The position numbers were made by a program, and so were the translations under genes. This document shows positions 1 through 64,000 of a stretch of DNA of 64,000 bases, in pieces (within the stretch, counting starts at the first letter, position 1; every line of letters starts with the position of its first letter). The DNA is from Siphonodentalium dalli. Taxonomy: Eukaryota; Mollusca; Scaphopoda; Gadilida; Siphonodentaliidae. The stretch is from assembly GCA_032622095.1 (NCBI GenBank), contig CP136064.1, positions 217,138,205 to 217,202,204 of the forward strand, written 5' to 3'. The notes under the pieces were generated by a model. That model ran no database searches and was not told the DNA's origin. It worked only from the letters and a program-made list of their open reading frames with translations.

Positions 1-45
1 AGGTCAAAGCCCGGACGAAGTCGGGGTCAGCTGCTAGTAGAATAT
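1..45. repeat. End of an interspersed element (CTAG...CCCGNCTTCG family)
   Basis: The sequence GCCCGGACGAAGTCGGGGTC before CAGCTGCTAGTAG recurs with small changes at 15,655-15,690, 34,713-34,750 and 42,945-42,980. It looks like the terminal segment of a common element whose ends carry ACTAGC and a CCCGACTTCG hairpin. The superfamily is not identified. Confidence 0.5.
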
Positions 46-124
46 AATTTGCATGGGCGCCAAAGATTATGGGGAGCTTTGTGGCTTCCAGAACCGATTC
101 ATGTGTATATGTATAGATATATAC

Positions 125-271
125 CGATTTGGCGTCCGCCTCTGCTTGATCAACAACACTTTGATCGACAGCCCCGCACTTGACCAACAGGTGACCGACC
201 GTGGTTGATTTCCCAGAATCCACGTGACCAAGAACTACAAGGTTTACTTGGTTCTTTGACAGTCTTAACAT
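125..271 (-). CDS. eEF1A-like GTPase, second tandem copy, first coding exon (partial gene)
   Basis: This exon encodes 49 residues at the start of a translation elongation factor 1-alpha-like GTPase. It contains an intact G1/P-loop, GHVDSGKST, at residues 15-23, followed by GHLLVKCG, which matches the GHLIYKCG of eEF1A. The ATG at 271-269 lies 12 bases inside the exon, which is preceded by a T-rich acceptor ending in CAG at about 284-286, so an upstream 5'UTR exon is expected. The exon closes with TCG before a GTATAT donor at 124-123. Its protein differs clearly from the other copy in the window, so this is a separate paralog and not a duplicated exon of the same gene. The rest of the gene lies to the left, outside the window. 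The function would be GTP-dependent aminoacyl-tRNA delivery if it is active. Family assignment is firm; activity is not known. Confidence 0.8.
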
Positions 272-299
272 GTCGGGGTCTCTGAAAAAATAAATTTTA

Positions 300-1472
300 A
301 ATCGCAGTTTGGCATAAATCCAGGCAAAATTGCAAGGCATTTTCAAAACAGAATTTCTCTGGATTTATCCACCGAAACATGGTGAGTTTCACATATATTC
401 ATCTTCATTTGTATACTATAGAATCTGAACAATTCTTAAGAGAAGACCAAAAACAGTGGTTTTTAATACATTTTAGAGGTTGAAAATAAAATTATGTTGT
501 CCCTTTATATGGGTACCAAGAACTACGATAATAATTAATAATTTCACACTACAATCCAATCATTGGCTTGGTTCTATGAGAGGAAGCTTCATTTGTGTCA
601 TAATGTTTAGCTGTTATTAAATCACATGATATAACACCATGCACCCATATATTACAATGAAGAATAAAGCAACCACAAATATTTCAGCCAATGATATCAA
701 ATGTTGGTTTGCAGGCTGGTCCTCTAAAGTATGAAGCAATCAAATGGAAATAGGCCACTCTATTAGAGATACATGGCCAGCTGGGGTTTTGGCTATGGAC
801 ATAACTTAATTAGTCCAAATATCCTTCGAGGTATATATACACTAGCTTGTGATATATGTATATAGGGACTGCTTTTTATGAGTGTTCATTGCTTCATATT
901 TGCTTAACTCAGTGAGCGTGAACAAATTCTCATTTCTTCAGTGATTTCTTATCGAAATGGCCATATATATATACACATAAATTATCTCAAGCTGGTTTAC
1001 GTCGAATGAAACCTGAACTAGACCTAACTATGACCTGAAACTCATCTCAGCCATGTTTCTTTGATCAGCAGGCATGACTTGAAAATTCTCAAATATAGAA
1101 ATTACTTATAGGTGGTTGTCTTTCGAAATGAAAACAAATTATGACATTTCTTGAATGGAGAAAAAAGATGTTTCCCGGCCTCTCATGATCTTCAAACATG
1201 ATTCCACGGATGTATAGCCTATAAGCTACACTTTTGAAAAAGTTATATTTTACAGAAGTTCTATTGGACCTGGAAAAAAGCGAAATTTTAAATATTGTTC
1301 AAGCCACAGGAGTATAGTAAATGGGGTTATAATTTCCAACGAGTTGATGTTCTTTAACTATAATTGTGTCACAATAATCGCTTGTGCCAAAGTTGAATAA
1401 GAAATTCCAGACAGATTTTGATAAAATTCATTTTTGAAATATCAGGAATTTTGTCAAAACGCGCGTCTGAAT
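300..1472. repeat. Long dispersed repeat A, complete copy
   Basis: About 1.17 kb between the two eEF1A-like copies. It shares long stretches with 13,020-13,712 and then 15,884-16,126, for example the segment around AATGAAGAATAAAGCA and CTCTCATGATCTTCA. No coding potential was seen. The comparison shows that the second copy was split by an insertion. Confidence 0.65.
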
Positions 1473-1667
1473 GGTGAAACGCGAGAGGGTGTCAAATCGC
1501 ATTGCAAAAAATATTTAAATACAATAACTATATTATGTAGTATTCGCACTGGGTGTGCATGGAAATATACCAACGAACGTCTTGTAATTGCTCGTTGTTT
1601 ATGGTACACATCATGCATATGGTGTGTGCACTTTTAAGTTATTGCTGCAGTTGATATGCGCTCTAAC

Positions 1668-1997
1668 TTACATCATAGTCAGTTCTCTGGCCCCTTTCCT
1701 TGTGACATACTTGACCAGCCCAACTCCAATTGTCCGCCTGCTATCCCTGATAGAGAACCTTCCTAAAGCTGGGTAATCTCCGAAACATTCCACCACCAGA
1801 GGTTTGAGGGGTACGAGGGTAACGACTGCTGCATCATTCTTCTGGATGTACTCGGGGTCCTTCTCTTGTTGCTGTCCAGTCCTTCGGTCAACTTTCAGCT
1901 TTATGTCCGTTATCTTACAGGTTACGTGGGATGTGTGGATGTCAATAATTGGTGTGAACCCTCGGTAAATTTTCCCTGGATAGTCGAGGATAATTAT
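1668..1997 (-). CDS. eEF1A-like gene, exon 7 (domain 3, stop)
   Basis: One hundred and nine codons plus TAA at 1670-1668, after a TTTTTCATTACAG acceptor. It reads [10 protein letters not shown] (eEF1A VIILNHPGQI), [42 protein letters not shown]. It stops after [10 protein letters not shown], without the Lys/Ala-rich tail of eEF1A. Confidence 0.88.
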   Translation of the reverse strand: MIILDYPGKIYRGFTPIIDIHTSHVTCKITDIKLKVDRRTGQQQEKDPEYIQKNDAAVVTLVPLKPLVVECFGDYPALGRFSIRDSRRTIGVGLVKYVTRKGARELTMM

Positions 1998-4900
1998 CTG
2001 TAATGAAAAAGTATTTATTTATTTTAATATGCAGCAGACATGTGCGCCAGAAACAGAATATACTATGTTGTCTTCGACAGTGTGTCCACAATGGCAGTTT
2101 AAGATGTATTTGCATGTGGTCGTAGAAAATATGTTTAAAAGCCCACTTAATTTTCGATTCACCGATTATTTTTTATAATGCCTTGATATACGGTTTTAAT
2201 AACAATATGTGCCATAAATTATGATTAAAATATTATAATTCGTCACAATTTGGGACGTCTGTGCATGTCTCAGAAGTTGCCCATATATAGAGTAATAGAA
2301 AATAGATTAAATCATAAAATAATTTCCCCCGTTATGACTCCCAGAATGCAACAGAATTCAAACTAGTTTATTTTTAATGAAAGGGGAATAACTCTATATC
2401 TATATAAATAGAGTTATTACCCTTCTATTGAAAATAATATATTTTGAGCAGAGAACAGACGTCGTTTTCTCAACAAAAACAACATTTTCACAGTTTATTA
2501 CATCGAATCAGTTGAAAATACAATGTTTTGGAGCTTCCTCTTTCAAATGGTATTTAATATGGCATATATTTGATATAATGTTATCTGGGGGGGGGGGGGG
2601 AGGGGTTCGAAAATTATGTGGGCCTTTGAGCAGTCTTCTCTGAATATATCATCAATTAAATGTCGCGCTAAAGTTCAGTTGTGCTGCATATCCCCTTCAA
2701 AATATATCGTTATAAGTTATAACGCCCGGCATTATATATAACACCACGAGTGGAAATTGGGAGTATTGTTTTGAATTCATATTACTTATAATATATAATA
2801 CAAAACTCAGAGGCGTTATTTCGCTAAAATCCGATTCAGATTCTGGATTCAGATTACAGATTGGTCCCCGTACGACTTGGTTCGGCAAAAGAACAGACCA
2901 GAAATTGGCAGAATCAGTAAACGAACAGACCGTAATCTCAATTTCGTGGTAATCCGATTGGGATTCGGATTCCGATTACGGACTCAAATGTTCGTAATGT
3001 AAACAAACCGAGATTTCGCCACCTCAGAGTTTAAAAACACAATAAAACATAAGAATCCGTCTCTTGTGTACAAATTATTGCAGAATATAAACGATCTATA
3101 TCAAAGAATTTTAAATGCGGAGAAAAAATTGTTTTATTGAATGTAAACTGGGAGAATATTACTGAAATTAGCCAAATAATAACGCTATTGATAGTAACGC
3201 TGGGGGAGCACTTCGGTTGATGGCGAAGCAATTGCAAATCATTGTTGATTGTCACTTTCATATGTCCATTTCATAATTCCATCCTTAAAATACCGCCCGA
3301 ACGCATGTCGATTTCGAATTCGGCGGATACGTCACCATTGACCGAATTCATATGAACCTGCATGGATATGTCTTCTGCTGTGTTCGTTATTATAATGTTT
3401 CTTCTTATTCAAGAAATAGTAGGATTATATGGTATCGATGGATTATCAGATACACGTATGTACTATCATCTAGTCTTAAAGTTATAGCAATTTCATGTTT
3501 AACATGTTTTGTTTCGTTAAATGCAGTCGTTTTGCACAATAGTCTCTGTATAGACAACAGACACATGTTCTAGGGACGTGGCTAGAAGTTTCCTCAAATT
3601 TCCGGCCAACTGCACCCCCCCCCCCCCCCCATTGAACCAAACATCAATCTCACAGGTTCGCAGAATTCAATTTGCTCCCCTTGGAAATATCCAATCTGAC
3701 AAACACTAAGATTGGAAAATTACCAACTTTTACTGGTTGAAAAAAATCAAACAATGAGAACAATGCCAACCTATATATGGTGTCAAATTAATGTCCAACT
3801 AATGTTGTGTCATGCATGAAATTTCCGACTGCTGGAATGTACCAAAGTTTAGTTTAGATATATTTATTTCAAATATATGTCAAATTTAGATAACACATGA
3901 TATATAACACATACATTTGTTTATACATACAAAGGAATTGGGGGACAAGTACTGACTCACTTAATGGTACCCCCTCTCCCATATGTTATTACACTGAAAA
4001 AATAAATAATTAGTAATGGCAAAGCAACATGACTACCAAAACAAGTTGAACATATATACAGATCACTGGACACCCCCTTATTTAAAATCGGGTTTGTTTG
4101 TTGCGTTTGTTGGCTTGTACGTATCATTATTTGAAACAGTTAGTCAAAATAATCCTGATTTTCCTCACGTATGAATGACTGCACAGCTTAGCAAATTGTA
4201 CCAAAGTTCGGGGTGGGGGTCGAGACACACAATCAACCCCTGTCGTCACGTCCCTGTTCAACTGACAAGTTTCGTGTGTTCTTCACAGCATCTTCGGAAT
4301 TTGATTCAGGAGGCCTAGATCTGTCACGTTTAGATATGCTTGCCATCGTCAATAAACACACTTTAACTTGAGAAAAAAAAGATGCGATTAAGTCGGATTG
4401 GCAGCAAATTATGTGCCGTGTATATACACATAGAAGAAAAGCATGACTTTCACAACAAACATGAACTTTATAAATATAAAATACAAATGATACTTGTGTC
4501 AAATACATGAGCCATGTTTGACGCTGGGAGAACATTAAACATAGTTTCGGAGACCACGTGGATTTGAAAATCTGACCTAGAATCGGGAATTAGCCCCGCC
4601 GCCGTAATCGGCTTCGGATTCTCAATCCGGATTTTAGCGAAATTACGACTCTGGGCATTACCTGAGCTGTGAATTCTCTGCACGTGATCGGTGGGTCGAT
4701 GTTGTACACACCACAAACCACGCCTCTTCTGACGCCAACATCTAGCACATCACCGACGTTGAAGGAAACATAGTCTCCCGCGCAGGCTATGTCGGTTGGG
4801 GCCCCCGTTTATCGTGATGGCTTTGACCTGAAATAGATATCGTAGTTTAGCACCATATATTTAAAGAGTTACTTTGCAACGATAACAATTTGAGTAGATG

Positions 4901-7900
4901 CATGCAGAACAGGTATGAACATGGTTCGATGGAAGTCATGGTATGTCCATGTCTGTATACGCAACTAATGTGATGTGTGTATGGAATCACAGCTAAGCCG
5001 ACACCACAGCTGAGCATAATTTTCTTATGTAGCAATACACAATGTAGGCCAACCTGTACTTCAAATCTATGCTGAGCCATTACCTTGGGCATACAGCATA
5101 TATGTCCAATCAAACATGTTTTATTTTCGACAGCAATTATATATAGGGGTAATCAACTGTCTGTACTTTAGCTTATTCGTACAATTTGTCACTGAGTTAT
5201 GCCCCTTGGTTTGCACATGCACAACGCTTAATTTACCCATTTAAAAAAAAAAAAAATTCAACATAAAAACAAACCATTTGTCACTGAGTTATGCCCATGA
5301 ATGTCAGCAAATAAGCTTCTTCTTCCACCCGATATAGCTTCATGATCTTCGAACTGTTATCGCCAGAGCACTATATGTTTACGAAAAGGCATCCAACTGA
5401 TATATTACCGCGCAAACACAATATAGAATAGAAGTTGGCATTAGTAGCACTAAGAATCGAAATAGGTTATAATTAGCCATTAATTCACGGCCCTGATAAA
5501 CTAACCTTTGACCGTACACCTCCGGGTCTGAACAAAATGTCCATCGATGGCTTCATTATTCCGCTCTCTATTTTCCCGGTGGCGATGACGTCTCCTTCTG
5601 CACATGCAGAGAATACAAAACAGAGAAATGCGACATTATTTTCGACCTATATATATATATTCTTCATGCCGCTTCAAGATGGTCTATCGATCGCTGCCAA
5701 TAACAAGTTTTATAATAAATATGAATCAAAGGCCCTGTCTGGAAACGCTTCTGTAAATAGATCGGCTATGAAACTTCATAATTATCTTGTTAAAAAGTTA
5801 TCACTGTCCACCAAAGAAAATTGTCAGATAGTTTGCTAAACCTCAGGAATAAACCACTTTATTGTGCCTTTATAGACAAATAATATATATCCAATCTTCA
5901 TTGTGTCAGTGTTTTATTCATAGAAACCGTTTTTGCATAGTCTTGAAATCGAGTTTTATAAACATTACATGAAGTCGTCCAGCATTTCAAGGCAGAGACT
6001 TGGCATCGTAATTCGTGCATATGTGTGGAGATTTTGTCGGTTTCTTGTCGGAGACCCGTGTGTGGTATAATGTAGTGAAGTTTTGTGAATATTTGATGGA
6101 ATTATCCCTATGTGCATGCTCTATTTTTTGTAAACTAAAATATACAGCGTCGTGGTGTGCATGGTCATATAGCTGCCGAAAGCGTGGCGAAATGTCCCAT
6201 CCCGGTAACAATAATTGAACCACCACGTTCCACCAAACAGTATTATATACAGACCAATTCACCGCCAAGTTGAGCTACGGTGTCATTGGCAATTCTATAT
6301 ATGGGCGGACGTACACGACCGTATTTGTCATTATATATACAGTTTATTCCATTTCAATGCGTCTCGTCGTTATTTTTCTATTATATATAACGAAATTTAA
6401 AAAAAAATACATGTAATGCGACGTACCCTCGTTTACATAGCTGTCCATTACGGGGATTCTGAGAGGCATTTCGCTTGCCCTTTCTGGTGGATAAAGAGCT
6501 TCCAGGGCTTCGAGAAGAGTCCATCCGCTTGTTGGTGACTCATCTGCTACCCTTTGTTCCCATCCAGTATACCATGGTGTGATATGTGGCTTTCCTTTCT
6601 TGGTCAAGTTTAGACCTGACCATCCGGATATTGGTATATTAGGAATGGAATCAACCGTGAATCCAACCTTCACCTTGGTATATCCTCGCACGACCTTCAT
6701 AATATTTTCATATCGCTCCTGAAAATGTTTCATACACTGTAAAAAAGATCATGTCCCATAGTTTCCATGATGGTGTCACATGAAACCCAATTGGATTCCA
6801 TTTGTTTATGCCAGCTCTCTATTTAATACAACATACATCTGATCCGCTAACAAATCGGAACCCATAAAACGTCATCGCTTTTGACAATCAATTTTATCAA
6901 TTGACATTTAGTTCTCCTTTGAATGGCATGTGGACTCTGTCAATAGTATTATGTTCTCCGCATCGACTATATACATATAGGTCGATGTTGGTGGCAACTC
7001 AGTTTGCATTCGTTTAATAAATAAATAAAAAGTTCAGGGAAGAGATACAGTATCTTTAATTCCAGACAAAGGAAAAACGGTAGTGGTCATTTAATTTTGG
7101 AAGCGTGGATGTCACTGTCATTAACGCCACCGGTGTATACTGTTCTACGCATTTTTCCGGTTATTTTGGGACGCCTTAAAGTTGTACTGCGGCCCCGAGT
7201 TCGGTAAAAGTTATAGTTGGAATGTCCAAGTTCGTGAAAGTTCTACTGACTATGCCGATGATTTGAGAAGCTTTATTAATTGTTTTAGGATATTGTAGTA
7301 AGGCTAATCTGGCCGTGTCAATTTGAGCTATAGCGATGGGATATCTCGCAGGACAACACATTTCGGGTTTTCGTGGGGTGTGTATTCGCTGGATGTCTTA
7401 TAGTTGCAGTGTGTAACTATTATGACCGCGTTAATTGCGTTCGATGTTTAGGTGTGAACAATGGCTGGGCCGTGCACACTTGAAGATTTTATGGCGGGAA
7501 CACTATTTTTGATCCGCATTTAGAAGCTTTCTGGTTTGGTGAATGAAAAACCTGCAGTAATAAGCCGTAGTTTTTTTTAATAATTTGAAGGATTAGTTGT
7601 TTTAACGGAATTCTGAGGCGGTGCATTAATGTAACCAATATATTTTATATTATAATTTATATTTATGGCTAATAATATGATCTTGGGGGCGTTACCATTT
7701 CTGACTATGGTTTTCTTGTATATATTGATAGTTTATTTCAATATGTATATTAATCATACCTGTGCAACGTCGGCATCTAAGAGGTCGATTTTATTCACCG
7801 CGACAATAAGTTGTTTGATGCCAAGAGCATACGCTATCATTAGGTGCTCCCGAGTTTGTCCATCTTTTGCGAAGCCGGCCTCAAACTCACCATGCAGGGC

Positions 7901-10900
7901 AGAAACAACAACTACGGCAGCATCCGCCTGTGGAAAGGGCGTTCAATAATATATGTTTATTATATCACATAATTATATAAATACAAGTGAACAGCTTGGC
8001 TAAATTTGAATACAGCAGCCTGTATACTATTGTTCTGAATGCAATTAGTCCCTCCAATTCCATCGTAATTGTATCTATATATCCATCATCATGCTCATGT
8101 TGCGATTAGTTTTGATGCCACACTTTGCATGAATGCTATAATAATATAGTATCACATTGTGCTGTCATATATTATCACGTTTCATATAAGGATTAACTGT
8201 CATGTGGACTGTTTTTATGGAGATGTAACCGTGAGGTAAGTGGACATAACTTGTGTAAAACCCGAATACAAGTTATGACCACTTACCTCACGGTTACATC
8301 TCCATAAAAAGAGTCCACATGACAGTTAATCCTTATATTTATATACATTTAGCGAAAAAGCCACTTTTGTAAATGTATTTAAATCTAAAAGTGCATCGTG
8401 ACAAAAACAGCCCAAAATACACAATAACACCCTTGGCAAAAGTTAATAGGAACAATTTCTCTTCATATTGAAACCCGATGATGTATTATAAGTCAATCCT
8501 GCGCGAGTCCAAATGCGCCCAAAACATTACGCGTTCGTCTTTCCAAACCCAATGACGTATCGATGGTGTTATGAGCTTGGTGTTATAAGCCGTTGCGCAT
8601 TCACCGAGAAATAACTGCAACTAGCCACGTGGGCGCCGACCGATCAGAATGCTGGATTTAGTGATGACAACACTTAGTATGTAAATATATAATTATGTTG
8701 TCAATAAGCTTTGTGTCTAAGTCGCGGCCATATTGGATCCATCCATTCCAGTTCCGCGCATTCAGTGCTACATGTCAAAGTTCTGGAGGTGCATTTCATA
8801 TATATGGATCTTTTGAATATTCACGAATTGCCTGCTCAGAGCGTTTAACGTGCACTTGCATGGGATGTTCGCCGCTATTATATTTGGGTGACGTGAACTC
8901 TTGTAATACTCCGAACACGCATGTATATATATTTACATACTAAGTGGTGTCATCACTAAATCCAGCATTCTGATTGGTCGGCGCCCACGTGGCTAGTTGC
9001 AGTTATTTCTCGGTGAATGCGCAACGGCTCATAACACCAAGCTCATAACACCATCGATACGTCATTGGGTTTGGAAAGACGAACGCGTAATGTTTTGTGC
9101 GCATTTGGACTCGCGCAGGATTGACTTAATACATCATCGGGTTTCAATATGAAGAGAAATTGTTCCTATTAACTTTTGCCAAGGGTGTTATATTGTGTAT
9201 TTTGGGCTGTTTTTGTCACGATACACTTTTAGATTTAAATACATTTACAAAAGTGGCTTTTTCGCTAAATGTATATAAATATAAGGATTAACTGTCATGT
9301 GGACTATTTTTATGGAGATGTAACCGTGAGGTAAGTGGTCATAACTTGTATTCGGGTTTTACACAAGTTATGTCCACTTACCTCACGGTTACATCTCCAT
9401 AAAAACAGTCCACATGACAGTTAATCCTTATATGCAAGACAGAGTTCAGGCCCCTCGTTATGCTGGTCTGACTGCAGTCTATGTAAACATACACTCAGAT
9501 TCACACTGATACTATTTTTTATATGTGGGTATGTAGTTTACTCCAGACTGGTCTGACTGCTGCCATCATGTATATTTTCGTAATTAAATCTAACACGTTT
9601 TATTTAAAGGTACTCATCGATGTTTGAAATTTGCTGTTTCAATTGTTAGATCTTTTCTAGGAATTCGTGCTCAAACGGGCAAATTGATGTTGTAAGATGG
9701 ATAACTCTAAAATCAAGTGGTTATTATTGTTAATTTATAACCACTTGATTTTAGAGTTACCCATCTTACAACCGCAATGTGTCCGTTTGAGCACGGATTC
9801 CTGGAAAAGATCTGGTCCACAGACAATAGAAACAGCAAATTGCAAACATCGATATCTAATCACTCTGAGCTTTGATGGGTGGGTTCCTCGACTCGAATTA
9901 AATATATGTTTTACCCCCGAAGCCAAAGAAATAGTAATTTAGGAGCGTCTGATCGGATTGAGTACCTTCAAGTGTTTTGTCAGTTACAATTCATTCTGAT
10001 TTGCAGGATAAGCCAATTTCAAATGCATAACTATGGACAGTTCGGTTTCTCAGAATAATGCAGACTGAATTGTAACCGACAAAAGTTTTAAATAAAACAA
10101 TGTAGAATTGTCCTCTCATTCTGTGTCGCCTGTAAGAGGTGACAGTGTTCAGTCCGGCGTAGCAGGGGACTGAACTCTGCCCTTCAGTTTGACATTTATG
10201 CTGTCATCTGTCGTCAACACTAAAATTTAACTTACTAATTGCAGCTCACTGTATGAATAAGGTGTCGAACAGCAGTGAGGAATGCGGCACGGGTATGTAC
10301 TATTTCCTGAAGTTTAATATAGAACTATGTTACCACAGACTTGCAAGACTTATATTTACATCGGGCAATTCCGAAATTATGATATATATACATACCTGAG
10401 ACGTGCCGACTACGGCGTTTCTGATGAAGTCTCTATGACCTGGAACATCGATTAAAGTGTATTTGAATTTCTTAGTTTCCATTCTCAGTCTGTGAATACC
10501 AGAATCTTTGTTCTTCTCTGTGTCGATTTTCTCTAAGATCCAGGCATACTTCAGGTTCTCGTGTGCGGTCTGAAACAATATAAAGGCGGTGCATGATCTG
10601 GGTAATTGATATTTAGCGTGAATATATTGGAAGACACCTCCGTAGTATATATGGTTGAAATTGATGTCCATGAAACACCATCACAGTAAAATCTATGGTT
10701 AATAAGCGAGATCACCGAGTCGCTGCCATATTGGATCCATCCAGTACCCATTCCACGGATTAAGTGATACAGGTCAAAGTTCTGGAGTAGCAATTCATAT
10801 ATGGAGTTTTGAATATTCATGAATTCCATATAATTGTGGAATTCATGAATATTCAAAAGATGGATCCAATATGGTCACGTTAGCGAATCAGTGATCTCGC

Positions 10901-11628
10901 TTATTAGAATCGACCGGGCCAACCGTTTGATGGTGTATGAGTGTTATAGAAACTTGTAATATTATACATTAGCCATGAAGTATAATATGTAATTCATATA
11001 AGTATTAATCAATCCAGAGTCGTTTGTCATCTCGTTGGTAATCCGCGTTAAGATGGTGCATGACTATAATGGGAGTTTGGTAGTATTCAACCATGATATA
11101 GTCACTATATATAGCTATAGGTGTGGCTATTATACGATATTTAGGCTTTTCCTTTGTAACACTGGGACGTTGGTTTTTCGAGTCATGTAAGAATGCTCCG
11201 TTCACCCTCTGTCTCGGTTATATCTTCCAATGACTCTCGGCTTTTTATATATATAGGGACGTTTTGTTGATTATACCCCATATTTCACTTCTATATCTAT
11301 ATATAGCTTGCACGGAGTTTACCTATTCACAACTATATAGTATATAGTACACCCAAAATATGGATAAAAAAACACATAAAACATATCGACCGTGGGGTGT
11401 TTATATATAGAGCAATTAACGATCGACGAACATTCGAGTGTCACGTCGGACCAACCTGTATATGGGTGACGATATTGTAGATGCCCTTACCAGTTTCGCT
11501 TCCCGTTCCGCCTCCGCAATTGCTTTCTTTGGTACGGCCCCACATTGCATCAACAATTGTGCTATTACTGTTGATTTTCCACTATCCGCGTGTCCGAGAA
11601 CAACCACGTTCATATGTGGCTTTTCCAT
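1668..11628 (-). CDS. Divergent eEF1A-like elongation factor gene (7 exons, one frame slip)
   Basis: The exons are 11628-11491, 10569-10396, 7927-7760, 6718-6427, 5597-5506, 4827-4662 and 1997-1668, all with GT-AG borders and compatible phases. Together they give about 452 residues, against about 462 for eEF1A. In order one sees G1 [10 protein letters not shown]3 [33 protein letters not shown]4 NKID, G5 PISGWSG, then domains 2 and 3 ending in [15 protein letters not shown]. These match eEF1A better than HBS1 or eRF3. The normal role is cytosolic delivery of aminoacyl-tRNA to the ribosomal A site. Two things are odd: the switch I motif GITID is replaced by a shorter GIHRL-like stretch, and exon 6 carries one extra base. 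The lysine-rich C-terminal tail of eEF1A is also missing. It is therefore either a fast-evolving paralog or a gene in decay. Confidence 0.85.
2134..2550. repeat. Interspersed repeat B in eEF1A intron 6
   Basis: Starts TTAAAAGCCCACTTAATTTT and matches 50,347-50,727 over most of its length and 14,893-15,020 over the first part. The 50-kb copy has inverted ends (AAATTAAGTGGTC at its right), so this is probably a non-autonomous DNA element. It also contains a short palindrome at 2,385-2,425 (ATAACTCTAT repeated in inverse). Confidence 0.6.
2850..3360. repeat. Interspersed repeat C
   Basis: Shares AATAAAACATAAGAA, TACAAATTATT and ACGCTGGGGGAGC blocks in the same order with 29,830-30,250. This is a diverged dispersed repeat in eEF1A intron 6, with no coding signal. 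Confidence 0.5.
4662..4827 (-). pseudogene. eEF1A-like gene, exon 6, with one-base frame slip
   Basis: The exon opens in frame as VKAITING, then runs into a stop unless one base is removed in the run at 4798-4806 (five C after four G on the plus strand). Past the slip the other frame reads [20 protein letters not shown] and ends REFTAQ, matching eEF1A PGDNVGFNVKNVSVKDVRR and GFTAQ, up to a GTAATG donor. The exon is 166 bases, one more than a multiple of three, while both neighbours are in phase 0. It is either a real frameshift or a homopolymer sequencing error. Confidence 0.8.
5506..5597 (-). CDS. eEF1A-like gene, exon 5 (domain 2)
   Basis: A 92-base exon completing a split Glu codon, then [18 protein letters not shown], the domain 2 beta strand equivalent to GTVPVGRVETGVLKPGM of eEF1A. 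It ends after RSK at a GTTAGT donor in phase 0. Confidence 0.82.
6427..6718 (-). CDS. eEF1A-like gene, exon 4 (G5)
   Basis: It starts ERYENIMK after an ACATTTTCAG acceptor; this choice keeps the same residue spacing from G4 as eEF1A. A second in-frame acceptor 18 bases upstream (TTTTTTACAG before 6736) would add six residues. It contains G5 [19 protein letters not shown] and the start of domain 2, and ends in phase 1 at a GTACGT donor. Confidence 0.85.
7760..7927 (-). CDS. eEF1A-like gene, exon 3 (G4)
   Basis: Fifty-six codons in phase 0 after a CCTTTCCACAG acceptor. It contains [25 protein letters not shown] and the G4 guanine-specificity motif NKID (NKMD in eEF1A), and ends at a GTATGA donor. 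Confidence 0.88.
8183..9434. mobile_element. 1.25-kb fold-back element in eEF1A intron 2
   Basis: Two arms of about 505 bp (8,183-8,690 and 8,928-9,434) are near-perfect inverted copies, starting CATATAAGGATTAACTGTC on the left. Each outermost 145 bp is itself a hairpin (8,189-8,331 and 9,282-9,428), giving four copies of the terminal block. The 237-bp centre holds a segment (CCATATTGGATCCATCCA) shared with the small element at 10,700-10,906. Flanking ATAT may be the target duplication. No transposase was seen, so it is non-autonomous. Confidence 0.85.
9604..9972. mobile_element. Palindromic MITE, TTAAAGGTACTC family
   Basis: The ends are TTTAAAGGTACTC and GAGTACCTTCAA. The centre at 9,699-9,770 is a perfect hairpin of ACTCTAAAATCAAGTGGTTA. 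The left arm has lost an internal part that the right arm keeps. Related copies are at 12,255-12,700, 23,072-23,560 and 24,760-25,195. Confidence 0.75.
10396..10569 (-). CDS. eEF1A-like gene, exon 2 (switch I and G3)
   Basis: Fifty-eight codons after a TTGTTTCAG acceptor. It reads YAWILEK (eEF1A YAWVLDK), then an abnormal switch I, then [10 protein letters not shown] (G3, intact) and GTSQ, ending at a GTATGT donor. The conserved ERERGITIDIALWKFET block of eEF1A is reduced to a shorter sequence with GIHRLRMET, so the G2 threonine that coordinates magnesium is not visible. Confidence 0.85.
10700..10906. mobile_element. 207-bp MITE with TA target site, intron 1 of eEF1A-like gene
   Basis: The terminal inverted repeats ATAAGCGAGATCAC are flanked by TA on both sides. 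The interior is palindromic around 10,835 (GAATTCATGAATATTC). TA duplication and short ends suggest mobilisation by a Tc1/mariner-type transposase. It shares internal sequence with the centre of the fold-back element at 8.7 kb. Confidence 0.7.
11491..11628 (-). CDS. eEF1A-like gene, exon 1
   Basis: Forty-six codons starting at an ATG with G at -3 and G at +4. The start [20 protein letters not shown] aligns with the eEF1A N-terminus, and the P-loop has Ala in place of the usual Val in GHVD. The exon ends after CTG at a GTAAGG donor, in phase 0, at the place where eEF1A reads EKEAAEMGK. Confidence 0.85.
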
Positions 11629-12254
11629 TTCTTGGTAAAATATATTCCAAACGAATAAACACAGCAGTCTGAACAATATGAAAACCGAATGTGAGTGCAA
11701 TCTGATTTCCCGATAGTAAATAATTCTCTGAGAAAGTATTGTGTTCTCTCACTATCGGCGTGCATGCATCACATAATCTCCCAAGCAACATTTATGTTAA
11801 CAACAGAACTCACAATGTGATATATTTCGTCTACATTGGAGGATCCTCCAAGCAACTTAAATCGGATTAAACGTTATTTAGTCAGTTACATGAGTACTGT
11901 ATAGGATTAATAGATTAACACAAGAATGTGTAATATATTTCACAGCGAGATTATATGACGTGTACACTTTAATAACCAAATAATGTAAATGATCGGTTGT
12001 GTTGAAATATAGTATCAGACGTCTAGAATGGAAGAATGCGATAAAAGTCAATCAATGAAAAAAGATATGCTGAATGCCAAGCCACTACCATATGCTCTAA
12101 TGTTGATCCTGTCCATGAGTATAGGTGAAAATAAATTTAGCTGTTTAATCACATGCAATATCTGGAATGGTGACGCCTTGAAGGTACAGATGTGTTATGA
12201 TTTTTTTTCTTATTGATCCATGTTGACTTTTCAGTTTAAAGATGCATAATACGA
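11629..12254. other. Upstream region of the eEF1A-like gene
   Basis: AT-rich DNA 5' of the eEF1A-like start on the minus strand. I see no clear TATA box, 5'UTR exon or second gene. Short inverted pairs such as GAACACAATACTTTCTCAGA near 11,725-11,745 were not pursued. Confidence 0.3.
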
Positions 12255-12700
12255 ATTATAACACTCCCAAATTACCATTTCTTTGGCTTATGGGATAAAC
12301 AAATATTTGATTCGAGTTGCATGAAGAACCCACCAATCAAACTCAGAGTGATCAGATAACGATTTTTGAAATTTGTTATTTCTCGAGATCTATATGTAAT
12401 TTTTGGCGGCCTGACAAATGTTCCTCAAGCCGACGGTCTCTAACCAGATTGCGGATGAAGACGGATAACTCTAAAATCAAGTGGCTTTGTGTGTTGACAA
12501 TCCGGCCAAATTTCGTTGAGCAAAATGTTGATGCATAACACGTTTTGTGCAATTTTATACTACAATTGACTGTGGTTAGCATTATGTTTGGGCAATTAAT
12601 CGATTATGATAACTGAAGCGGCATTTCAAAAAATGTTGTTGTTGGAATCTGATGATATGGGAACCATCGATTCGGATTGAGTGCTTTTTAACAATAATTT
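12255..12700. repeat. Diverged copy of the TTAAAGGTACTC palindromic element
   Basis: Contains the family landmarks in order: AATTACCATTTCTTTGGCTT, a TTTGATTCGAGT block, GGATAACTCTAAAATCAAGT, and ATCGATTCGGATTGAGT near the end. It matches 24,760-25,195 in the opposite orientation. Confidence 0.6.
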
Positions 12701-12820
12701 TATCAACCATCTTTATGAATATTAGTGGTATAAAGCTAGTTTACAGTATTATTAATATATAACAGTGGCGCATATTTAGACAGAGGGTATGATGACTGGC
12801 GCATTACTTAGGTCCAAATC

Positions 12821-12893
12821 AGTTCTGATTAAAACCATACTCAGACTCTAAAATCAGTACTTTTAGAGTCTGAGTATGGTTTTAATCAGAACT
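12821..12893. repeat. Perfect 33-bp hairpin
   Basis: The stem 12,821-12,853 pairs without mismatch with 12,861-12,893 around a 7-base loop (TCAGTAC). GGTCCAAAT flanks on one side and GGTCCAAATA on the other suggest a small inverted-repeat element with a near target duplication. Confidence 0.8.
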
Positions 12894-13879
12894 GGGTCCA
12901 AATATGTTTTCATGGGAAGGATATACGCACGGGACGACCATGATATTTTAGTTATCACCCTTGGTCAACTCGAATTTTTGCATTGGTGGTAATCATCAGC
13001 ATGTGATTCGTGATTAACTCAATCGCAAACATGTGTTTTCGTGAGTAAATCCAGCCAGAAATGGCAAGTGATTTTCAACAAAGAATTTTCTGGATCTATC
13101 TGGTGAAAAATCTTGAATTTTACATATGATAATTTTCAATATATATAGAATCAGAGCAATTATAAAGAGACAATGACAATAATGGATTTTAATACATTTG
13201 AGAGGTTGAAAATATTTGTTTCGTTTCTGTCCCTTTAGGTACCGAGAACTGCCAGAATTTTTTTTTAATTTCAAACAACATGTCAACCATCAAATAGCTT
13301 AGAGTCTTGACTCCATGAGAGGAGGCCTCATTTGTATCATAATGTTGAGTTAGCTTTTTAATTGCATATTATAGCATCATACCCCATGTATTATAATGAA
13401 GAATAAAGCAGTCACAAATATGCCAGCCCAATGAAAACAAATGTTCAAATGTGGTGCTGCCCACTCATGCAAGCAGGGAGCGATCAACATAAATTAGGCC
13501 ACAGTGTTAAGAGATATGGTGGTCAGATTTAACTTGGTTATGAACCCATGACCCAGAACTCAACTGAGCCCAATTTTTCAATGACCAACAAGCATGGCAT
13601 GAAAATTCTCAATAATAAAAAATTATTTATGGTAGTTGTCTTTCTGAATGAAAATAATCATTTAATTTCATGAATCAAGAAAAATTAAGTCTCCTCTCAT
13701 GATCTTCAGATATGATATCATTACGCCACACCGTGGTGTTGCTTGGTACGCAGATTTTCATATTCTGTGGTCGATCGATAATACACTGAGCGACTGCTGT
13801 ATTATTATGGTTACCGATAGAGTCACGATAGTACAACAAAGATTAGCACATGTGTTTACGTCACCGGTGTACTTGTGGG

Positions 13880-14660
13880 GGCATGTTTCTATTATGAAGG
13901 TTCGCTATCCCGAAGGTCCGCTATTCCGAAGGTTCTCTATTCCGAAGGTTTTTGTTATTTTTAGGTTAATTCTATATTCTAAAGTATTGAGACTAATTTG
14001 AGAGGGTTCATTTATCACAAAGATTCTTTTTACGGAGTGTGCGCTCACATCCGAACTGATCCTGCGCGCATACCGATACAGATACAGGAGGAAATAACTT
14101 AACTTAGAACATTAAATGTGATTTTGTTTTGTTTTCGCGGGTTTCCTTGAGATTTAATGTCATTACGTGGGCCCATACTTTTGAATTCTTGGCATATAAT
14201 ATGAATGTTGTGGTATATTGTGGACCCTCCCGCATTGGGACATGACACAGGTACAGTTGACTTAAGTGATGTTCTGTGTGGGCTCCAATTTGGAGTTCAA
14301 TATTTTAAGGGCCAAATTTAGGATTTTATGGGCCCATACCTTTGAACTCTGGGCATATAATATGAATATTGGGGGCATGTCTCTAATCCGAAGGTTCACT
14401 ATCCAGAATGTCCACTATTCCGAAATTTCTCTGAATGTTCGCTATTCCGAAGGTTCACCAATTAGAAGGTTCGTTATTCCGAAGGTTCTGTATTCCGAAG
14501 GTTTTTGTTACCGGTATTTTAATTCTATATTCTAAAGTATTGGGAGGGTTCATTATCACGAAGATTCTTTTTATGAAGGAAATAACTTAAAACATTAAAT
14601 GTGATTTTGTTTTGTTTTCGCGGGTTTTCTTGAGTTTAATGTCATTACGTATGACTTTAT
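13880..14660. repeat. Tandem pair of units with ATTCCGAAGGTT minisatellite
   Basis: The block 13,880-14,165 recurs at 14,350-14,650. Both begin GGGGCATGT, carry several degenerate copies of the 12-mer ATTCCGAAGGTT, then TTCTATATTCTAAAGTATTG, and end in GTTTTGTTTTCGCGGG and TTTAATGTCATTACG. No coding potential was seen. Confidence 0.65.
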
Positions 14661-15129
14661 TTCTCATTAAATATTCACGCCAAGCAGCCCACACAATTGC
14701 TATGTTTCCATGCGATTTAATGTCACTACGTGTGACCTAATATCTCAATAATATGAGGCAAGAGTACGCCTGCTAAAGGCGAATTATAACAGTGGGGCTA
14801 TAACGCTCAATGAATACTGGGAACTATAACAAACTGCGCAGCAGAATATCGCTGATTAAACGAGTATGAGATGAGCCTAACTGCAATTGTGACTTTGTTT
14901 AAAGGCCCACTTAATTTTCGAGTCATTCATTTTTGTTATAGTATATACGGTTTTAATAACAATTTATGCCATAAAATTTGAATAAATTACTATAATTCAT
15001 CACCATTTGAAACGCAGAATCCTTCTATCTCCTAGTTTGAAACACCTTTAAAATACCGCGACAAGTCGTGCGTCGTATATCTAGCAATTAGCAACTAACA
15101 TGTCCTCTTCGGCTTTCCATAGATTTCAA

Positions 15130-15640
15130 CGTAATTTGATACTTATGGGTATTTGTGTCCGGGAAGTGTTTTGGACGGGTCAAATCGTGAGCCCGACCTG
15201 ACCTTTAAAACTGTCAATGCAAGGTCAATTTGGGTAAAACGGACAAATTTAGGCGAAATTTGATACCTAGGGATACTTTTGTCCGGGGAGTGTTTTGAAC
15301 GGGTCAAATCGTGACATCGGCGTGACCTTGACCTTCAATGTGGTCAATCAAAGGTCAAATCGGGTAAAACGGATGGATTTCGACGAAATTTGATACCTAT
15401 GGATACTTTTGTCGGGGGAGTGTTTTGGACGGGTCAAATCATGACTCCGACCCTACCTTGACCTTCAAAATTGTTAATTAAAGGTCAAGTGGGGTAAAAC
15501 GGACGGATTTCGACGAAATTTGATACCTAGTGGTACTTTTCTCCGGGTGGGGGTGTTTTGGACGGGTCAAATCATGACCCTGACCTGACCTTGACTTTCG
15601 AAATAGTCAATTGAAGGTCAAATCGCGCCTTTCGCCGGAA
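15130..15640. repeat. Tandem array, 124-130-bp unit, about four copies
   Basis: The units start at 15,130, 15,254, 15,384 and 15,514 with CGAAATTTGATACC or a close variant. Each contains GTGTTTTGGACGGGTCAAAT, then TGACCTTGACCTTC, then GGGTAAAACGGA. The array ends beside the CCCGGACGAAGTCGGG element end at 15,658. Confidence 0.8.
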
Positions 15641-16521
15641 ATCAGATGGGAAACATCCCGGACGAAGTCGGGCCCATCAGCTTGTGTAATAAAGAAGACA
15701 GTTTGAAGAAAGTAATGTATAACACGAGAAACGGGAAAACTTGAAATATAGAAGTATGCAAATTTCCCAGATAAAATTTGAAAGCTAGTTTATAGAATAA
15801 TTGTATTATAATTTATATTTATGGCTAATAATATGATCTTGGTGGCGTTACCATTTCCGACTATGGTTTTCTTGTGTATATATGAAATGCACTTTCGAAA
15901 AAAATCTGTTTTACAGTAGTTCTCGGTACCTGAACACAGTAAAATTTTAAAGATTTGTCATGCCATAAAAGTAAAGTATATGAGATTATAATAACCAAAT
16001 GTCCAACGGTTCTTATGTATGGTACCACAATAATATCTTGTACAAAATTTCACAAAGATATTCCTGATAGATTCAGAGAAAATACATTTTGAAATACCAG
16101 GAAATTTTAGCAAAACATGCGTCTGACCCTTAATCGGGGCGCTTAATCGGATTATTAAAATCCGTGTCTTCCGTCATGTACTAATACACCGCAACTTGTA
16201 GTCTTGATTGACAGCCGTCTTGTTCCAATAGTTCTAAGTCAAACTCCATACAGCGCCCTCTACGTTACACTGCGAAATAGCACTGCCATAAGGACATTTT
16301 TTGGTAACAATTTCTTACGTGTTTTTAATTCTTATGTTTTAGGGTTACAATTGTCTATGTCTGGTCCAGTTCATATTGTTCTTATAAATACCGAAAGAAT
16401 ACCAAAAGAATTACCACTATTGCAAACATTTGGCGGTCAAAATAAGATAATAGGTGAATAAATATAGTTCCGACGATTTACTGCGCCAAAAATAGACTTC
16501 CTAAACTTGTGTTTTTGTAAA

Positions 16522-17064
16522 ATGGCGACATTCATGAATTTTAAATCTGCGTTAAACATTTCTAAAGATTTAATCGGAGTTAAGCATGATTTGAAAGAGA
16601 AGCAGATCGAAGCACTTCGATTAATATACGAAGAACAACGAGACGTCATCGTTAATCTGCCGGTTGGTTACGGAAAAAGTTTAATTTATTTGTTGTTGCC
16701 AAATTTGCTGAAGAGTGAAGGCGAAGCTAGTGAAACTACGAAAGTTAAACAGAATTCGAATTCCACAGTTTTAATTATAAGTCCTCTTAATATCATACAC
16801 GAGGACCAACTTTCCAAGATAGAGAAACTTAACTTGAGAGGATGTAAGCTTAACATTGACTGCAAAGTGACCACCAGCAGAGATGAATGTGTCAATATAC
16901 ATGAACTCATACAGGGGAAGATTGTGTTTGACATAATTTTTTGTCACCCTGAGACACTGCTAAACTGTAAACAGCAAAACTGGGGGAGTGTTGATTGGCA
17001 GTGAAAGTTTCCAGAGAATTGTTTCTGCCATTGTGATAGATGAGTGTCATATTGTTGAAAAATG
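16522..17064 (+). pseudogene. RecQ-like DExH helicase, N-terminal exon, one frame slip
   Basis: Opens MATFMNFKSALN, then Walker A as LPVGYGKSLIY (residues about 46-56), motif Ia region VLIISPLNIIHEDQ, and CHPETLLNC. The frame then breaks at a run of five G (16,982-16,986). Skipping one G restores a frame with SAIVIDECHIVEKW, which is motif II (DECH). A GTGAGT donor follows directly at 17,065. The helicase core beyond motif II is not found downstream, so the gene is truncated here. RecQ-type enzymes unwind DNA 3' to 5'; this piece alone cannot. It may belong to a transposon or be an expanded helicase family member. The family call is good; the state is uncertain because the break sits in a homopolymer. 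Confidence 0.75.
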
Positions 17065-17969
17065 GTGAGTTTGAACCCAACATACATGTAGTGTTTCCTA
17101 TACGGTACTGGTACTGATGCTAATGGGGTCGATGTCTTATGTTTTATACATAACATAGTAGTCGAAAATCTACGGGATACCGGTACTAAAGATATCCCAA
17201 TGTATAGTCAATTTTGGACTAATAACATACTAGTAGATGCACACTGTGTGCATTTCTGTATACATAAATGCACACCAGTCACGTGATAGTGTCGTTCTAG
17301 TGTAGTAGTTTTCTACATAAATGCACACGTGTTTGATATTTTTGCAAGCAGGGCATATGCCATATTTTTCATCTGATTTTGCGAGAATCGATATATACTT
17401 TTTTCACGAGAATCCAGGGTAATTTGCGAGAATATATACGAAAATCTAGATTTGGATTCTCGCCGAAATATAAGCCCTGGTAAGTTGAACTACGGTAAGT
17501 TCATTTTCTTCCGTTAATCGATCAAACAACCATGTAGTTCTTTTGGTCACTGTTTAATATCGGTACTGTAAGATCAATATGCGACCGATGATCAATTTTA
17601 TTGCAGTTTCATAATTGTGAGAAAAGAAAGCCTTTTATCAGAACCACGGAAGAAAATATAGTCTGAATTGAAGCAGACGGCAATTATTTACGACAACATT
17701 TCATTCTCACGCCGACTGAAACTGGAGTGCATTTATCGTTACGACCATGATCCCATTAGCTGATTGTAGTTTGTATTCTGTAATAATAACTGAGATGCCA
17801 AAATAATTAAATATATTATTATCTGGTTGGCAATTATCGCAATACGTCATGGGAACACAGTGTGCATACATGTAGGCCTACCATAACTTTATAGTATCGC
17901 AAGTTGGGTATGGGAAGACTGTCATTTATTTTATTGCTCCAATATTTATTAAAATTAAAAAAGAATGTA
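17065..17969. other. Sequence between the two helicase fragments
   Basis: AT-rich DNA following the helicase donor. I searched it for the expected next helicase block (motif III onwards) and found none. It contains short pieces such as GTGCATTTATG repeated in inverse near 17,245 and 17,320, but no recognisable gene. Confidence 0.35.
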
Positions 17970-18809
17970 CGAGAATCAACAGTATTAATAGTAATAGTAT
18001 CAACAGTATTAATAGTCAGTCCATTGAATGTGATACCCCAAGATAAATGGACGCTGATCTCAATATTGAACCTGCCCGTTGGACACGAGAGCGAATGCCA
18101 CAACTGACAGTGCCAAGGCATTTTATGTATTATTACTTGGTTAACAGATATTTTTTTGGCTTAAAGATAGGGGAGGTGGGAGGAATAAAAAAATACAATC
18201 TGTATTTTTTTAAATTTAAATTGTCATAATAAAGAGTCGGTAGAAATAAAATATTTGCTGTATAATAATGTCCTCATCTAATATAAGCATGGGCAAATAT
18301 ATTTTTTTATTTGGATGTTCCATATAGATGCAAAACATTTGCTAATATCAGTGTCCACCTGGCATGATTACGTTGACATTACGTTGACATTACGTTGACA
18401 TTCAATAATCAATACCATAAATATCACCAGGTGGCTTCGCTGTTCAATCGATGTTGTACACTTTATTTCTAAAAACAATTACCGGTACATGTACACTGTA
18501 TGGCTGGATTAGTATTCCCATAGGCGGAAATAAAATAACCGAAAACTTAAATTTTCTTTTTATTAGAAAAAGCTTTTTTTGGGGGGTTGGGGAAATCCGT
18601 AAACCAAGTAGTAAAAAATTCAATGCCCAATGGAGTCGAATGGACATGTACCTGTGGCTGGCTGATGTTGCAAAAGGTGAGTTATTTTATCATATAAGAT
18701 ATCCTGTGGCATTATTGAATTTATCCGTTTGTTAAGACTTGATAAAGGACAGCTTTAAAGACACAGTTACTGCTGTTGTTGTGGATGAGTGCCGCATTGT
18801 TGAAACATG
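17970..18809 (+). pseudogene. Second, more decayed helicase fragment
   Basis: Repeats the order seen at 16.5-17.06 kb: STVLIVSPLNVIPQDK near 18,002-18,046 (compare STVLIISPLNIIHEDQ), then KGELFYHIRYPVALLN near 18,675-18,720 (compare QGKIVFDIIFCHPETLLN), then DTVTAVVVDECRIVETW ending at a GTAAGA donor at 18,810. The last exon-intron border falls at exactly the same codon position as in the first fragment. Motif II reads DECR, and stops and inserted DNA separate the blocks, so this is a pseudogene. The Walker A part is missing. Confidence 0.7.
18366..18401. repeat. 12-bp tandem repeat
   Basis: Three copies of ATTACGTTGAC(A) in a row inside the decayed helicase fragment. Confidence 0.8.
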
Positions 18810-18811
18810 GT

Positions 18812-20032
18812 AAGATATTTATCTCATTGCATTATTAAAGTGATGTGAAACACCCCGGTTGTGTGATCAAATAGATATGGAAAATATCTTTGCTCAAAGT
18901 TGTTATAATGTAATACATTAAAATATATGATAAGCCTACAGGCTACATGTAAGTTTGTATGCATATGTATGTATACCATATTCTTGAAATTCAGTTGAAA
19001 TATTTGCGAACAGCAGATATATTAAAATGAAGAAAAAAACAATGGCAATTTTTTGAATTTAAGATAAGTGTTAACATATTAAGCAGAGCCTGGTTGAACC
19101 ACATGATGGATCACTTCCATCCTCAAGCATTGATACCATTTAAAGGTGCTTTATCTCTTCCATGAACTTTCTGTTTCTGTTTTTGTATTTGAATGCAAGA
19201 TTTTTGTCGAGATAATTAGTTTGATTCTCAAATAAAGAACAAGGACAGAACAGTTTTTTTAGAACATTGTAAGATGTTTGCTTAGTAATTTATCTTCATT
19301 AAACTTGTGAAATTGTGGTTACATATTCTTTATCTTGAGTGGCTTTGGTATCCTTTGGTAATAATAATTCAAATAGTAATTGAAAAGTACTTTCATTGAG
19401 TTAGTATCAATTTTGAAGTGCTCTCGGGGAAATTATAAAGCATCTTAATTGTGTTCTAAATATACATGTGAAGGGGCAGATTGCTTGAGGCCCCATTGTT
19501 CATAAAACCAGGTGTCTGCATGTACATATATGTAGTGATAAATTGTGCGAGTCGAACATTTGTTTATATACATTATAATGATTATACAGCATGTAAAGAG
19601 TGAGCAATAAGCACAACACTGTGCAAATGTTTTAGGAGAGTGATTCACTGTGACTCATTCAACACCGAAATCTTGAAAAGGCGAGGGTTAGTTAGGCCTA
19701 AAAAAAAGACGTTTGTTTCCGCTAACTGACCGACCCTATTTTAAACCCAATTCATATCATAACAAGATGCAAAACATTTATATATATTGACATAAGAAAT
19801 TTAAGTTTACAAAAAGATTTAAGTTTAACAGTTGGAATCATACTGTAAAGTATGTTTGGCTTTATCTAGCTTTCATCTCTCATTTCAAGCAGGATAAGCA
19901 TAATCCATTGAACCAAAAGATATATGACAATGACTTATAAGCATTTCCAATCCATACATATATAAAAATTTCCAAAGTTATGCTTGAGAAACTTGATCAA
20001 ATTGACCTCTCAGTAAAATTCAAAACACTGAC
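18812..20032. other. No gene seen
   Basis: AT-rich sequence without coding continuity or strong repeats. It follows the donor of the second helicase fragment but no matching downstream exon could be read. Confidence 0.35.
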
Positions 20033-20250
20033 TCAAAGTGCCCTAGATTTAATAGCTCTAAATTGCGATTGCATGTACTCCGACAAATTTTTCATGCAAC
20101 TACATTTGAACTCATAATTAGATGACACTCTGTTGAGACACTTCTGACAGATGGAAGCACTCGCCGGTAATTTATCAACAGATGCCCCGAACAAAGATGT
20201 TAATTTCTGACGCACTTCGTCTTTGATACATTTAGTTTTGTTTAACTTAA
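20033..20250 (-). pseudogene. Cysteine-rich (possibly zinc-binding) coding fragment
   Basis: The minus-strand frame runs CIKDEVRQKLTSLFGASVDK, LPASASICQKCLNRVSSNYE, then FKCSC and a short end with stop TGA at 20,033. LP..ICxxC followed by Y.F...C resembles the second half of a ZAD-type or related N-terminal zinc-binding module. No first CxxC pair and no start were identified; the frame is closed by a stop at about 20,260. It is not clear which transcript it belongs to. It could be an internal exon of a gene carried by the 16.2-22.6-kb element. Confidence 0.3.
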
Positions 20251-21692
20251 AACATCGAGATTTGTCTTATGTTAAGCAGGCAAAACACACAGCTTTCGAT
20301 TTTTTTCGGGGAGTTGAACTTGAAAAGCCCGCGGACATTTTGAATGGGATTCCCCAGTCTAAAAATAGAGGTATCCCTCCGCATAAAAAAGTTACCATCC
20401 TTATGGCAGTGGTATATCAGCGTAGCGATGAGAGATAACTCTGCCTGGAGTTTGGTTCTAAGTATGCTTGGTTGGAGTCAGGTCCGTCCTGGTTACGCAA
20501 CTTGTCGCTCACCTTAATATTCGGAAATTTCCGTCTATCTTCGGAAGTTTCCGGCTGGTTTGCTTATTGCCAACAGTAAACACTTCGGTTATTTGTGGTA
20601 AGATTTATGCCATTATTCTCTTCTTAACTTTATATTTAATCGCATATCACCATATAATATAGGTTTGGTAAACATCAGACCTATTTTCTTTAGTTTCTGT
20701 CAATTAGCTATCGCATTATTTAATAAAGTTCACATGAATATGTTTTATACCTCGAAAATAGGGCATGTTATTGTCAATGGGCGTGGTCATCCTATTATGG
20801 TGTTGTTTCTTATAATAACTATCAGGTGATGTAAAGAGAACTGACGATCAATAGGGCGCTGGAGACAATAAGTTGGGTGCAGTGGAAATTACATATTATT
20901 CCTGAACAATTTGACATTATTTGACACAGATAGTTCAGCCTCAAGTCAAAGTAGGGATGTTCAACAGGTCAACTTCAAGCACATCCTCATGATGATCCTG
21001 CATTCCACTATTATTATTATTGGTATTGGTATTGTAGCGGTATATGACCATAACATATTCATGTTTCCTTTAGATGCATCGGGAATATAAGTTGCACAGC
21101 CAAATTTCACTCTTAACAATAATCAATATCGCAGCGAATGAACAGCACTAGTCTTCCGACAAAATTTGTTTTGCGCCAGCTTTGTTATAGGGCCATTCTC
21201 AGAAAAGTTGCTACTTTAGTAGGGAAATATGTCCTTTGTGTCAAACATAATCGACTTGGGTGTTTCTGTGCTGAAACTCACTTTTTCAGCACTAATTTAG
21301 GTCATATTTCGTGGTTGAGAGAATTTCTCTCATTCCCGTTACCAATTCAGACTGAGAATCTACTCAAAAGTTCACCAAAATACCTAAATTGTTTCAAATT
21401 CATTGTCCTAGACGTGATTTGCGTAATAAAATACCTTCATACTCCAATAACTCCCAGAAATATCGTGATATTTCTAATTGTCTGAGAAGCAGTTTGTCCA
21501 TATGTAAAAAAAAACAACAATTGTCCCCGACTCTCGTGAGATAGGGCGATCCTATTATTCTGCGGTTCACTTGTCCTCAAATACCAGACAAGATACGTTA
21601 CCGGCGAAAATTGTAGTCAAACATGGCCGAATAGATGTACAATATGCCCCATTTTTCGTTAAAAAATGCGTAACTAATAACAGATTAGAATA

Positions 21693-21785
21693 AACAATGG
21701 AAAAACCCATAATCGTCTTTGAGTTTCAACAGCAGCACAAACAATGGAAAAACCCATAATCGTCTGAGTTTCAACAGCAGCACAT
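21693..21785. repeat. 46-bp tandem duplication
   Basis: Two adjacent copies of a block starting AACAATGGAAAAACCCATAA and ending TTTCAACAGCAGCACA; one has a 2-base deletion. Confidence 0.8.
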
Positions 21786-23071
21786 ACACCAGCTTAAAAT
21801 TACTGTGTTACGATAACATAAAGCAAGATACGTTACCTGCTCATGTGGATCTTGTGAACTAAATATACTGCTTAGCGGAATTTTACTTTATTTTCGACCT
21901 TCCCGTGATCGTTACATGCTGACGTAAAATGTGATACTGCCAATGTGAGTATATACCAATGCTAATTGAATAACGTCGGCAAGATATGTGATAACAAGAT
22001 ACGTTACCGAAAATATACTACTCTGATTTCGCGCCATTACATGTGGAGCTAGCGTACGTGGTTGGTGTCTCGACGAAGCACCTTCGCCCAGCAACAAAAC
22101 ACTTCTGCTATTACCACGTCCGAATCTGTTCTGCGTAAGCCACATTGAATGTAGGCCTAACATTCGAAATAATAAGTGCATGTGCACTGTGCAGGCACAT
22201 GTGTGGATACATTTTGGCCCATTTTTGGGTGTATTCTTGTTTTGAGTAGTGATCGAAGTGAACATTTCGTAGTTCAGGTTGCGAATGTTGCGTAAGTTTG
22301 GACCCCAGAAATCTTGGCATTGCGAGGGAATTTTTGTGTGCAAGTTGCTCTTCCCCAGGAAAACACCACAGGCACTCGTTTTTCCGGTAACATATCTTGC
22401 ATTCAATTTGGCGCAAACCATGCTTGAAAGACAACTCTGTTCGCGACAAAATTAGCAGTGAAAAGCACGTGCGTTTTGGCGGGAAAATGACAGTCCGTAT
22501 TCTGTAATCAGCCCTGGGAATTGTCGTCGGGAAAGTTAACGACAATGCCGAGGTGAAAGGACGGGTCTGACTCCAAGCATAGTAGGAACTATTGGAACGA
22601 GACGGCTGTCAATCAAGACTAAGGTGAAAGTCGAAATCACCAAATTCACCAGAAGGGCTAATTCCCAATTTCCCCACCCAGGTGTGACATCGCAGCTGAA
22701 TCAGTAGTTCGATATATTACGTTATTAACGAAATACTACGTATTGTAACTGTTGTTATTTACCTTTAAGTATTGTGTGCATACTTGAACTACTTAATCAG
22801 CGGAGAGCTGTCCATTTGTACAAACAGACGTACAGTGCAGTAATTTCATAGTAAACGGGAATATGTCAGGGATTTGGGAAGCATAAAACGGCACACTGCA
22901 TTATTAATATTTCTGTGTCATAATTAGGTCAGTGAGGCACATTCACCTTGGGTCCTCGGTTGCACGTGTCCTTTGTCTCTCCACTCAGTCCCTATCAATA
23001 CTCTCTTAGTATTAACTGGTTCTGCCAATAAATACATTCAGGTAAGTACAGAGAACCACTGCAGATGGGAA

Positions 23072-23560
23072 TTAAAGGTACTCAATCTGATAAAACTCAT
23101 CTCAATTACTATTTCAATGGCTTCGGGGGTCAAAAATATTTGATTCGAGTCGAGGAAGTCACCCATCAAAGCTCAGATTTGTTAGATATCGATTTTAGAA
23201 ATCTATTATTTTTCATTATCGGGAATTCTTTCTGGCCCAGTACGTAGTCAAAATTGCGTTATTATTACCACTTGATTTTAGATTTATCCATCCTTGTCTG
23301 TTTGAATAGAGTTTTGGTGTACTCATCTCGAGCAGGTTTCAAAATTGACGGCAATTATTAGTACTCATCTCGAGAAATTAACAAATTTCAAAAATCAATA
23401 TCTAATAACTGTGAGCTTTGTTTGATGGGTTCCTCGACTCGAATCAAATATTTTTTACCCCCAAAGCCAAAGAAATAGTAATATAGGACCCTCTGATCGG
23501 ATTGTTGTTGTTGGAATCTGTTGAGATGGGGACCCTCTGTTCGGATTGAGTACCTTTAAG
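23072..23560. mobile_element. Palindromic MITE, TTAAAGGTACTC family, near-complete copy
   Basis: The ends TTAAAGGTACTCAATCTGAT and TCGGATTGAGTACCTTTAA are inverted. The arms carry the shared AATTACTATTTC, GGCTTCGGGGGT and GATATCGATTTT blocks in inverse order. It is nested inside the 21.2-25.8-kb candidate element. Confidence 0.7.
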
Positions 23561-23959
23561 TAAATAAAAACACTTAAAACACAGAGCGATTACTGTTAAA
23601 TTAATCCCGCCGTGCACCCCCCATCACCAACTCGATGTAATTTTGGTACCATGTGTTGCGTTTTAAAAATAGGTCGCTTAATACAGTGGATTCGTAGAGA
23701 TGACGAAATATGGGTGCGACAGAGAAGATTGTTTGATCGAAAGCATTTGAATTACTTCACAAGACTCGCCTTGGTGCTTGCTAATAAATATTTGTCCCCT
23801 GAATGGAATAAAATTTAAACATGTTTGCTGGGTCTCTTAACTGTTAATCGGGCGTCGCTTGGCACGGTCGAAGTGCATAAAATAGCACCAACAGGGCCTT
23901 TTTTTGTCGGATTGTTCACTCGACTGTTGAAAAAGAACAAAAACGGTCGCTTACGATAA

Positions 23960-24400
23960 TGATAACAACACTGTGGCCGAGTCAGCCCTATATACAGGTC
24001 AATTTCGAATATGGGTTTGCTCCGCCCAGTTTTGTGAGAGTTATGTCCCTTTTTCGACTTGGAATCCTGTCAATTTCTGGTTTCCGGATGATAACTTCAG
24101 TTTGTGTGATCATGTCTGAACCAAATTTGGAATGTGCGTTTATCAGCCCAAAACACAGGTCAAGTTCGAATATGGGTTTGCTCTGCCAATTTTTGTGAGA
24201 GTTATTGCCCTTTTACGACTTAGAATCCTGTCAATTTCTGGTTTCCGGATGATAACTTTAGTTTGTGTGATCATATCTGAATCAAATTTGGTATATGAGT
24301 TTATCAACTCGAAATACAGATCAAGTTCGAATATGGGTACGATCCACCCATTTTGTCTGGTTGCTTCGGATTTAGGGTCCTTGTTATTTTTGTCAGAAAA
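23960..24400. repeat. Tandem array of about 165-bp units
   Basis: Units contain CAGGTCAAGTTCGAATATGG, GTGAGAGTTATG, CTGGTTTCCGGATGATAACT and GTGTGATCAT. Two to three copies are present. The same unit occurs at 31,690-31,850, 34,380-34,460, 43,090-43,440 and 54,540-54,840, so it is a widespread interspersed and tandem repeat. Confidence 0.75.
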
Positions 24401-24759
24401 GCTGATGCCCCCAATGAAGCCACTTTTTCGGGGCACACTGTGGCCGGACGGCCTTTTATTAAAATATTCACACCCATTAAAACCGCAATATACAGAAAGA
24501 ATATTATGATATAGACATCCTTTGTTCTTTTAACAATCATAAATATCGTGTAAGCAGTATGTAATTGTCAAGTTTGTACACTTTGTTACAAAATCCAAAA
24601 AGGTTACATGACCTGGCTTGTGTTTACATAACACAGCTTATAAACTTGGCAATAACATGTTATTTACGCGATATTTATGATTGGTTCAGAACAAAATATA
24701 TATGTCTATATTTTAATATTCTTTCTGTTTGTGGTGACTATTTTAAATTTAAGATACAG

Positions 24760-25195
24760 AATCCGATCAGATGGTCCCCATATCATCTAGGTACAACAAC
24801 AACATTTCTTCAAAATACGCTTTAATTATCAGAATCGAATAATTGCAACAAAATAATGCTAACCACTGTCAACTATGGTATCAAATTTCCCAAAACGGGT
24901 TATTTATCAACATTTTGTTCAACGAAATATGGCCGTATTATCACTTGAGTATCAAAAAATTTGGCCGTATTACCACTTGATTTTAGAGTTATACATCTTC
25001 ATCCACAATTTTTTCTGAGGCCGTCCGTTTGACGATGTTTTTCTGGGCCACAATAATTGCACATCTCGAGTACTAACAAACTTCAAAATTCGATATCTGA
25101 TCACTCTGAGCTTTGATGGGTGGCTTCCTCGACTCGTATGAAACATTTATTTTACCCCCGAAGCAAAATAAAATAGTAATTTAGTAGCGTTAAGT
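24760..25195. repeat. Inverted copy of the 12.3-12.7-kb element
   Basis: Landmarks CCACTTGATTTTAGAGTTA, ATCACTCTGAGCTTTGATGG and TTACCCCCGAAGC appear in the order expected for the TTAAAGGTACTC family, with the left end diverged. Confidence 0.6.
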
Positions 25196-25837
25196 TCAGA
25201 TAATGCATCTTTAACAGATTGTTTTTTGGCAAAATAGCCACGCAAGATACGTTACCATAACAATTAGATTATAAATCAGTGTAATCTGATAGCCAAGCGT
25301 GAAACAGTGTTACAATAAATTACCACAGTCAAGATCACACCTCCTACTTACCTGTAAACCGTGGACGCATGCTTTCTTAGTGGAGACCATGATTAGACAC
25401 GAAACAACTAGAATGTGTTCACCAACAGAAGGTGCAGACCATCAGAAAACTGACACGGCGAACAGTTCTAAAAACGAATTCGACTGAAAAAGAGGCTTAA
25501 GTGCTATGCTATCTTGGCGAAGATATCGTTTAGTCGTGAGTTTGTGCATTTGTTAAGTCAATGTTTGGTTGCATGTAATTTTGTTTTCATTTAATCGAAT
25601 GACAGCTCGAGGTAACGTATCTTGTTTGGGTGAACATGCCAGGATGACATTCACATATTTTAGCCTTCCAGTGGATCCAGGCCAACCCGGCCCACTTAAG
25701 TGCCCCATGTGTTTTTGTGAACTTGTGTATGCTCAAGTTTCAACTGAAGTGGGTTTCGTGAATATCCTGCTCATTTTATTTTTCAGTAATTATACATGGC
25801 CAGACTGGCACTTTTTTTTTTGAGAATGGCCCTATAA

Positions 25838-27451
25838 TATTACTAATATATGCTGTTATAAATGACATAAATAAATAACATGATGACTCAATTGCTCCTT
25901 CATAACAACATTTAATTAAGAAAGCTACTTCTAAAACCTCTCGTTATGGCTTCGACGGAACTTGTTGCATTATTTGCCAACGCTATTAAAAATCATGAAC
26001 AACAGTTCTAAAAGAAATACATCGAAATGTTAGATAAACCTACTATAGGGTGCGATATTTATTAAAAAGAAAAGAATGTAGACTCGGAACTGTCGCCAAA
26101 CGTTACATACGCCGTACATACGCCATTACATTCGTGTTAAACACAGTTATGTTTTTAAATAAAATTATTACAGGCTTACCTAATTTGTTTTTAATTAATG
26201 ATAATGTAGTCCATGTATTATTGAAACAAATGAGCTCCCCGGTGTTGCATTTATGTGTGTTTTAAAACGCTGTATGCATGTAACACGACACTATAGCTTC
26301 TTTCCGATATTTTCAAGCAAGATGGCCAGTTGTGTATAGAAGCATCTTGTAAAAATGACAGTCATTTGATAACAAAAACAAATAGAGCAACTTTGAAAAC
26401 AAAACAACTGTGATTTTTGGCCATTTCCGATAACAAACAAAGATCGATGATTACGCTGAATTAAAGTGCGTAACAAACGCCATTATATAACTTCAATATA
26501 GAATAGACTATCTAATATCGGAGCAGTGCTAATTTATAGCTCCCACCTTGATGAAATAACATGAAGCTGACCGGAGGTGTACATGTCGTAATTAATCTAT
26601 AATCTCTCTTTTGTCAAACAGTACACCCTCAGGCATCAAATTTAAAGTTGGCAAAAATAAATTTAGCGATCTACATATCCGTTTCCCATAACTTGGCTGA
26701 GTCACATTAAAGGTGTCAACAACTTTGCGACCGGATGCAAAGGATTATCAAATAGTGTTATTTTTTAATTCCAACGTGACATCTTATTTTGGCCATCATT
26801 AAGTACATGAAAGAAAAACGACGATTATGGAGTCAGTTACTTGTTGTCATGTGGCAACTCGTTCGATGAATGTTGCATGTACACAGCGCCAAGCACGTGC
26901 AATGTGTAAAATTTCTTGTCATTCTCTTGGAAAACTTTTGTTGATTCCCATTTACATATGTGTGCATTGTCGCAGCCATGTGGAGGAAGCTTTAGATTCT
27001 CAAACGGATTAACTTCGATTAAGTTAAACGTTCGCAGAAGATCATACAGGTTAGCATGGCATCTCCTTTCTATGCGACATGTATAGATGTAGGACCTACA
27101 AAAGGCTACATGTACGGAACTACTTGTTTAATTCTCTAAATATGCATGTTTAAAGTTTGAATAGCAGAAATTTGAAGTCAATATCACCGATAAAATGTTT
27201 GCGCACAAACATTAACAATACAATTGAGAGGCATGATACACGAAAGAGAGACACTTGATTATAATGAACTCCGCACACACATGTGTTTGTTTATACTCGT
27301 TGCTACATCCAACATGGCGCCCGCAGTGCATGCTGGGATTAGTGATATCACATGGAACCGCTCTATAGGTACCAGTACCACCAAAATGGGCGAATTAACA
27401 CCGTCGGTACTGGTATCGGTCTTGGGACCAGTTGACAACCCTGACTAATCA
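25838..27451. other. No gene seen
   Basis: AT-rich DNA with a few short frames (for example MASTELVALFANAIKNHEQQ at 25,946, stopped after 21 codons). No family could be recognised and no splice structure supports a gene. Confidence 0.35.
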
Positions 27452-28165
27452 TTAACCCTTTCAGGATGGGAGCTATGCTGGTGCGGCATTAAAGATCATG
27501 TGCCAGTGCATTCTCTTATATATGCATGTCTCCCATAGGGAACCTCACATATACAAGAGAATGCACTGGCTTACAAGGTCAAGGAAATATTGTTAGGCCA
27601 ATGTATTCTCTTATATATGCGAGGCTCCCTATAATGTTGCCCATCGATCCATATGTTGTGGTAAATTCCTGCCACAAAAACTTATACTTATATCTAAGAA
27701 ATGAGAACAGATGGGTGCGGGAGCAGTTGGGAGTCCACCTCTCAATTAAGACCACATTCCATTCCTTATATAAACTCATTTCATCATATACCATACAAGT
27801 AAGTACCCTGCATAAAGACCACCAGCCAAGCATGACTGTGACATCACTTTGTCATCCTCTATTCTACTTGCATACTGGTCAAATCCATTACAGACTACAG
27901 TTGCCCATATGCTAATCATACTCAATTAACCCTTCCATGACTGAGCTTCCTAAAATAACCCTGTGCAATGCATTCTCTTATATATGTGAGTCTCCCTTAG
28001 AAGTTAGGGTGCCTTACATATATGAGAGAATACATTTTTAAAGTATGGCCTAACAATATTCACTGTGACCTTGTAACCCTATGGGAGACTCACATATATA
28101 AGAGAATGCACTGGCACAGGATCTTTAATGCCGCACCAGGGAAGCTCCCGTCATGAAAGGGTTAA
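27452..28165. mobile_element. 714-bp piggyBac-like non-autonomous element
   Basis: Bounded by TTAA on both sides with inverted ends TTAACCCTTTCAGGATGGGA and the inverse at 28,143-28,165. TTAA target plus CCCTTT ends is the piggyBac signature. Each arm contains smaller hairpins built on CATTCTCTTATATATG. No transposase is present. Relatives are at 41,154 and 55,592. Confidence 0.8.
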
Positions 28166-29640
28166 TAACAAAAGGAGCCCAAGTGAAAAGCTTTCATAAA
28201 CCTAGCAGTTATTAATTGAAATGATCTGTAGTATACTTTGCTTTTTCGAAATATGTTTCAAATTTATTCTCAATGAAAGGAGAAATTGTCAGGAACTTTC
28301 ACTTTTGAAAATACTTGTACGTTTATATCCTACAATCATTATACACATGTGTATCTATCAAATGTGTATCTATTACTATAATATAATCGTGATGTACAAT
28401 GTACAATAGTGCATGCTTGTCTTTAATTTTTATTTTTATTATGGCTTGAGGTGCAGGTATATTCATTATATTGTGTGACTATGTTCATCTATATCATAAC
28501 AGTTTGTAACCACAGGTTGCAAACTACAGGTAGCCGTATTATAGTTTCCTAGCAGTACAGTAAAATCTAAATGAAAAAAAACTTATGGGTGTCACATGTT
28601 GAAATTTCTGTACGATTAGTTGAACGCTACATTCTTTAAGTGGGTATAGTGCCTTGATACTCATAATTATCAGCTTTATTCACTGAAATAAACGTAGAAT
28701 ACATGTACAATAGTGCATGCTTGTCTTCAATTTTTATTTTTATTATGTTTGAGGTGCAGGTATATTCATTATATTGTGTGACTATGTTCATCTATATCAT
28801 AACAGTTTGTAACCACAGGTTGCAAACTACAGGTAGCCGTAGTTTCCTAGTAATACATGTATGGTACATTCAATCCCATGCATTTGCCAGATAAAAAGTA
28901 GTCAAATTATTGTAACATGACATCACGATTATTTCCCAAAATACATTTACACTGTTTCTCCTGGTAGCTTTACTTTTTGATTCTTTGTACTGGTACCTGT
29001 CTTTACATACAGCCAATCTATTCAATGCATTTAATTGACCTCTGCCTTTAGTGCTCTACAAAGATATGGAAGTGTTGATGCTATGTTGTGGTGTAACTAA
29101 GAACTGGGAGTCACACCATTGTCTGCGTATTCTATTGACATTTTGTCCTCAGTTGTTCTCTGTTAAACATTGTTGCATTGATCAGTCATTCCCCACAGTG
29201 TAAAGGTACCGTACTTGGTATAGAATGCAAATACCAACAGGATCTTTGGTACTTGATGATTACCGGTAGTTGTTAAATCCCATTTTTTTTTTTTATGTCT
29301 CACTCCCTGGAGGTGATATATCGATCATTTACTTATGTGGTCACTATTATTACAATCGTTGTTTTCCCATTCCCTACCTAATGATAGTAATGTTAAAATT
29401 TGATAGGTAGGTCTAATTGTTTTGGACTTTCTTCATTTTCAACAAGAATTTCTTATAAAGAAAGCACTGAAGCAAACATATTTGAAGCACTCATTCCAAA
29501 TTTCTCCAAATTCTTTAGTCTGCCCCTGGGCTAGGTTGATTTATACCACTTTTAATATGACCATAGTCACCACATGCTAGCGTAATGAGCAAACCACAGC
29601 TAAACCTCATGCATAATGGTTTGTGACTTTAAAAAAAAAA
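28166..29640. repeat. Intergenic DNA with a 150-bp direct repeat
   Basis: 28,402-28,558 and 28,708-28,857 are near-identical direct repeats (start ACAATAGTGCATGCTTGTCT, end CTACAGGTAGCCGTA), 306 bp apart. The rest shows no gene. Confidence 0.6.
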
Positions 29641-29759
29641 ATATTCAGTTCATTGATACAGGTACGTACCGTATTCCGATCATATAAGATTCACATACAT
29701 GTACTGTAGGGCTTAATGTTGTGGGGTGATTAATGATTAATCACACTCCGTACACAAGG

Positions 29760-30260
29760 GTTCATCGAAAGAGAGGACATCGTAATGTCGTGTATAAATT
29801 AGGTCAAACGAAAATCCGGGCTATCTGAGAAATACAAAATTCATACCGGTAATGTAAACTAACTGGGTCCACCACCTTGCAGTTTTAAAAATCAATAAAA
29901 CATAAGAAACTGTTCATTTGGTACAAATTATTCAAAATGTTGTCGACAAGGGATCAGGGAGTATTTCACTAAATTTAACCATTATATTTCTTGACGCTGG
30001 GGGAGCTGTCCGCTTGAGATACTAGATGGAGAAGTTTACCCATTTCATCATGTTCCTTTCATCCATAAAAGGTCATATCGATTTCATCATCGAATCTCTA
30101 CGAACAATGTCGTCATGTAGTTTCCCCCATTGACTGCCGAATTCGCGTGAACCTGAAAGTGTCTTCTGCTTTGTTCATAATTATGTGTTCCTTTTCGATT
30201 GGAGAAAGTAGTAGAATATCGATGGATTATCAGATGCATATACTGGTACATGTTCATGCT
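29760..30260. repeat. Interspersed repeat C, second copy
   Basis: Shares the ordered blocks of 2,850-3,360, including AATAAAACATAAGAA and GACGCTGGGGGAGC, then GAATTCGCGTGAACCTG (GAATTCATATGAACCTG in the other copy). Confidence 0.55.
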
Positions 30261-30299
30261 ATGAACCAAGGTTCTGCAAGTTTACAATCTATATACTGT

Positions 30300-31900
30300 A
30301 TACTTGAGTCACAGATATAGAGTTACATGTAATTTTCAGAGCCAAAAGTTAAGGAACCTAAACGCAACTCTTCCATAGAAATAATCTACCTTCATACTTT
30401 CAGGCTATAGATCATATAAGGTTAGACTTGCTGTCAATTTGTCAAAGGTAGTCACATAAATCTGATACATTATCAAAGTGTGCCACTGTGGAGCTATGTC
30501 GTTTAGTCCTATTAGAGTGAATATATAGATAGGCCAACTCCAAAGTAGGCGGAATGTTTGTTAAAGCCTTGGATGACTGACTCTTAACAAGACTATGTTT
30601 GCCGGCACATTAAATAAAAAAGACCTGTCCTACCTATTACAGTGACATACCACTACATGATAGTATTTAGTACAGTATTTTTAGTGCAGCCAGTCGGACA
30701 AGTATTAAAGTAGGCATCTGTGTATTCAACTCGGATTATCATTTTAGCAAGTATGTGACAGGAGGACATGGCTATTTATATGTACAATGAAACCAGTTTG
30801 TGCTGAGGTTAAGCTTTTTAACATAAAAAAACTTTATATGTTATTTGATCACAAACAGAATATTTTGTGATAGTGCAGCATGGGTGTGGTAGATGATATT
30901 AGAGTGTGTATGTTGTGGTTTTACTTGAGAGCAGTAACAGTGGGGATGTGACCCATCCTAATGGCATCTTTGGCCGTCCTTCCATCCTTCCGACTGTCCA
31001 TCCTTCGGGTCATCCCATTATTGTCCCGCGAAGTATTATAGAAATGATCTTCATCCTTTCTTCCTTCCAACCTTCTGTCTGTCCGTTATTCAGGGTATCC
31101 ATCCTTCCTTCCGTCCATCCAGATTTGGGTACCTTAACTGTGAAATCAACTCCTCTTACAGTTCTGTGAAATCAACTCTTTGTTTGTATCTTATTTACCT
31201 AAAACTTCAGGTATTGTGTTGATGGAAAATTTACATCGGAAAGGTCTATTATTCAATTGGAGGGGTGAAACTAAGGTGATAAAAGCAGACGACAGATAAC
31301 TAAATGTGCAGAATGAGCCCTATTTTTTGTTGAACTTATTATCTGAACATTTCCGATGGGATAACTACTCATCAATGATGCTTTAGTGCAAAAAGTGTTA
31401 ACTGTGAAATCAACGCCGTTTGTGTCCCAGTAATACCTAAAATTTCAAGACATTGTTACTGACACATTGAAGATGTGCAACAGGTATTGTGTTGATGGAA
31501 AATGTTTTGAATTTTAGAGTTATTGTTCCTTTTTTGACTCAGAACATTTTGAGTGAAAGTTGTATCATATAATCAGTCTATACATCCGTCGGGACATCCA
31601 TTCATCTGTCTGTTTGTCTGTCCATCCAATACATTTTTGGTATCCAACAGATAACTCCAGTTTGGACTATCTTATTTGAACCAATGTTGGTCTCTGTATT
31701 TCACAGCAAAAAATACAGGTCAAGTTCGAATATGGGTTCCGTCCAATTATTTTTACATGAGTTACGGCCATTTTTCGACTTATAATTTGACCGTCCATTA
31801 ACATTTTTGGTTTCCGACCGATAACTCCAGCCATAAATTCATTTTCGTTATAATTATCATGTGTTTTACATCTTCTATAGAGCACATGGGCGTATTTTGA
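30300..31900. other. Intergenic, low-complexity CCATCCTTCC stretch
   Basis: No gene was seen. 30,955-31,125 and 31,585-31,630 are rich in CCATCC, CTTCC and GTCCGT, and 31,690-31,850 holds one copy of the GTCAAGTTCGAATATGGG unit. Confidence 0.4.
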
Positions 31901-31904
31901 AATA

Positions 31905-32878
31905 ATTTTGTTGCATATATTCTGTTGGAGTGTTAAACTTAAAGGAGATGGTTCCATAAATGACCAGATTTAGGGTGCAATCCCCCTTTAACTGAGCATT
32001 GCAGGCACATGGATAATACCATGCTTGGCGTTGCACTTGTCTTATTCTCTTGGCTTTACCATTATATAGAAAGTTCAGGGAAGAGACACCACATCTTCAA
32101 TCAGAAATTTTGTTAAACTCTTGACTATACTGTTCCTTGATTAAACACTGCACATAATATTTATTGTGTATTGAAGGGCAGACATCCTCTGTAGCTTTGT
32201 TTTATTACAAAATATTGATTTCTGTAGTGCAGAAATGAACGCTCACATTCCTACCTTTATTAACTTAGTATACAACTGTCAATCAAATCTGCCATATGAT
32301 GAAAATGAAATCGAGGTGGTCACACATGTAAACCTTGTGTGAGTTACATGCAGTACTACTAACTCATAGCCCACAAGGTTTACATGTATGACCCCCTGGT
32401 TTTAGCAGCTTTTGTAGATGAATTAATTAATCTCATTAGTGCATTGGTTCATCATTTTGCTTTTTCTATGTTCCGCTATGCTGTGTTTATATATGCATTA
32501 AGTTAATTCCTTCATAATTTGTTTCCTGGTTGATGTTCCTCATAATTGCTGATGAGTTGCATAGTTTGTTGTTTTAAAGGTGAAGGAATTGCAAATTGCA
32601 TTCCGAACATCCTGCCCGGCCTTCGGCCAGAAACAGCCAGTCTATTTTGTTGTTTTATTCCATGCCTGTGAGTCTAGCTATTAATAATACTTCAGTTCTG
32701 GCCAGAAGGATTGAACATACCAGCACTTCAAATTAATAGCCTCTTCGGTCCATGTGAAGTTAATATTACATGTATTAACTTCACATGGACTTAAAAGGCT
32801 ATTAAAAGGACTGTACCCTAAATCCGGCCATTTATGGGATCATCTCCTTTGATACTCAACAGAATATATGCAATTGTT
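31905..32878. mobile_element. 970-bp inverted-repeat element
   Basis: Left TTGCATATATTCTGTTGGAG plus AAAGGAGATGG pairs with the inverse at 32,840-32,873. Internal inverted blocks (ACATGTAAACCTTGTG at 32,322; CTTCACATGGAC at 32,745 and 32,783) add further hairpins. No coding region. Confidence 0.6.
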
Positions 32879-33119
32879 GAGATACCTAAGGTCGTGGGGC
32901 CAGGGGGTGATGGTGGAAGATACTGTGGGAGGGGAGGATATTGTTGTACACTGGTAGCTGTGTCATTACATGTGTACCTTTAAATACCACATTCTGATTT
33001 GAATCTGCTGTGGAATCTATTGTATGTGGAATCTATTGTATGATTGATCCAAGTTATCCAGTGTTGATAAAATGTATATCAAAGGATAAACAGGAAAAAT
33101 AAGTCTTCCAAATTATTAA

Positions 33120-33244
33120 ATTATGGGTAACTTTTCAGGATTTAGTCGGAAATATGACAACAAGCCATATTTCCGACTAAATCCTGAAAAGTTACCCATA
33201 ATTCTGCTGTGGTTAAGCAGTCGATTAATTACAGCATTACTGTA
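33120..33244. mobile_element. Partial copy of the CAGTAATGCCC MITE
   Basis: The central hairpin (GGTAACTTTTCAGGATTTAG and inverse) and the right end (CAGCATTACTGTA) are present; the left end is deleted. Confidence 0.8.
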
Positions 33245-33249
33245 TTTAT

Positions 33250-34680
33250 ATATGTAAATGAATATCTCCTGTTGGAAATTTCAGACCAAAAATAATTATA
33301 AAATGTTCTCAACTTTGTGTTGACATTTTTTTGTTTTTAGACCAAAAAAATGGAATAATTTTCTACTTTGGCCAAATTTTTTGACTGAAATGTCATCAGT
33401 TGCTAAATTTCCAAATGGAATTTTCTGTCTGAACATAGGAATTTTTATCTGATTGGGGGTGGGTGCAGTTGGAAGTTCTAATGTGGACACCCCAAATGGA
33501 TAACCTGATACCCTCTAGCCACAACCCTGCCCTTAATTATTACATTTATAGTACATACTAGTACATGTACATGTGTAAATGGACTGTGACTGGTTTATAG
33601 GACTGACCCCAGGCCTTGCATACATGCAATATATACATTCTCAATAGGATGGAAAACTGACAACAAGTGTGCAATTGTGTCTCCAGTCTATACCCATTAA
33701 TCAGATTTGACTAGGACAAACTACACACCTTTATGCTTCAGGTTTAAAATGTGGGTGGATTACATAACTGTGATTACTGCATACAGACCATGTCACAGCA
33801 TGGACAGATTTTCATTTGCTCATTACTGCCTTAAGCCATTAAATCTTTTATGTGGATGTGTACGAAATGGAGAATATAGGACTTAAAGATTACATGACAA
33901 ATATCAGTATAATATAGGCCATACCTGTAAATCACCAACATGCCCCCTGTGATGAGTAATGATAAGTCTAGTGTGTGTGGGGGGGGGGGGGGGGGGGGTG
34001 GACAAGGGGGTCCTACCAGCTCATGGACTATAAGTGTAGGTAATGATGGTCCTTGGGGAAACATACCTATGAGTTTTAAAGATATATTGTGTGCTTATTT
34101 GTTTTTAGTGAATAAAGGTGACAGGTGAGAACTTTAAATAGGCACCATTGAAAGAACGTAGCATTCTATATTCAATATACAATTTATAATATTATAATAT
34201 GCCGGTATGTATAATATATAATATATGTAATTTGGACCCAATTACCATTTATGCATTTTCAACAGAATTGTTTTGTTTAATGCCACATGGTTTGCTCTCC
34301 CAAAATACATCTAATAATATTCGCTTTTGAAAAAACAGTCGTATTATGTAAATGGGTTGTCCATCTGTCCGTTGTCCGTCTGTCGTCCGTCCGTCCTCTT
34401 CGGATGATAACTTGAGATTGAGTCAAGTGGTATACATATCAAGTTCAAATATGGGCGTATTATGCCACGCCCCGACGGCGTGCTCTTGTTCCCAGTATCA
34501 AAATGGGTTGATAAATACTTGAACTACCTTTCTACGAGCATCATATGTCCCAAAACAGAAGAATTGAAGTCATAAAAAAAATACAATTTTTAACAAAATG
34601 GTTGGGTAAAAAGAACAGTGATTTGCAAGGCATGGAACAAAAAATAACATTAATCTATTTCTGATCTACTATATATTTTA
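33250..34680. other. Intergenic DNA with homopolymer G
   Basis: No gene was seen. A run of about 22 G with one T is at 33,976-33,999. 34,360-34,460 holds GTCCGTCTGTCGTCCGTCCG and part of the CGAATATGGG-type repeat. Confidence 0.4.
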
Positions 34681-34684
34681 AGAC

Positions 34685-35512
34685 TTCCGTATATATATAT
34701 ATATATATATATACTAGAAGGTGACCCGAATTCGTCCGGGCTTTGACCTTGAATTGACCATTTTGAAGGTCAAGGTCAGGTTGGGTCAAACACCAACACC
34801 CCAAAAATGGTGGAAATCGGCCCAGCGGATACCGGGAAATCGGCCGGGCGGATACCGAGATACCCTATGCTATGCATCAAATTTCGTCCGTAAAAATCCG
34901 CCAGTTTAACCCGATTTGATTTCCACTCAAGTATATAAACGCGCCTCATATACACACGCTCATTAATTATCAAGTTTCAACGTAAAGATAAATTACCATC
35001 GGTGCCCGAGATATCGCCAAGACGTCTGAAACAGTCAAATGCATCGGCCGGTTAAGCGTTAACGTGATCTAACGTTATGACCTCTAATGACGTCATAGAA
35101 GTTACGCATTGTTTTTATCCTGATGGAAGATAGTACCACTTCTTCTTGATAATTGAGGCAGATAACTAAAACGGATACATACGCATTATATATCGTTGGA
35201 AAGAGGAAACACGAAAGATTCTCACAGTGTCATTATTATGACTGGCATTTTATTATTCGCGCTGTTTCGAATTGATTTGTAAGCACCGAACTCAAATGAA
35301 AGTCCCGTAACACAGCGTAAAAACAGATTTGACCGCGGCACGTGAAAAGTTAACCTCGGATCTGTAAATTGATAGGCCCATGCCACCCCCCCGGCCGAAA
35401 ATACCCCCACATACCAAGTTTCATCGAAATCGGCTCGGTCGTTTTCGAGTCCATCGCGATCACACAGACACACACACACACACACAAACAGATCTTCCAA
35501 AATATATAATAG
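34685..35512. repeat. Interspersed element, AT microsatellite to CA microsatellite
   Basis: Begins with (AT)n and ACTAGAAGGTGACCCGAATT, continues with TTGAAGGTCAAGGTCAGGTT and ends with ATCGGCTCGGTCGTTTTCGA, (CA)n and ATATATAATAG. The same start and end types frame other elements here (35,513; 36,430; 42,760). Confidence 0.55.
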
Positions 35513-37131
35513 ACTAGCAGGTTAGCCCGCCACTGGCGGGATTGGTCCCATGGCTTTGGTCGATCCATTAATTTTTGTTTTTCAAGGTAACCCCGTACAG
35601 GCACGCCGAAAAAAATATTCCCCGTCCAGAGTTGACAAATAATTATTTTGTTTCTATAAATTTTAAATTGCGGAAAAATTTACCCGATGAAATCCCCCCG
35701 TCCTAGGAACGACAGACAACGCATTCTTTGTTTTCCTTTTTTTTTAACCTGCCCGTACCCGTCCTAATGTCAAGGTCAGGTCGGGTGACAATTTAACCCG
35801 TCCATGACACTTCCGTAGACACCAAGTTTGAGCTCAATCGGTCCGAGTCTATAAAGGACACACACATATATATCATTTGTGGGCACCCGTTTGAAGGTGA
35901 AGATCACCTCGGGCGGAAAAACTTACCCGATAAAAATCTCCCCCGTTACTTGGAACTCCTAAGTACGAAATTAAGTACGAAATTTCGCCTCGAGACGGTC
36001 AATGGAGCCGTATTTATACTCGTCGTGTATATAGACGCTCAGTACGATAACATTGTATTGAACTGAAAACAAACGCTTCCCGTCGTGAAATCATCTCTCT
36101 GCATAATATTTCGAGGGATAAAATTGCATTGAATTGAAAACAAACGCCGGCTTCCCGTCGTGAAAATCTCTCTGCATAATATTTCGAGCTACAGGCTACA
36201 ATCTCTCTGCAGATGCTAATAATGTTGAATGGTAAACAAAACACTCTTTATAGCGATGCGTCAAAAACAAACGCTCATTAAATTATGACTTGATTAACCC
36301 CCGCCGTGCCTTTGCGGTGATTTGGGAGTGGATAAAGGTGCTCTGAGCTTCTCCAAAACGCGACCACGGCGGTGTCGGTGGGATTTTACACTTACATACG
36401 AAATTTGAGCTCAATCTGTACACGCGTTTTGGATTCTATGAAGTACCCACACACATATATACATATATATATACGGAGTTCTCAAAATATATAGTATAGA
36501 TATATGTGTGTGTATATATATTCTTTATAGACTCGAAAACGGCTCGACCGATTGAGCCCAAACTTGCTATCTAAGGGTAAAAAGCCAAGGGAAGTGTCAT
36601 CGCACCGCTCCTTCACCCTTCAACTGCCACCGTAATGGGGATTGATGGGTTAATCGCATGATAGTTAATGAGTGTTTGTATATGAGGCGTCGCTATTAAA
36701 GAGCGTTTATCTACTTTAGTGAAAATACGGCATTTGACCGTCTCGCTCGGAAACTGGGGATATCGAGACGAAATTTCGTACTTAGGGGTTCCAAGGGACG
36801 GGGGAGATTTTCGTCGGGTCAGTTTGTCCGCCCGAGGTGACCTTGACCTTGAAACAGGTACCCACAAATGACCTTGGGTGATATCTCGGTAGTCAGCGGT
36901 GACATCGATGTAAAATTTGTTATGTATGGTCAACTCGGGACGCGAAATATATTTGTCGGGTTATTTTGTCCACCCAACATGACCTTGACATGGGTACCCG
37001 CAAATGACCTTGGGGGATATTTCGGGCATCAGCGGTGGCAGCGACGTACGGGGTTACCTTGAAAAACAAAAATTAATGGATCGACCAAAGCCATGCGACC
37101 AATCCCGCCAGTGGCCGGCTAATCTGCTAGT
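35513..37131. mobile_element. 1.6-kb fold-back element with about 88-bp inverted ends
   Basis: ACTAGCAGGTTAGCCCGCCA at the left is matched in inverse at the right (CTAATCTGCTAGT). The inner parts 35,880-36,005 and 36,735-36,870 also pair (for example ACGAAATTTCGTACTTAGG). TGACCTTGACCTT blocks are shared with the 15.1-kb array. No transposase was seen. Confidence 0.7.
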
Positions 37132-37146
37132 ATTGTATAAATAAAG

Positions 37147-37250
37147 AGCTTTCCGATGTATGGCAACAATCCATATTTCCGACTAAATCCTGAATAATTA
37201 CCCATAATTCTGCTGTGGTTAAGGAGTTGATTACTTAGAGCATTACTGTA
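37147..37250. mobile_element. Right arm of a CAGTAATGCCC MITE
   Basis: Only the right arm is left: CATATTTCCGACTAAATCCT through ATTACCCATAATTCTGCTG to GCATTACTGTA. Confidence 0.8.
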
Positions 37251-37771
37251 GATGCTGGGCTCTGATTCATCAATAGCCTTGTTTGTTTGTTTGTTTTTTT
37301 TATCTGACTCCAGTTTCTAAAACATCAAATGCCAATCTTTCTTATTTTAAGAAAATTCAGGGTCTTAACACTGAAATGAATCTGTATCTCATGAAGCATT
37401 AACACTGAGGCCTATAGAACTTATTCACTGCATTGTAACCTGTTTCTTCTGTCATTATGATATCCATTCATGAATCACTGTGTAATATTATATTGAGTGT
37501 GACATTTCCACATGACTACCAGTAGCAACATGTAGGCTGATGACTGTAAAACTGGAAATACCAGTCCTCTTATGTTGAGTACATACAAAACCAATATCTA
37601 AACAGCTGCAGTATGTATCCTGCATTAATTAGAGCATGCAGGGTAAATGCATCAATTATTATGCATAGATATGATGACGATGTTTATTGCAACCTCCATT
37701 CATTAGGAGAGTGTATTATACAACTTAAGTACATCTATATCATAAAGAGTAAATATATAACATACGAGACT

Positions 37772-38176
37772 GGAAATAGTGTGACTGACATTTGCAGAAT
37801 GAGGTCACCAGAGGGTGAATTTAGTGTCACTATCCCACTCGGTGGGCTAGTGTCACAAATTTCACCTCCTGGGAACCTCATTATGAAGAGACCTCAAAAT
37901 TCCAGTTGAAGTTGGTGATGTTCACCCATTAGTCACCTCAATTATGCATTTTATCTTCTGAAAATTACAAATATGTGATATTGAAACTGAATAGAAGGGG
38001 AAAAGTAGCTGAAAACAATGTTAATTTGAGATTATAGATACTTCCCAGAAGATGAGGCCTAAGCAGAATGAGGTCCCCAGAGGATGAATTTGGTGATGCT
38101 AGCTCACTGCGGGGTAACACCACTAAATTCACCCTCTGAGAACCTCATTCTGCAAATGACAGACACACTATTTCAA
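37772..38176. mobile_element. Non-autonomous element with twin GAATGAGGT hairpins, copy 1
   Basis: Two internal palindromes (TGCAGAATGAGGTCMCCAGAG and inverse) lie near the ends, inside outer inverted ends GAAATAGTGTGACTGACATT. ATAAAGAGTAAATATA flanks it on both sides as a direct repeat. Related copies are at 45,896-46,352 and 62,736-63,187. Confidence 0.7.
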
Positions 38177-38405
38177 GGCTTGATAAAGAGTAAATATAGA
38201 ACATACATGTATACAGTAAGTTTGTATATATGGTAAGTCTGCTTAGAACACACCCATCAATACTCCATTTTACCATTGAAAATATACTATTCGTTACCAC
38301 TCATGAGACTGTACAAATAAATTGCAAGTTATTCATTCTTGTTCAAAAGTATATTATAAAAACAAACCGAATTAATGATTAATGCTATATCAAACCTAGC
38401 AAATA

Positions 38406-38616
38406 CAGTAATGCCCTAAATAATCGACTCCGTAACCACAGAATAATTATGTGTAATTTCAGGATTTAGTCGGAAATATGACTTGTTGCCATTCATGGGA
38501 AAACTCTCGGTGAGAGCTTTCCGATGAATGGCAACAAATCATATTTCAGACTAAATCCTGAAAAATTACCCATAATTCTGCTGTGGTTAAGGAGTCGATT
38601 ATTTAGGGCATTACTG
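38406..38616. mobile_element. CAGTAATGCCC palindromic MITE, TA target
   Basis: A 211-bp almost perfect palindrome. The ends CAGTAATGCCCTAAATAA are inverted and flanked by TA, the pattern of Tc1/mariner/pogo-type elements. The centre is GAGAGCTTTCCGATGAATGG and its inverse. Confidence 0.9.
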
Positions 38617-38710
38617 TAAGACTTAATTTAGGAAAACAATTATCACATCACTGATCGACGGTTTACAATCTCAGTCCATTGTGACGAAAACTATACACTC
38701 TTCTTCTGAC

Positions 38711-39222
38711 ATGTAGATCATGTCATGAATCTCTACTCCAGCCACGCCCATAGAGATCATATTCCACCAGTACAAAACCTGAGAACTTGTTTATGTTCTG
38801 ACCAGTTCTGACAGGGAACTTTATAATATTGTACAAACAAGGCAGGGATTATAGTTCTTTGTTAATACTTGTTCCTCAATTTTCCCCAACTCGAGATTGC
38901 ATGTTTTTTTGTAACTTTTGTGAGCGGATATCACAATAAACATTGAATTAATTACCTGATAAAATTCCATAATTGTAAGCAACACAAAGCAAAATCGCTC
39001 ACTGAGTCACTAAAATTGTGCAATTTCAAGTTGGGACCTTCACCTACAGTGAATTATGTTATTAAAGGACAAGTAATAACTAAGAAATACACATGTACAT
39101 GTATATACCCTATACCCCTTCCCTGTCACAACATCAAAAAGTTCCAGGTTTCGCACTGGTGGAATATGATCTCTACGGGCTAAGCTACAGAGTAGAGATT
39201 CATGAGGCATGATCTACAGTAC
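38711..39222. mobile_element. Inverted-repeat element upstream of the scramblase gene
   Basis: Arms of about 85 bp (38,711-38,795 and 39,136-39,222) share GAATATGATCTCTA and GTAGAGATTCATGA in inverse. The middle 340 bp is unremarkable. It ends 300 bp before the first recognised scramblase exon, so it may overlap the proximal promoter or first intron. Confidence 0.6.
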
Positions 39223-39521
39223 TTAACATACATGTATGTATCCGTACTTTATGTAAATCATATACTTGGAGTTTATTATCGATTTCTTGCCTTACCTGCA
39301 TACACTTTGTCATCGAGGTATCGCCACAACTAGTGGATATCATTACGCCAAAGTAATCTGATCCCAACCACTGTCTAGGGAGAAACAAGAAGGACTTTTA
39401 GCATATTTTCCTTTTCACTATTTTTCAAGCTCTCGTTTACCAAATACTACGAACATCTCACAAGTTGATGCAATTTTCTGCATCAGATATTAATTATCAT
39501 GTTCTCCGTTATTTTTTGCAG

Positions 39522-39645
39522 TTGTGAGCAGTTTCAGTGACAATGGCACAACCTTATCCAGGCGGTGGACCCCCTCCCCCAGGCATGCAGCCTGTCACCG
39601 GTCAACCCATGCCTGGGCAGCCAATGCCTGGGCAACCAATGCCTG
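39522..39645 (+). CDS. Scramblase exon 1 (coding from 39543)
   Basis: A TTTTTTGCAG acceptor ends at 39,521 and the ATG is at 39,543. It encodes 34 residues, [14 protein letters not shown] followed by three near-repeats of GQPMP, then a GTAAGT donor in phase 1. Proline-rich N-termini are usual in PLSCRs and bind SH3/WW partners in characterised members. Confidence 0.88.
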
Positions 39646-42600
39646 GTAAGTTCTGTATCCTGTTGGCGGAACCCCTCTCCTCCCCACGCTTATAGCATGA
39701 CATTAATAAAACCGTTCTATGTCACTGGGTCCTGTAGTTCACATATATGTAGATACAAAACAGGGTCAAGGTTTTTAACTCTGAGCCTTGGTGCCATGGG
39801 TAAAATTCATACCATTCTAGTTATCAAGCAACTACTTAACTAATTCGATAGGGTGCATCACCACAGGTCTTCAAAACGATGTACCGGTAACATACCACAG
39901 CCTGAGCTACTACCTCTCTTTATATTATTTTAAAAACTTTTCTTTGTGAAACCTCTTGGCTTTCTCCGCAAAGACACCTACTACTACTAGTACCTGTTTG
40001 GCCAGCTGAATGGCTCAAAATTTAATGAAGTTTTCCCAACAAATTATCAAGATTTTGCAGTAGCTGCTCGTTATATGAGGTAAAACCATGAATTCAATAC
40101 TTCATTTTAAATAAAAAAATATTGCTAAATCATTTCAGATATACGGTATGCAGGGTCAGGGTTCGCTCTGCCGCTTGTCAAAAACATTTGGCAAAAACAA
40201 TATTTTGGCTAGTGGGTGTTTAATTTTGTGATGTGAACAACTTGGTTGGAGAAACATTATTGTAGGCGAATTATCCTTTACCTGTGCCTAGCAGACCAAC
40301 ACAATTGACAAAACAGATATTCAAAGGTAATTTGATAATTATTATCGTTCATGGTTATCATGTAACAGGAAGTAATTTAAAACTGTGCAGCAATATTAAA
40401 CGTAGTTTCCAGGTGTCGCTTAGAGATTAATTTGCTTCATTCAATTTGGCAAGTCATTTTGGAATTTGGCAAAATAAATTCATTTGGCAAGAGAAAATTT
40501 TGGTCTAATGCCAACCATGCCTACAGTAATGCCCTAAATAATCGACTCCTTAACCACAGAATTATGGGTAACTTTTCAGGATTTAGTCGGAAATATGGCT
40601 TGTTGCCATTCATCAGAAAGCTCTCACTGAGAGCTTTCCGATGAATGTCAACAAGCCATATTTCCGAATAAATCCTGAAAAGTTACCCATAATTCTGCTG
40701 TGGTTAAGGAGTTGATTATTTAGGGCATTACTGTATATGATAAAATGTTATGTCTTGTTATTTTAGGAGCACCGGGTGCACCAGGCGCCGCAGGAGGGTG
40801 GGCAGCGGCACCACCAGCTGCAGCTAACTGTCCTCCAGGGCTCGAGTACCTACAGCAAGTCGATCAACTTCTCGTCAAACAGAAATTGGAAATTTTTGAA
40901 GGTAAATGCAAAACATTTTCGTATAACCATGCCAGCAGTTTTCTAGTACAGGTCATTTGTTGAACATATCATCTAAACATTTCCCTCCAATAAATAGATC
41001 TCCTTCCGTACTTCTATTATCTGTTATCTGCTTATTTTCCCTGAAAACCCTCTAGGTGAATAATAGAACATTCCAATGTATACCTTTATAACTGAGTGGG
41101 AGAATCAATTTAGTATAGAAAGGGTTCACAGAGAAAAAATGTCACTTATAAGATTAACCCTTTCATGGCGGGAGCTGCGCTGGTACAGCATTAGAGATCA
41201 TGTGCCAGTGCATTCTCTTATAAATACGAGTCTCCCATAGAATGCACTGGTTTACACGGTCATGGTAAATATTGTTAGACCAGCGCATTCTCTTATATAT
41301 GCAAGGCTCCCTATTATGACGTTTGTCCAAATGACGTCATGCAAAACTTCCTTGCGCTCAACCAAAGCATTGTTGGAAATGGGCACTAAAAATTAATTTG
41401 TCAGTTCAGGTTGAGTGCAAATAGAAGTAATGCATGTTGATTTTGTTGTGGAAGGGCATGGGTGTAGAGTCGAGACTCGAAAGTTCTGTACTATTGTTGG
41501 AAATGGGTGCTAATTGTTTTTTTAATTTGCCACTTCAGTGTGAATATAAGTGATGGTTGTTGTCTTTATCATGACAGTTGTGCATTGAGTGTGGAATCGA
41601 AGGAGTATATACATCTGGAAGATGGCAAATTGCTATGTATAAAATAATGTTTATACAATATCAAAAAGGGGCGCGAAGTGTGCAAATTTATGTGGGTGGT
41701 GGTAGAAAATAGTTTTTAGTGAAATAAAGTCTTCCCGAGCCATAGGCGCATAGCGCACAAAGGGGCCACAGGCCCTCTGCCACTGGAGTCTGGAGTCTGT
41801 TTCAGTTAGTAAATATATAATAATAATAGTAATATAATAATATGTTGATTTTATTGCGTTCTATATGTGCATGCATATATGTGGGATAGGGTGGGAGTAC
41901 AACATACAATTTTTGCTCAATAAAGTGTTCCAATGCGCCTCCATTGAAAGAGAAGCTTGACCAATCCATTGCTAATATAGAAATGAGAATGTGTTTATGA
42001 CCACGGAGACCAGAAAGTAAGCAACATTTATATAGCCGTCATTTTGACGGGCAAACCCCTATGAAAGTTGTGCATTGAGTGTGGAATCGAAGGAGTATAT
42101 ATCCGGAAGATGGCAAATTGATATGTATATAATAATGTTAATACAATATCAAAATGGTGCAAATGGGCCGCAGTGCAGGGGCCAGTGGCCCTATACATGT
42201 ATATAAGCTGCTGAATAAAAGCTCCCAAAGGGAGCCTGTTCAAGATCATAATGCATGTGTGCTTCGCGCACAGAGGGGCTGCAGCCCAGTCCGTCGCTGA
42301 ATAAAGGCTCTGTTTCTGTTACTGTAATATGTATAGTAATAAAGTAATATATGTTGATTTTGTTGCATTCCATATATGTGCATGAATATATATGGGTGTT
42401 GGTAGAAAATACACTTTTTAGTGAAATAAAGTGTTCTCGAGCCATAGGCTCATAGCACAAAGGGGCTGCAGGCACCCTGCCACTGAATAAACACTCCCAA
42501 ATGGAGTCTCTTTCAGTTAGTTAATACAGTAATGTGTTGATTTTGTTGTGTTCCATATGCATGCATATATGTGAGGAAGGGTGAGAATACAACATACAAT

Positions 42601-45600
42601 TTAGGTTCAATAAAGTGTTCCAACGCGCCTCCAGTGAAAGAGAAGCTTGACCAATCCATTGCTAATATAGAAATGAGAATGTGTTCAAGCCCGCGAATAC
42701 CAGAAAGTAACAAGAAACATGTATTTACCAGTCATTTTTGACGGGCAATCCCCTAGTCTATAATATATTTTGGAATTTCTGTCTGTGTGTATGTACATGT
42801 ATGTGTTTTATAGACTCGAAAACTGCTTGACCGATCCGGCTCAAATTTCATATGTAGGCCTACCTTGCTCATATACGCTCATATAGGCATGTTTCTGGAC
42901 CGATATTTTCAACGTTGTTTGCTCAGTATTTGTTCAATCCCTAAATAGCCCGGCCGAAGTCGGGCACATCAGCTAGTATATAATATTTAGCAACTTTCAC
43001 TTTAGGAGTCATTGCATTGGTTGGTTTTTTTGAAAAATTTTACCAACTTAAGTAAATGTTTATAATTGTTCGTGGTTGAGACTATGTTATATTTTGTTAT
43101 TGGTTTGTTCGTCCGTCCGTTTTCTTTTGGTTTCCGGCTAATAACTTTAGATAGTCTCAACTGAATGGAAAGAAATTTGGTATGCGGGTTTACTAGCACA
43201 AAATACAGATAAAGTTCGATTCAGGTTCCACCTGCCAAGTTTCACCAGACTTTTGGCCCTTTTAGTTGGAATTTGCACTCAATTTTCCTTTCTGGATGAT
43301 AATTTTCATAAGTCTAAACTGAATGGAATGATAGTTGGTATGTGAGTTTACTAGCACATCATGCATGTCAAGTATGAATTTGGGTTCCACCTGCCAATTT
43401 TTACCAGAGTTATGGCCCTTTGTTGGAATATCGGAATGTTTTGGCAGTCGCTAGCGGTTATCTTGTTCTAAAATGGTATTGGCGTGGCTGGAATTTGCTG
43501 AAATATTAGGCCAAATAAAAAGTATTATTTGAATCTCAGACACCACCGCATTGAAATAATTGGCCCGCGTTGGACATTTTTAAATACAAATTAAATTTTG
43601 TTTTCAAAATTATTTTGGTATGTTTTTACCAACATGTCCATATGTATTGAGCATTAATTGCAAAATACATGAACTCTTAGCATATCTCTGTATAATGTGT
43701 GAAGATTGACTATCATGTATACATACAGTGACATAGAACATTAAGTAGATGACTAGTAGACTACATTGAAGAATATGATTAGCTGATCATCATAGTCTGG
43801 TGTACTAATTGTAACTCCAGAACAATTTGAAAGGCACAAGAGGAAATTTAGGATCGCATGTTATAATGGAGAGGTGTCAATCTATAGACAAGGGAGCTAT
43901 CAAATCAAATAATTTTTTTTAAATAAAGTATTCCCTCCCTCATTGATTCAGAAAAAAATTTGTCTGAGACTCAAATATTTGTTTGTTTTTGGCCTTATTT
44001 GAATGTTACATTATATCAGTGTGCCAAGTGCCTCGGTACCCACTTGTCAGTTTGATTCACTAAAATAAGTACATGGTATGTCTTTAAATAATAACTTTAT
44101 TTTCTGTATCCTTTTCAGCCATTAGTGGTTTCGAGACCAACAACAAATATGAAATCAGAAACGTCATGGGACAAAGGGTGTATTATGCTGCTGAAGGTAT
44201 GTTCAAAATACAAATTTCACAACTAACCAAACATACAGTAATGTACTAAGTAATCGGCTCCTTAACAACAGCAGAATTATGGGTAACTTTTCAGGATTTA
44301 GTCGGAAATATGGCTTGTTGCCATTCATTGGAAAGCTCTCGGGGAGAGCTCTCCGATGAATGGCAACAAGCCATATTTCCGACTAAATCCTGAAAAGTTA
44401 CCCATTATTCTGCTGTGGTTAAGGAGTCGATTACTTAGGGCATTACTGAAAATAATATTTCAAGCCCACCTAATTACTCCCTGCAGGTAGCAAAATAACA
44501 CTCTCCGAAAATGTGGCTGGTTAAGGTGCCAGTTGGAAAGTGTTGAAACCAATGTGTAATCAAAACTGTTACAGTGATTTGTCAACAAACAACACTAATC
44601 ATATTGTTAGTTCAGATATTTTAGTCTGAATATGATTTCTTTTTCTATGCTTTGACATTTTCCAATGTTTACCGTCAAGTTTTTATTAAACTTTGCTATC
44701 TTATGGGACTTTAATAGGTAATTCCGCTGTAATAGTAATGTTTACATAACAACGGTTTTGATGTGCAAAATCTCATTATTGAAGAGTTATTAATAATGAA
44801 AATAAGAACAAATTCAATACATTTTTTCATGTACTTGTTGATAATAGTTATTTGCAGACTTGTATGTTATATTTCATGAACCCACTTTGAAGGTCTTAGC
44901 TCCCTTTAAAGCTAGTCATTTTATTTCTCTTGTCAACAGACACATGATATCTCTACCTGTTAAACAGTCTTTTGACTTCTCTTATCGACAGACACATGAT
45001 ATCTCTACCTGTTAAACTGTATTTTGATATGCTAAGCAGTAGTTTGATTTCTCTTTTCGACAGACACGTGCTGTTGTACGAGAAATTGTTGTGGTTCTTC
45101 ACGACCGTTTGACATTAAAATCCTCGACAACACTTCCAAAGAAGTGATTCATCTATCGCGACCTCTGAGATGCAGCACATGTTGGTGTCCATGTTGTCTT
45201 CAGGTTAGTATTTCTTTAACCCTTTAATTTACTAATTACTGAATACACAGTTGGGAATCACGTGGTTTTGAGGTTGGTGAGTACCACGCATTCAAAATGT
45301 GCAAACGCACAAACAAATAATATATGATGAACTGACACAAAACATAGCAGTTTGACTGTTACGAGCATATGCAAGTTTATTTTTGAAACAAGATGATACC
45401 TTATTTGTTCGGAAATACTTAGTGATTTTATATAACATTCTGACCAAAGTTGCCAATCGGAGGGTGTGTGGAATACACCAGTCCATACATCTTGGAGAAT
45501 CCTTCGACTGACAACTTTGGTCAGAATGTTAGAGCAAACAAATATGAATTTGGACATAAATGAGGTATCAGCTTATTTGAAAAATGCTATAGCATCTGCT

Positions 45601-48600
45601 CATAGCTGTCAAAATAATATGTCATATGTCATATCTTAGCTTATTACCTTTTTTCCTCGCGTCTGGTCGCGTTTTAGATCGCTTTGGCCATTTTGAATGC
45701 GTGATACTCATCAACTCGAAACCATGTGGATTCCCCACCTTGGAATACATTCTTCCAATAATTTATAAAAAGAATGTATTGGAATGGTTTATTATTCATT
45801 TGGAGGGATGTTTTGATAGTACAAGTGCTGCGACATTGGATTCATATCCAGTCACATGGAGGGAATGTTCAAATAATAATTGGGAGTGTGCTTCAAGTCT
45901 GAGTTTAGTGTGCCTGTCATTTGCAGATTGAGGTCCCTAGAAGGTGAATTTAGTGTCGCTATCCCACACAGCGGGCTAGCATCACTAAATTTACCCTCTG
46001 GGGACCTCATTCTGCTTAAGCCTAATCTTCTCTGGAAAGTTTCATTATTATCAAATTTCTATAAAAACTTCTTCGCATAGATTCTATTTCTTTTTTAGTT
46101 TAGTTTCTCTATATCCCAAAATTGGCAGACGACACATTGCATAATCGAGGTTCGCAATGGGTGTACATCACAATATTCACCATTTGGGAACTTCAATCTG
46201 AGTCTACGACTCCCATAGCAGATTAGGTCGTGCAGAATGAGGTCCCCCAGAGGGTGAACTTGGTGATGCTAGCTCACTATGCGGGATAGCATCACTAAAT
46301 TCACCCTCTGGGGACGACATTCTGCAAATGACAGGCACACTAAACTCAGGCTTTGTGGTGTGATTGGCCATTTTTTCATCGCCTAAAAGGCTCTCCAGGC
46401 ATTCAACATGTGAATTGAGAGTTATTGAAAGTTTGCCGATCAAATAATAAATAACAACTTGTGCAAATGATATCATACAGCATATATCAACTAAAATCAT
46501 ATCTGGTTCTGTGTGTTTCCAAGTTTTACTCATTATGGTATTTACCAGAACATTTATGCAAAGTGCGACAACTAATGTTTTCTTTTGTTTTAATGCCAAG
46601 AAAATAATGTAAAGCGACTTGAGTGTCACTATTGTTGCGCATCATTTAATGAGGAAATATGCAGCGCACCACAATTTATCATAGTCAGCTTATTAACAAA
46701 AATTGAGTCATTCCTGTCGGTTCAGCATGCAGAATCTCGTCACTGGAGAGTTATTGATAATGAAAATAAGAACAAATTTCTTCTAATTTTTCATGTTCTT
46801 TTTGGTAGTAACCATTAGCAAATGGTATGAGTTATAAATTTTACTGACACGAATGCTTTTCGTAGCTTTAAAATTACTGGATCATTAGCCTTTATGAGAC
46901 AATACATGCACTTAATTTTATCTGTATATTTTTTTATAATCCACCATTTTATTTCAACTTGAAATCATGTGATTCCTGACCATGAATTACTGAAATTGCT
47001 ATATAAATTTCACCTATGTAAATGATGACATCATGAAATTCTATAGGAAATGTAATTCTAGAATAGTTCTAACATATGAGACCCAAACTAGCTATCATCC
47101 AGTGCAGGTGATAAGTTGATTATTTAGCTTATCCACTGATTTCTAATAATCCACAGAAAGTCCAGGTGGAAGCTCCTCCAGGTAATATCGTTGGCTATGT
47201 GAAGCAGACGTGGAGTCTGTGTGTACCAAAGTTTGCCATCCAGAATGCCGAGGGAGAAACGCAACTGAGGATAGAAGGACCATGTTGTCAGCTGGCAATG
47301 TGTGGTGATATCGAGTTTGACGTGAGTTACTTTGTTTAATCTCTACCTGTTGAACGTGATGTGACTTGATAGCAGGTAGCAGCCAATTAGCCTTTTTATT
47401 AGGGCCATGCAAATTAATTTGATTCTATGGGATTCAGAATCTTTCATTCGCTTCAATTCAATTCAAAATCGATTGTCCTGATTTGGATCTTATCAATTCT
47501 TTTCCATCAGGTGAATTTGCATTGTTTTTATTTTGTGGGAAGTGAATTCTTGATACTAACGAATGATTGCACATACATGATTGTGACAAATCATCTGAAG
47601 ATCTTAACCCAAGCAAAATCAGTTACACTTTATTTTAATAAAATAATTATTGGTGTACCAAATACCTAATTACCTAAGTTATCATACTTAGCAAGCAACT
47701 TACGACAATTCATACCGACCTATGCTTTACTAAGACAGTCAGGCTTCTAATTCCTAATGGAATATGTTGTATATAATTGTCATCTGGGAATTCAAAAGTT
47801 AAGTGTGCCTTTAATTACAGGTGATGTCTGAAGATGGTAATACATATAAGATATCTTTGAACCTATAATAGATTTTAATTCTTAATTACAGGTGACATCT
47901 GAAGATGGTAATACGCATGTTGGCAGGATTTCTAAGCAATGGTCTGGACTAGCTAAGGAGTTATTTACTGATGCAGATAACTTTGGTATTTCATTTCCAC
48001 TTGACATGGATGTACGGACGAAGGCTGTTATGTTGGGAGCTACGTTCTTGATTGTAAGTAACACTATTTTTACATTCAAGCTAACATTTAATCATGGTTT
48101 CTTTTATTTCCAGATAACTTCATGAGTAAACAGAAGTAGAATTGGAATTGATGTTGGACCAGTTCCGGGTCCTCTGAGTATTCTTATATATATTTACATT
48201 TACATGATTATCTTTCTCATCTTTTAGTTTGTTCTGCATCATATCAACAATGATCACAAAAACATGCAAAATTATGGTCTGTTGTGAAAATAGTCCTTGT
48301 TAAAAATCAACATCTTACGCAGAATTGTTCTAATACTATGATGTCTGTAAATTTGTTAGGCAATATTTTTTATAAAACTGGGATAATTAAAGATCAGATC
48401 TACCTTAATTGTATTAATATTTGCGCAGTACTATTTTTCACTCTGTGTGAGTTTGTGCATGTTTATGTCTAAATTCAAATCTGACATTAATATTTTGGGA
48501 AAAGTCTTGTATGTGATGAGACATCAAAGATTATATCATGATTTACTATTTCTCTCATGAAAAGATTATATCATGATTTACCATATCTCTCATGCACAAG

Positions 48601-51600
48601 GCTGTTCCAATTAGCATACAGTCGGTATACACAAATTGTCTACTCAGTGCCTCTCTTCGTTATATAATAAATTCATCACCCATAGATCCTGTTATTTCCC
48701 CGTTGATTCGCAGAGCTCAGAATCGTAATATTTTGAGTTAATTTTAAATTCTCACACTGGGGATGCACAAAAAATGGTATTACACAAATTAAACACAAGT
48801 AAAGATACGCAATGCTTTTTGTATATGGTTGCATTTTATCTGGATTTTTTCCTAGTCGGAAGTAGATTGATAGAAATAACAGATATCGGATATAGCTTCA
48901 CATGTTAGGTTCTCTTCGGATTCTCTTATTTCATTAGACCAAGTCTTCTTGGTCCACAACAGCTTGGAATATCGGTTGGAATGATGCTGTTTGGACTGAG
49001 TTCTCCTCGTTGCTCTTCTATAACGGACTTTCATTCAAAAGACAACTACATGTATACATGGAGCCTGGGCATTCACATGAACCCCTGAATGTGATTAATC
49101 ATCTAACATGTCTGCGATTAATCTGTCTTCAAAATGATATATCATTTCCCATGATAGAAAAAGGCATAGTGATAATATGATTGTTTAATGTATTGTTTAT
49201 ATGCATTTTCGCGACAAATCAAACTTCTCTGGAAAACAAGGCTTTGTTAGCTTTTAAATTTCGCTGCTTTGACATTTAATGGACATCTGATATATGCATG
49301 TTTGATTAAATCAAAATATCAGCTTGGGAAAGGCTGACCTCTATGTTCAAGGCTTCTATTTGACCTAATCCGAAGACAAACAAGATAACGATTATGGGCG
49401 TAAAGTCCGTTATAGAAGAGTATTGGGATAGGACTCAGTCCAAAACCGCATCAACTCAACCAATATCACAAGCTGTTTTGGACCGAGAATACTTGGTCTA
49501 TTATTTCATTTGTGATTGAATTATTAAAGTTAGGTCTTTTGTTTAAAATTCCTCCTGTTATATGAATTACACTGTGTGTTTTTTGTTTTAACATTTTTGT
49601 TTTTCAACGATCTAAAACAATTTTTGTTTCCACCAGTTACACTGGGATTGGTTGAAGCATTGAATCTGTGCACTTAAAATTTAGCTTGAGGTGAATAATA
49701 TCAATAACTCACTCCAACAATTACATTTTTGGAATGACAGGGTGAACAAGTGAATCACAACATGCAGATCAGCACGTGAAGTTTTAATTCACCACAATGT
49801 TATCTAAAGAAGACATTGATAGACATAACATTTTTGGATTCTGAATAAATTGAGCTGCATTTGTTCCTTGTACCTCAGCTGACAAATAGTACCTTCTCTC
49901 GGAATAGATAAACAACACCACAATGCACACATAATGCTTACCTCTGCATTTGTGCTTGCATCTCTCTGCAAGGTATCATTTAGGGTTTTTGCAGAATTAT
50001 TGGTGCCCAAATTCAAACCCTAGATAATCTTTTGTAGTGAACATTTAATATAACATGTTTGCAGCATTCTAAAGTTTTTAAATGACATGAAACAAATATT
50101 CCAGAGACTTCTTAAAGAAGTGTAGATTATTATGATGTATGATCAGGCTTTAAAATATTTGAATAAATAAATCTGTTTGAAATATATTAGAATCCACTGA
50201 CCTCAGAGAACTATATGATGCTTGCAGGGTTCCTGTCTATCTATTTTATATAAATACTCATTACTTTTCTTCCCGAATTTGAGATAAGTTGAAAAATGCC
50301 TTAAATGCAATTTTCTCCCTATGTTGATTAATTCATTCTGGTTGTGTTAAAGGCCCACTTAATTTTCGAGTCACCAATTATTTTTTTATACTGCCTTGAT
50401 ATACGGTTTTAATAACAATCTATGCCATAAAATATGATTAAAATACTATAATTCATCACCATTTGAAACGTCTGTGTCTCAGAGATAGAAAACAACTGAA
50501 ATCATAGACAGATTTCCCCTTTATGGCTCCCAGAATGCAATAGAATTAAAATTTAAAATGTATTTTTAATTGAAGGCGAATAACTCTATCTTTAGGTAAC
50601 TCAACGAAAACAACATGTTCACAGTTTATTACACCGGATAAGTTGAAAATACATTGTTTTGCAGCTTCCTCTTACAAATTATATTATAATTGATCTGGTG
50701 TTCACAAATTAAGTGGTCTTTTAAACCTATTCATCATGTGAAGAAACCACCACTGGAGGTTTAAGCACCACTTAATAAAATTGATGATATTGGAACCCTG
50801 AATTAAATTTAATGAGTGTCAGTTCGCAATAGAGAATCTTTGTTCAGAATATTTTTTTTTAAGTTTTAAGGCTTGATTAACATTTTCTTTTTTAAATATT
50901 TCCTCTAGTTATCAACTTCTGATAAAATATTTTTAGGATTTCATGTATTATGATGATACTGATCTAAAGGATAAAGATAAGAAAGATAAGGATTAAAATA
51001 AGGATAATTCACAGATCTTTTAGAAATCATCGTAGGTTGGTGGTGCCCCGTGTCAATGCATGGTTTTTTGCATTAATTGTCAGTGTCTGAATGGGAAATG
51101 TGTTTCAAAGATAGAATTTCTTTCAATTTTCAGAAACTTTCTGTCATATTCAGGAGTGAAATTTTCAAGAAAATATTTTATTGGTGTATGATGTGAAATT
51201 CTATCTTTGAGAATAGCTGACGTTTTTGTTTGCTCAGTCTAGTTTGATTTACAGTAACCGAGATTCTGCAGAATCTCTCAAACCCCTTGAACATCTGACA
51301 AAAAAGTTTAACACGACTGCTCTCTACATGGTAACAAACTCTGATTTTTTTGTTAGTTATGGTCTTGGTAGTTTGATGTCAACTCATGTAGTCAGAAGAT
51401 ACGGTACTCACATTAATGTTGTCTTCAAATATTTTTCATTCAGAGAAGCTGTTTCTGAGTGTTAGACTGGCCCTCGTCACTCAGTACTTCAATATTATTT
51501 CATAATATCAATGCTTATGGTCACAAAAACAAACTAATTTGAACCAAATTGAGGATAATGATCCCAGACTTCATTCTACTGGTCAATCAATGAATATATA

Positions 51601-54600
51601 AGGCTATTTTTAATATATACAGTCAAATTTTGTTAAGTCGAATGTCTGTAACTCGAAAAACCTGCTTAAGTCGAAGCAGTGGCTCGGCCCTGGCTAAATG
51701 TCTGCATAAAGTCATCAAACTTAGCATGGATAAGACGTATGATGGTAAATCATTATTCCCGGTTAAGACGAAACAAAATCTGGGCCCTCCAGGTAGTTTA
51801 CAGTTGTAATTAATATGGATTAGTCAAAATGCAGTCAGCAACCTTACATGCCAGGATACTGCTCATGGGTGTTAATATCAATTAAAACATTCAGATAGTC
51901 ACACACAGTCCCCTTGTTTATCAATTAACTACGTTTTCTGATCATATTTTGACTAATTACAATACCTGCGGATTGGTGTTATAATGTAATTATCTATTTA
52001 GCAAAGTGTTGAAACATCGACTTGATTGTTTCAAAAAGCATCGAACTGTGGCTGTATATTATATGGTAAATCAACAAAGTACTGCATCAAGCACAATTTG
52101 GCAGGTACCAGTAGTAAAACTGTTCAATTATTTCATTCCTGATTCCTTCATTATAATAAGTCTAACGTACTTCCTTTGCACGTGCAATTATGCATTCATG
52201 TATGTACATGCCAAACTGACTTGAAGTCCTTGTTTTCATTTTCAATGGTAAAATTACATCAACAAGTTGACGAACGGGTTTCTAAATGGGATGTGTCTTT
52301 TGCAATCGGAGGGGGCAACTGGATAACTCAAAATAAATCATTGGTCCCAATCGACATCGACTTAATGAAGTTTGAATGTATATATTTATTAATTTTTTCG
52401 TGATTTTCTTTGCATATTTGGCCAAAACAGTCAAATTTGAGATTATTATTTAGACAGGCTCTTGTCCTCATACGATCACTCAGATATAAGTCACTCAGTG
52501 ACAGTGGAGTTGATTCAGTTCATATTTATTGTTTAGCAAAATTTTTAATCCACCAAGAAATTTGATTATTTTCAATTAGATGTCTGGATTTCGCAAGCTT
52601 CTTGTTAGCACACCACTGCTCTCGGCATGAAAAAAATTGCTTCCATGATGTACCCTTGCAGCAACATGTTATGTGATATATTATGAACTGATATATAGCT
52701 TCTATATTCTGTCATCATGTGGCTTCTGATAGGCTCCAGATGTGCACCTAAACATCACAGGCAGAGAGTTGTTTCTTGGTGCATGTATGGCTACATGTGG
52801 AAAGAAAATAAGTTACTTGCTTATTTACTAGAACACTAATTAACTTTCAGTTTTTTGGGGCTTCGTTAATATAACTTCTCAGCCTTCTCAGTTGTACACT
52901 CGGCTGGTTGGATTTCATTCAGTGGTTTTGGTTAGTAGTTTTATTCAGGTATAAAAATAGTTCGGAGCTTGAATTGGGTCTCCACTGGCTTGACATTCTC
53001 TTAAAGTCTCTATTTTACATCTGTTACAATTTCTGATGTGAAAAGCACACAGCGATCCATTTTGGAGTGGCATATGTGGTTGCTTTCCTCGGTCATTTCC
53101 ATTCTAACCATATCATTGTCTCATCAAATCTACTTCTCATTTTCACTCACAAATCACAGTGAACGTTTGGGTATGGTTAGTATTCTCAATGGTACAGTAA
53201 TGCCCTAAATAATCAACTCCTTAACCTCAGCAGAATTGTGGGTAACTTTCCAGGATTTAGTCGGAAATATGGCTTGTTGCCATTCATTGGAAAGCTCTCA
53301 GTGAGAGCTTTCCGATGAATGGCAACAAGCCATATTTCCGACTAAATCCTGAAAAGTTACCCATAATTCTGCTGAGGTTAAGGAGTCAATTATTTAGGGC
53401 ATTTAATACTGTAATATGATTGTGATGAAAACATGGTTTCTATTGGATTATAGAATGACAGTAAATGCTAGATCTCATCTAAACAATTTTCTGAGTTTTA
53501 TAAACATTTCAGGATTATATATTCTTTGAAAACTCTAAGGAGGCAAAACGTGTTAAAAAACAGATGAAAGAAGTGAACAAAAGATAAGGTAGTAAACCTG
53601 GCGATTTTGCATTGAGTCCAGAGTTTGTGGCATGATCACCACAAATATATCAAATCATATTCAATATGTTGGTGCAATACGGCATGAGTTGATGTTCAAT
53701 GTGTAGTGCTTCTTTGAATGCACCAAATGTTTCACAGCCAATCTATGTAAATTTAAAACTCATTTTGATGTAAGTTAAACATGTTATTAAATAGGTTCCA
53801 GGTTATTAATTTCTTGAAATTGGAATTTGTTCAAATTCTTTTCTGTCATTGAACGACAAATATGGACTATAAATTTGGTGAATTACTGAATTGTATTGGA
53901 TTGTTGGATAAGGGATTAATACACACTTGTCTGCTTCCGTCCCCCGTCTCCTGCGTTATGATGCAGTCACGAACCCCTGTTTGTTCAACAAATAGAGTAG
54001 AGACTAGATACATCTAGCAGCTAAATAAGAGTAGACTTGATTCATCTAGCTGCATGAAGGTTGATTAGGCTTACCTGTGCATGAACTATTCAACTAACAT
54101 GATTTTGAAGTCTGCTTTTGATCAATTTGCAAGTTTCAACAACACAACTCGCTGATTTCCGCAAAGGTAGTCCGGACCCTGAATGTGACAGACGCTTTGA
54201 GTAAGTTTGAGTCTAGAGTCACGTGTCATTTGATGAGATGTAGCGAATAGATCGATTCTCTGATCTGCTGTGAAAATAAGAGCAAACATTCATCATAATC
54301 ATTGTGATCATCGCGGTTGAGTTTCATTCAAAGATGGTGTATGGATTCATTAGATGAAAATACTATTTTAAGTTCTAATCTATGTTCAGCCTGATGCTGG
54401 TTAGCTAAATGAGTTATTACACGTTCATCCTCATCCATACTCCATTATTAATAGCATTATCATCATATATGTGCAGAAGTTCCAATGATTTTTATATGCC
54501 TGTTTTTTAAACGGAACAGGTTATGTTATTGGTTAATCCGTCCGTCCATCTGTTCATTCGGTTTTTTTTTATTTCCGGATGATAACTTTAGTAAGTCTGA

Positions 54601-57600
54601 ACTGAATGGAATGAAATTTGTTATTTGGCTTTACTAGCACAAAATACAGGTCAGGTTCAAATTCAGATTACGCCCATCAATTTTCACCAGAGTTACGGCC
54701 CTTTTTGTTGGAATTTGTACTCAATTTTCATTTCTCGTTGATAACGTTAGTAAATCTGAACTGAATGGAATGAAATTTGGTATGTGAGTTTACTAGCACA
54801 AAATACAGGTCAAGTTCGAATTTGAGTTTTGCCAGAATTGTACTTGTCGACTTGCCATTCATCGGAAAGCTCTCAGTGAGACTAAATCCTGAAAAGTTAC
54901 CCATAATTCTGCTATGGTTAAAGAGTCGATTATTTAGGGCATTACTGTATAGTTCTTAGCTGGTCGTTAAAATCACTGTATAGAATGATATGGATATTGT
55001 TGTTTGGCTACCGGCTTCTACTTCCAGAATTTCTATTATCAAGTTGGTTCTTTCCTGTTTCTGCTAGACATTTATTGGTATCACATCGGGAACAATTTCT
55101 CATAATTAAATGATTGCTGTCTCCGAACAAGAGTCTTCGGTTCAGCTGATACAGTAATGCCCGAAGTATATGACCCTTTATCCACAGCAGAATTATGGGT
55201 AACTTTTCAGAATTTAGTCGGAAATAGGGCTTGTTGCCATTCATCGGAAAGCTCTCACCGAGAATTTTCCCATGAATGACAGCAAGCCATATTTCGCCGA
55301 ATAAATCCTGAAAAAGTTTCCATAATTCGGCTGTGGTTTAGGGGTCGATTATTTAGGACATTACTGTAATTGCCTTATTATTTGGTAAATGTTTGAATGT
55401 TTCCATGACTGTTCCATGAACTATACTTGTCACACAATTTCTCATATTTGCACACTTTGAAATGTCTTACTGTTTATTTAGACCAAGTTTCTACCAGCAG
55501 GGTCATCCGCCATGTTAGATAGAGATGGAGACGAATTTCCAACATGTCCCTCTTAACACACATTAATTCCCTGCCCATGGGTGAGAGTGACTTAACCCTT
55601 TCAGTGCCAGGTCCGATTTTTGTATCAACCCATATACCCTGTGCCAATGCATTCTCTTATATATGCGAGTCGACCATAGGTCGCCTCGCATATATAAGAG
55701 AATGCATTGGCCTAACAATTTTTCATCATTTGTTATTATTTTTTACAATTTTAATAATTTTTTCTTATATTCTTTAACAGACTTATTTTGTAGGTTTAGT
55801 GCCAGGGAATCTTACGTTTTTCATGGGCATCAAAATTATTACTATGAATACTTGGTGATAGTTTTGAGTTATAACATGCCCCTAAGGTTTTATCCAGTTT
55901 GTTTTTAAATTTGCTATAGCATGCTTAAGCATACCCAAAAAAATCATAAAAAATTAATAAATAATTTTTTTTTTTTTTTTTTAATTTTTTTGTATTTTTT
56001 AGGGCCGATTTTACAGACCGTAAATTAGGGCCGATGAGATGAGATCAGCCCCTGGCACTGAAAGGGTTAATGTCCCAATTTAGCCGTGATACTGGTATCA
56101 CATAAAAAACATTTTTAACACAATTATTTAACCTTTGCATGTCTCACTAAATATGATGTGCATTTGGCACCCAGTATAAAATTCATAGAAAGACTTTGAT
56201 CATTGATATAATGGTAAAAACCAAGGACCAGTCTGGAGGTTTCAAAATTTTGAGAAGTAACTTCTCTCTATTTATTTGGGTAGAAGTGGGCTGTTATCAG
56301 GAGGAAGTCATAAAGGCTGATGTTCAAATAACACTTCAACATGAGACCTCTTATGGTCCATTAATTATTATGCAGTATAAAGACCCATTTATTATCATAT
56401 GTTAGCTTATCATGCTTTATTTGTTCAGTTACAATGATATGAGAACATGAATGATGGAGAGAACTAAGAACAATTCTTCTTCCCGGCAAAATAATTAAGT
56501 GTGTCCTAAAAGTTTATCCCGGAAAAAATAAAAAACGTGTATGTGGTCAGGAAGTGGAAAATGTTATGTAAGTGCCTAGCGCTTGATGCCAAATTCTCTT
56601 CTTCCCTCTCTGACTCCTTCCTCACATATGTGTATAATATTTTTGTAAATTCATGAATGATTCTTGGGAAAGATTTAATAATGTTTACACTAAAATAATA
56701 GGGGAAAGTTGAAATATCAAGGCTGGTCCCTGTTTAAACAAAATGTTAGCTGCCCTTGGCTCAATCTTACTCCCATTGTCTCCGAAAATAATATTTATTT
56801 TATTAAATGCAGATTATTTACATGTGTATAGGAATTATGTTATTTGAGCTTATTCATTAATCTATTGAAATACATCGATGGAATACAAACAAAATAATTG
56901 TGTGTTCCAACAAGTATTCATAGCATATAAAGGCACAGTAATGCCCTAAATAATCAACTCCTAAACCACAGCAGAATTATGGGTAATTTTTCAGGATTTA
57001 GTCGGAAATATGGCGTGTTGCCATTCATCGGAAAGCTCTCACTGAGAGCTTTCCAATGAATGGCAACAAGCCATATTTCCGACTAAATCCTGAAAAGTTA
57101 CCCATAATTCTGCTGTGATTAAGGAGCCGATTATTTAGTGCATTACTGAATGGCATTTCGTCTTTGCCTGCATCTATTGTGACCGACATTCCTGGGACGA
57201 AACTTGGCCAACTATTCTTTATGATTATCCATTGTTACACTAATTTTCAGGATTTCATGTTCTTTGAAAACAATAAGGACAAAACAAGTAAAGAAATTGA
57301 GAAGGTCATAAAGCATTAAGGTATCAAGGGCGCACAATGTTGTGTCTGATGCAGCATTTTGTGGCATGTGATATTTTCCACAAATATTTCAGTCATTTCT
57401 CATGTAAACTTGGGCATGAGTTGATATTGTTTGGTGATTTGGCTCTGTCACTTTTTTCTTAAAATAAAAATGGTAAAGAAATCACTAAATATAACTCTTG
57501 TTCAAACTTTACCCTAGCGCGTCAGCTCCCCTATAGACATATTATATGCAGTAAGAATACAGCGCTGTCTGCATAAGTATGAACATACTACGTACTCTCA

Positions 57601-60600
57601 GATAGGGGTACGTTAATTGTCCCCTGTTACACTAGCAGTCAGCCATTATTCACAACTGAATCTCAGAAATTATTGCATCGGATCCATTCTATCTCAACGT
57701 TTGAAATGATTTATGATGTTCCAGGATTGTGAATGTTAAAAGCATTTCAATAGAGTAAATTTTATAGTTTTATTCCCCATGATATTTTTCCGCTGACAAT
57801 GGCCACAACCTCAAAGGCCGAGCACATAATGTCATGACGTCATTCAGCAGTGAAGAGTTTAAACAATGTTAAAGTTAATGTTTGGTGTGTAATGAGAAGG
57901 CTGCAGGTAATATGGTATATACATGTACTTTGAAAGAGAGTTTCAATATTTTTTGTTGATATTGATTCTATAATAAGAGGTGTGTTCTAAAATTCACAAG
58001 ATCTTGTTGTGAGTCTGCATGGATATGATATGGATATGATATGGATATGATATGGATATGACTCAGTTGATTGTAATGTTCTATCAGTGCAATATTGGTT
58101 GTTATTAATTTCTCCTGTGTATTTTTGCATTGTGTTTTCATATCATTTTTCTATACATTTTTGCTTTGTCTTCAGCAATTTATCATAATATGAGAGGTTT
58201 CATTTCATTTATGATTTCATCCACTCACAATGACAAATGTTTTATTTACTAGTAATCCCAAGTTTCCTTCGACGTAAACCAGCTAGTGAAATCGGTTGAA
58301 TAATGATGTTTTAAGTCGAAGCCCCGTGTATATATTCTTCTATATCGGGGTTTATCATTGTTGACCCGCTCACCTAAAATCCCCAATAACTGTAATAAGA
58401 TGTCACAATTGTAACAGTAAAATTGCGACAGTAAACCAGTTTATTCCATAGAAAATATTATATTTGTTCTGAACTCCACAAGAGTTTACAACTGAGAGTA
58501 GTAATGTAATGTGAAAAATATATTTTTACACGTGACAAAGTTGACATAGATATGAACTCATTTGACATCGTGAAGTCACAGTGTAAAATTACGCGGCATA
58601 TTCTATGCGCAATTTAACATGGAAGTTTGATTATAATACCCGGTACATCATTTTGACTGTAAGATGTCACTCTTTCCGATGTATATAGCATCATGTATTG
58701 AATTGTAGGATATTAATAATCGATTAAAAGTGACAAAAAATCCTGCCACTGGATCTGGCGTAAAGTGTGCTAAAGAAAGAAATAAACACGGACTTTGATG
58801 TAAAACAGCATTATCTCGACCGATTTTTCACGACATAGTTTACGTCAAAGGGAACTTGGACTAATTTACTAGTAGCACATTTTCAGATATTCTAAGAAGC
58901 TGAGACTCAGATTCCGGCCTTATAGTCTCATTATCAAGTTGCTAATTTTCTGTATTTTTTTGTATGTAATTTTCAGGATTTTCAATATTTTGAGAAGAGT
59001 CGTAAAGATGATGACAAGGATATCAAACATGCACATTGAGGTAGCGGCATGGTTAATATATAAACCTTGGTGTGGTCGTCACATTCATGCATTACAGCTT
59101 AACTCCCACTTATTCATTTGATGCAGCTTAACATGGTTCACAATTCACCTGTCTATCCATGCTGTAAAAAGTATTGTCTGTAATTACGGGGCTCTTAAAT
59201 TATTCCTATAAATCATATTTGAGTTATTCCATACAATACTTATTATCTAAGATATGTTTAGTTCCATCTGCTTTCACACCAGAATTTGTCTGTGTCTGTA
59301 CTCTGCAGTTGAAATGCCTACAATTTCGGTTTTTATGGGATGTTTTTTTCAAACAGTGAATTGACATTGTATGTATTTCATGAGACTGATACCTGAAATT
59401 AACACAGAGTACTAAAACAGCTGAACAGAAGAAACATTTGAATTAACCAATCACAGCACAGGATAGTATAGTTGTCGTGAAATGTGAACTACTTTTCACT
59501 CCAACCATAACGAGAATGTGGATATATACTGATACCGGTAGCTTTGAATTTTCAGAAAACGAGGACTGTTTTTGCTAATCTACTTCAATATACCTAAATT
59601 TAGTTATACATATTCTCAAGTTATGGTTGGAAAAAATTGTCATCAATATATATATATTTGTGTCATCAACAACAAAGCAGCAATCTTTTTACACTCTGAG
59701 TACTGGACTGGCCGATCAGAGAGATGGGAGATTTCCGGATTACCCAGTGGGTCATCAGTTCTGTGATTTCTTTTCCTTGTTGAAATTGATGAAATTTCAA
59801 AAGACAAACAGCCTTTCTTATTTAGAAAAGCCCACAAATAAATATGTTGCTATTTTGGCCCTAGAATTACCCAAATTGGAATGCAGGAATTCATGGCAGC
59901 ATAAACAATGGGTCAGTTTACATCAAACTTGGGGCCAGAAAGGTACTGTGAAGAATTGATTGGCAGGAGATGTTCCCACCTCTTTTTCTTTGCCAGTCTA
60001 CACACGATCAGATTGATGATATTGTGCTTCTATGACTGATGATATAAGTTATAAGTGTATATTATTTATTTATTAATATCCACTTACTGTACAGCTCTAT
60101 CAAAGTCATAAGCAAAGCAAACAGTATTGTAGTCAGCTTGCTGCTTTGAGGTTCATTGATTAATTTGAAAGCCACACCATATTGACTTAACTGCATTGTG
60201 CTGAGAATATTTTGTTTTTACAGTTCCTGCAGTAAAGTTTTCTAAAATGAAACTTTTGCTGATAAAAGTGATACACATTTTAAATTTATTATGAAAAATC
60301 TTCAATTCTTGAATAAAATATACAGAAATATTGCATTTTTCATATTGAAGATATTCCCACACATTTTCTGAAATTCAAATGTGTTTTCACTAATAGTATA
60401 TTAATTGATAGATTGCATGAATTGGAGTCAGATTCTGGAGTGGCTAAATGATAGAATAGATCTGACCATGGGGTATGTGGTAAGTTCTTATGACATGGTC
60501 ACACTTTTTGTGTGAAATTGCTTTATTCAACAATATGAATTGATAGCTAGTTTACATATGATTCTTCAAAGAAAAACCATAAAACTCATAAATAGTTCAC

Positions 60601-63336
60601 TTTTCATGATTGCATTCCACAGTATGAAAAACAAATAATAATAATATTTGTTTTCTTTTACTAGTAACTTGCTTTTGTGAAGGTATTCAAGTGTGACCTT
60701 GTCTCGAGAATTATGCTATGTTTAATATTATGCATTAATTTGTTGATGGAATAAGACTGACATTATTGGACATTTAATATATTCACCATATTATTTTTGT
60801 TTGTTTTAATATATTCATCATATTATGTTTATTTATTTTGAACCTAATATAATCTTAATTCCTGGTTTCAGAATTTCAACTTCTCAGCTATTTTGATTTC
60901 TTTGTCAATACTCACAATTTTACTTTTTGTTATTTTGGGAGGGGTTACCTTCAGCTGATAAAATGTGCCGTGAACAAATAATTTTGATTTATTTCCTTAA
61001 TAGCTTTGCATGGAGAATGATTTATTTTTTGTGCATTTTCAATTTTGCATTTCAAATATGTCTGCATGGATAATGTATGAATTTGTCTCTATACACTCAT
61101 TTGTTAACTTACATTTCGGGATGTTTTAGGACTTTCTGTTTTTTGAAACAACCAAGGATAACGATAAGCTCGACGTCCTACCATGAATGAAAATAGCAAC
61201 TCACTGTGCTCACATAAGCTGGTAACACATCTCCCTGAAAAAAAGCATAGTTATCACTCACTATTAAATATATAATTCTTACTCCCCTTCTCTTGCAAAT
61301 CTTCTGTGGTTATTCTTGTATTTATTTGCTAGATTGAAGTCAGAAAAGTTATCTATTTTACAAGTGACTGCTTTATGATAACTCTAGCAGGACTACTCTG
61401 TCACACATTGAAGTAAGAAAACTAAGAAATTACGCTATTCTCTGCATTGTGCTAGTTATCAGATTAATTGCCTGAGCGAGCCAATAGTTACGTGGGTTAA
61501 GCTTGCCATTGAGTTATCACATGGACTATGATTTCAAGTCAACACTACATTAGATTGACCTATGTTTATAAATTCAAATGACATGCACAACTTAATGACG
61601 ATTTGGATGATCATTGCTGGGCTTAGTTAATGAAATGGTGTCTCCACCATCATGTGAAATATTTTTCTGCACTGAAACCATCCACAGGATAGTCAATTAT
61701 TGGAATTGAATCAATTGGTTGGAAATCTAATTACTGTTTTACAAAACTGTATCAAAATTAATATATACCTGGTGCTGCGGGGACACAAAAAATATAGTTA
61801 ATATGGTCGTTTTTATTTTGTATTTTTGTTTAGGTTTAATAAATTGAAATAGAACAGTGACAATCTCCATTTCCTGAATCATCAGGCTAACTACTGGTAC
61901 TCTCTAATCTCATCCATTCCTCGTGGGCCCATCATGGAAGTGAACATAAACTTGATTGAAACAGGCTATGTACTAAATCGTTGCTTTGATTCCTTTTCCC
62001 TTATTAATTTACCTCTCTAAATAGTATACATCTACCGGTATACTATGCAGAGATCTATAAGAGCATGCTAAACTTAATTGTGCTTTATAAAGTAGCGTTC
62101 AGATGACTGCTTTGCGTTAGTCTGTTGTGATGACATCATCCGTTGTCTGCATTAAACCATTCACATTTGTGTGTTATATTATAACACAGAACCTCCGATT
62201 GAAGCTATTAATTTCTATGTTGTGATAAATGCAATATTGAAAATCAACCTATCTGTTATATATTAAATCTATTTTTAATTTCAAACCTGTTAAATACCAA
62301 CAACTAAAACTAAATACAATGGAAAGTTCCATCAATTCACAGACAGCCGTCATCTTTTATCGATTGAAAACAAATAACATGATGCATGCACTTAATTACC
62401 AAATAAGGTATGCATTTTGGGTACACAACATAACGGACGCATCACAGCCACATAAAATGCCTTAGTTTTATTGTCTGTATTCCAATTTCAAGGCAACGCA
62501 ATCAACGGACTTGACTGAACACTCATGAAGTATCAACTTCATTTTATATAATTGCATGTGTCGACCTGCTGGCTTATTTAATAATACCATGCTTGAATGC
62601 TAGATTAGCTAATTGATTATTTTCAGGATTTCTTGTACTTTGAAGGAAACAGAGATGCTAACCCCATGGGTGTATAAGGTATTGGGGTTTTCATCCCGGC
62701 AGTAGATTTCTCAAATATGGTAGCACCCAATCAAGCCTGAGTTTAGTGTGCCTGTCATTTGCAGAATGAGGTCCCCATAGGGTGAATTTAGTGATTCTAT
62801 CCCGCATAGTGGGCTAGTATCACTAATTTCACCCTCTGGGCACCTCATTCTGCATGGCCTCATCTGCTATGGGAGACATAGACTCAGATTGAAGTTTCTA
62901 AATGGTGAATATTATGATGTACACCCATTGGGAGCCTTGATTATGCAATGTGTCATCTGCCATTTTGGGGATATAGAGAAACTAAACTAAAATAGATATA
63001 GAAGATATGTAAAGAAGTTTCTATAGAAATTTGATAATAAAGAAACTTTCCAGAGAAGATGAGGCTTAAGCAGAATGAGGTCCCCAGAGGGTGAATTTAG
63101 TGATGCTCGCCCGCTATGCGGGATAGCGTCACTAAATTTTACCCCTGGGGACCTCATTCTGCAAATGACAGACACACTAAACTCAGGTAGCACCCAATAA
63201 TCAATAACATATATAATAATACCATACTTGAATGCTAGAGTAGCCAATTGATTATTTTCAGGATTTTATGTTCTTTGAAGACAACACAAAGAAAGATGAT
63301 GATAAAAGCCCGCATGGTGGTGGTATGCACCACTGA
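39522..63336 (+). CDS. Phospholipid scramblase with seven candidate alternative C-terminal exons
   Basis: The constant coding exons are 39543-39645, 40767-40901, 44119-44196, 45064-45203, 47157-47321 and 47892-48053 (783 bases, 261 codons). They are followed by one of seven exons starting at 50937, 53513, 57251, 58977, 61130, 62627 or 63262. The protein (about 276-286 residues) is a PLSCR-family membrane protein that moves phospholipids between leaflets in response to calcium. Visible in order: a Pro/Gly/Met-rich N-terminus, [36 protein letters not shown], the cysteine cluster CWCPCCLQ (palmitoylation in PLSCR1), [12 protein letters not shown] (the calcium-binding loop) and the C-terminal helix [10 protein letters not shown]+DFMFFE. 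Introns are 1-5 kb and full of palindromic MITEs. An upstream 5'UTR exon is implied by an acceptor at 39,521. A downstream 3'UTR exon may lie outside the window. Confidence 0.92.
40524..40733. mobile_element. CAGTAATGCCC palindromic MITE, intron 1 of scramblase
   Basis: Full-length, TA on both sides, arms nearly identical. It ends 33 bp before exon 2, so the polypyrimidine tract follows it directly. Confidence 0.9.
40767..40901 (+). CDS. Scramblase exon 2
   Basis: A TTATTTTAG acceptor, then [11 protein letters not shown] and [20 protein letters not shown] (PLSCR1: PPGLEYLSQIDQILIHQQIE). GTAAAT donor, phase 1. The acceptor lies only 33 bp after the end of a palindromic MITE. Confidence 0.92.
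41154..41315. mobile_element. Truncated piggyBac-like element (left end)
   Basis: TTAACCCTTTCATGGCGGGA, then the CATTCTCTTATA hairpins shared with 27,452-28,165. The right end was not found. Confidence 0.7.
41340..42980. repeat. Tandem/interleaved repeat block in scramblase intron 2
   Basis: GCATTGAGTGTGGAATCGAA occurs at 41,583 and 42,072, and CAATAAAGTGTTCCAA with GAAGCTTGACCAATCC at 41,920-41,970 and 42,610-42,660, so a unit of about 500-660 bp is partly duplicated. The block ends with the CGAAGTCGGGCACATCAGCT element end at 42,955. No gene. Confidence 0.6.
43085..43440. repeat. Two tandem units of the GTTCGAATATGGG-type repeat
   Basis: Each has TTTCCGGNTRATAACTTT, CTGAATGGAA, GGTATGNGNGTTTACTAGCA and GTTCCACCTGCCAA, with a spacing of about 175 bp. 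Confidence 0.7.
44119..44196 (+). CDS. Scramblase exon 3
   Basis: TATCCTTTTCAG acceptor; [20 protein letters not shown] then VYYAAE, one of the most conserved PLSCR blocks. GTATGT donor, phase 1. A palindromic MITE begins 39 bp after the exon. Confidence 0.93.
44236..44448. mobile_element. CAGTAATGCCC-type MITE, intron 3 of scramblase
   Basis: Near-complete; left end CAGTAATGTACTAAGTAATC, right end GGGCATTACTG. It begins 39 bp after exon 3. Confidence 0.88.
44920..45063 (+). repeat. Triplicated 3' splice-site-like segment before exon 4
   Basis: TTTCTCTTGTCAACAG|ACAC ends at 44,939, TTCTCTTATCGACAG|ACAC at 44,991 and the real TTTCTCTTTTCGACAG|ACAC at 45,063. The first two are followed by CATGATATCTCTACCTGTTA. 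These are duplicated acceptors without a functional exon body. Confidence 0.8.
45064..45203 (+). CDS. Scramblase exon 4 (cysteine clusters)
   Basis: [20 protein letters not shown], then [18 protein letters not shown]. The second cysteine cluster corresponds to the palmitoylated CCCPCC of PLSCR1. The acceptor TTTTCGACAG is the third of three similar acceptor-like copies in a row. GTTAGT donor, phase 0. Confidence 0.93.
45896..46352. mobile_element. Twin-hairpin element, copy 2 (intron 4)
   Basis: The outer ends are GAGTTTAGTGTGCCTGTCAT and inverse. Two internal palindromes of TGAATTTAGTGNTGCTA type lie near the ends. The middle part is the reverse orientation of copy 3 at 62.7 kb. Confidence 0.8.
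47157..47321 (+). CDS. Scramblase exon 5
   Basis: [32 protein letters not shown], then CGDIEFD (PLSCR1: IQAPPGVPIGYVIQTWHPC and CGDVDFEI). Phase 0 at both ends; GTGAGT donor. Confidence 0.93.
47811..47850 (+). repeat. Truncated duplicate of the start of scramblase exon 6
   Basis: TTAATTACAG plus GTGATGTCTGAAGATGGTAA repeats the acceptor and first codons of exon 6, 71 bp upstream of it (VMSEDGNTY versus VTSEDGNTH). The frame then stops within a few codons and no donor follows. It is a broken partial exon copy. Confidence 0.8.
47892..48053 (+). CDS. Scramblase exon 6 (Ca2+ loop and helix)
   Basis: [38 protein letters not shown] and [11 protein letters not shown]. This holds the calcium-binding loop and most of the C-terminal transmembrane helix. 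GTAAGT donor in phase 0, so every candidate seventh exon can join in frame. Confidence 0.94.
48927..49512. mobile_element. Inverted-repeat element in scramblase intron 6
   Basis: Arms of about 110 bp (48,927-49,036 and 49,398-49,512) share TATTTCATTAGACCAAGT, GGTCCACAACAGCTTG and TCTTCTATAACGGACTTT in inverse, with about 15-20% mismatch. Confidence 0.65.
50347..50727. mobile_element. Repeat B, near-complete copy with inverted ends
   Basis: TTAAAGGCCCACTTAATTTT on the left and AAATTAAGTGGTCTTTTAAA on the right are inverted. TTAA or TTAAA may be the target site. It ends about 210 bp before alternative exon 7a. Confidence 0.65.
50937..50996 (+). CDS. Scramblase alternative C-terminal exon 7a
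   Basis: Acceptor ATATTTTTAG, then [19 protein letters not shown] and TAA. DFMYYD replaces DFMFFE and the tail is alternating Asp/Lys. Unlike most of the others, no GT donor sits at the stop; the next is about 35 bp on (ATC|GTAGGT), so this one may be a true terminal exon or be spliced differently. Confidence 0.8.
   Translation, partial: DFMYYDDTDLKDKDKKDKD
51230..53190. other. Scramblase intron between 7a and 7b, mostly unassigned
   Basis: 51,622-51,770 looks like a pogo/Tigger-type end (CAGTCAAATTTTGTTAAGTC, AACTCGAAAAACCTGC). The rest shows no gene; the short frames lack conserved features. Confidence 0.4.
53195..53411. mobile_element. CAGTAATGCCC MITE upstream of exon 7b
   Basis: Full-length palindrome with TA at both ends. 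The right tip carries a small insertion (GGCATTTAATACTG). It ends 102 bp before exon 7b. Confidence 0.9.
53513..53588 (+). CDS. Scramblase alternative C-terminal exon 7b
   Basis: Acceptor AACATTTCAG, then DYIFFEN and a strongly basic tail, [17 protein letters not shown], then TAA. The stop directly joins a donor (TAAG|GTAGTA). The 120 bp downstream resembles that after 7c (TTTGTGGCATG, CCACAAATAT, GGCATGAGTTGAT). Confidence 0.88.
54540..54955. repeat. Tandem CGAATTTGAG-type units joined to a MITE remnant
   Basis: Two units with TTTCCGGATGATAACTTT, CTGAACTGAATGGAATGAAA and CAAAATACAGGTCA, then from 54,855 the right arm of a CAGTAATGCCC MITE with part of its hairpin missing. Confidence 0.7.
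55152..55366. mobile_element. CAGTAATGCCC MITE, diverged
   Basis: TA flanks and both ends are intact; the arms carry several mismatches, so this is one of the older copies. Confidence 0.88.
55592..56070. mobile_element. 479-bp piggyBac-like non-autonomous element
   Basis: Bounded by TTAA, inverted ends TTAACCCTTTCAGTGCCAGG and inverse. A central hairpin of GCATTCTCTTATATATGCGA lies at 55,649-55,712, and a run of about 18 T near 55,965. Confidence 0.85.
56936..57148. mobile_element. CAGTAATGCCC MITE upstream of exon 7c
   Basis: Full-length palindrome, but without a clear TA pair. It ends 103 bp before exon 7c. Confidence 0.88.
57251..57320 (+). CDS. Scramblase alternative C-terminal exon 7c
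   Basis: Acceptor ACTAATTTTCAG, then [22 protein letters not shown] and TAA at a donor (TAAG|GTATCA). DFMFFE is identical to vertebrate PLSCRs. The flanking similarity to 7b shows that the two arose by duplication. Confidence 0.88.
58019..58062. repeat. 11-bp tandem repeat
   Basis: Four copies of ATGGATATGAT in a row. Confidence 0.85.
58247..58874. mobile_element. 612-bp element with 8-bp TACTAGTA flanks
   Basis: The ends CCCAAGTTTCCTTCGACGTA and the inverse of CGTCAAAGGGAACTTGG pair, and TACTAGTA occurs directly on both sides as a probable target duplication (it is also self-complementary). It ends 103 bp before exon 7d. Confidence 0.65.
58977..59040 (+). CDS. Scramblase alternative C-terminal exon 7d
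   Basis: Acceptor GTAATTTTCAG, then [20 protein letters not shown] and TGA at a donor (TGAG|GTAGCG). The tail mixes Lys, Asp and His. Confidence 0.87.
59105..61090. other. Intron between 7d and 7e
   Basis: AT-rich sequence without recognised repeats apart from short direct copies (for example ATATTCAYCATATTAT near 60,780 and 60,815). No additional DFMFFE-type exon was found here. Confidence 0.4.
61130..61221 (+). CDS. Scramblase alternative C-terminal exon 7e
   Basis: Acceptor GATGTTTTAG, then [18 protein letters not shown] and TGA (61,184-61,186). The nearest donor is 35 bases past the stop (CTG|GTAACA), used here as the tentative end. The short tail ends in Val-Leu-Pro. Confidence 0.82.
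61222..62570. other. Intron between 7e and 7f
   Basis: Unique-looking AT-rich DNA. No repeat family of the window and no further alternative exon was seen. Confidence 0.4.
62627..62678 (+). CDS. Scramblase alternative C-terminal exon 7f
   Basis: Acceptor TTATTTTCAG, then [16 protein letters not shown] and TAA at a donor (TAAG|GTATTG). It is the least charged tail. About 50 bp before and 50 bp after match the surroundings of 7g, so 7f and 7g are the youngest pair. Confidence 0.86.
62736..63187. mobile_element. Twin-hairpin element, copy 3, between exons 7f and 7g
   Basis: Ends CCTGAGTTTAGTGTGCCTGT and inverse. TAGCACCCAAT lies just before and just after it as a probable target duplication. 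Two palindromes of the TGCAGAATGAGGTCCCCA type are inside. Confidence 0.82.
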
Positions 63337-63345
63337 CCAAATAAG
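63262..63345 (+). CDS. Scramblase alternative C-terminal exon 7g
   Basis: Acceptor TTATTTTCAG, then [20 protein letters not shown] and GMHH, then TGA, with a donor nine bases on (AAG|GTAATG). The tail is Asp/Lys- then His/Gly-rich. It is the last copy in the window, 664 bp from the edge. Confidence 0.88.
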
Positions 63346-63901
63346 GTAATGGGGTTTCATCACGGCAGTAGATTTCTCAAATATGTAGCCCCCTATTATA
63401 ATCAACACCATCATCTCGAAGTTCATATTTTTTGCACTATAAGGTTCAATTCTCATCAAAGATCACGCGTGTGTTTATATGTCGCGACTTTCAAGGTGTG
63501 CGTTATCTTATGACAATGGTATTAATTGCCCTTTTTTTTTCACAATCAACCCATTCTCGTGATAGCCTCGATTGCCGGCCGTTTCTTTGCTATTCCAATC
63601 AATCAACAGGCAATCAGTGTATTCCGAATGGGGACGTTTTATGTCTGTAGACATACTTTAACCCTTATATACTAAATGTATTCTCCCACTCAGTTATAAA
63701 AATACATGCTGGAATGGTCTATTATTCATTTGGAGGGCTTTTCAGGAAAAATATGCAGATGACAGATAACACAAGTACATTTTTTCTTCAAATTTGTTAA
63801 TACAGATAATGCACTTACAGAAAGAGTTCTATTCATTCGAAGGAAATGTTCAACTTCTATGAATGATATCGTTTCGGTATCTCACCTAAATTCATACCTA
63901 C

Positions 63902-64000
63902 AATAATGCCTTTATGACCTTTAACCACAGCAAAATTATGTGAAATTTTTCAGGAATTAGTCAGAAATATGGCTTGTTGCCATTCATTGGAAAGCTCTCA
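63902..64000. mobile_element. CAGTAATGCCC-type MITE cut by the window edge
   Basis: A diverged left end (CAATAATGCCTTTATGACCT), then TTAACCACAGCAAAATTATG and the first half of the central hairpin. The other half would lie to the right. Confidence 0.8.

Follow-up and report, generated by a model that had tools for sequence, protein, structure and literature searches.

In a phospholipid scramblase (PLSCR) gene, the last coding exon appears to have been duplicated in tandem, and any one of seven alternative last coding exons would be spliced to exon 6. We consider such splice-chosen C termini the likely explanation of the locus, which lies in a 64-kb stretch of DNA analyzed as a whole (the window). 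Since every copy is in phase 0 and carries its own stop, the copy joined to exon 6 would set the C terminus, and each would supply both a conserved aromatic/acidic sextet that closes the family domain and a free, hydrophilic tail whose net charge ranges from -1 to +6. Judged from sequence, the use of at least two copies is very probable, and we lean, more cautiously, towards the use of all seven.

The scramblase body and its seven endings

The constant exons 1 to 6 (39543-48053), once joined, encode 261 residues; the start ATG is our choice.

Exon 1: 39543..39645, + strand, start ATG, proline-rich N terminus
Exon 2: 40767..40901, + strand
Exon 3: 44119..44196, + strand
Exon 4: 45064..45203, + strand, cysteine-rich stretch
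Exon 5: 47157..47321, + strand
Exon 6: 47892..48053, + strand, last constant exon, ending ...GATFLI/gtaagt in phase 0

Without any exon 7, the constant body matches PF03803 with 274.2 bits but reaches no further than profile position 214 of 221. Once exon 7c is added, it covers positions 7-221 of 221 (E 3.9e-87, 291.7 bits vs a curated cut-off of 25.4), and with each of the remaining six exons it scores 287.9-291.4 bits. The addition of any of the seven thus gains 13.7 to 17.5 bits and brings the match to profile position 220 or 221, the last columns of the profile being filled by the sextets, while the tail falls beyond the domain. On this profile match the gene is a phospholipid scramblase, for which calcium response and scrambling are predicted at most; the cysteine-rich stretch and a 14-residue segment would correspond to the PLSCR1 segments for palmitoylation and calcium. 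PLSCR function is disputed, and so is the placement of the C-terminal helix. A search of solved structures returned no relative, the sole match being a glutaredoxin-related protein (E 0.047). Exon 6 has four matches in the genome, and by our reading no processed copy of the gene is among them; an intronless scramblase on C1, considered as a retrocopy that would reveal a used exon, was rejected as a different gene, ending in LVGFNYFEKRGCCCC.

Downstream of exon 6, each of the seven terminal exons is preceded by an AG acceptor, opens in phase 0 with a D(F/Y)x(F/Y)(F/Y)(E/D) sextet and has a stop of its own.

Exon 7a: 50937..50996 (stop included), + strand, DFMYYD + 13-residue tail; no GT after the stop (AATAAGGATAAT)
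Exon 7b: 53513..53588 (stop ends 53587), + strand, DYIFFE + 18-residue tail; donor-like AAG/GTA after the stop
Exon 7c: 57251..57320 (stop ends 57319), + strand, DFMFFE + 16-residue tail; donor-like AAG/GTA after the stop
Exon 7d: 58977..59040 (stop ends 59039), + strand, DFQYFE + 14-residue tail; donor-like GAG/GTA after the stop
Exon 7e: 61130..61186 (stop included), + strand, DFLFFE + 12-residue tail; without a donor-like motif at the stop
Exon 7f: 62627..62678 (stop ends 62677), + strand, DFLYFE + 10-residue tail; donor-like AAG/GTA after the stop
Exon 7g: 63262..63345, + strand, DFMFFE + 18-residue tail; stop 63334-63336, then CCAAATAAG/GTA

An initial annotation of this DNA had proposed a scramblase body, an exon 6 ending in GATFLI in phase 0, seven alternative C-terminal exons, and a sextet closing the C-terminal helix, with the variable tail exposed. 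The whole-domain PF03803 match, the gtaagt donor at 48053, the recovery of all seven sextets as given and the position of the sextet at the domain end agree with it; the variation of the tails also stands, and their length is corrected from 10-19 to 10-18 residues.

Rarity, constraint and age of the copies

The evidential weight sits on the sextet, phase, acceptor and tail composition. The initial annotation had also taken the open tails as a sign of selection; 10-18 open codons are unremarkable alone, and stop-free tails were withdrawn as evidence because a tail runs to the first stop by definition.

Across the 64-kb window the sextet protein motif occurs eight times on the + strand, preceded by AG in seven cases, and never on the - strand; the eighth + match, at 49289, has CT in front. 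At the DNA level, 48054-64000 holds seven matches on the + strand and none on the -, whereas 300 dinucleotide shuffles of the same interval averaged 0.0067 matches and never gave more than 1. When the 2.23-Gb genome was scanned with a pattern, eight matches emerged, namely, six in the array (exon 7d misses the pattern used), one in a paralogous scramblase and one on C9, and the backwards control returned two. With a weight matrix built from 13 exons, the seven scored 22.3-36.5 bits, each while left out. Over 48054-144000, which extends 80 kb past the window, the runner-up scores on the + strand were 18.7 bits at 89198 and then 9.8, the best on the - strand was 12.6, and the maxima in 20 shuffles were 9.5-17.4 bits. 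No half-decayed copy was detected by the matrix within 48054-64000, where the next best + score is 9.8, and no further intact copy was found downstream by strict and loose motif scans (40 kb) or by the matrix (80 kb). The match at 89198, outside the window and 26 kb behind 7g, has a broken sextet (DFPYIK), a good acceptor and a hydrophobic tail; it is perhaps an eighth copy that has died, or else a chance match. A loose match at 69146 (EFNLLE) was set aside, its pyrimidine tract being poor.

The tails stand apart in composition from the surrounding introns. Their mean Kyte-Doolittle value is -1.95, vs +0.37 for the 231 AG-led reading segments taken from the introns, and charged residues make up 51% vs 15%; in 100,000 draws of seven intronic segments, no set was as extreme. 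Base-shuffled stop-free tails average -1.34, and the real ones are more hydrophilic (P 0.005). Frame 2 of the seven tails is equally hydrophilic (-2.04), which indicates that the hydropathy is in large part tied to A-rich composition; frames 1 and 2 contain 4 and 18 stops, respectively. What the tails have in common is hydrophilicity, not sequence. In codons 7-16, compared ungapped, pS is 0.78 and pN 0.58, and no conserved tail sequence was found across the seven copies.

The initial annotation had suggested dN/dS as a measure for the sextets and tails. Pooled over 21 pairs, sextet pS is 0.78 and pN 0.16, the latter biased downwards because the copies were found through the sextet; with that reservation, constraint is borne out. 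Flanks were aligned over 200 nt upstream and 250 nt downstream, the threshold for a pass being set 6 points over the top score of 60 shuffles. Only 2 of 21 pairs pass upstream (7f/7g, and 7b/7c only via an inserted repeat) and 1 of 21 downstream (7f/7g), with 7b/7c just below the cut-off there (33 vs a shuffle maximum of 28). As the flanking introns are mostly unalignable and sextet pN lies far below pS, most copies are old and probably held by selection.

Two other accounts of the array can be weighed here. That a single last exon works and the other six copies are dead is improbable: 89198, beyond the window, may hold a copy that is likely dead, but every one of the seven exons extends the PF03803 match, all seven tails are hydrophilic, unlike the intronic frames and the 89198 tail, no half-decayed copies lie between the seven, and sextet pN is far below pS, albeit with the bias just given. 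An assembly artefact, by which sequence would have been duplicated or misjoined, is far less probable still: nothing was found in its favor, copies and introns differ throughout, and even the 7f/7g flanks are about 10% apart. To us the array has the look of genuine endings open to selection by splicing, not of noise.

Turnover among paralogous genes and the question of redundancy

Other scramblase genes of the same genome carry terminal exons of this kind. Ca (C4:49.85M) has three; Cb (C4:49.67M), a close duplicate of Ca, has one found in the 40 kb searched, and one each was found in Da and Db. Intron position and phase in these four are those of the array gene; the scramblase genes on C8 and C1 have no intron at the exon 6/7 position. 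The sextet kind is common to Ca, Cb and Da, with Db less canonical (DFTFFN). The paralogue tails are rich in R/Q/N, or in G in Db, whereas those of the array gene are rich in K/D. Loose AG-led matches with other letters in the paralogue stretches (e.g., Ca 16823 and Db 7545) were set aside as chance, as was Db 19809 (DYLFFD, 15.3 bits), also present on the other strand at 30399.

Ca1 falls in a stretch absent from Cb. Ca2 ends in a tail of 7 residues and Cb2 in one of 4, yet the flanks of the two exons share 91% identity over 110 nt upstream and 98% over 176 nt downstream. By sequence comparison, the terminal-exon array thus recurs in the genome and turns over between close paralogues. Faster evolution of the tails is only a hint: in alignments read by hand, the 7f/7g tail has 5 indels in 33 columns vs 2 in 103 flank columns (P 0.009), with no excess of substitutions (P 0.23), and exon substitutions between Ca2 and Cb2, likewise hand-read, give P 0.03.

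These observations bear on the main rival explanation, that several copies are spliced and their tails are interchangeable, any hydrophilic cap behind the sextet being sufficient, and that the gain or loss of a copy matters little. The anatomy of the preferred explanation is compatible with it, and we give it an appreciable but minor share of the probability. Several lines of evidence are in its favor: (i) the tails lack a conserved sequence, with pN at 0.58; (ii) Ca2 and Cb2 differ in tail length despite nearly identical flanks; (iii) Ca1 is missing from Cb; (iv) the indel excess in the 7f/7g tail fits loose constraint, or a push to change; and (v) 89198 is possibly a dead eighth copy. On the other hand, five copy lineages (a, bc, d, e and fg) have kept sextet, phase and acceptor amid unalignable introns, which suggests that each has been used for most of its life, and net charges differ, 7b standing at +6 (KRVKK) and the others at -1 to +2.

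Donor-like sites, choice among copies and known parallels

A donor-like (A/G)AG/GTA stands at or just behind the stop in five of seven copies (7b, 7c, 7d, 7f and 7g), compared with 5 of 992 intronic stop triplets that have [AG]AGGTA nearby, and directly behind the stop in none of the six paralogue exons. G at +5 is found in none of these five sites, which weakens them as donors, and in five of the six constant-exon donors. The motif is absent from the initial annotation. It is an even question whether the five copies act as stop-bearing cassettes joined to a putative common 3'UTR exon. If two cassettes entered one message, the first stop would lie, as reckoned from exon lengths, some 53-85 nt before the last junction, a distance that reaches or exceeds the one from which nonsense-mediated decay usually sets in, so that one tail per message would be favored.

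Slightly short of even is the variant of the preferred explanation, not exclusive of it, in which the copies are complete and separate last exons, each having a 3'UTR and a poly(A) site to itself. It would suit 7a and 7e, which lack a donor-like site at the stop, and 7b and 7c, whose alignment behind the stop is weak but extends over some 190 nt (no shuffle control) and which align upstream only via the inserted repeat. It would also suit Ca2/Cb2, which differ at 4 of 176 sites within 180 nt behind the stop vs 10 of 110 upstream (P 0.02), with ATTAAA at +158 and +155. The donor-like motif behind five of seven stops speaks against it, and poly(A) signals were dropped as support, since the nearest AATAAA/ATTAAA (885, 199, 144, 798, 77, 359 and 1412 nt behind the stops of 7a-7g) are no nearer than chance (median 359 vs 317 random, P 0.58).

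As for how one copy might be chosen, 285 intron 6 windows were paired as docking sites with selectors before the copies, the 400-nt selector regions of 7b, 7c and 7g being cut to 181, 174 and 68 nt by repeat removal. Under the requirement of at least five of seven, the best real window reached -17.2 vs a shuffled best of -18.1; by mean energy, those at 48964 (-20.1) and 49324 (-18.6) beat the shuffled -18.4. Among 200 shuffles of each candidate, those that did equally well by mean energy and by fifth-best value numbered 0 and 57 for 48964, 7 and 35 for 49324, and 5 and 3 for 50214. The 48964 site, which by eye lies in an inverted repeat, was not accepted, being ahead of shuffles by mean energy only (best with 7d and 7c), nor were 50214 and 49324, which are not striking among 285 windows.

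What the tails would do is more conjectural. That tail charge tunes the site of the protein, membrane vs nucleus, with 7b the most import-like, is doubtful. Less likely again is a full tail code, in which cassettes with their own donors, decay of double inclusion and fast-changing tails would re-address the scramblase between membranes and nucleus, with arrays at two paralogous loci.

Tandem alternative terminal exons are a known kind of arrangement. Drosophila pip and PGRP-LC have tandemly duplicated, mutually exclusive terminal exons, with eight such clusters in pip, and competing RNA structures are reported for exon choice in PGRP-LC (PMC9013439). As in those genes, the 5' part of the scramblase gene is constant and would be followed by a single unit out of a tandem series of homologous 3' units; the array differs in protein family and in its unit, a lone short exon of 51-84 nt in which six residues are conserved and the tail is free, and, unlike PGRP-LC, it yielded no convincing competing RNA pairing in the intron 6 windows. 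Drosophila scramb1 has two described isoforms, made from two promoters, that differ by a proline-rich N-terminal region (PMC11335299), whereas the array gene varies the C terminus. The initial annotation was aware of no described scramblase of this architecture: judged by titles and abstract openings, none of the papers listed in the literature searches reports such an array in a scramblase, but within the genome the paralogue Ca, with its three exons, is one. Scrambling by PLSCRs in vivo is itself disputed (PMC4725246). Seven natural tails on one scramblase body would offer a ready-made experiment on what the C-terminal end does, and the array would be a good case for the birth, keeping and loss of terminal-exon arrays.

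A constant scramblase body with seven probable alternative ends

The phospholipid scramblase (PLSCR) gene consists of six constant exons, which upon joining encode 261 stop-free residues counted from a start codon chosen as the ATG ahead of a proline-rich stretch, followed by seven alternative terminal exons (7a to 7g).

Exons of the scramblase gene; the terminal exons include the stop codon and are given with the PF03803 score of the body joined to that exon and the net charge of the tail
39543-39645, + strand, exon 1, donor GTAAGT
40767-40901, + strand, exon 2, AG acceptor, donor GTAAAT
44119-44196, + strand, exon 3, AG acceptor, donor GTATGT
45064-45203, + strand, exon 4, AG acceptor, donor GTTAGT
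47157-47321, + strand, exon 5, AG acceptor, donor GTGAGT
47892-48053, + strand, exon 6, AG acceptor, donor GTAAGT
50937-50996, + strand, exon 7a, 290.0 bits, -1
53513-53587, + strand, exon 7b, 287.9 bits, +6
57251-57319, + strand, exon 7c, 291.7 bits, +2
58977-59039, + strand, exon 7d, 291.1 bits, +1
61130-61186, + strand, exon 7e, 288.5 bits, -1
62627-62677, + strand, exon 7f, 289.3 bits, 0
63262-63336, + strand, exon 7g, 291.4 bits, -1

The initial annotation had proposed that the sextet opening each copy, D(F/Y)x(F/Y)(F/Y)(E/D), finishes the C-terminal helix and leaves a variable tail beyond it. That the sextet ends the family domain was borne out: the body alone scores 274.2 bits against PF03803, its match stopping at profile position 214 of 221, and the addition of any one copy extends the match to position 220 or 221, so that every copy supplies the conserved domain end and the tails lie outside the domain. 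A sequence search returned no solved structure of a relative. A second, truncated exon 6 start with its acceptor lies 71 nt upstream (47811-47843, 94% over 33 nt to 47882-47914), and - strand reading frames resembling exons of an EF1A-like GTPase were seen by eye at 1668-2018 and 10330-11748.

The claim of seven alternative exons after exon 6 also held, as each of the seven copies, all on the + strand, is preceded by AG, opens in phase 0 with the sextet and runs through a tail to a stop. Elsewhere in the window, the motif occurs at 49289 (+) with no AG in front and is absent from the - strand, and in 300 dinucleotide-preserving shuffles of 48054-64000 the DNA motif turned up a mean of 0.0067 times and never more than once per shuffle, against seven real occurrences. 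A degenerate pattern run over the 2.23-Gb genome in 9 contigs, in which the window occupies G000:C4:217138205-217202204, found eight places, namely, six in the array, one in a paralogous scramblase and one on contig C9, with two for the backwards control pattern. A weight matrix built from 13 exons (seven of the array, each left out when scored, and six of paralogues) gave 22.3 to 36.5 bits for 7a to 7g; in 48054-144000, the + strand runners-up reached 18.7 bits at 89198 and then 9.8, the - strand best was 12.6, and 20 shuffles peaked at 9.5 to 17.4. The site at 89198 (G000:C4:217227402, L007:5198), 26 kb behind 7g, reads DFPYIKMSLFIWEAIFTFIK*, and may be a dead eighth copy or perhaps chance, since its acceptor is good, but its sextet is broken (DFPYIK) and its tail hydrophobic. 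The matrix scan left the odds as they were: the absence of half-decayed copies between 7a and 7g counts for the array, and the possible dead copy counts against it.

Sextet constraint and tail composition

Selection on the copies, as proposed earlier, found support in the sextets. Over 21 pooled pairs (uncorrected), 78% of synonymous versus 16% of nonsynonymous sites differ in the sextets (88% versus 15% with six paralogous exons added), a value biased because the sextet is how copies were recognized, whereas the tails, not picked by content, differ at 78% versus 58% (codons 7 to 16, ungapped). The openness of the copies, also taken as a sign of selection, carries less than supposed, since the lack of stops in frame 0 follows from how a tail is delimited; the other two frames contain 4 stops (frame 1) and 18 (frame 2).

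The tails are hydrophilic, with a mean Kyte-Doolittle value of -1.95 versus +0.37 in 231 reading segments that follow an AG in these introns (hydrophobic residues, 14% versus 49%; charged, 51% versus 15%), and random sets of seven such segments were never as extreme in 100,000 draws. Much of this hydrophilicity tracks base composition: 46% of the bases in the tails are A, translation in frame 2 gives -2.04 and in frame 1 -0.49, and base-shuffled stop-free tails average -1.34 (P = 0.005 versus the real tails). A sober rival explanation is that the copies are redundant and hydrophilicity alone matters.

Paralogues and age of the copies

With an E limit of 10, PF03803 gave 33 genomic matches, of which 11 exceed the cut-off; stretches of 20 to 40 kb were examined at each of the five places with an exon 6 counterpart or C-terminal match.

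Terminal exons of other scramblase genes
Ca, C4:49.85M, - strand, three: DFMYFE+QSQRQRR (Ca1), DFMYFE+RTQNNNR (Ca2), DFKYFE+RKKKRSRNRRL (Ca3)
Cb, close duplicate of Ca, C4:49.67M, - strand, one in 40 kb: DFMFYE+RSQN (Cb2, Ca2 counterpart)
Da: DFMFFE+QQQNNNRNRHH
Db, G000:C4:233981001, + strand: DFTFFN+FRKNKPSTSGGGGGGG
C8 gene: no intron at the exon 6 border, reads through as GAVFLVDFNYFEPQNNQ
C1 gene: single open frame

The Db tail finishes in seven glycines (position 22223). Ca1 lies within a stretch absent from Cb (Ca 6260 and 7790 align with Cb 9171 and 9200), and no Ca3 counterpart was found in the 40 kb of Cb. Terminal-exon arrays thus exist at two loci, the present gene and Ca, and their copies are gained and lost.

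Upstream flanks exceeded the cut-off in 2 of 21 pairs (7f/7g and, via an inserted repeat, 7b/7c) and downstream flanks in one (7f/7g, with 7b/7c borderline); 7f and 7g are about 90% identical over the 49 nt preceding and the 54 nt following the exon. Because flanks are mostly unlike while sextets are kept, about five lineages (a, bc, d, e, fg) have retained sextet, acceptor and phase during intron saturation. An element with 118-nt inverted ends, adjoined on both sides by GTAGCACCCAAT, lies between 7f and 7g (62736-63187) and may have been inserted after their duplication. The window also contains several copies of a ~210-nt palindromic repeat, at 53188-53403, 55145-55360, 56929-57144 and 63918-64000 and near 33139-33183, 38500-38620, 40530-40740 and 44240-44450; its arms bear the acceptor-like TTTTCAG|GATTTAGTCGG, in several copies followed by a short phase-0 open frame of 16 residues resembling an array exon start, and one + copy lies 256 nt ahead of 7c.

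Exon ends and the proposed choice of tail

Behind the stop, 7b, 7c, 7d and 7f directly abut a donor-like AAG|GTA or GAG|GTA, and 7g has AAG|GTA six bases further on; 7a reads AATAAGGATAAT, and 7e shows nothing donor-like. Such a motif lies within 18 nt of 5 of 992 intronic stop triplets versus five of the seven copies (binomial P of ~7e-11, or ~1e-6 for three of five lineages with bc and fg counted once), and may be a donor to a putative common 3'UTR exon, although G at +5 is found in 0 of 5 donor-like sites versus 5 of 6 constant-exon donors. At about even odds with such cassettes, each copy may instead be a separate last exon, in keeping with weak 7b/7c similarity and Ca2/Cb2 similarity behind the stop, but with no support from poly(A) signals. 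A short stem, TTTGTGG...CCACAAA, was seen by eye behind both 7b (53624-53645) and 7c (57358-57384).

Since each copy starts in phase 0 and carries its own stop, strict exclusion is unnecessary for a single product. With exon 6 ending in phase 0, the copy joined to it would set the tail; were the copies cassettes, double inclusion would leave ~53 to 85 nt between the first stop and the final junction, a distance that equals or exceeds the one from which nonsense-mediated decay usually sets in.

Tandem terminal exons are a known phenomenon, described for Drosophila pip (eight clusters) and PGRP-LC (PMC9013439). The isoforms described for Drosophila scramb1 are promoter-dependent and differ at the N terminus (PMC11335299). 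As far as the openly accessible literature searched goes, the array is new for scramblases, none of the listed titles and abstract openings describing one. According to PMC4725246, views differ on whether the PLSCR C-terminal helix spans the membrane or fills a Tubby-like barrel, and blocked palmitoylation is described as sending PLSCRs to the nucleus. The tail would protrude past the end of this helix, and its charge, from -1 to +6, might conceivably shift membrane or nuclear residence, a guess that we regard as doubtful.
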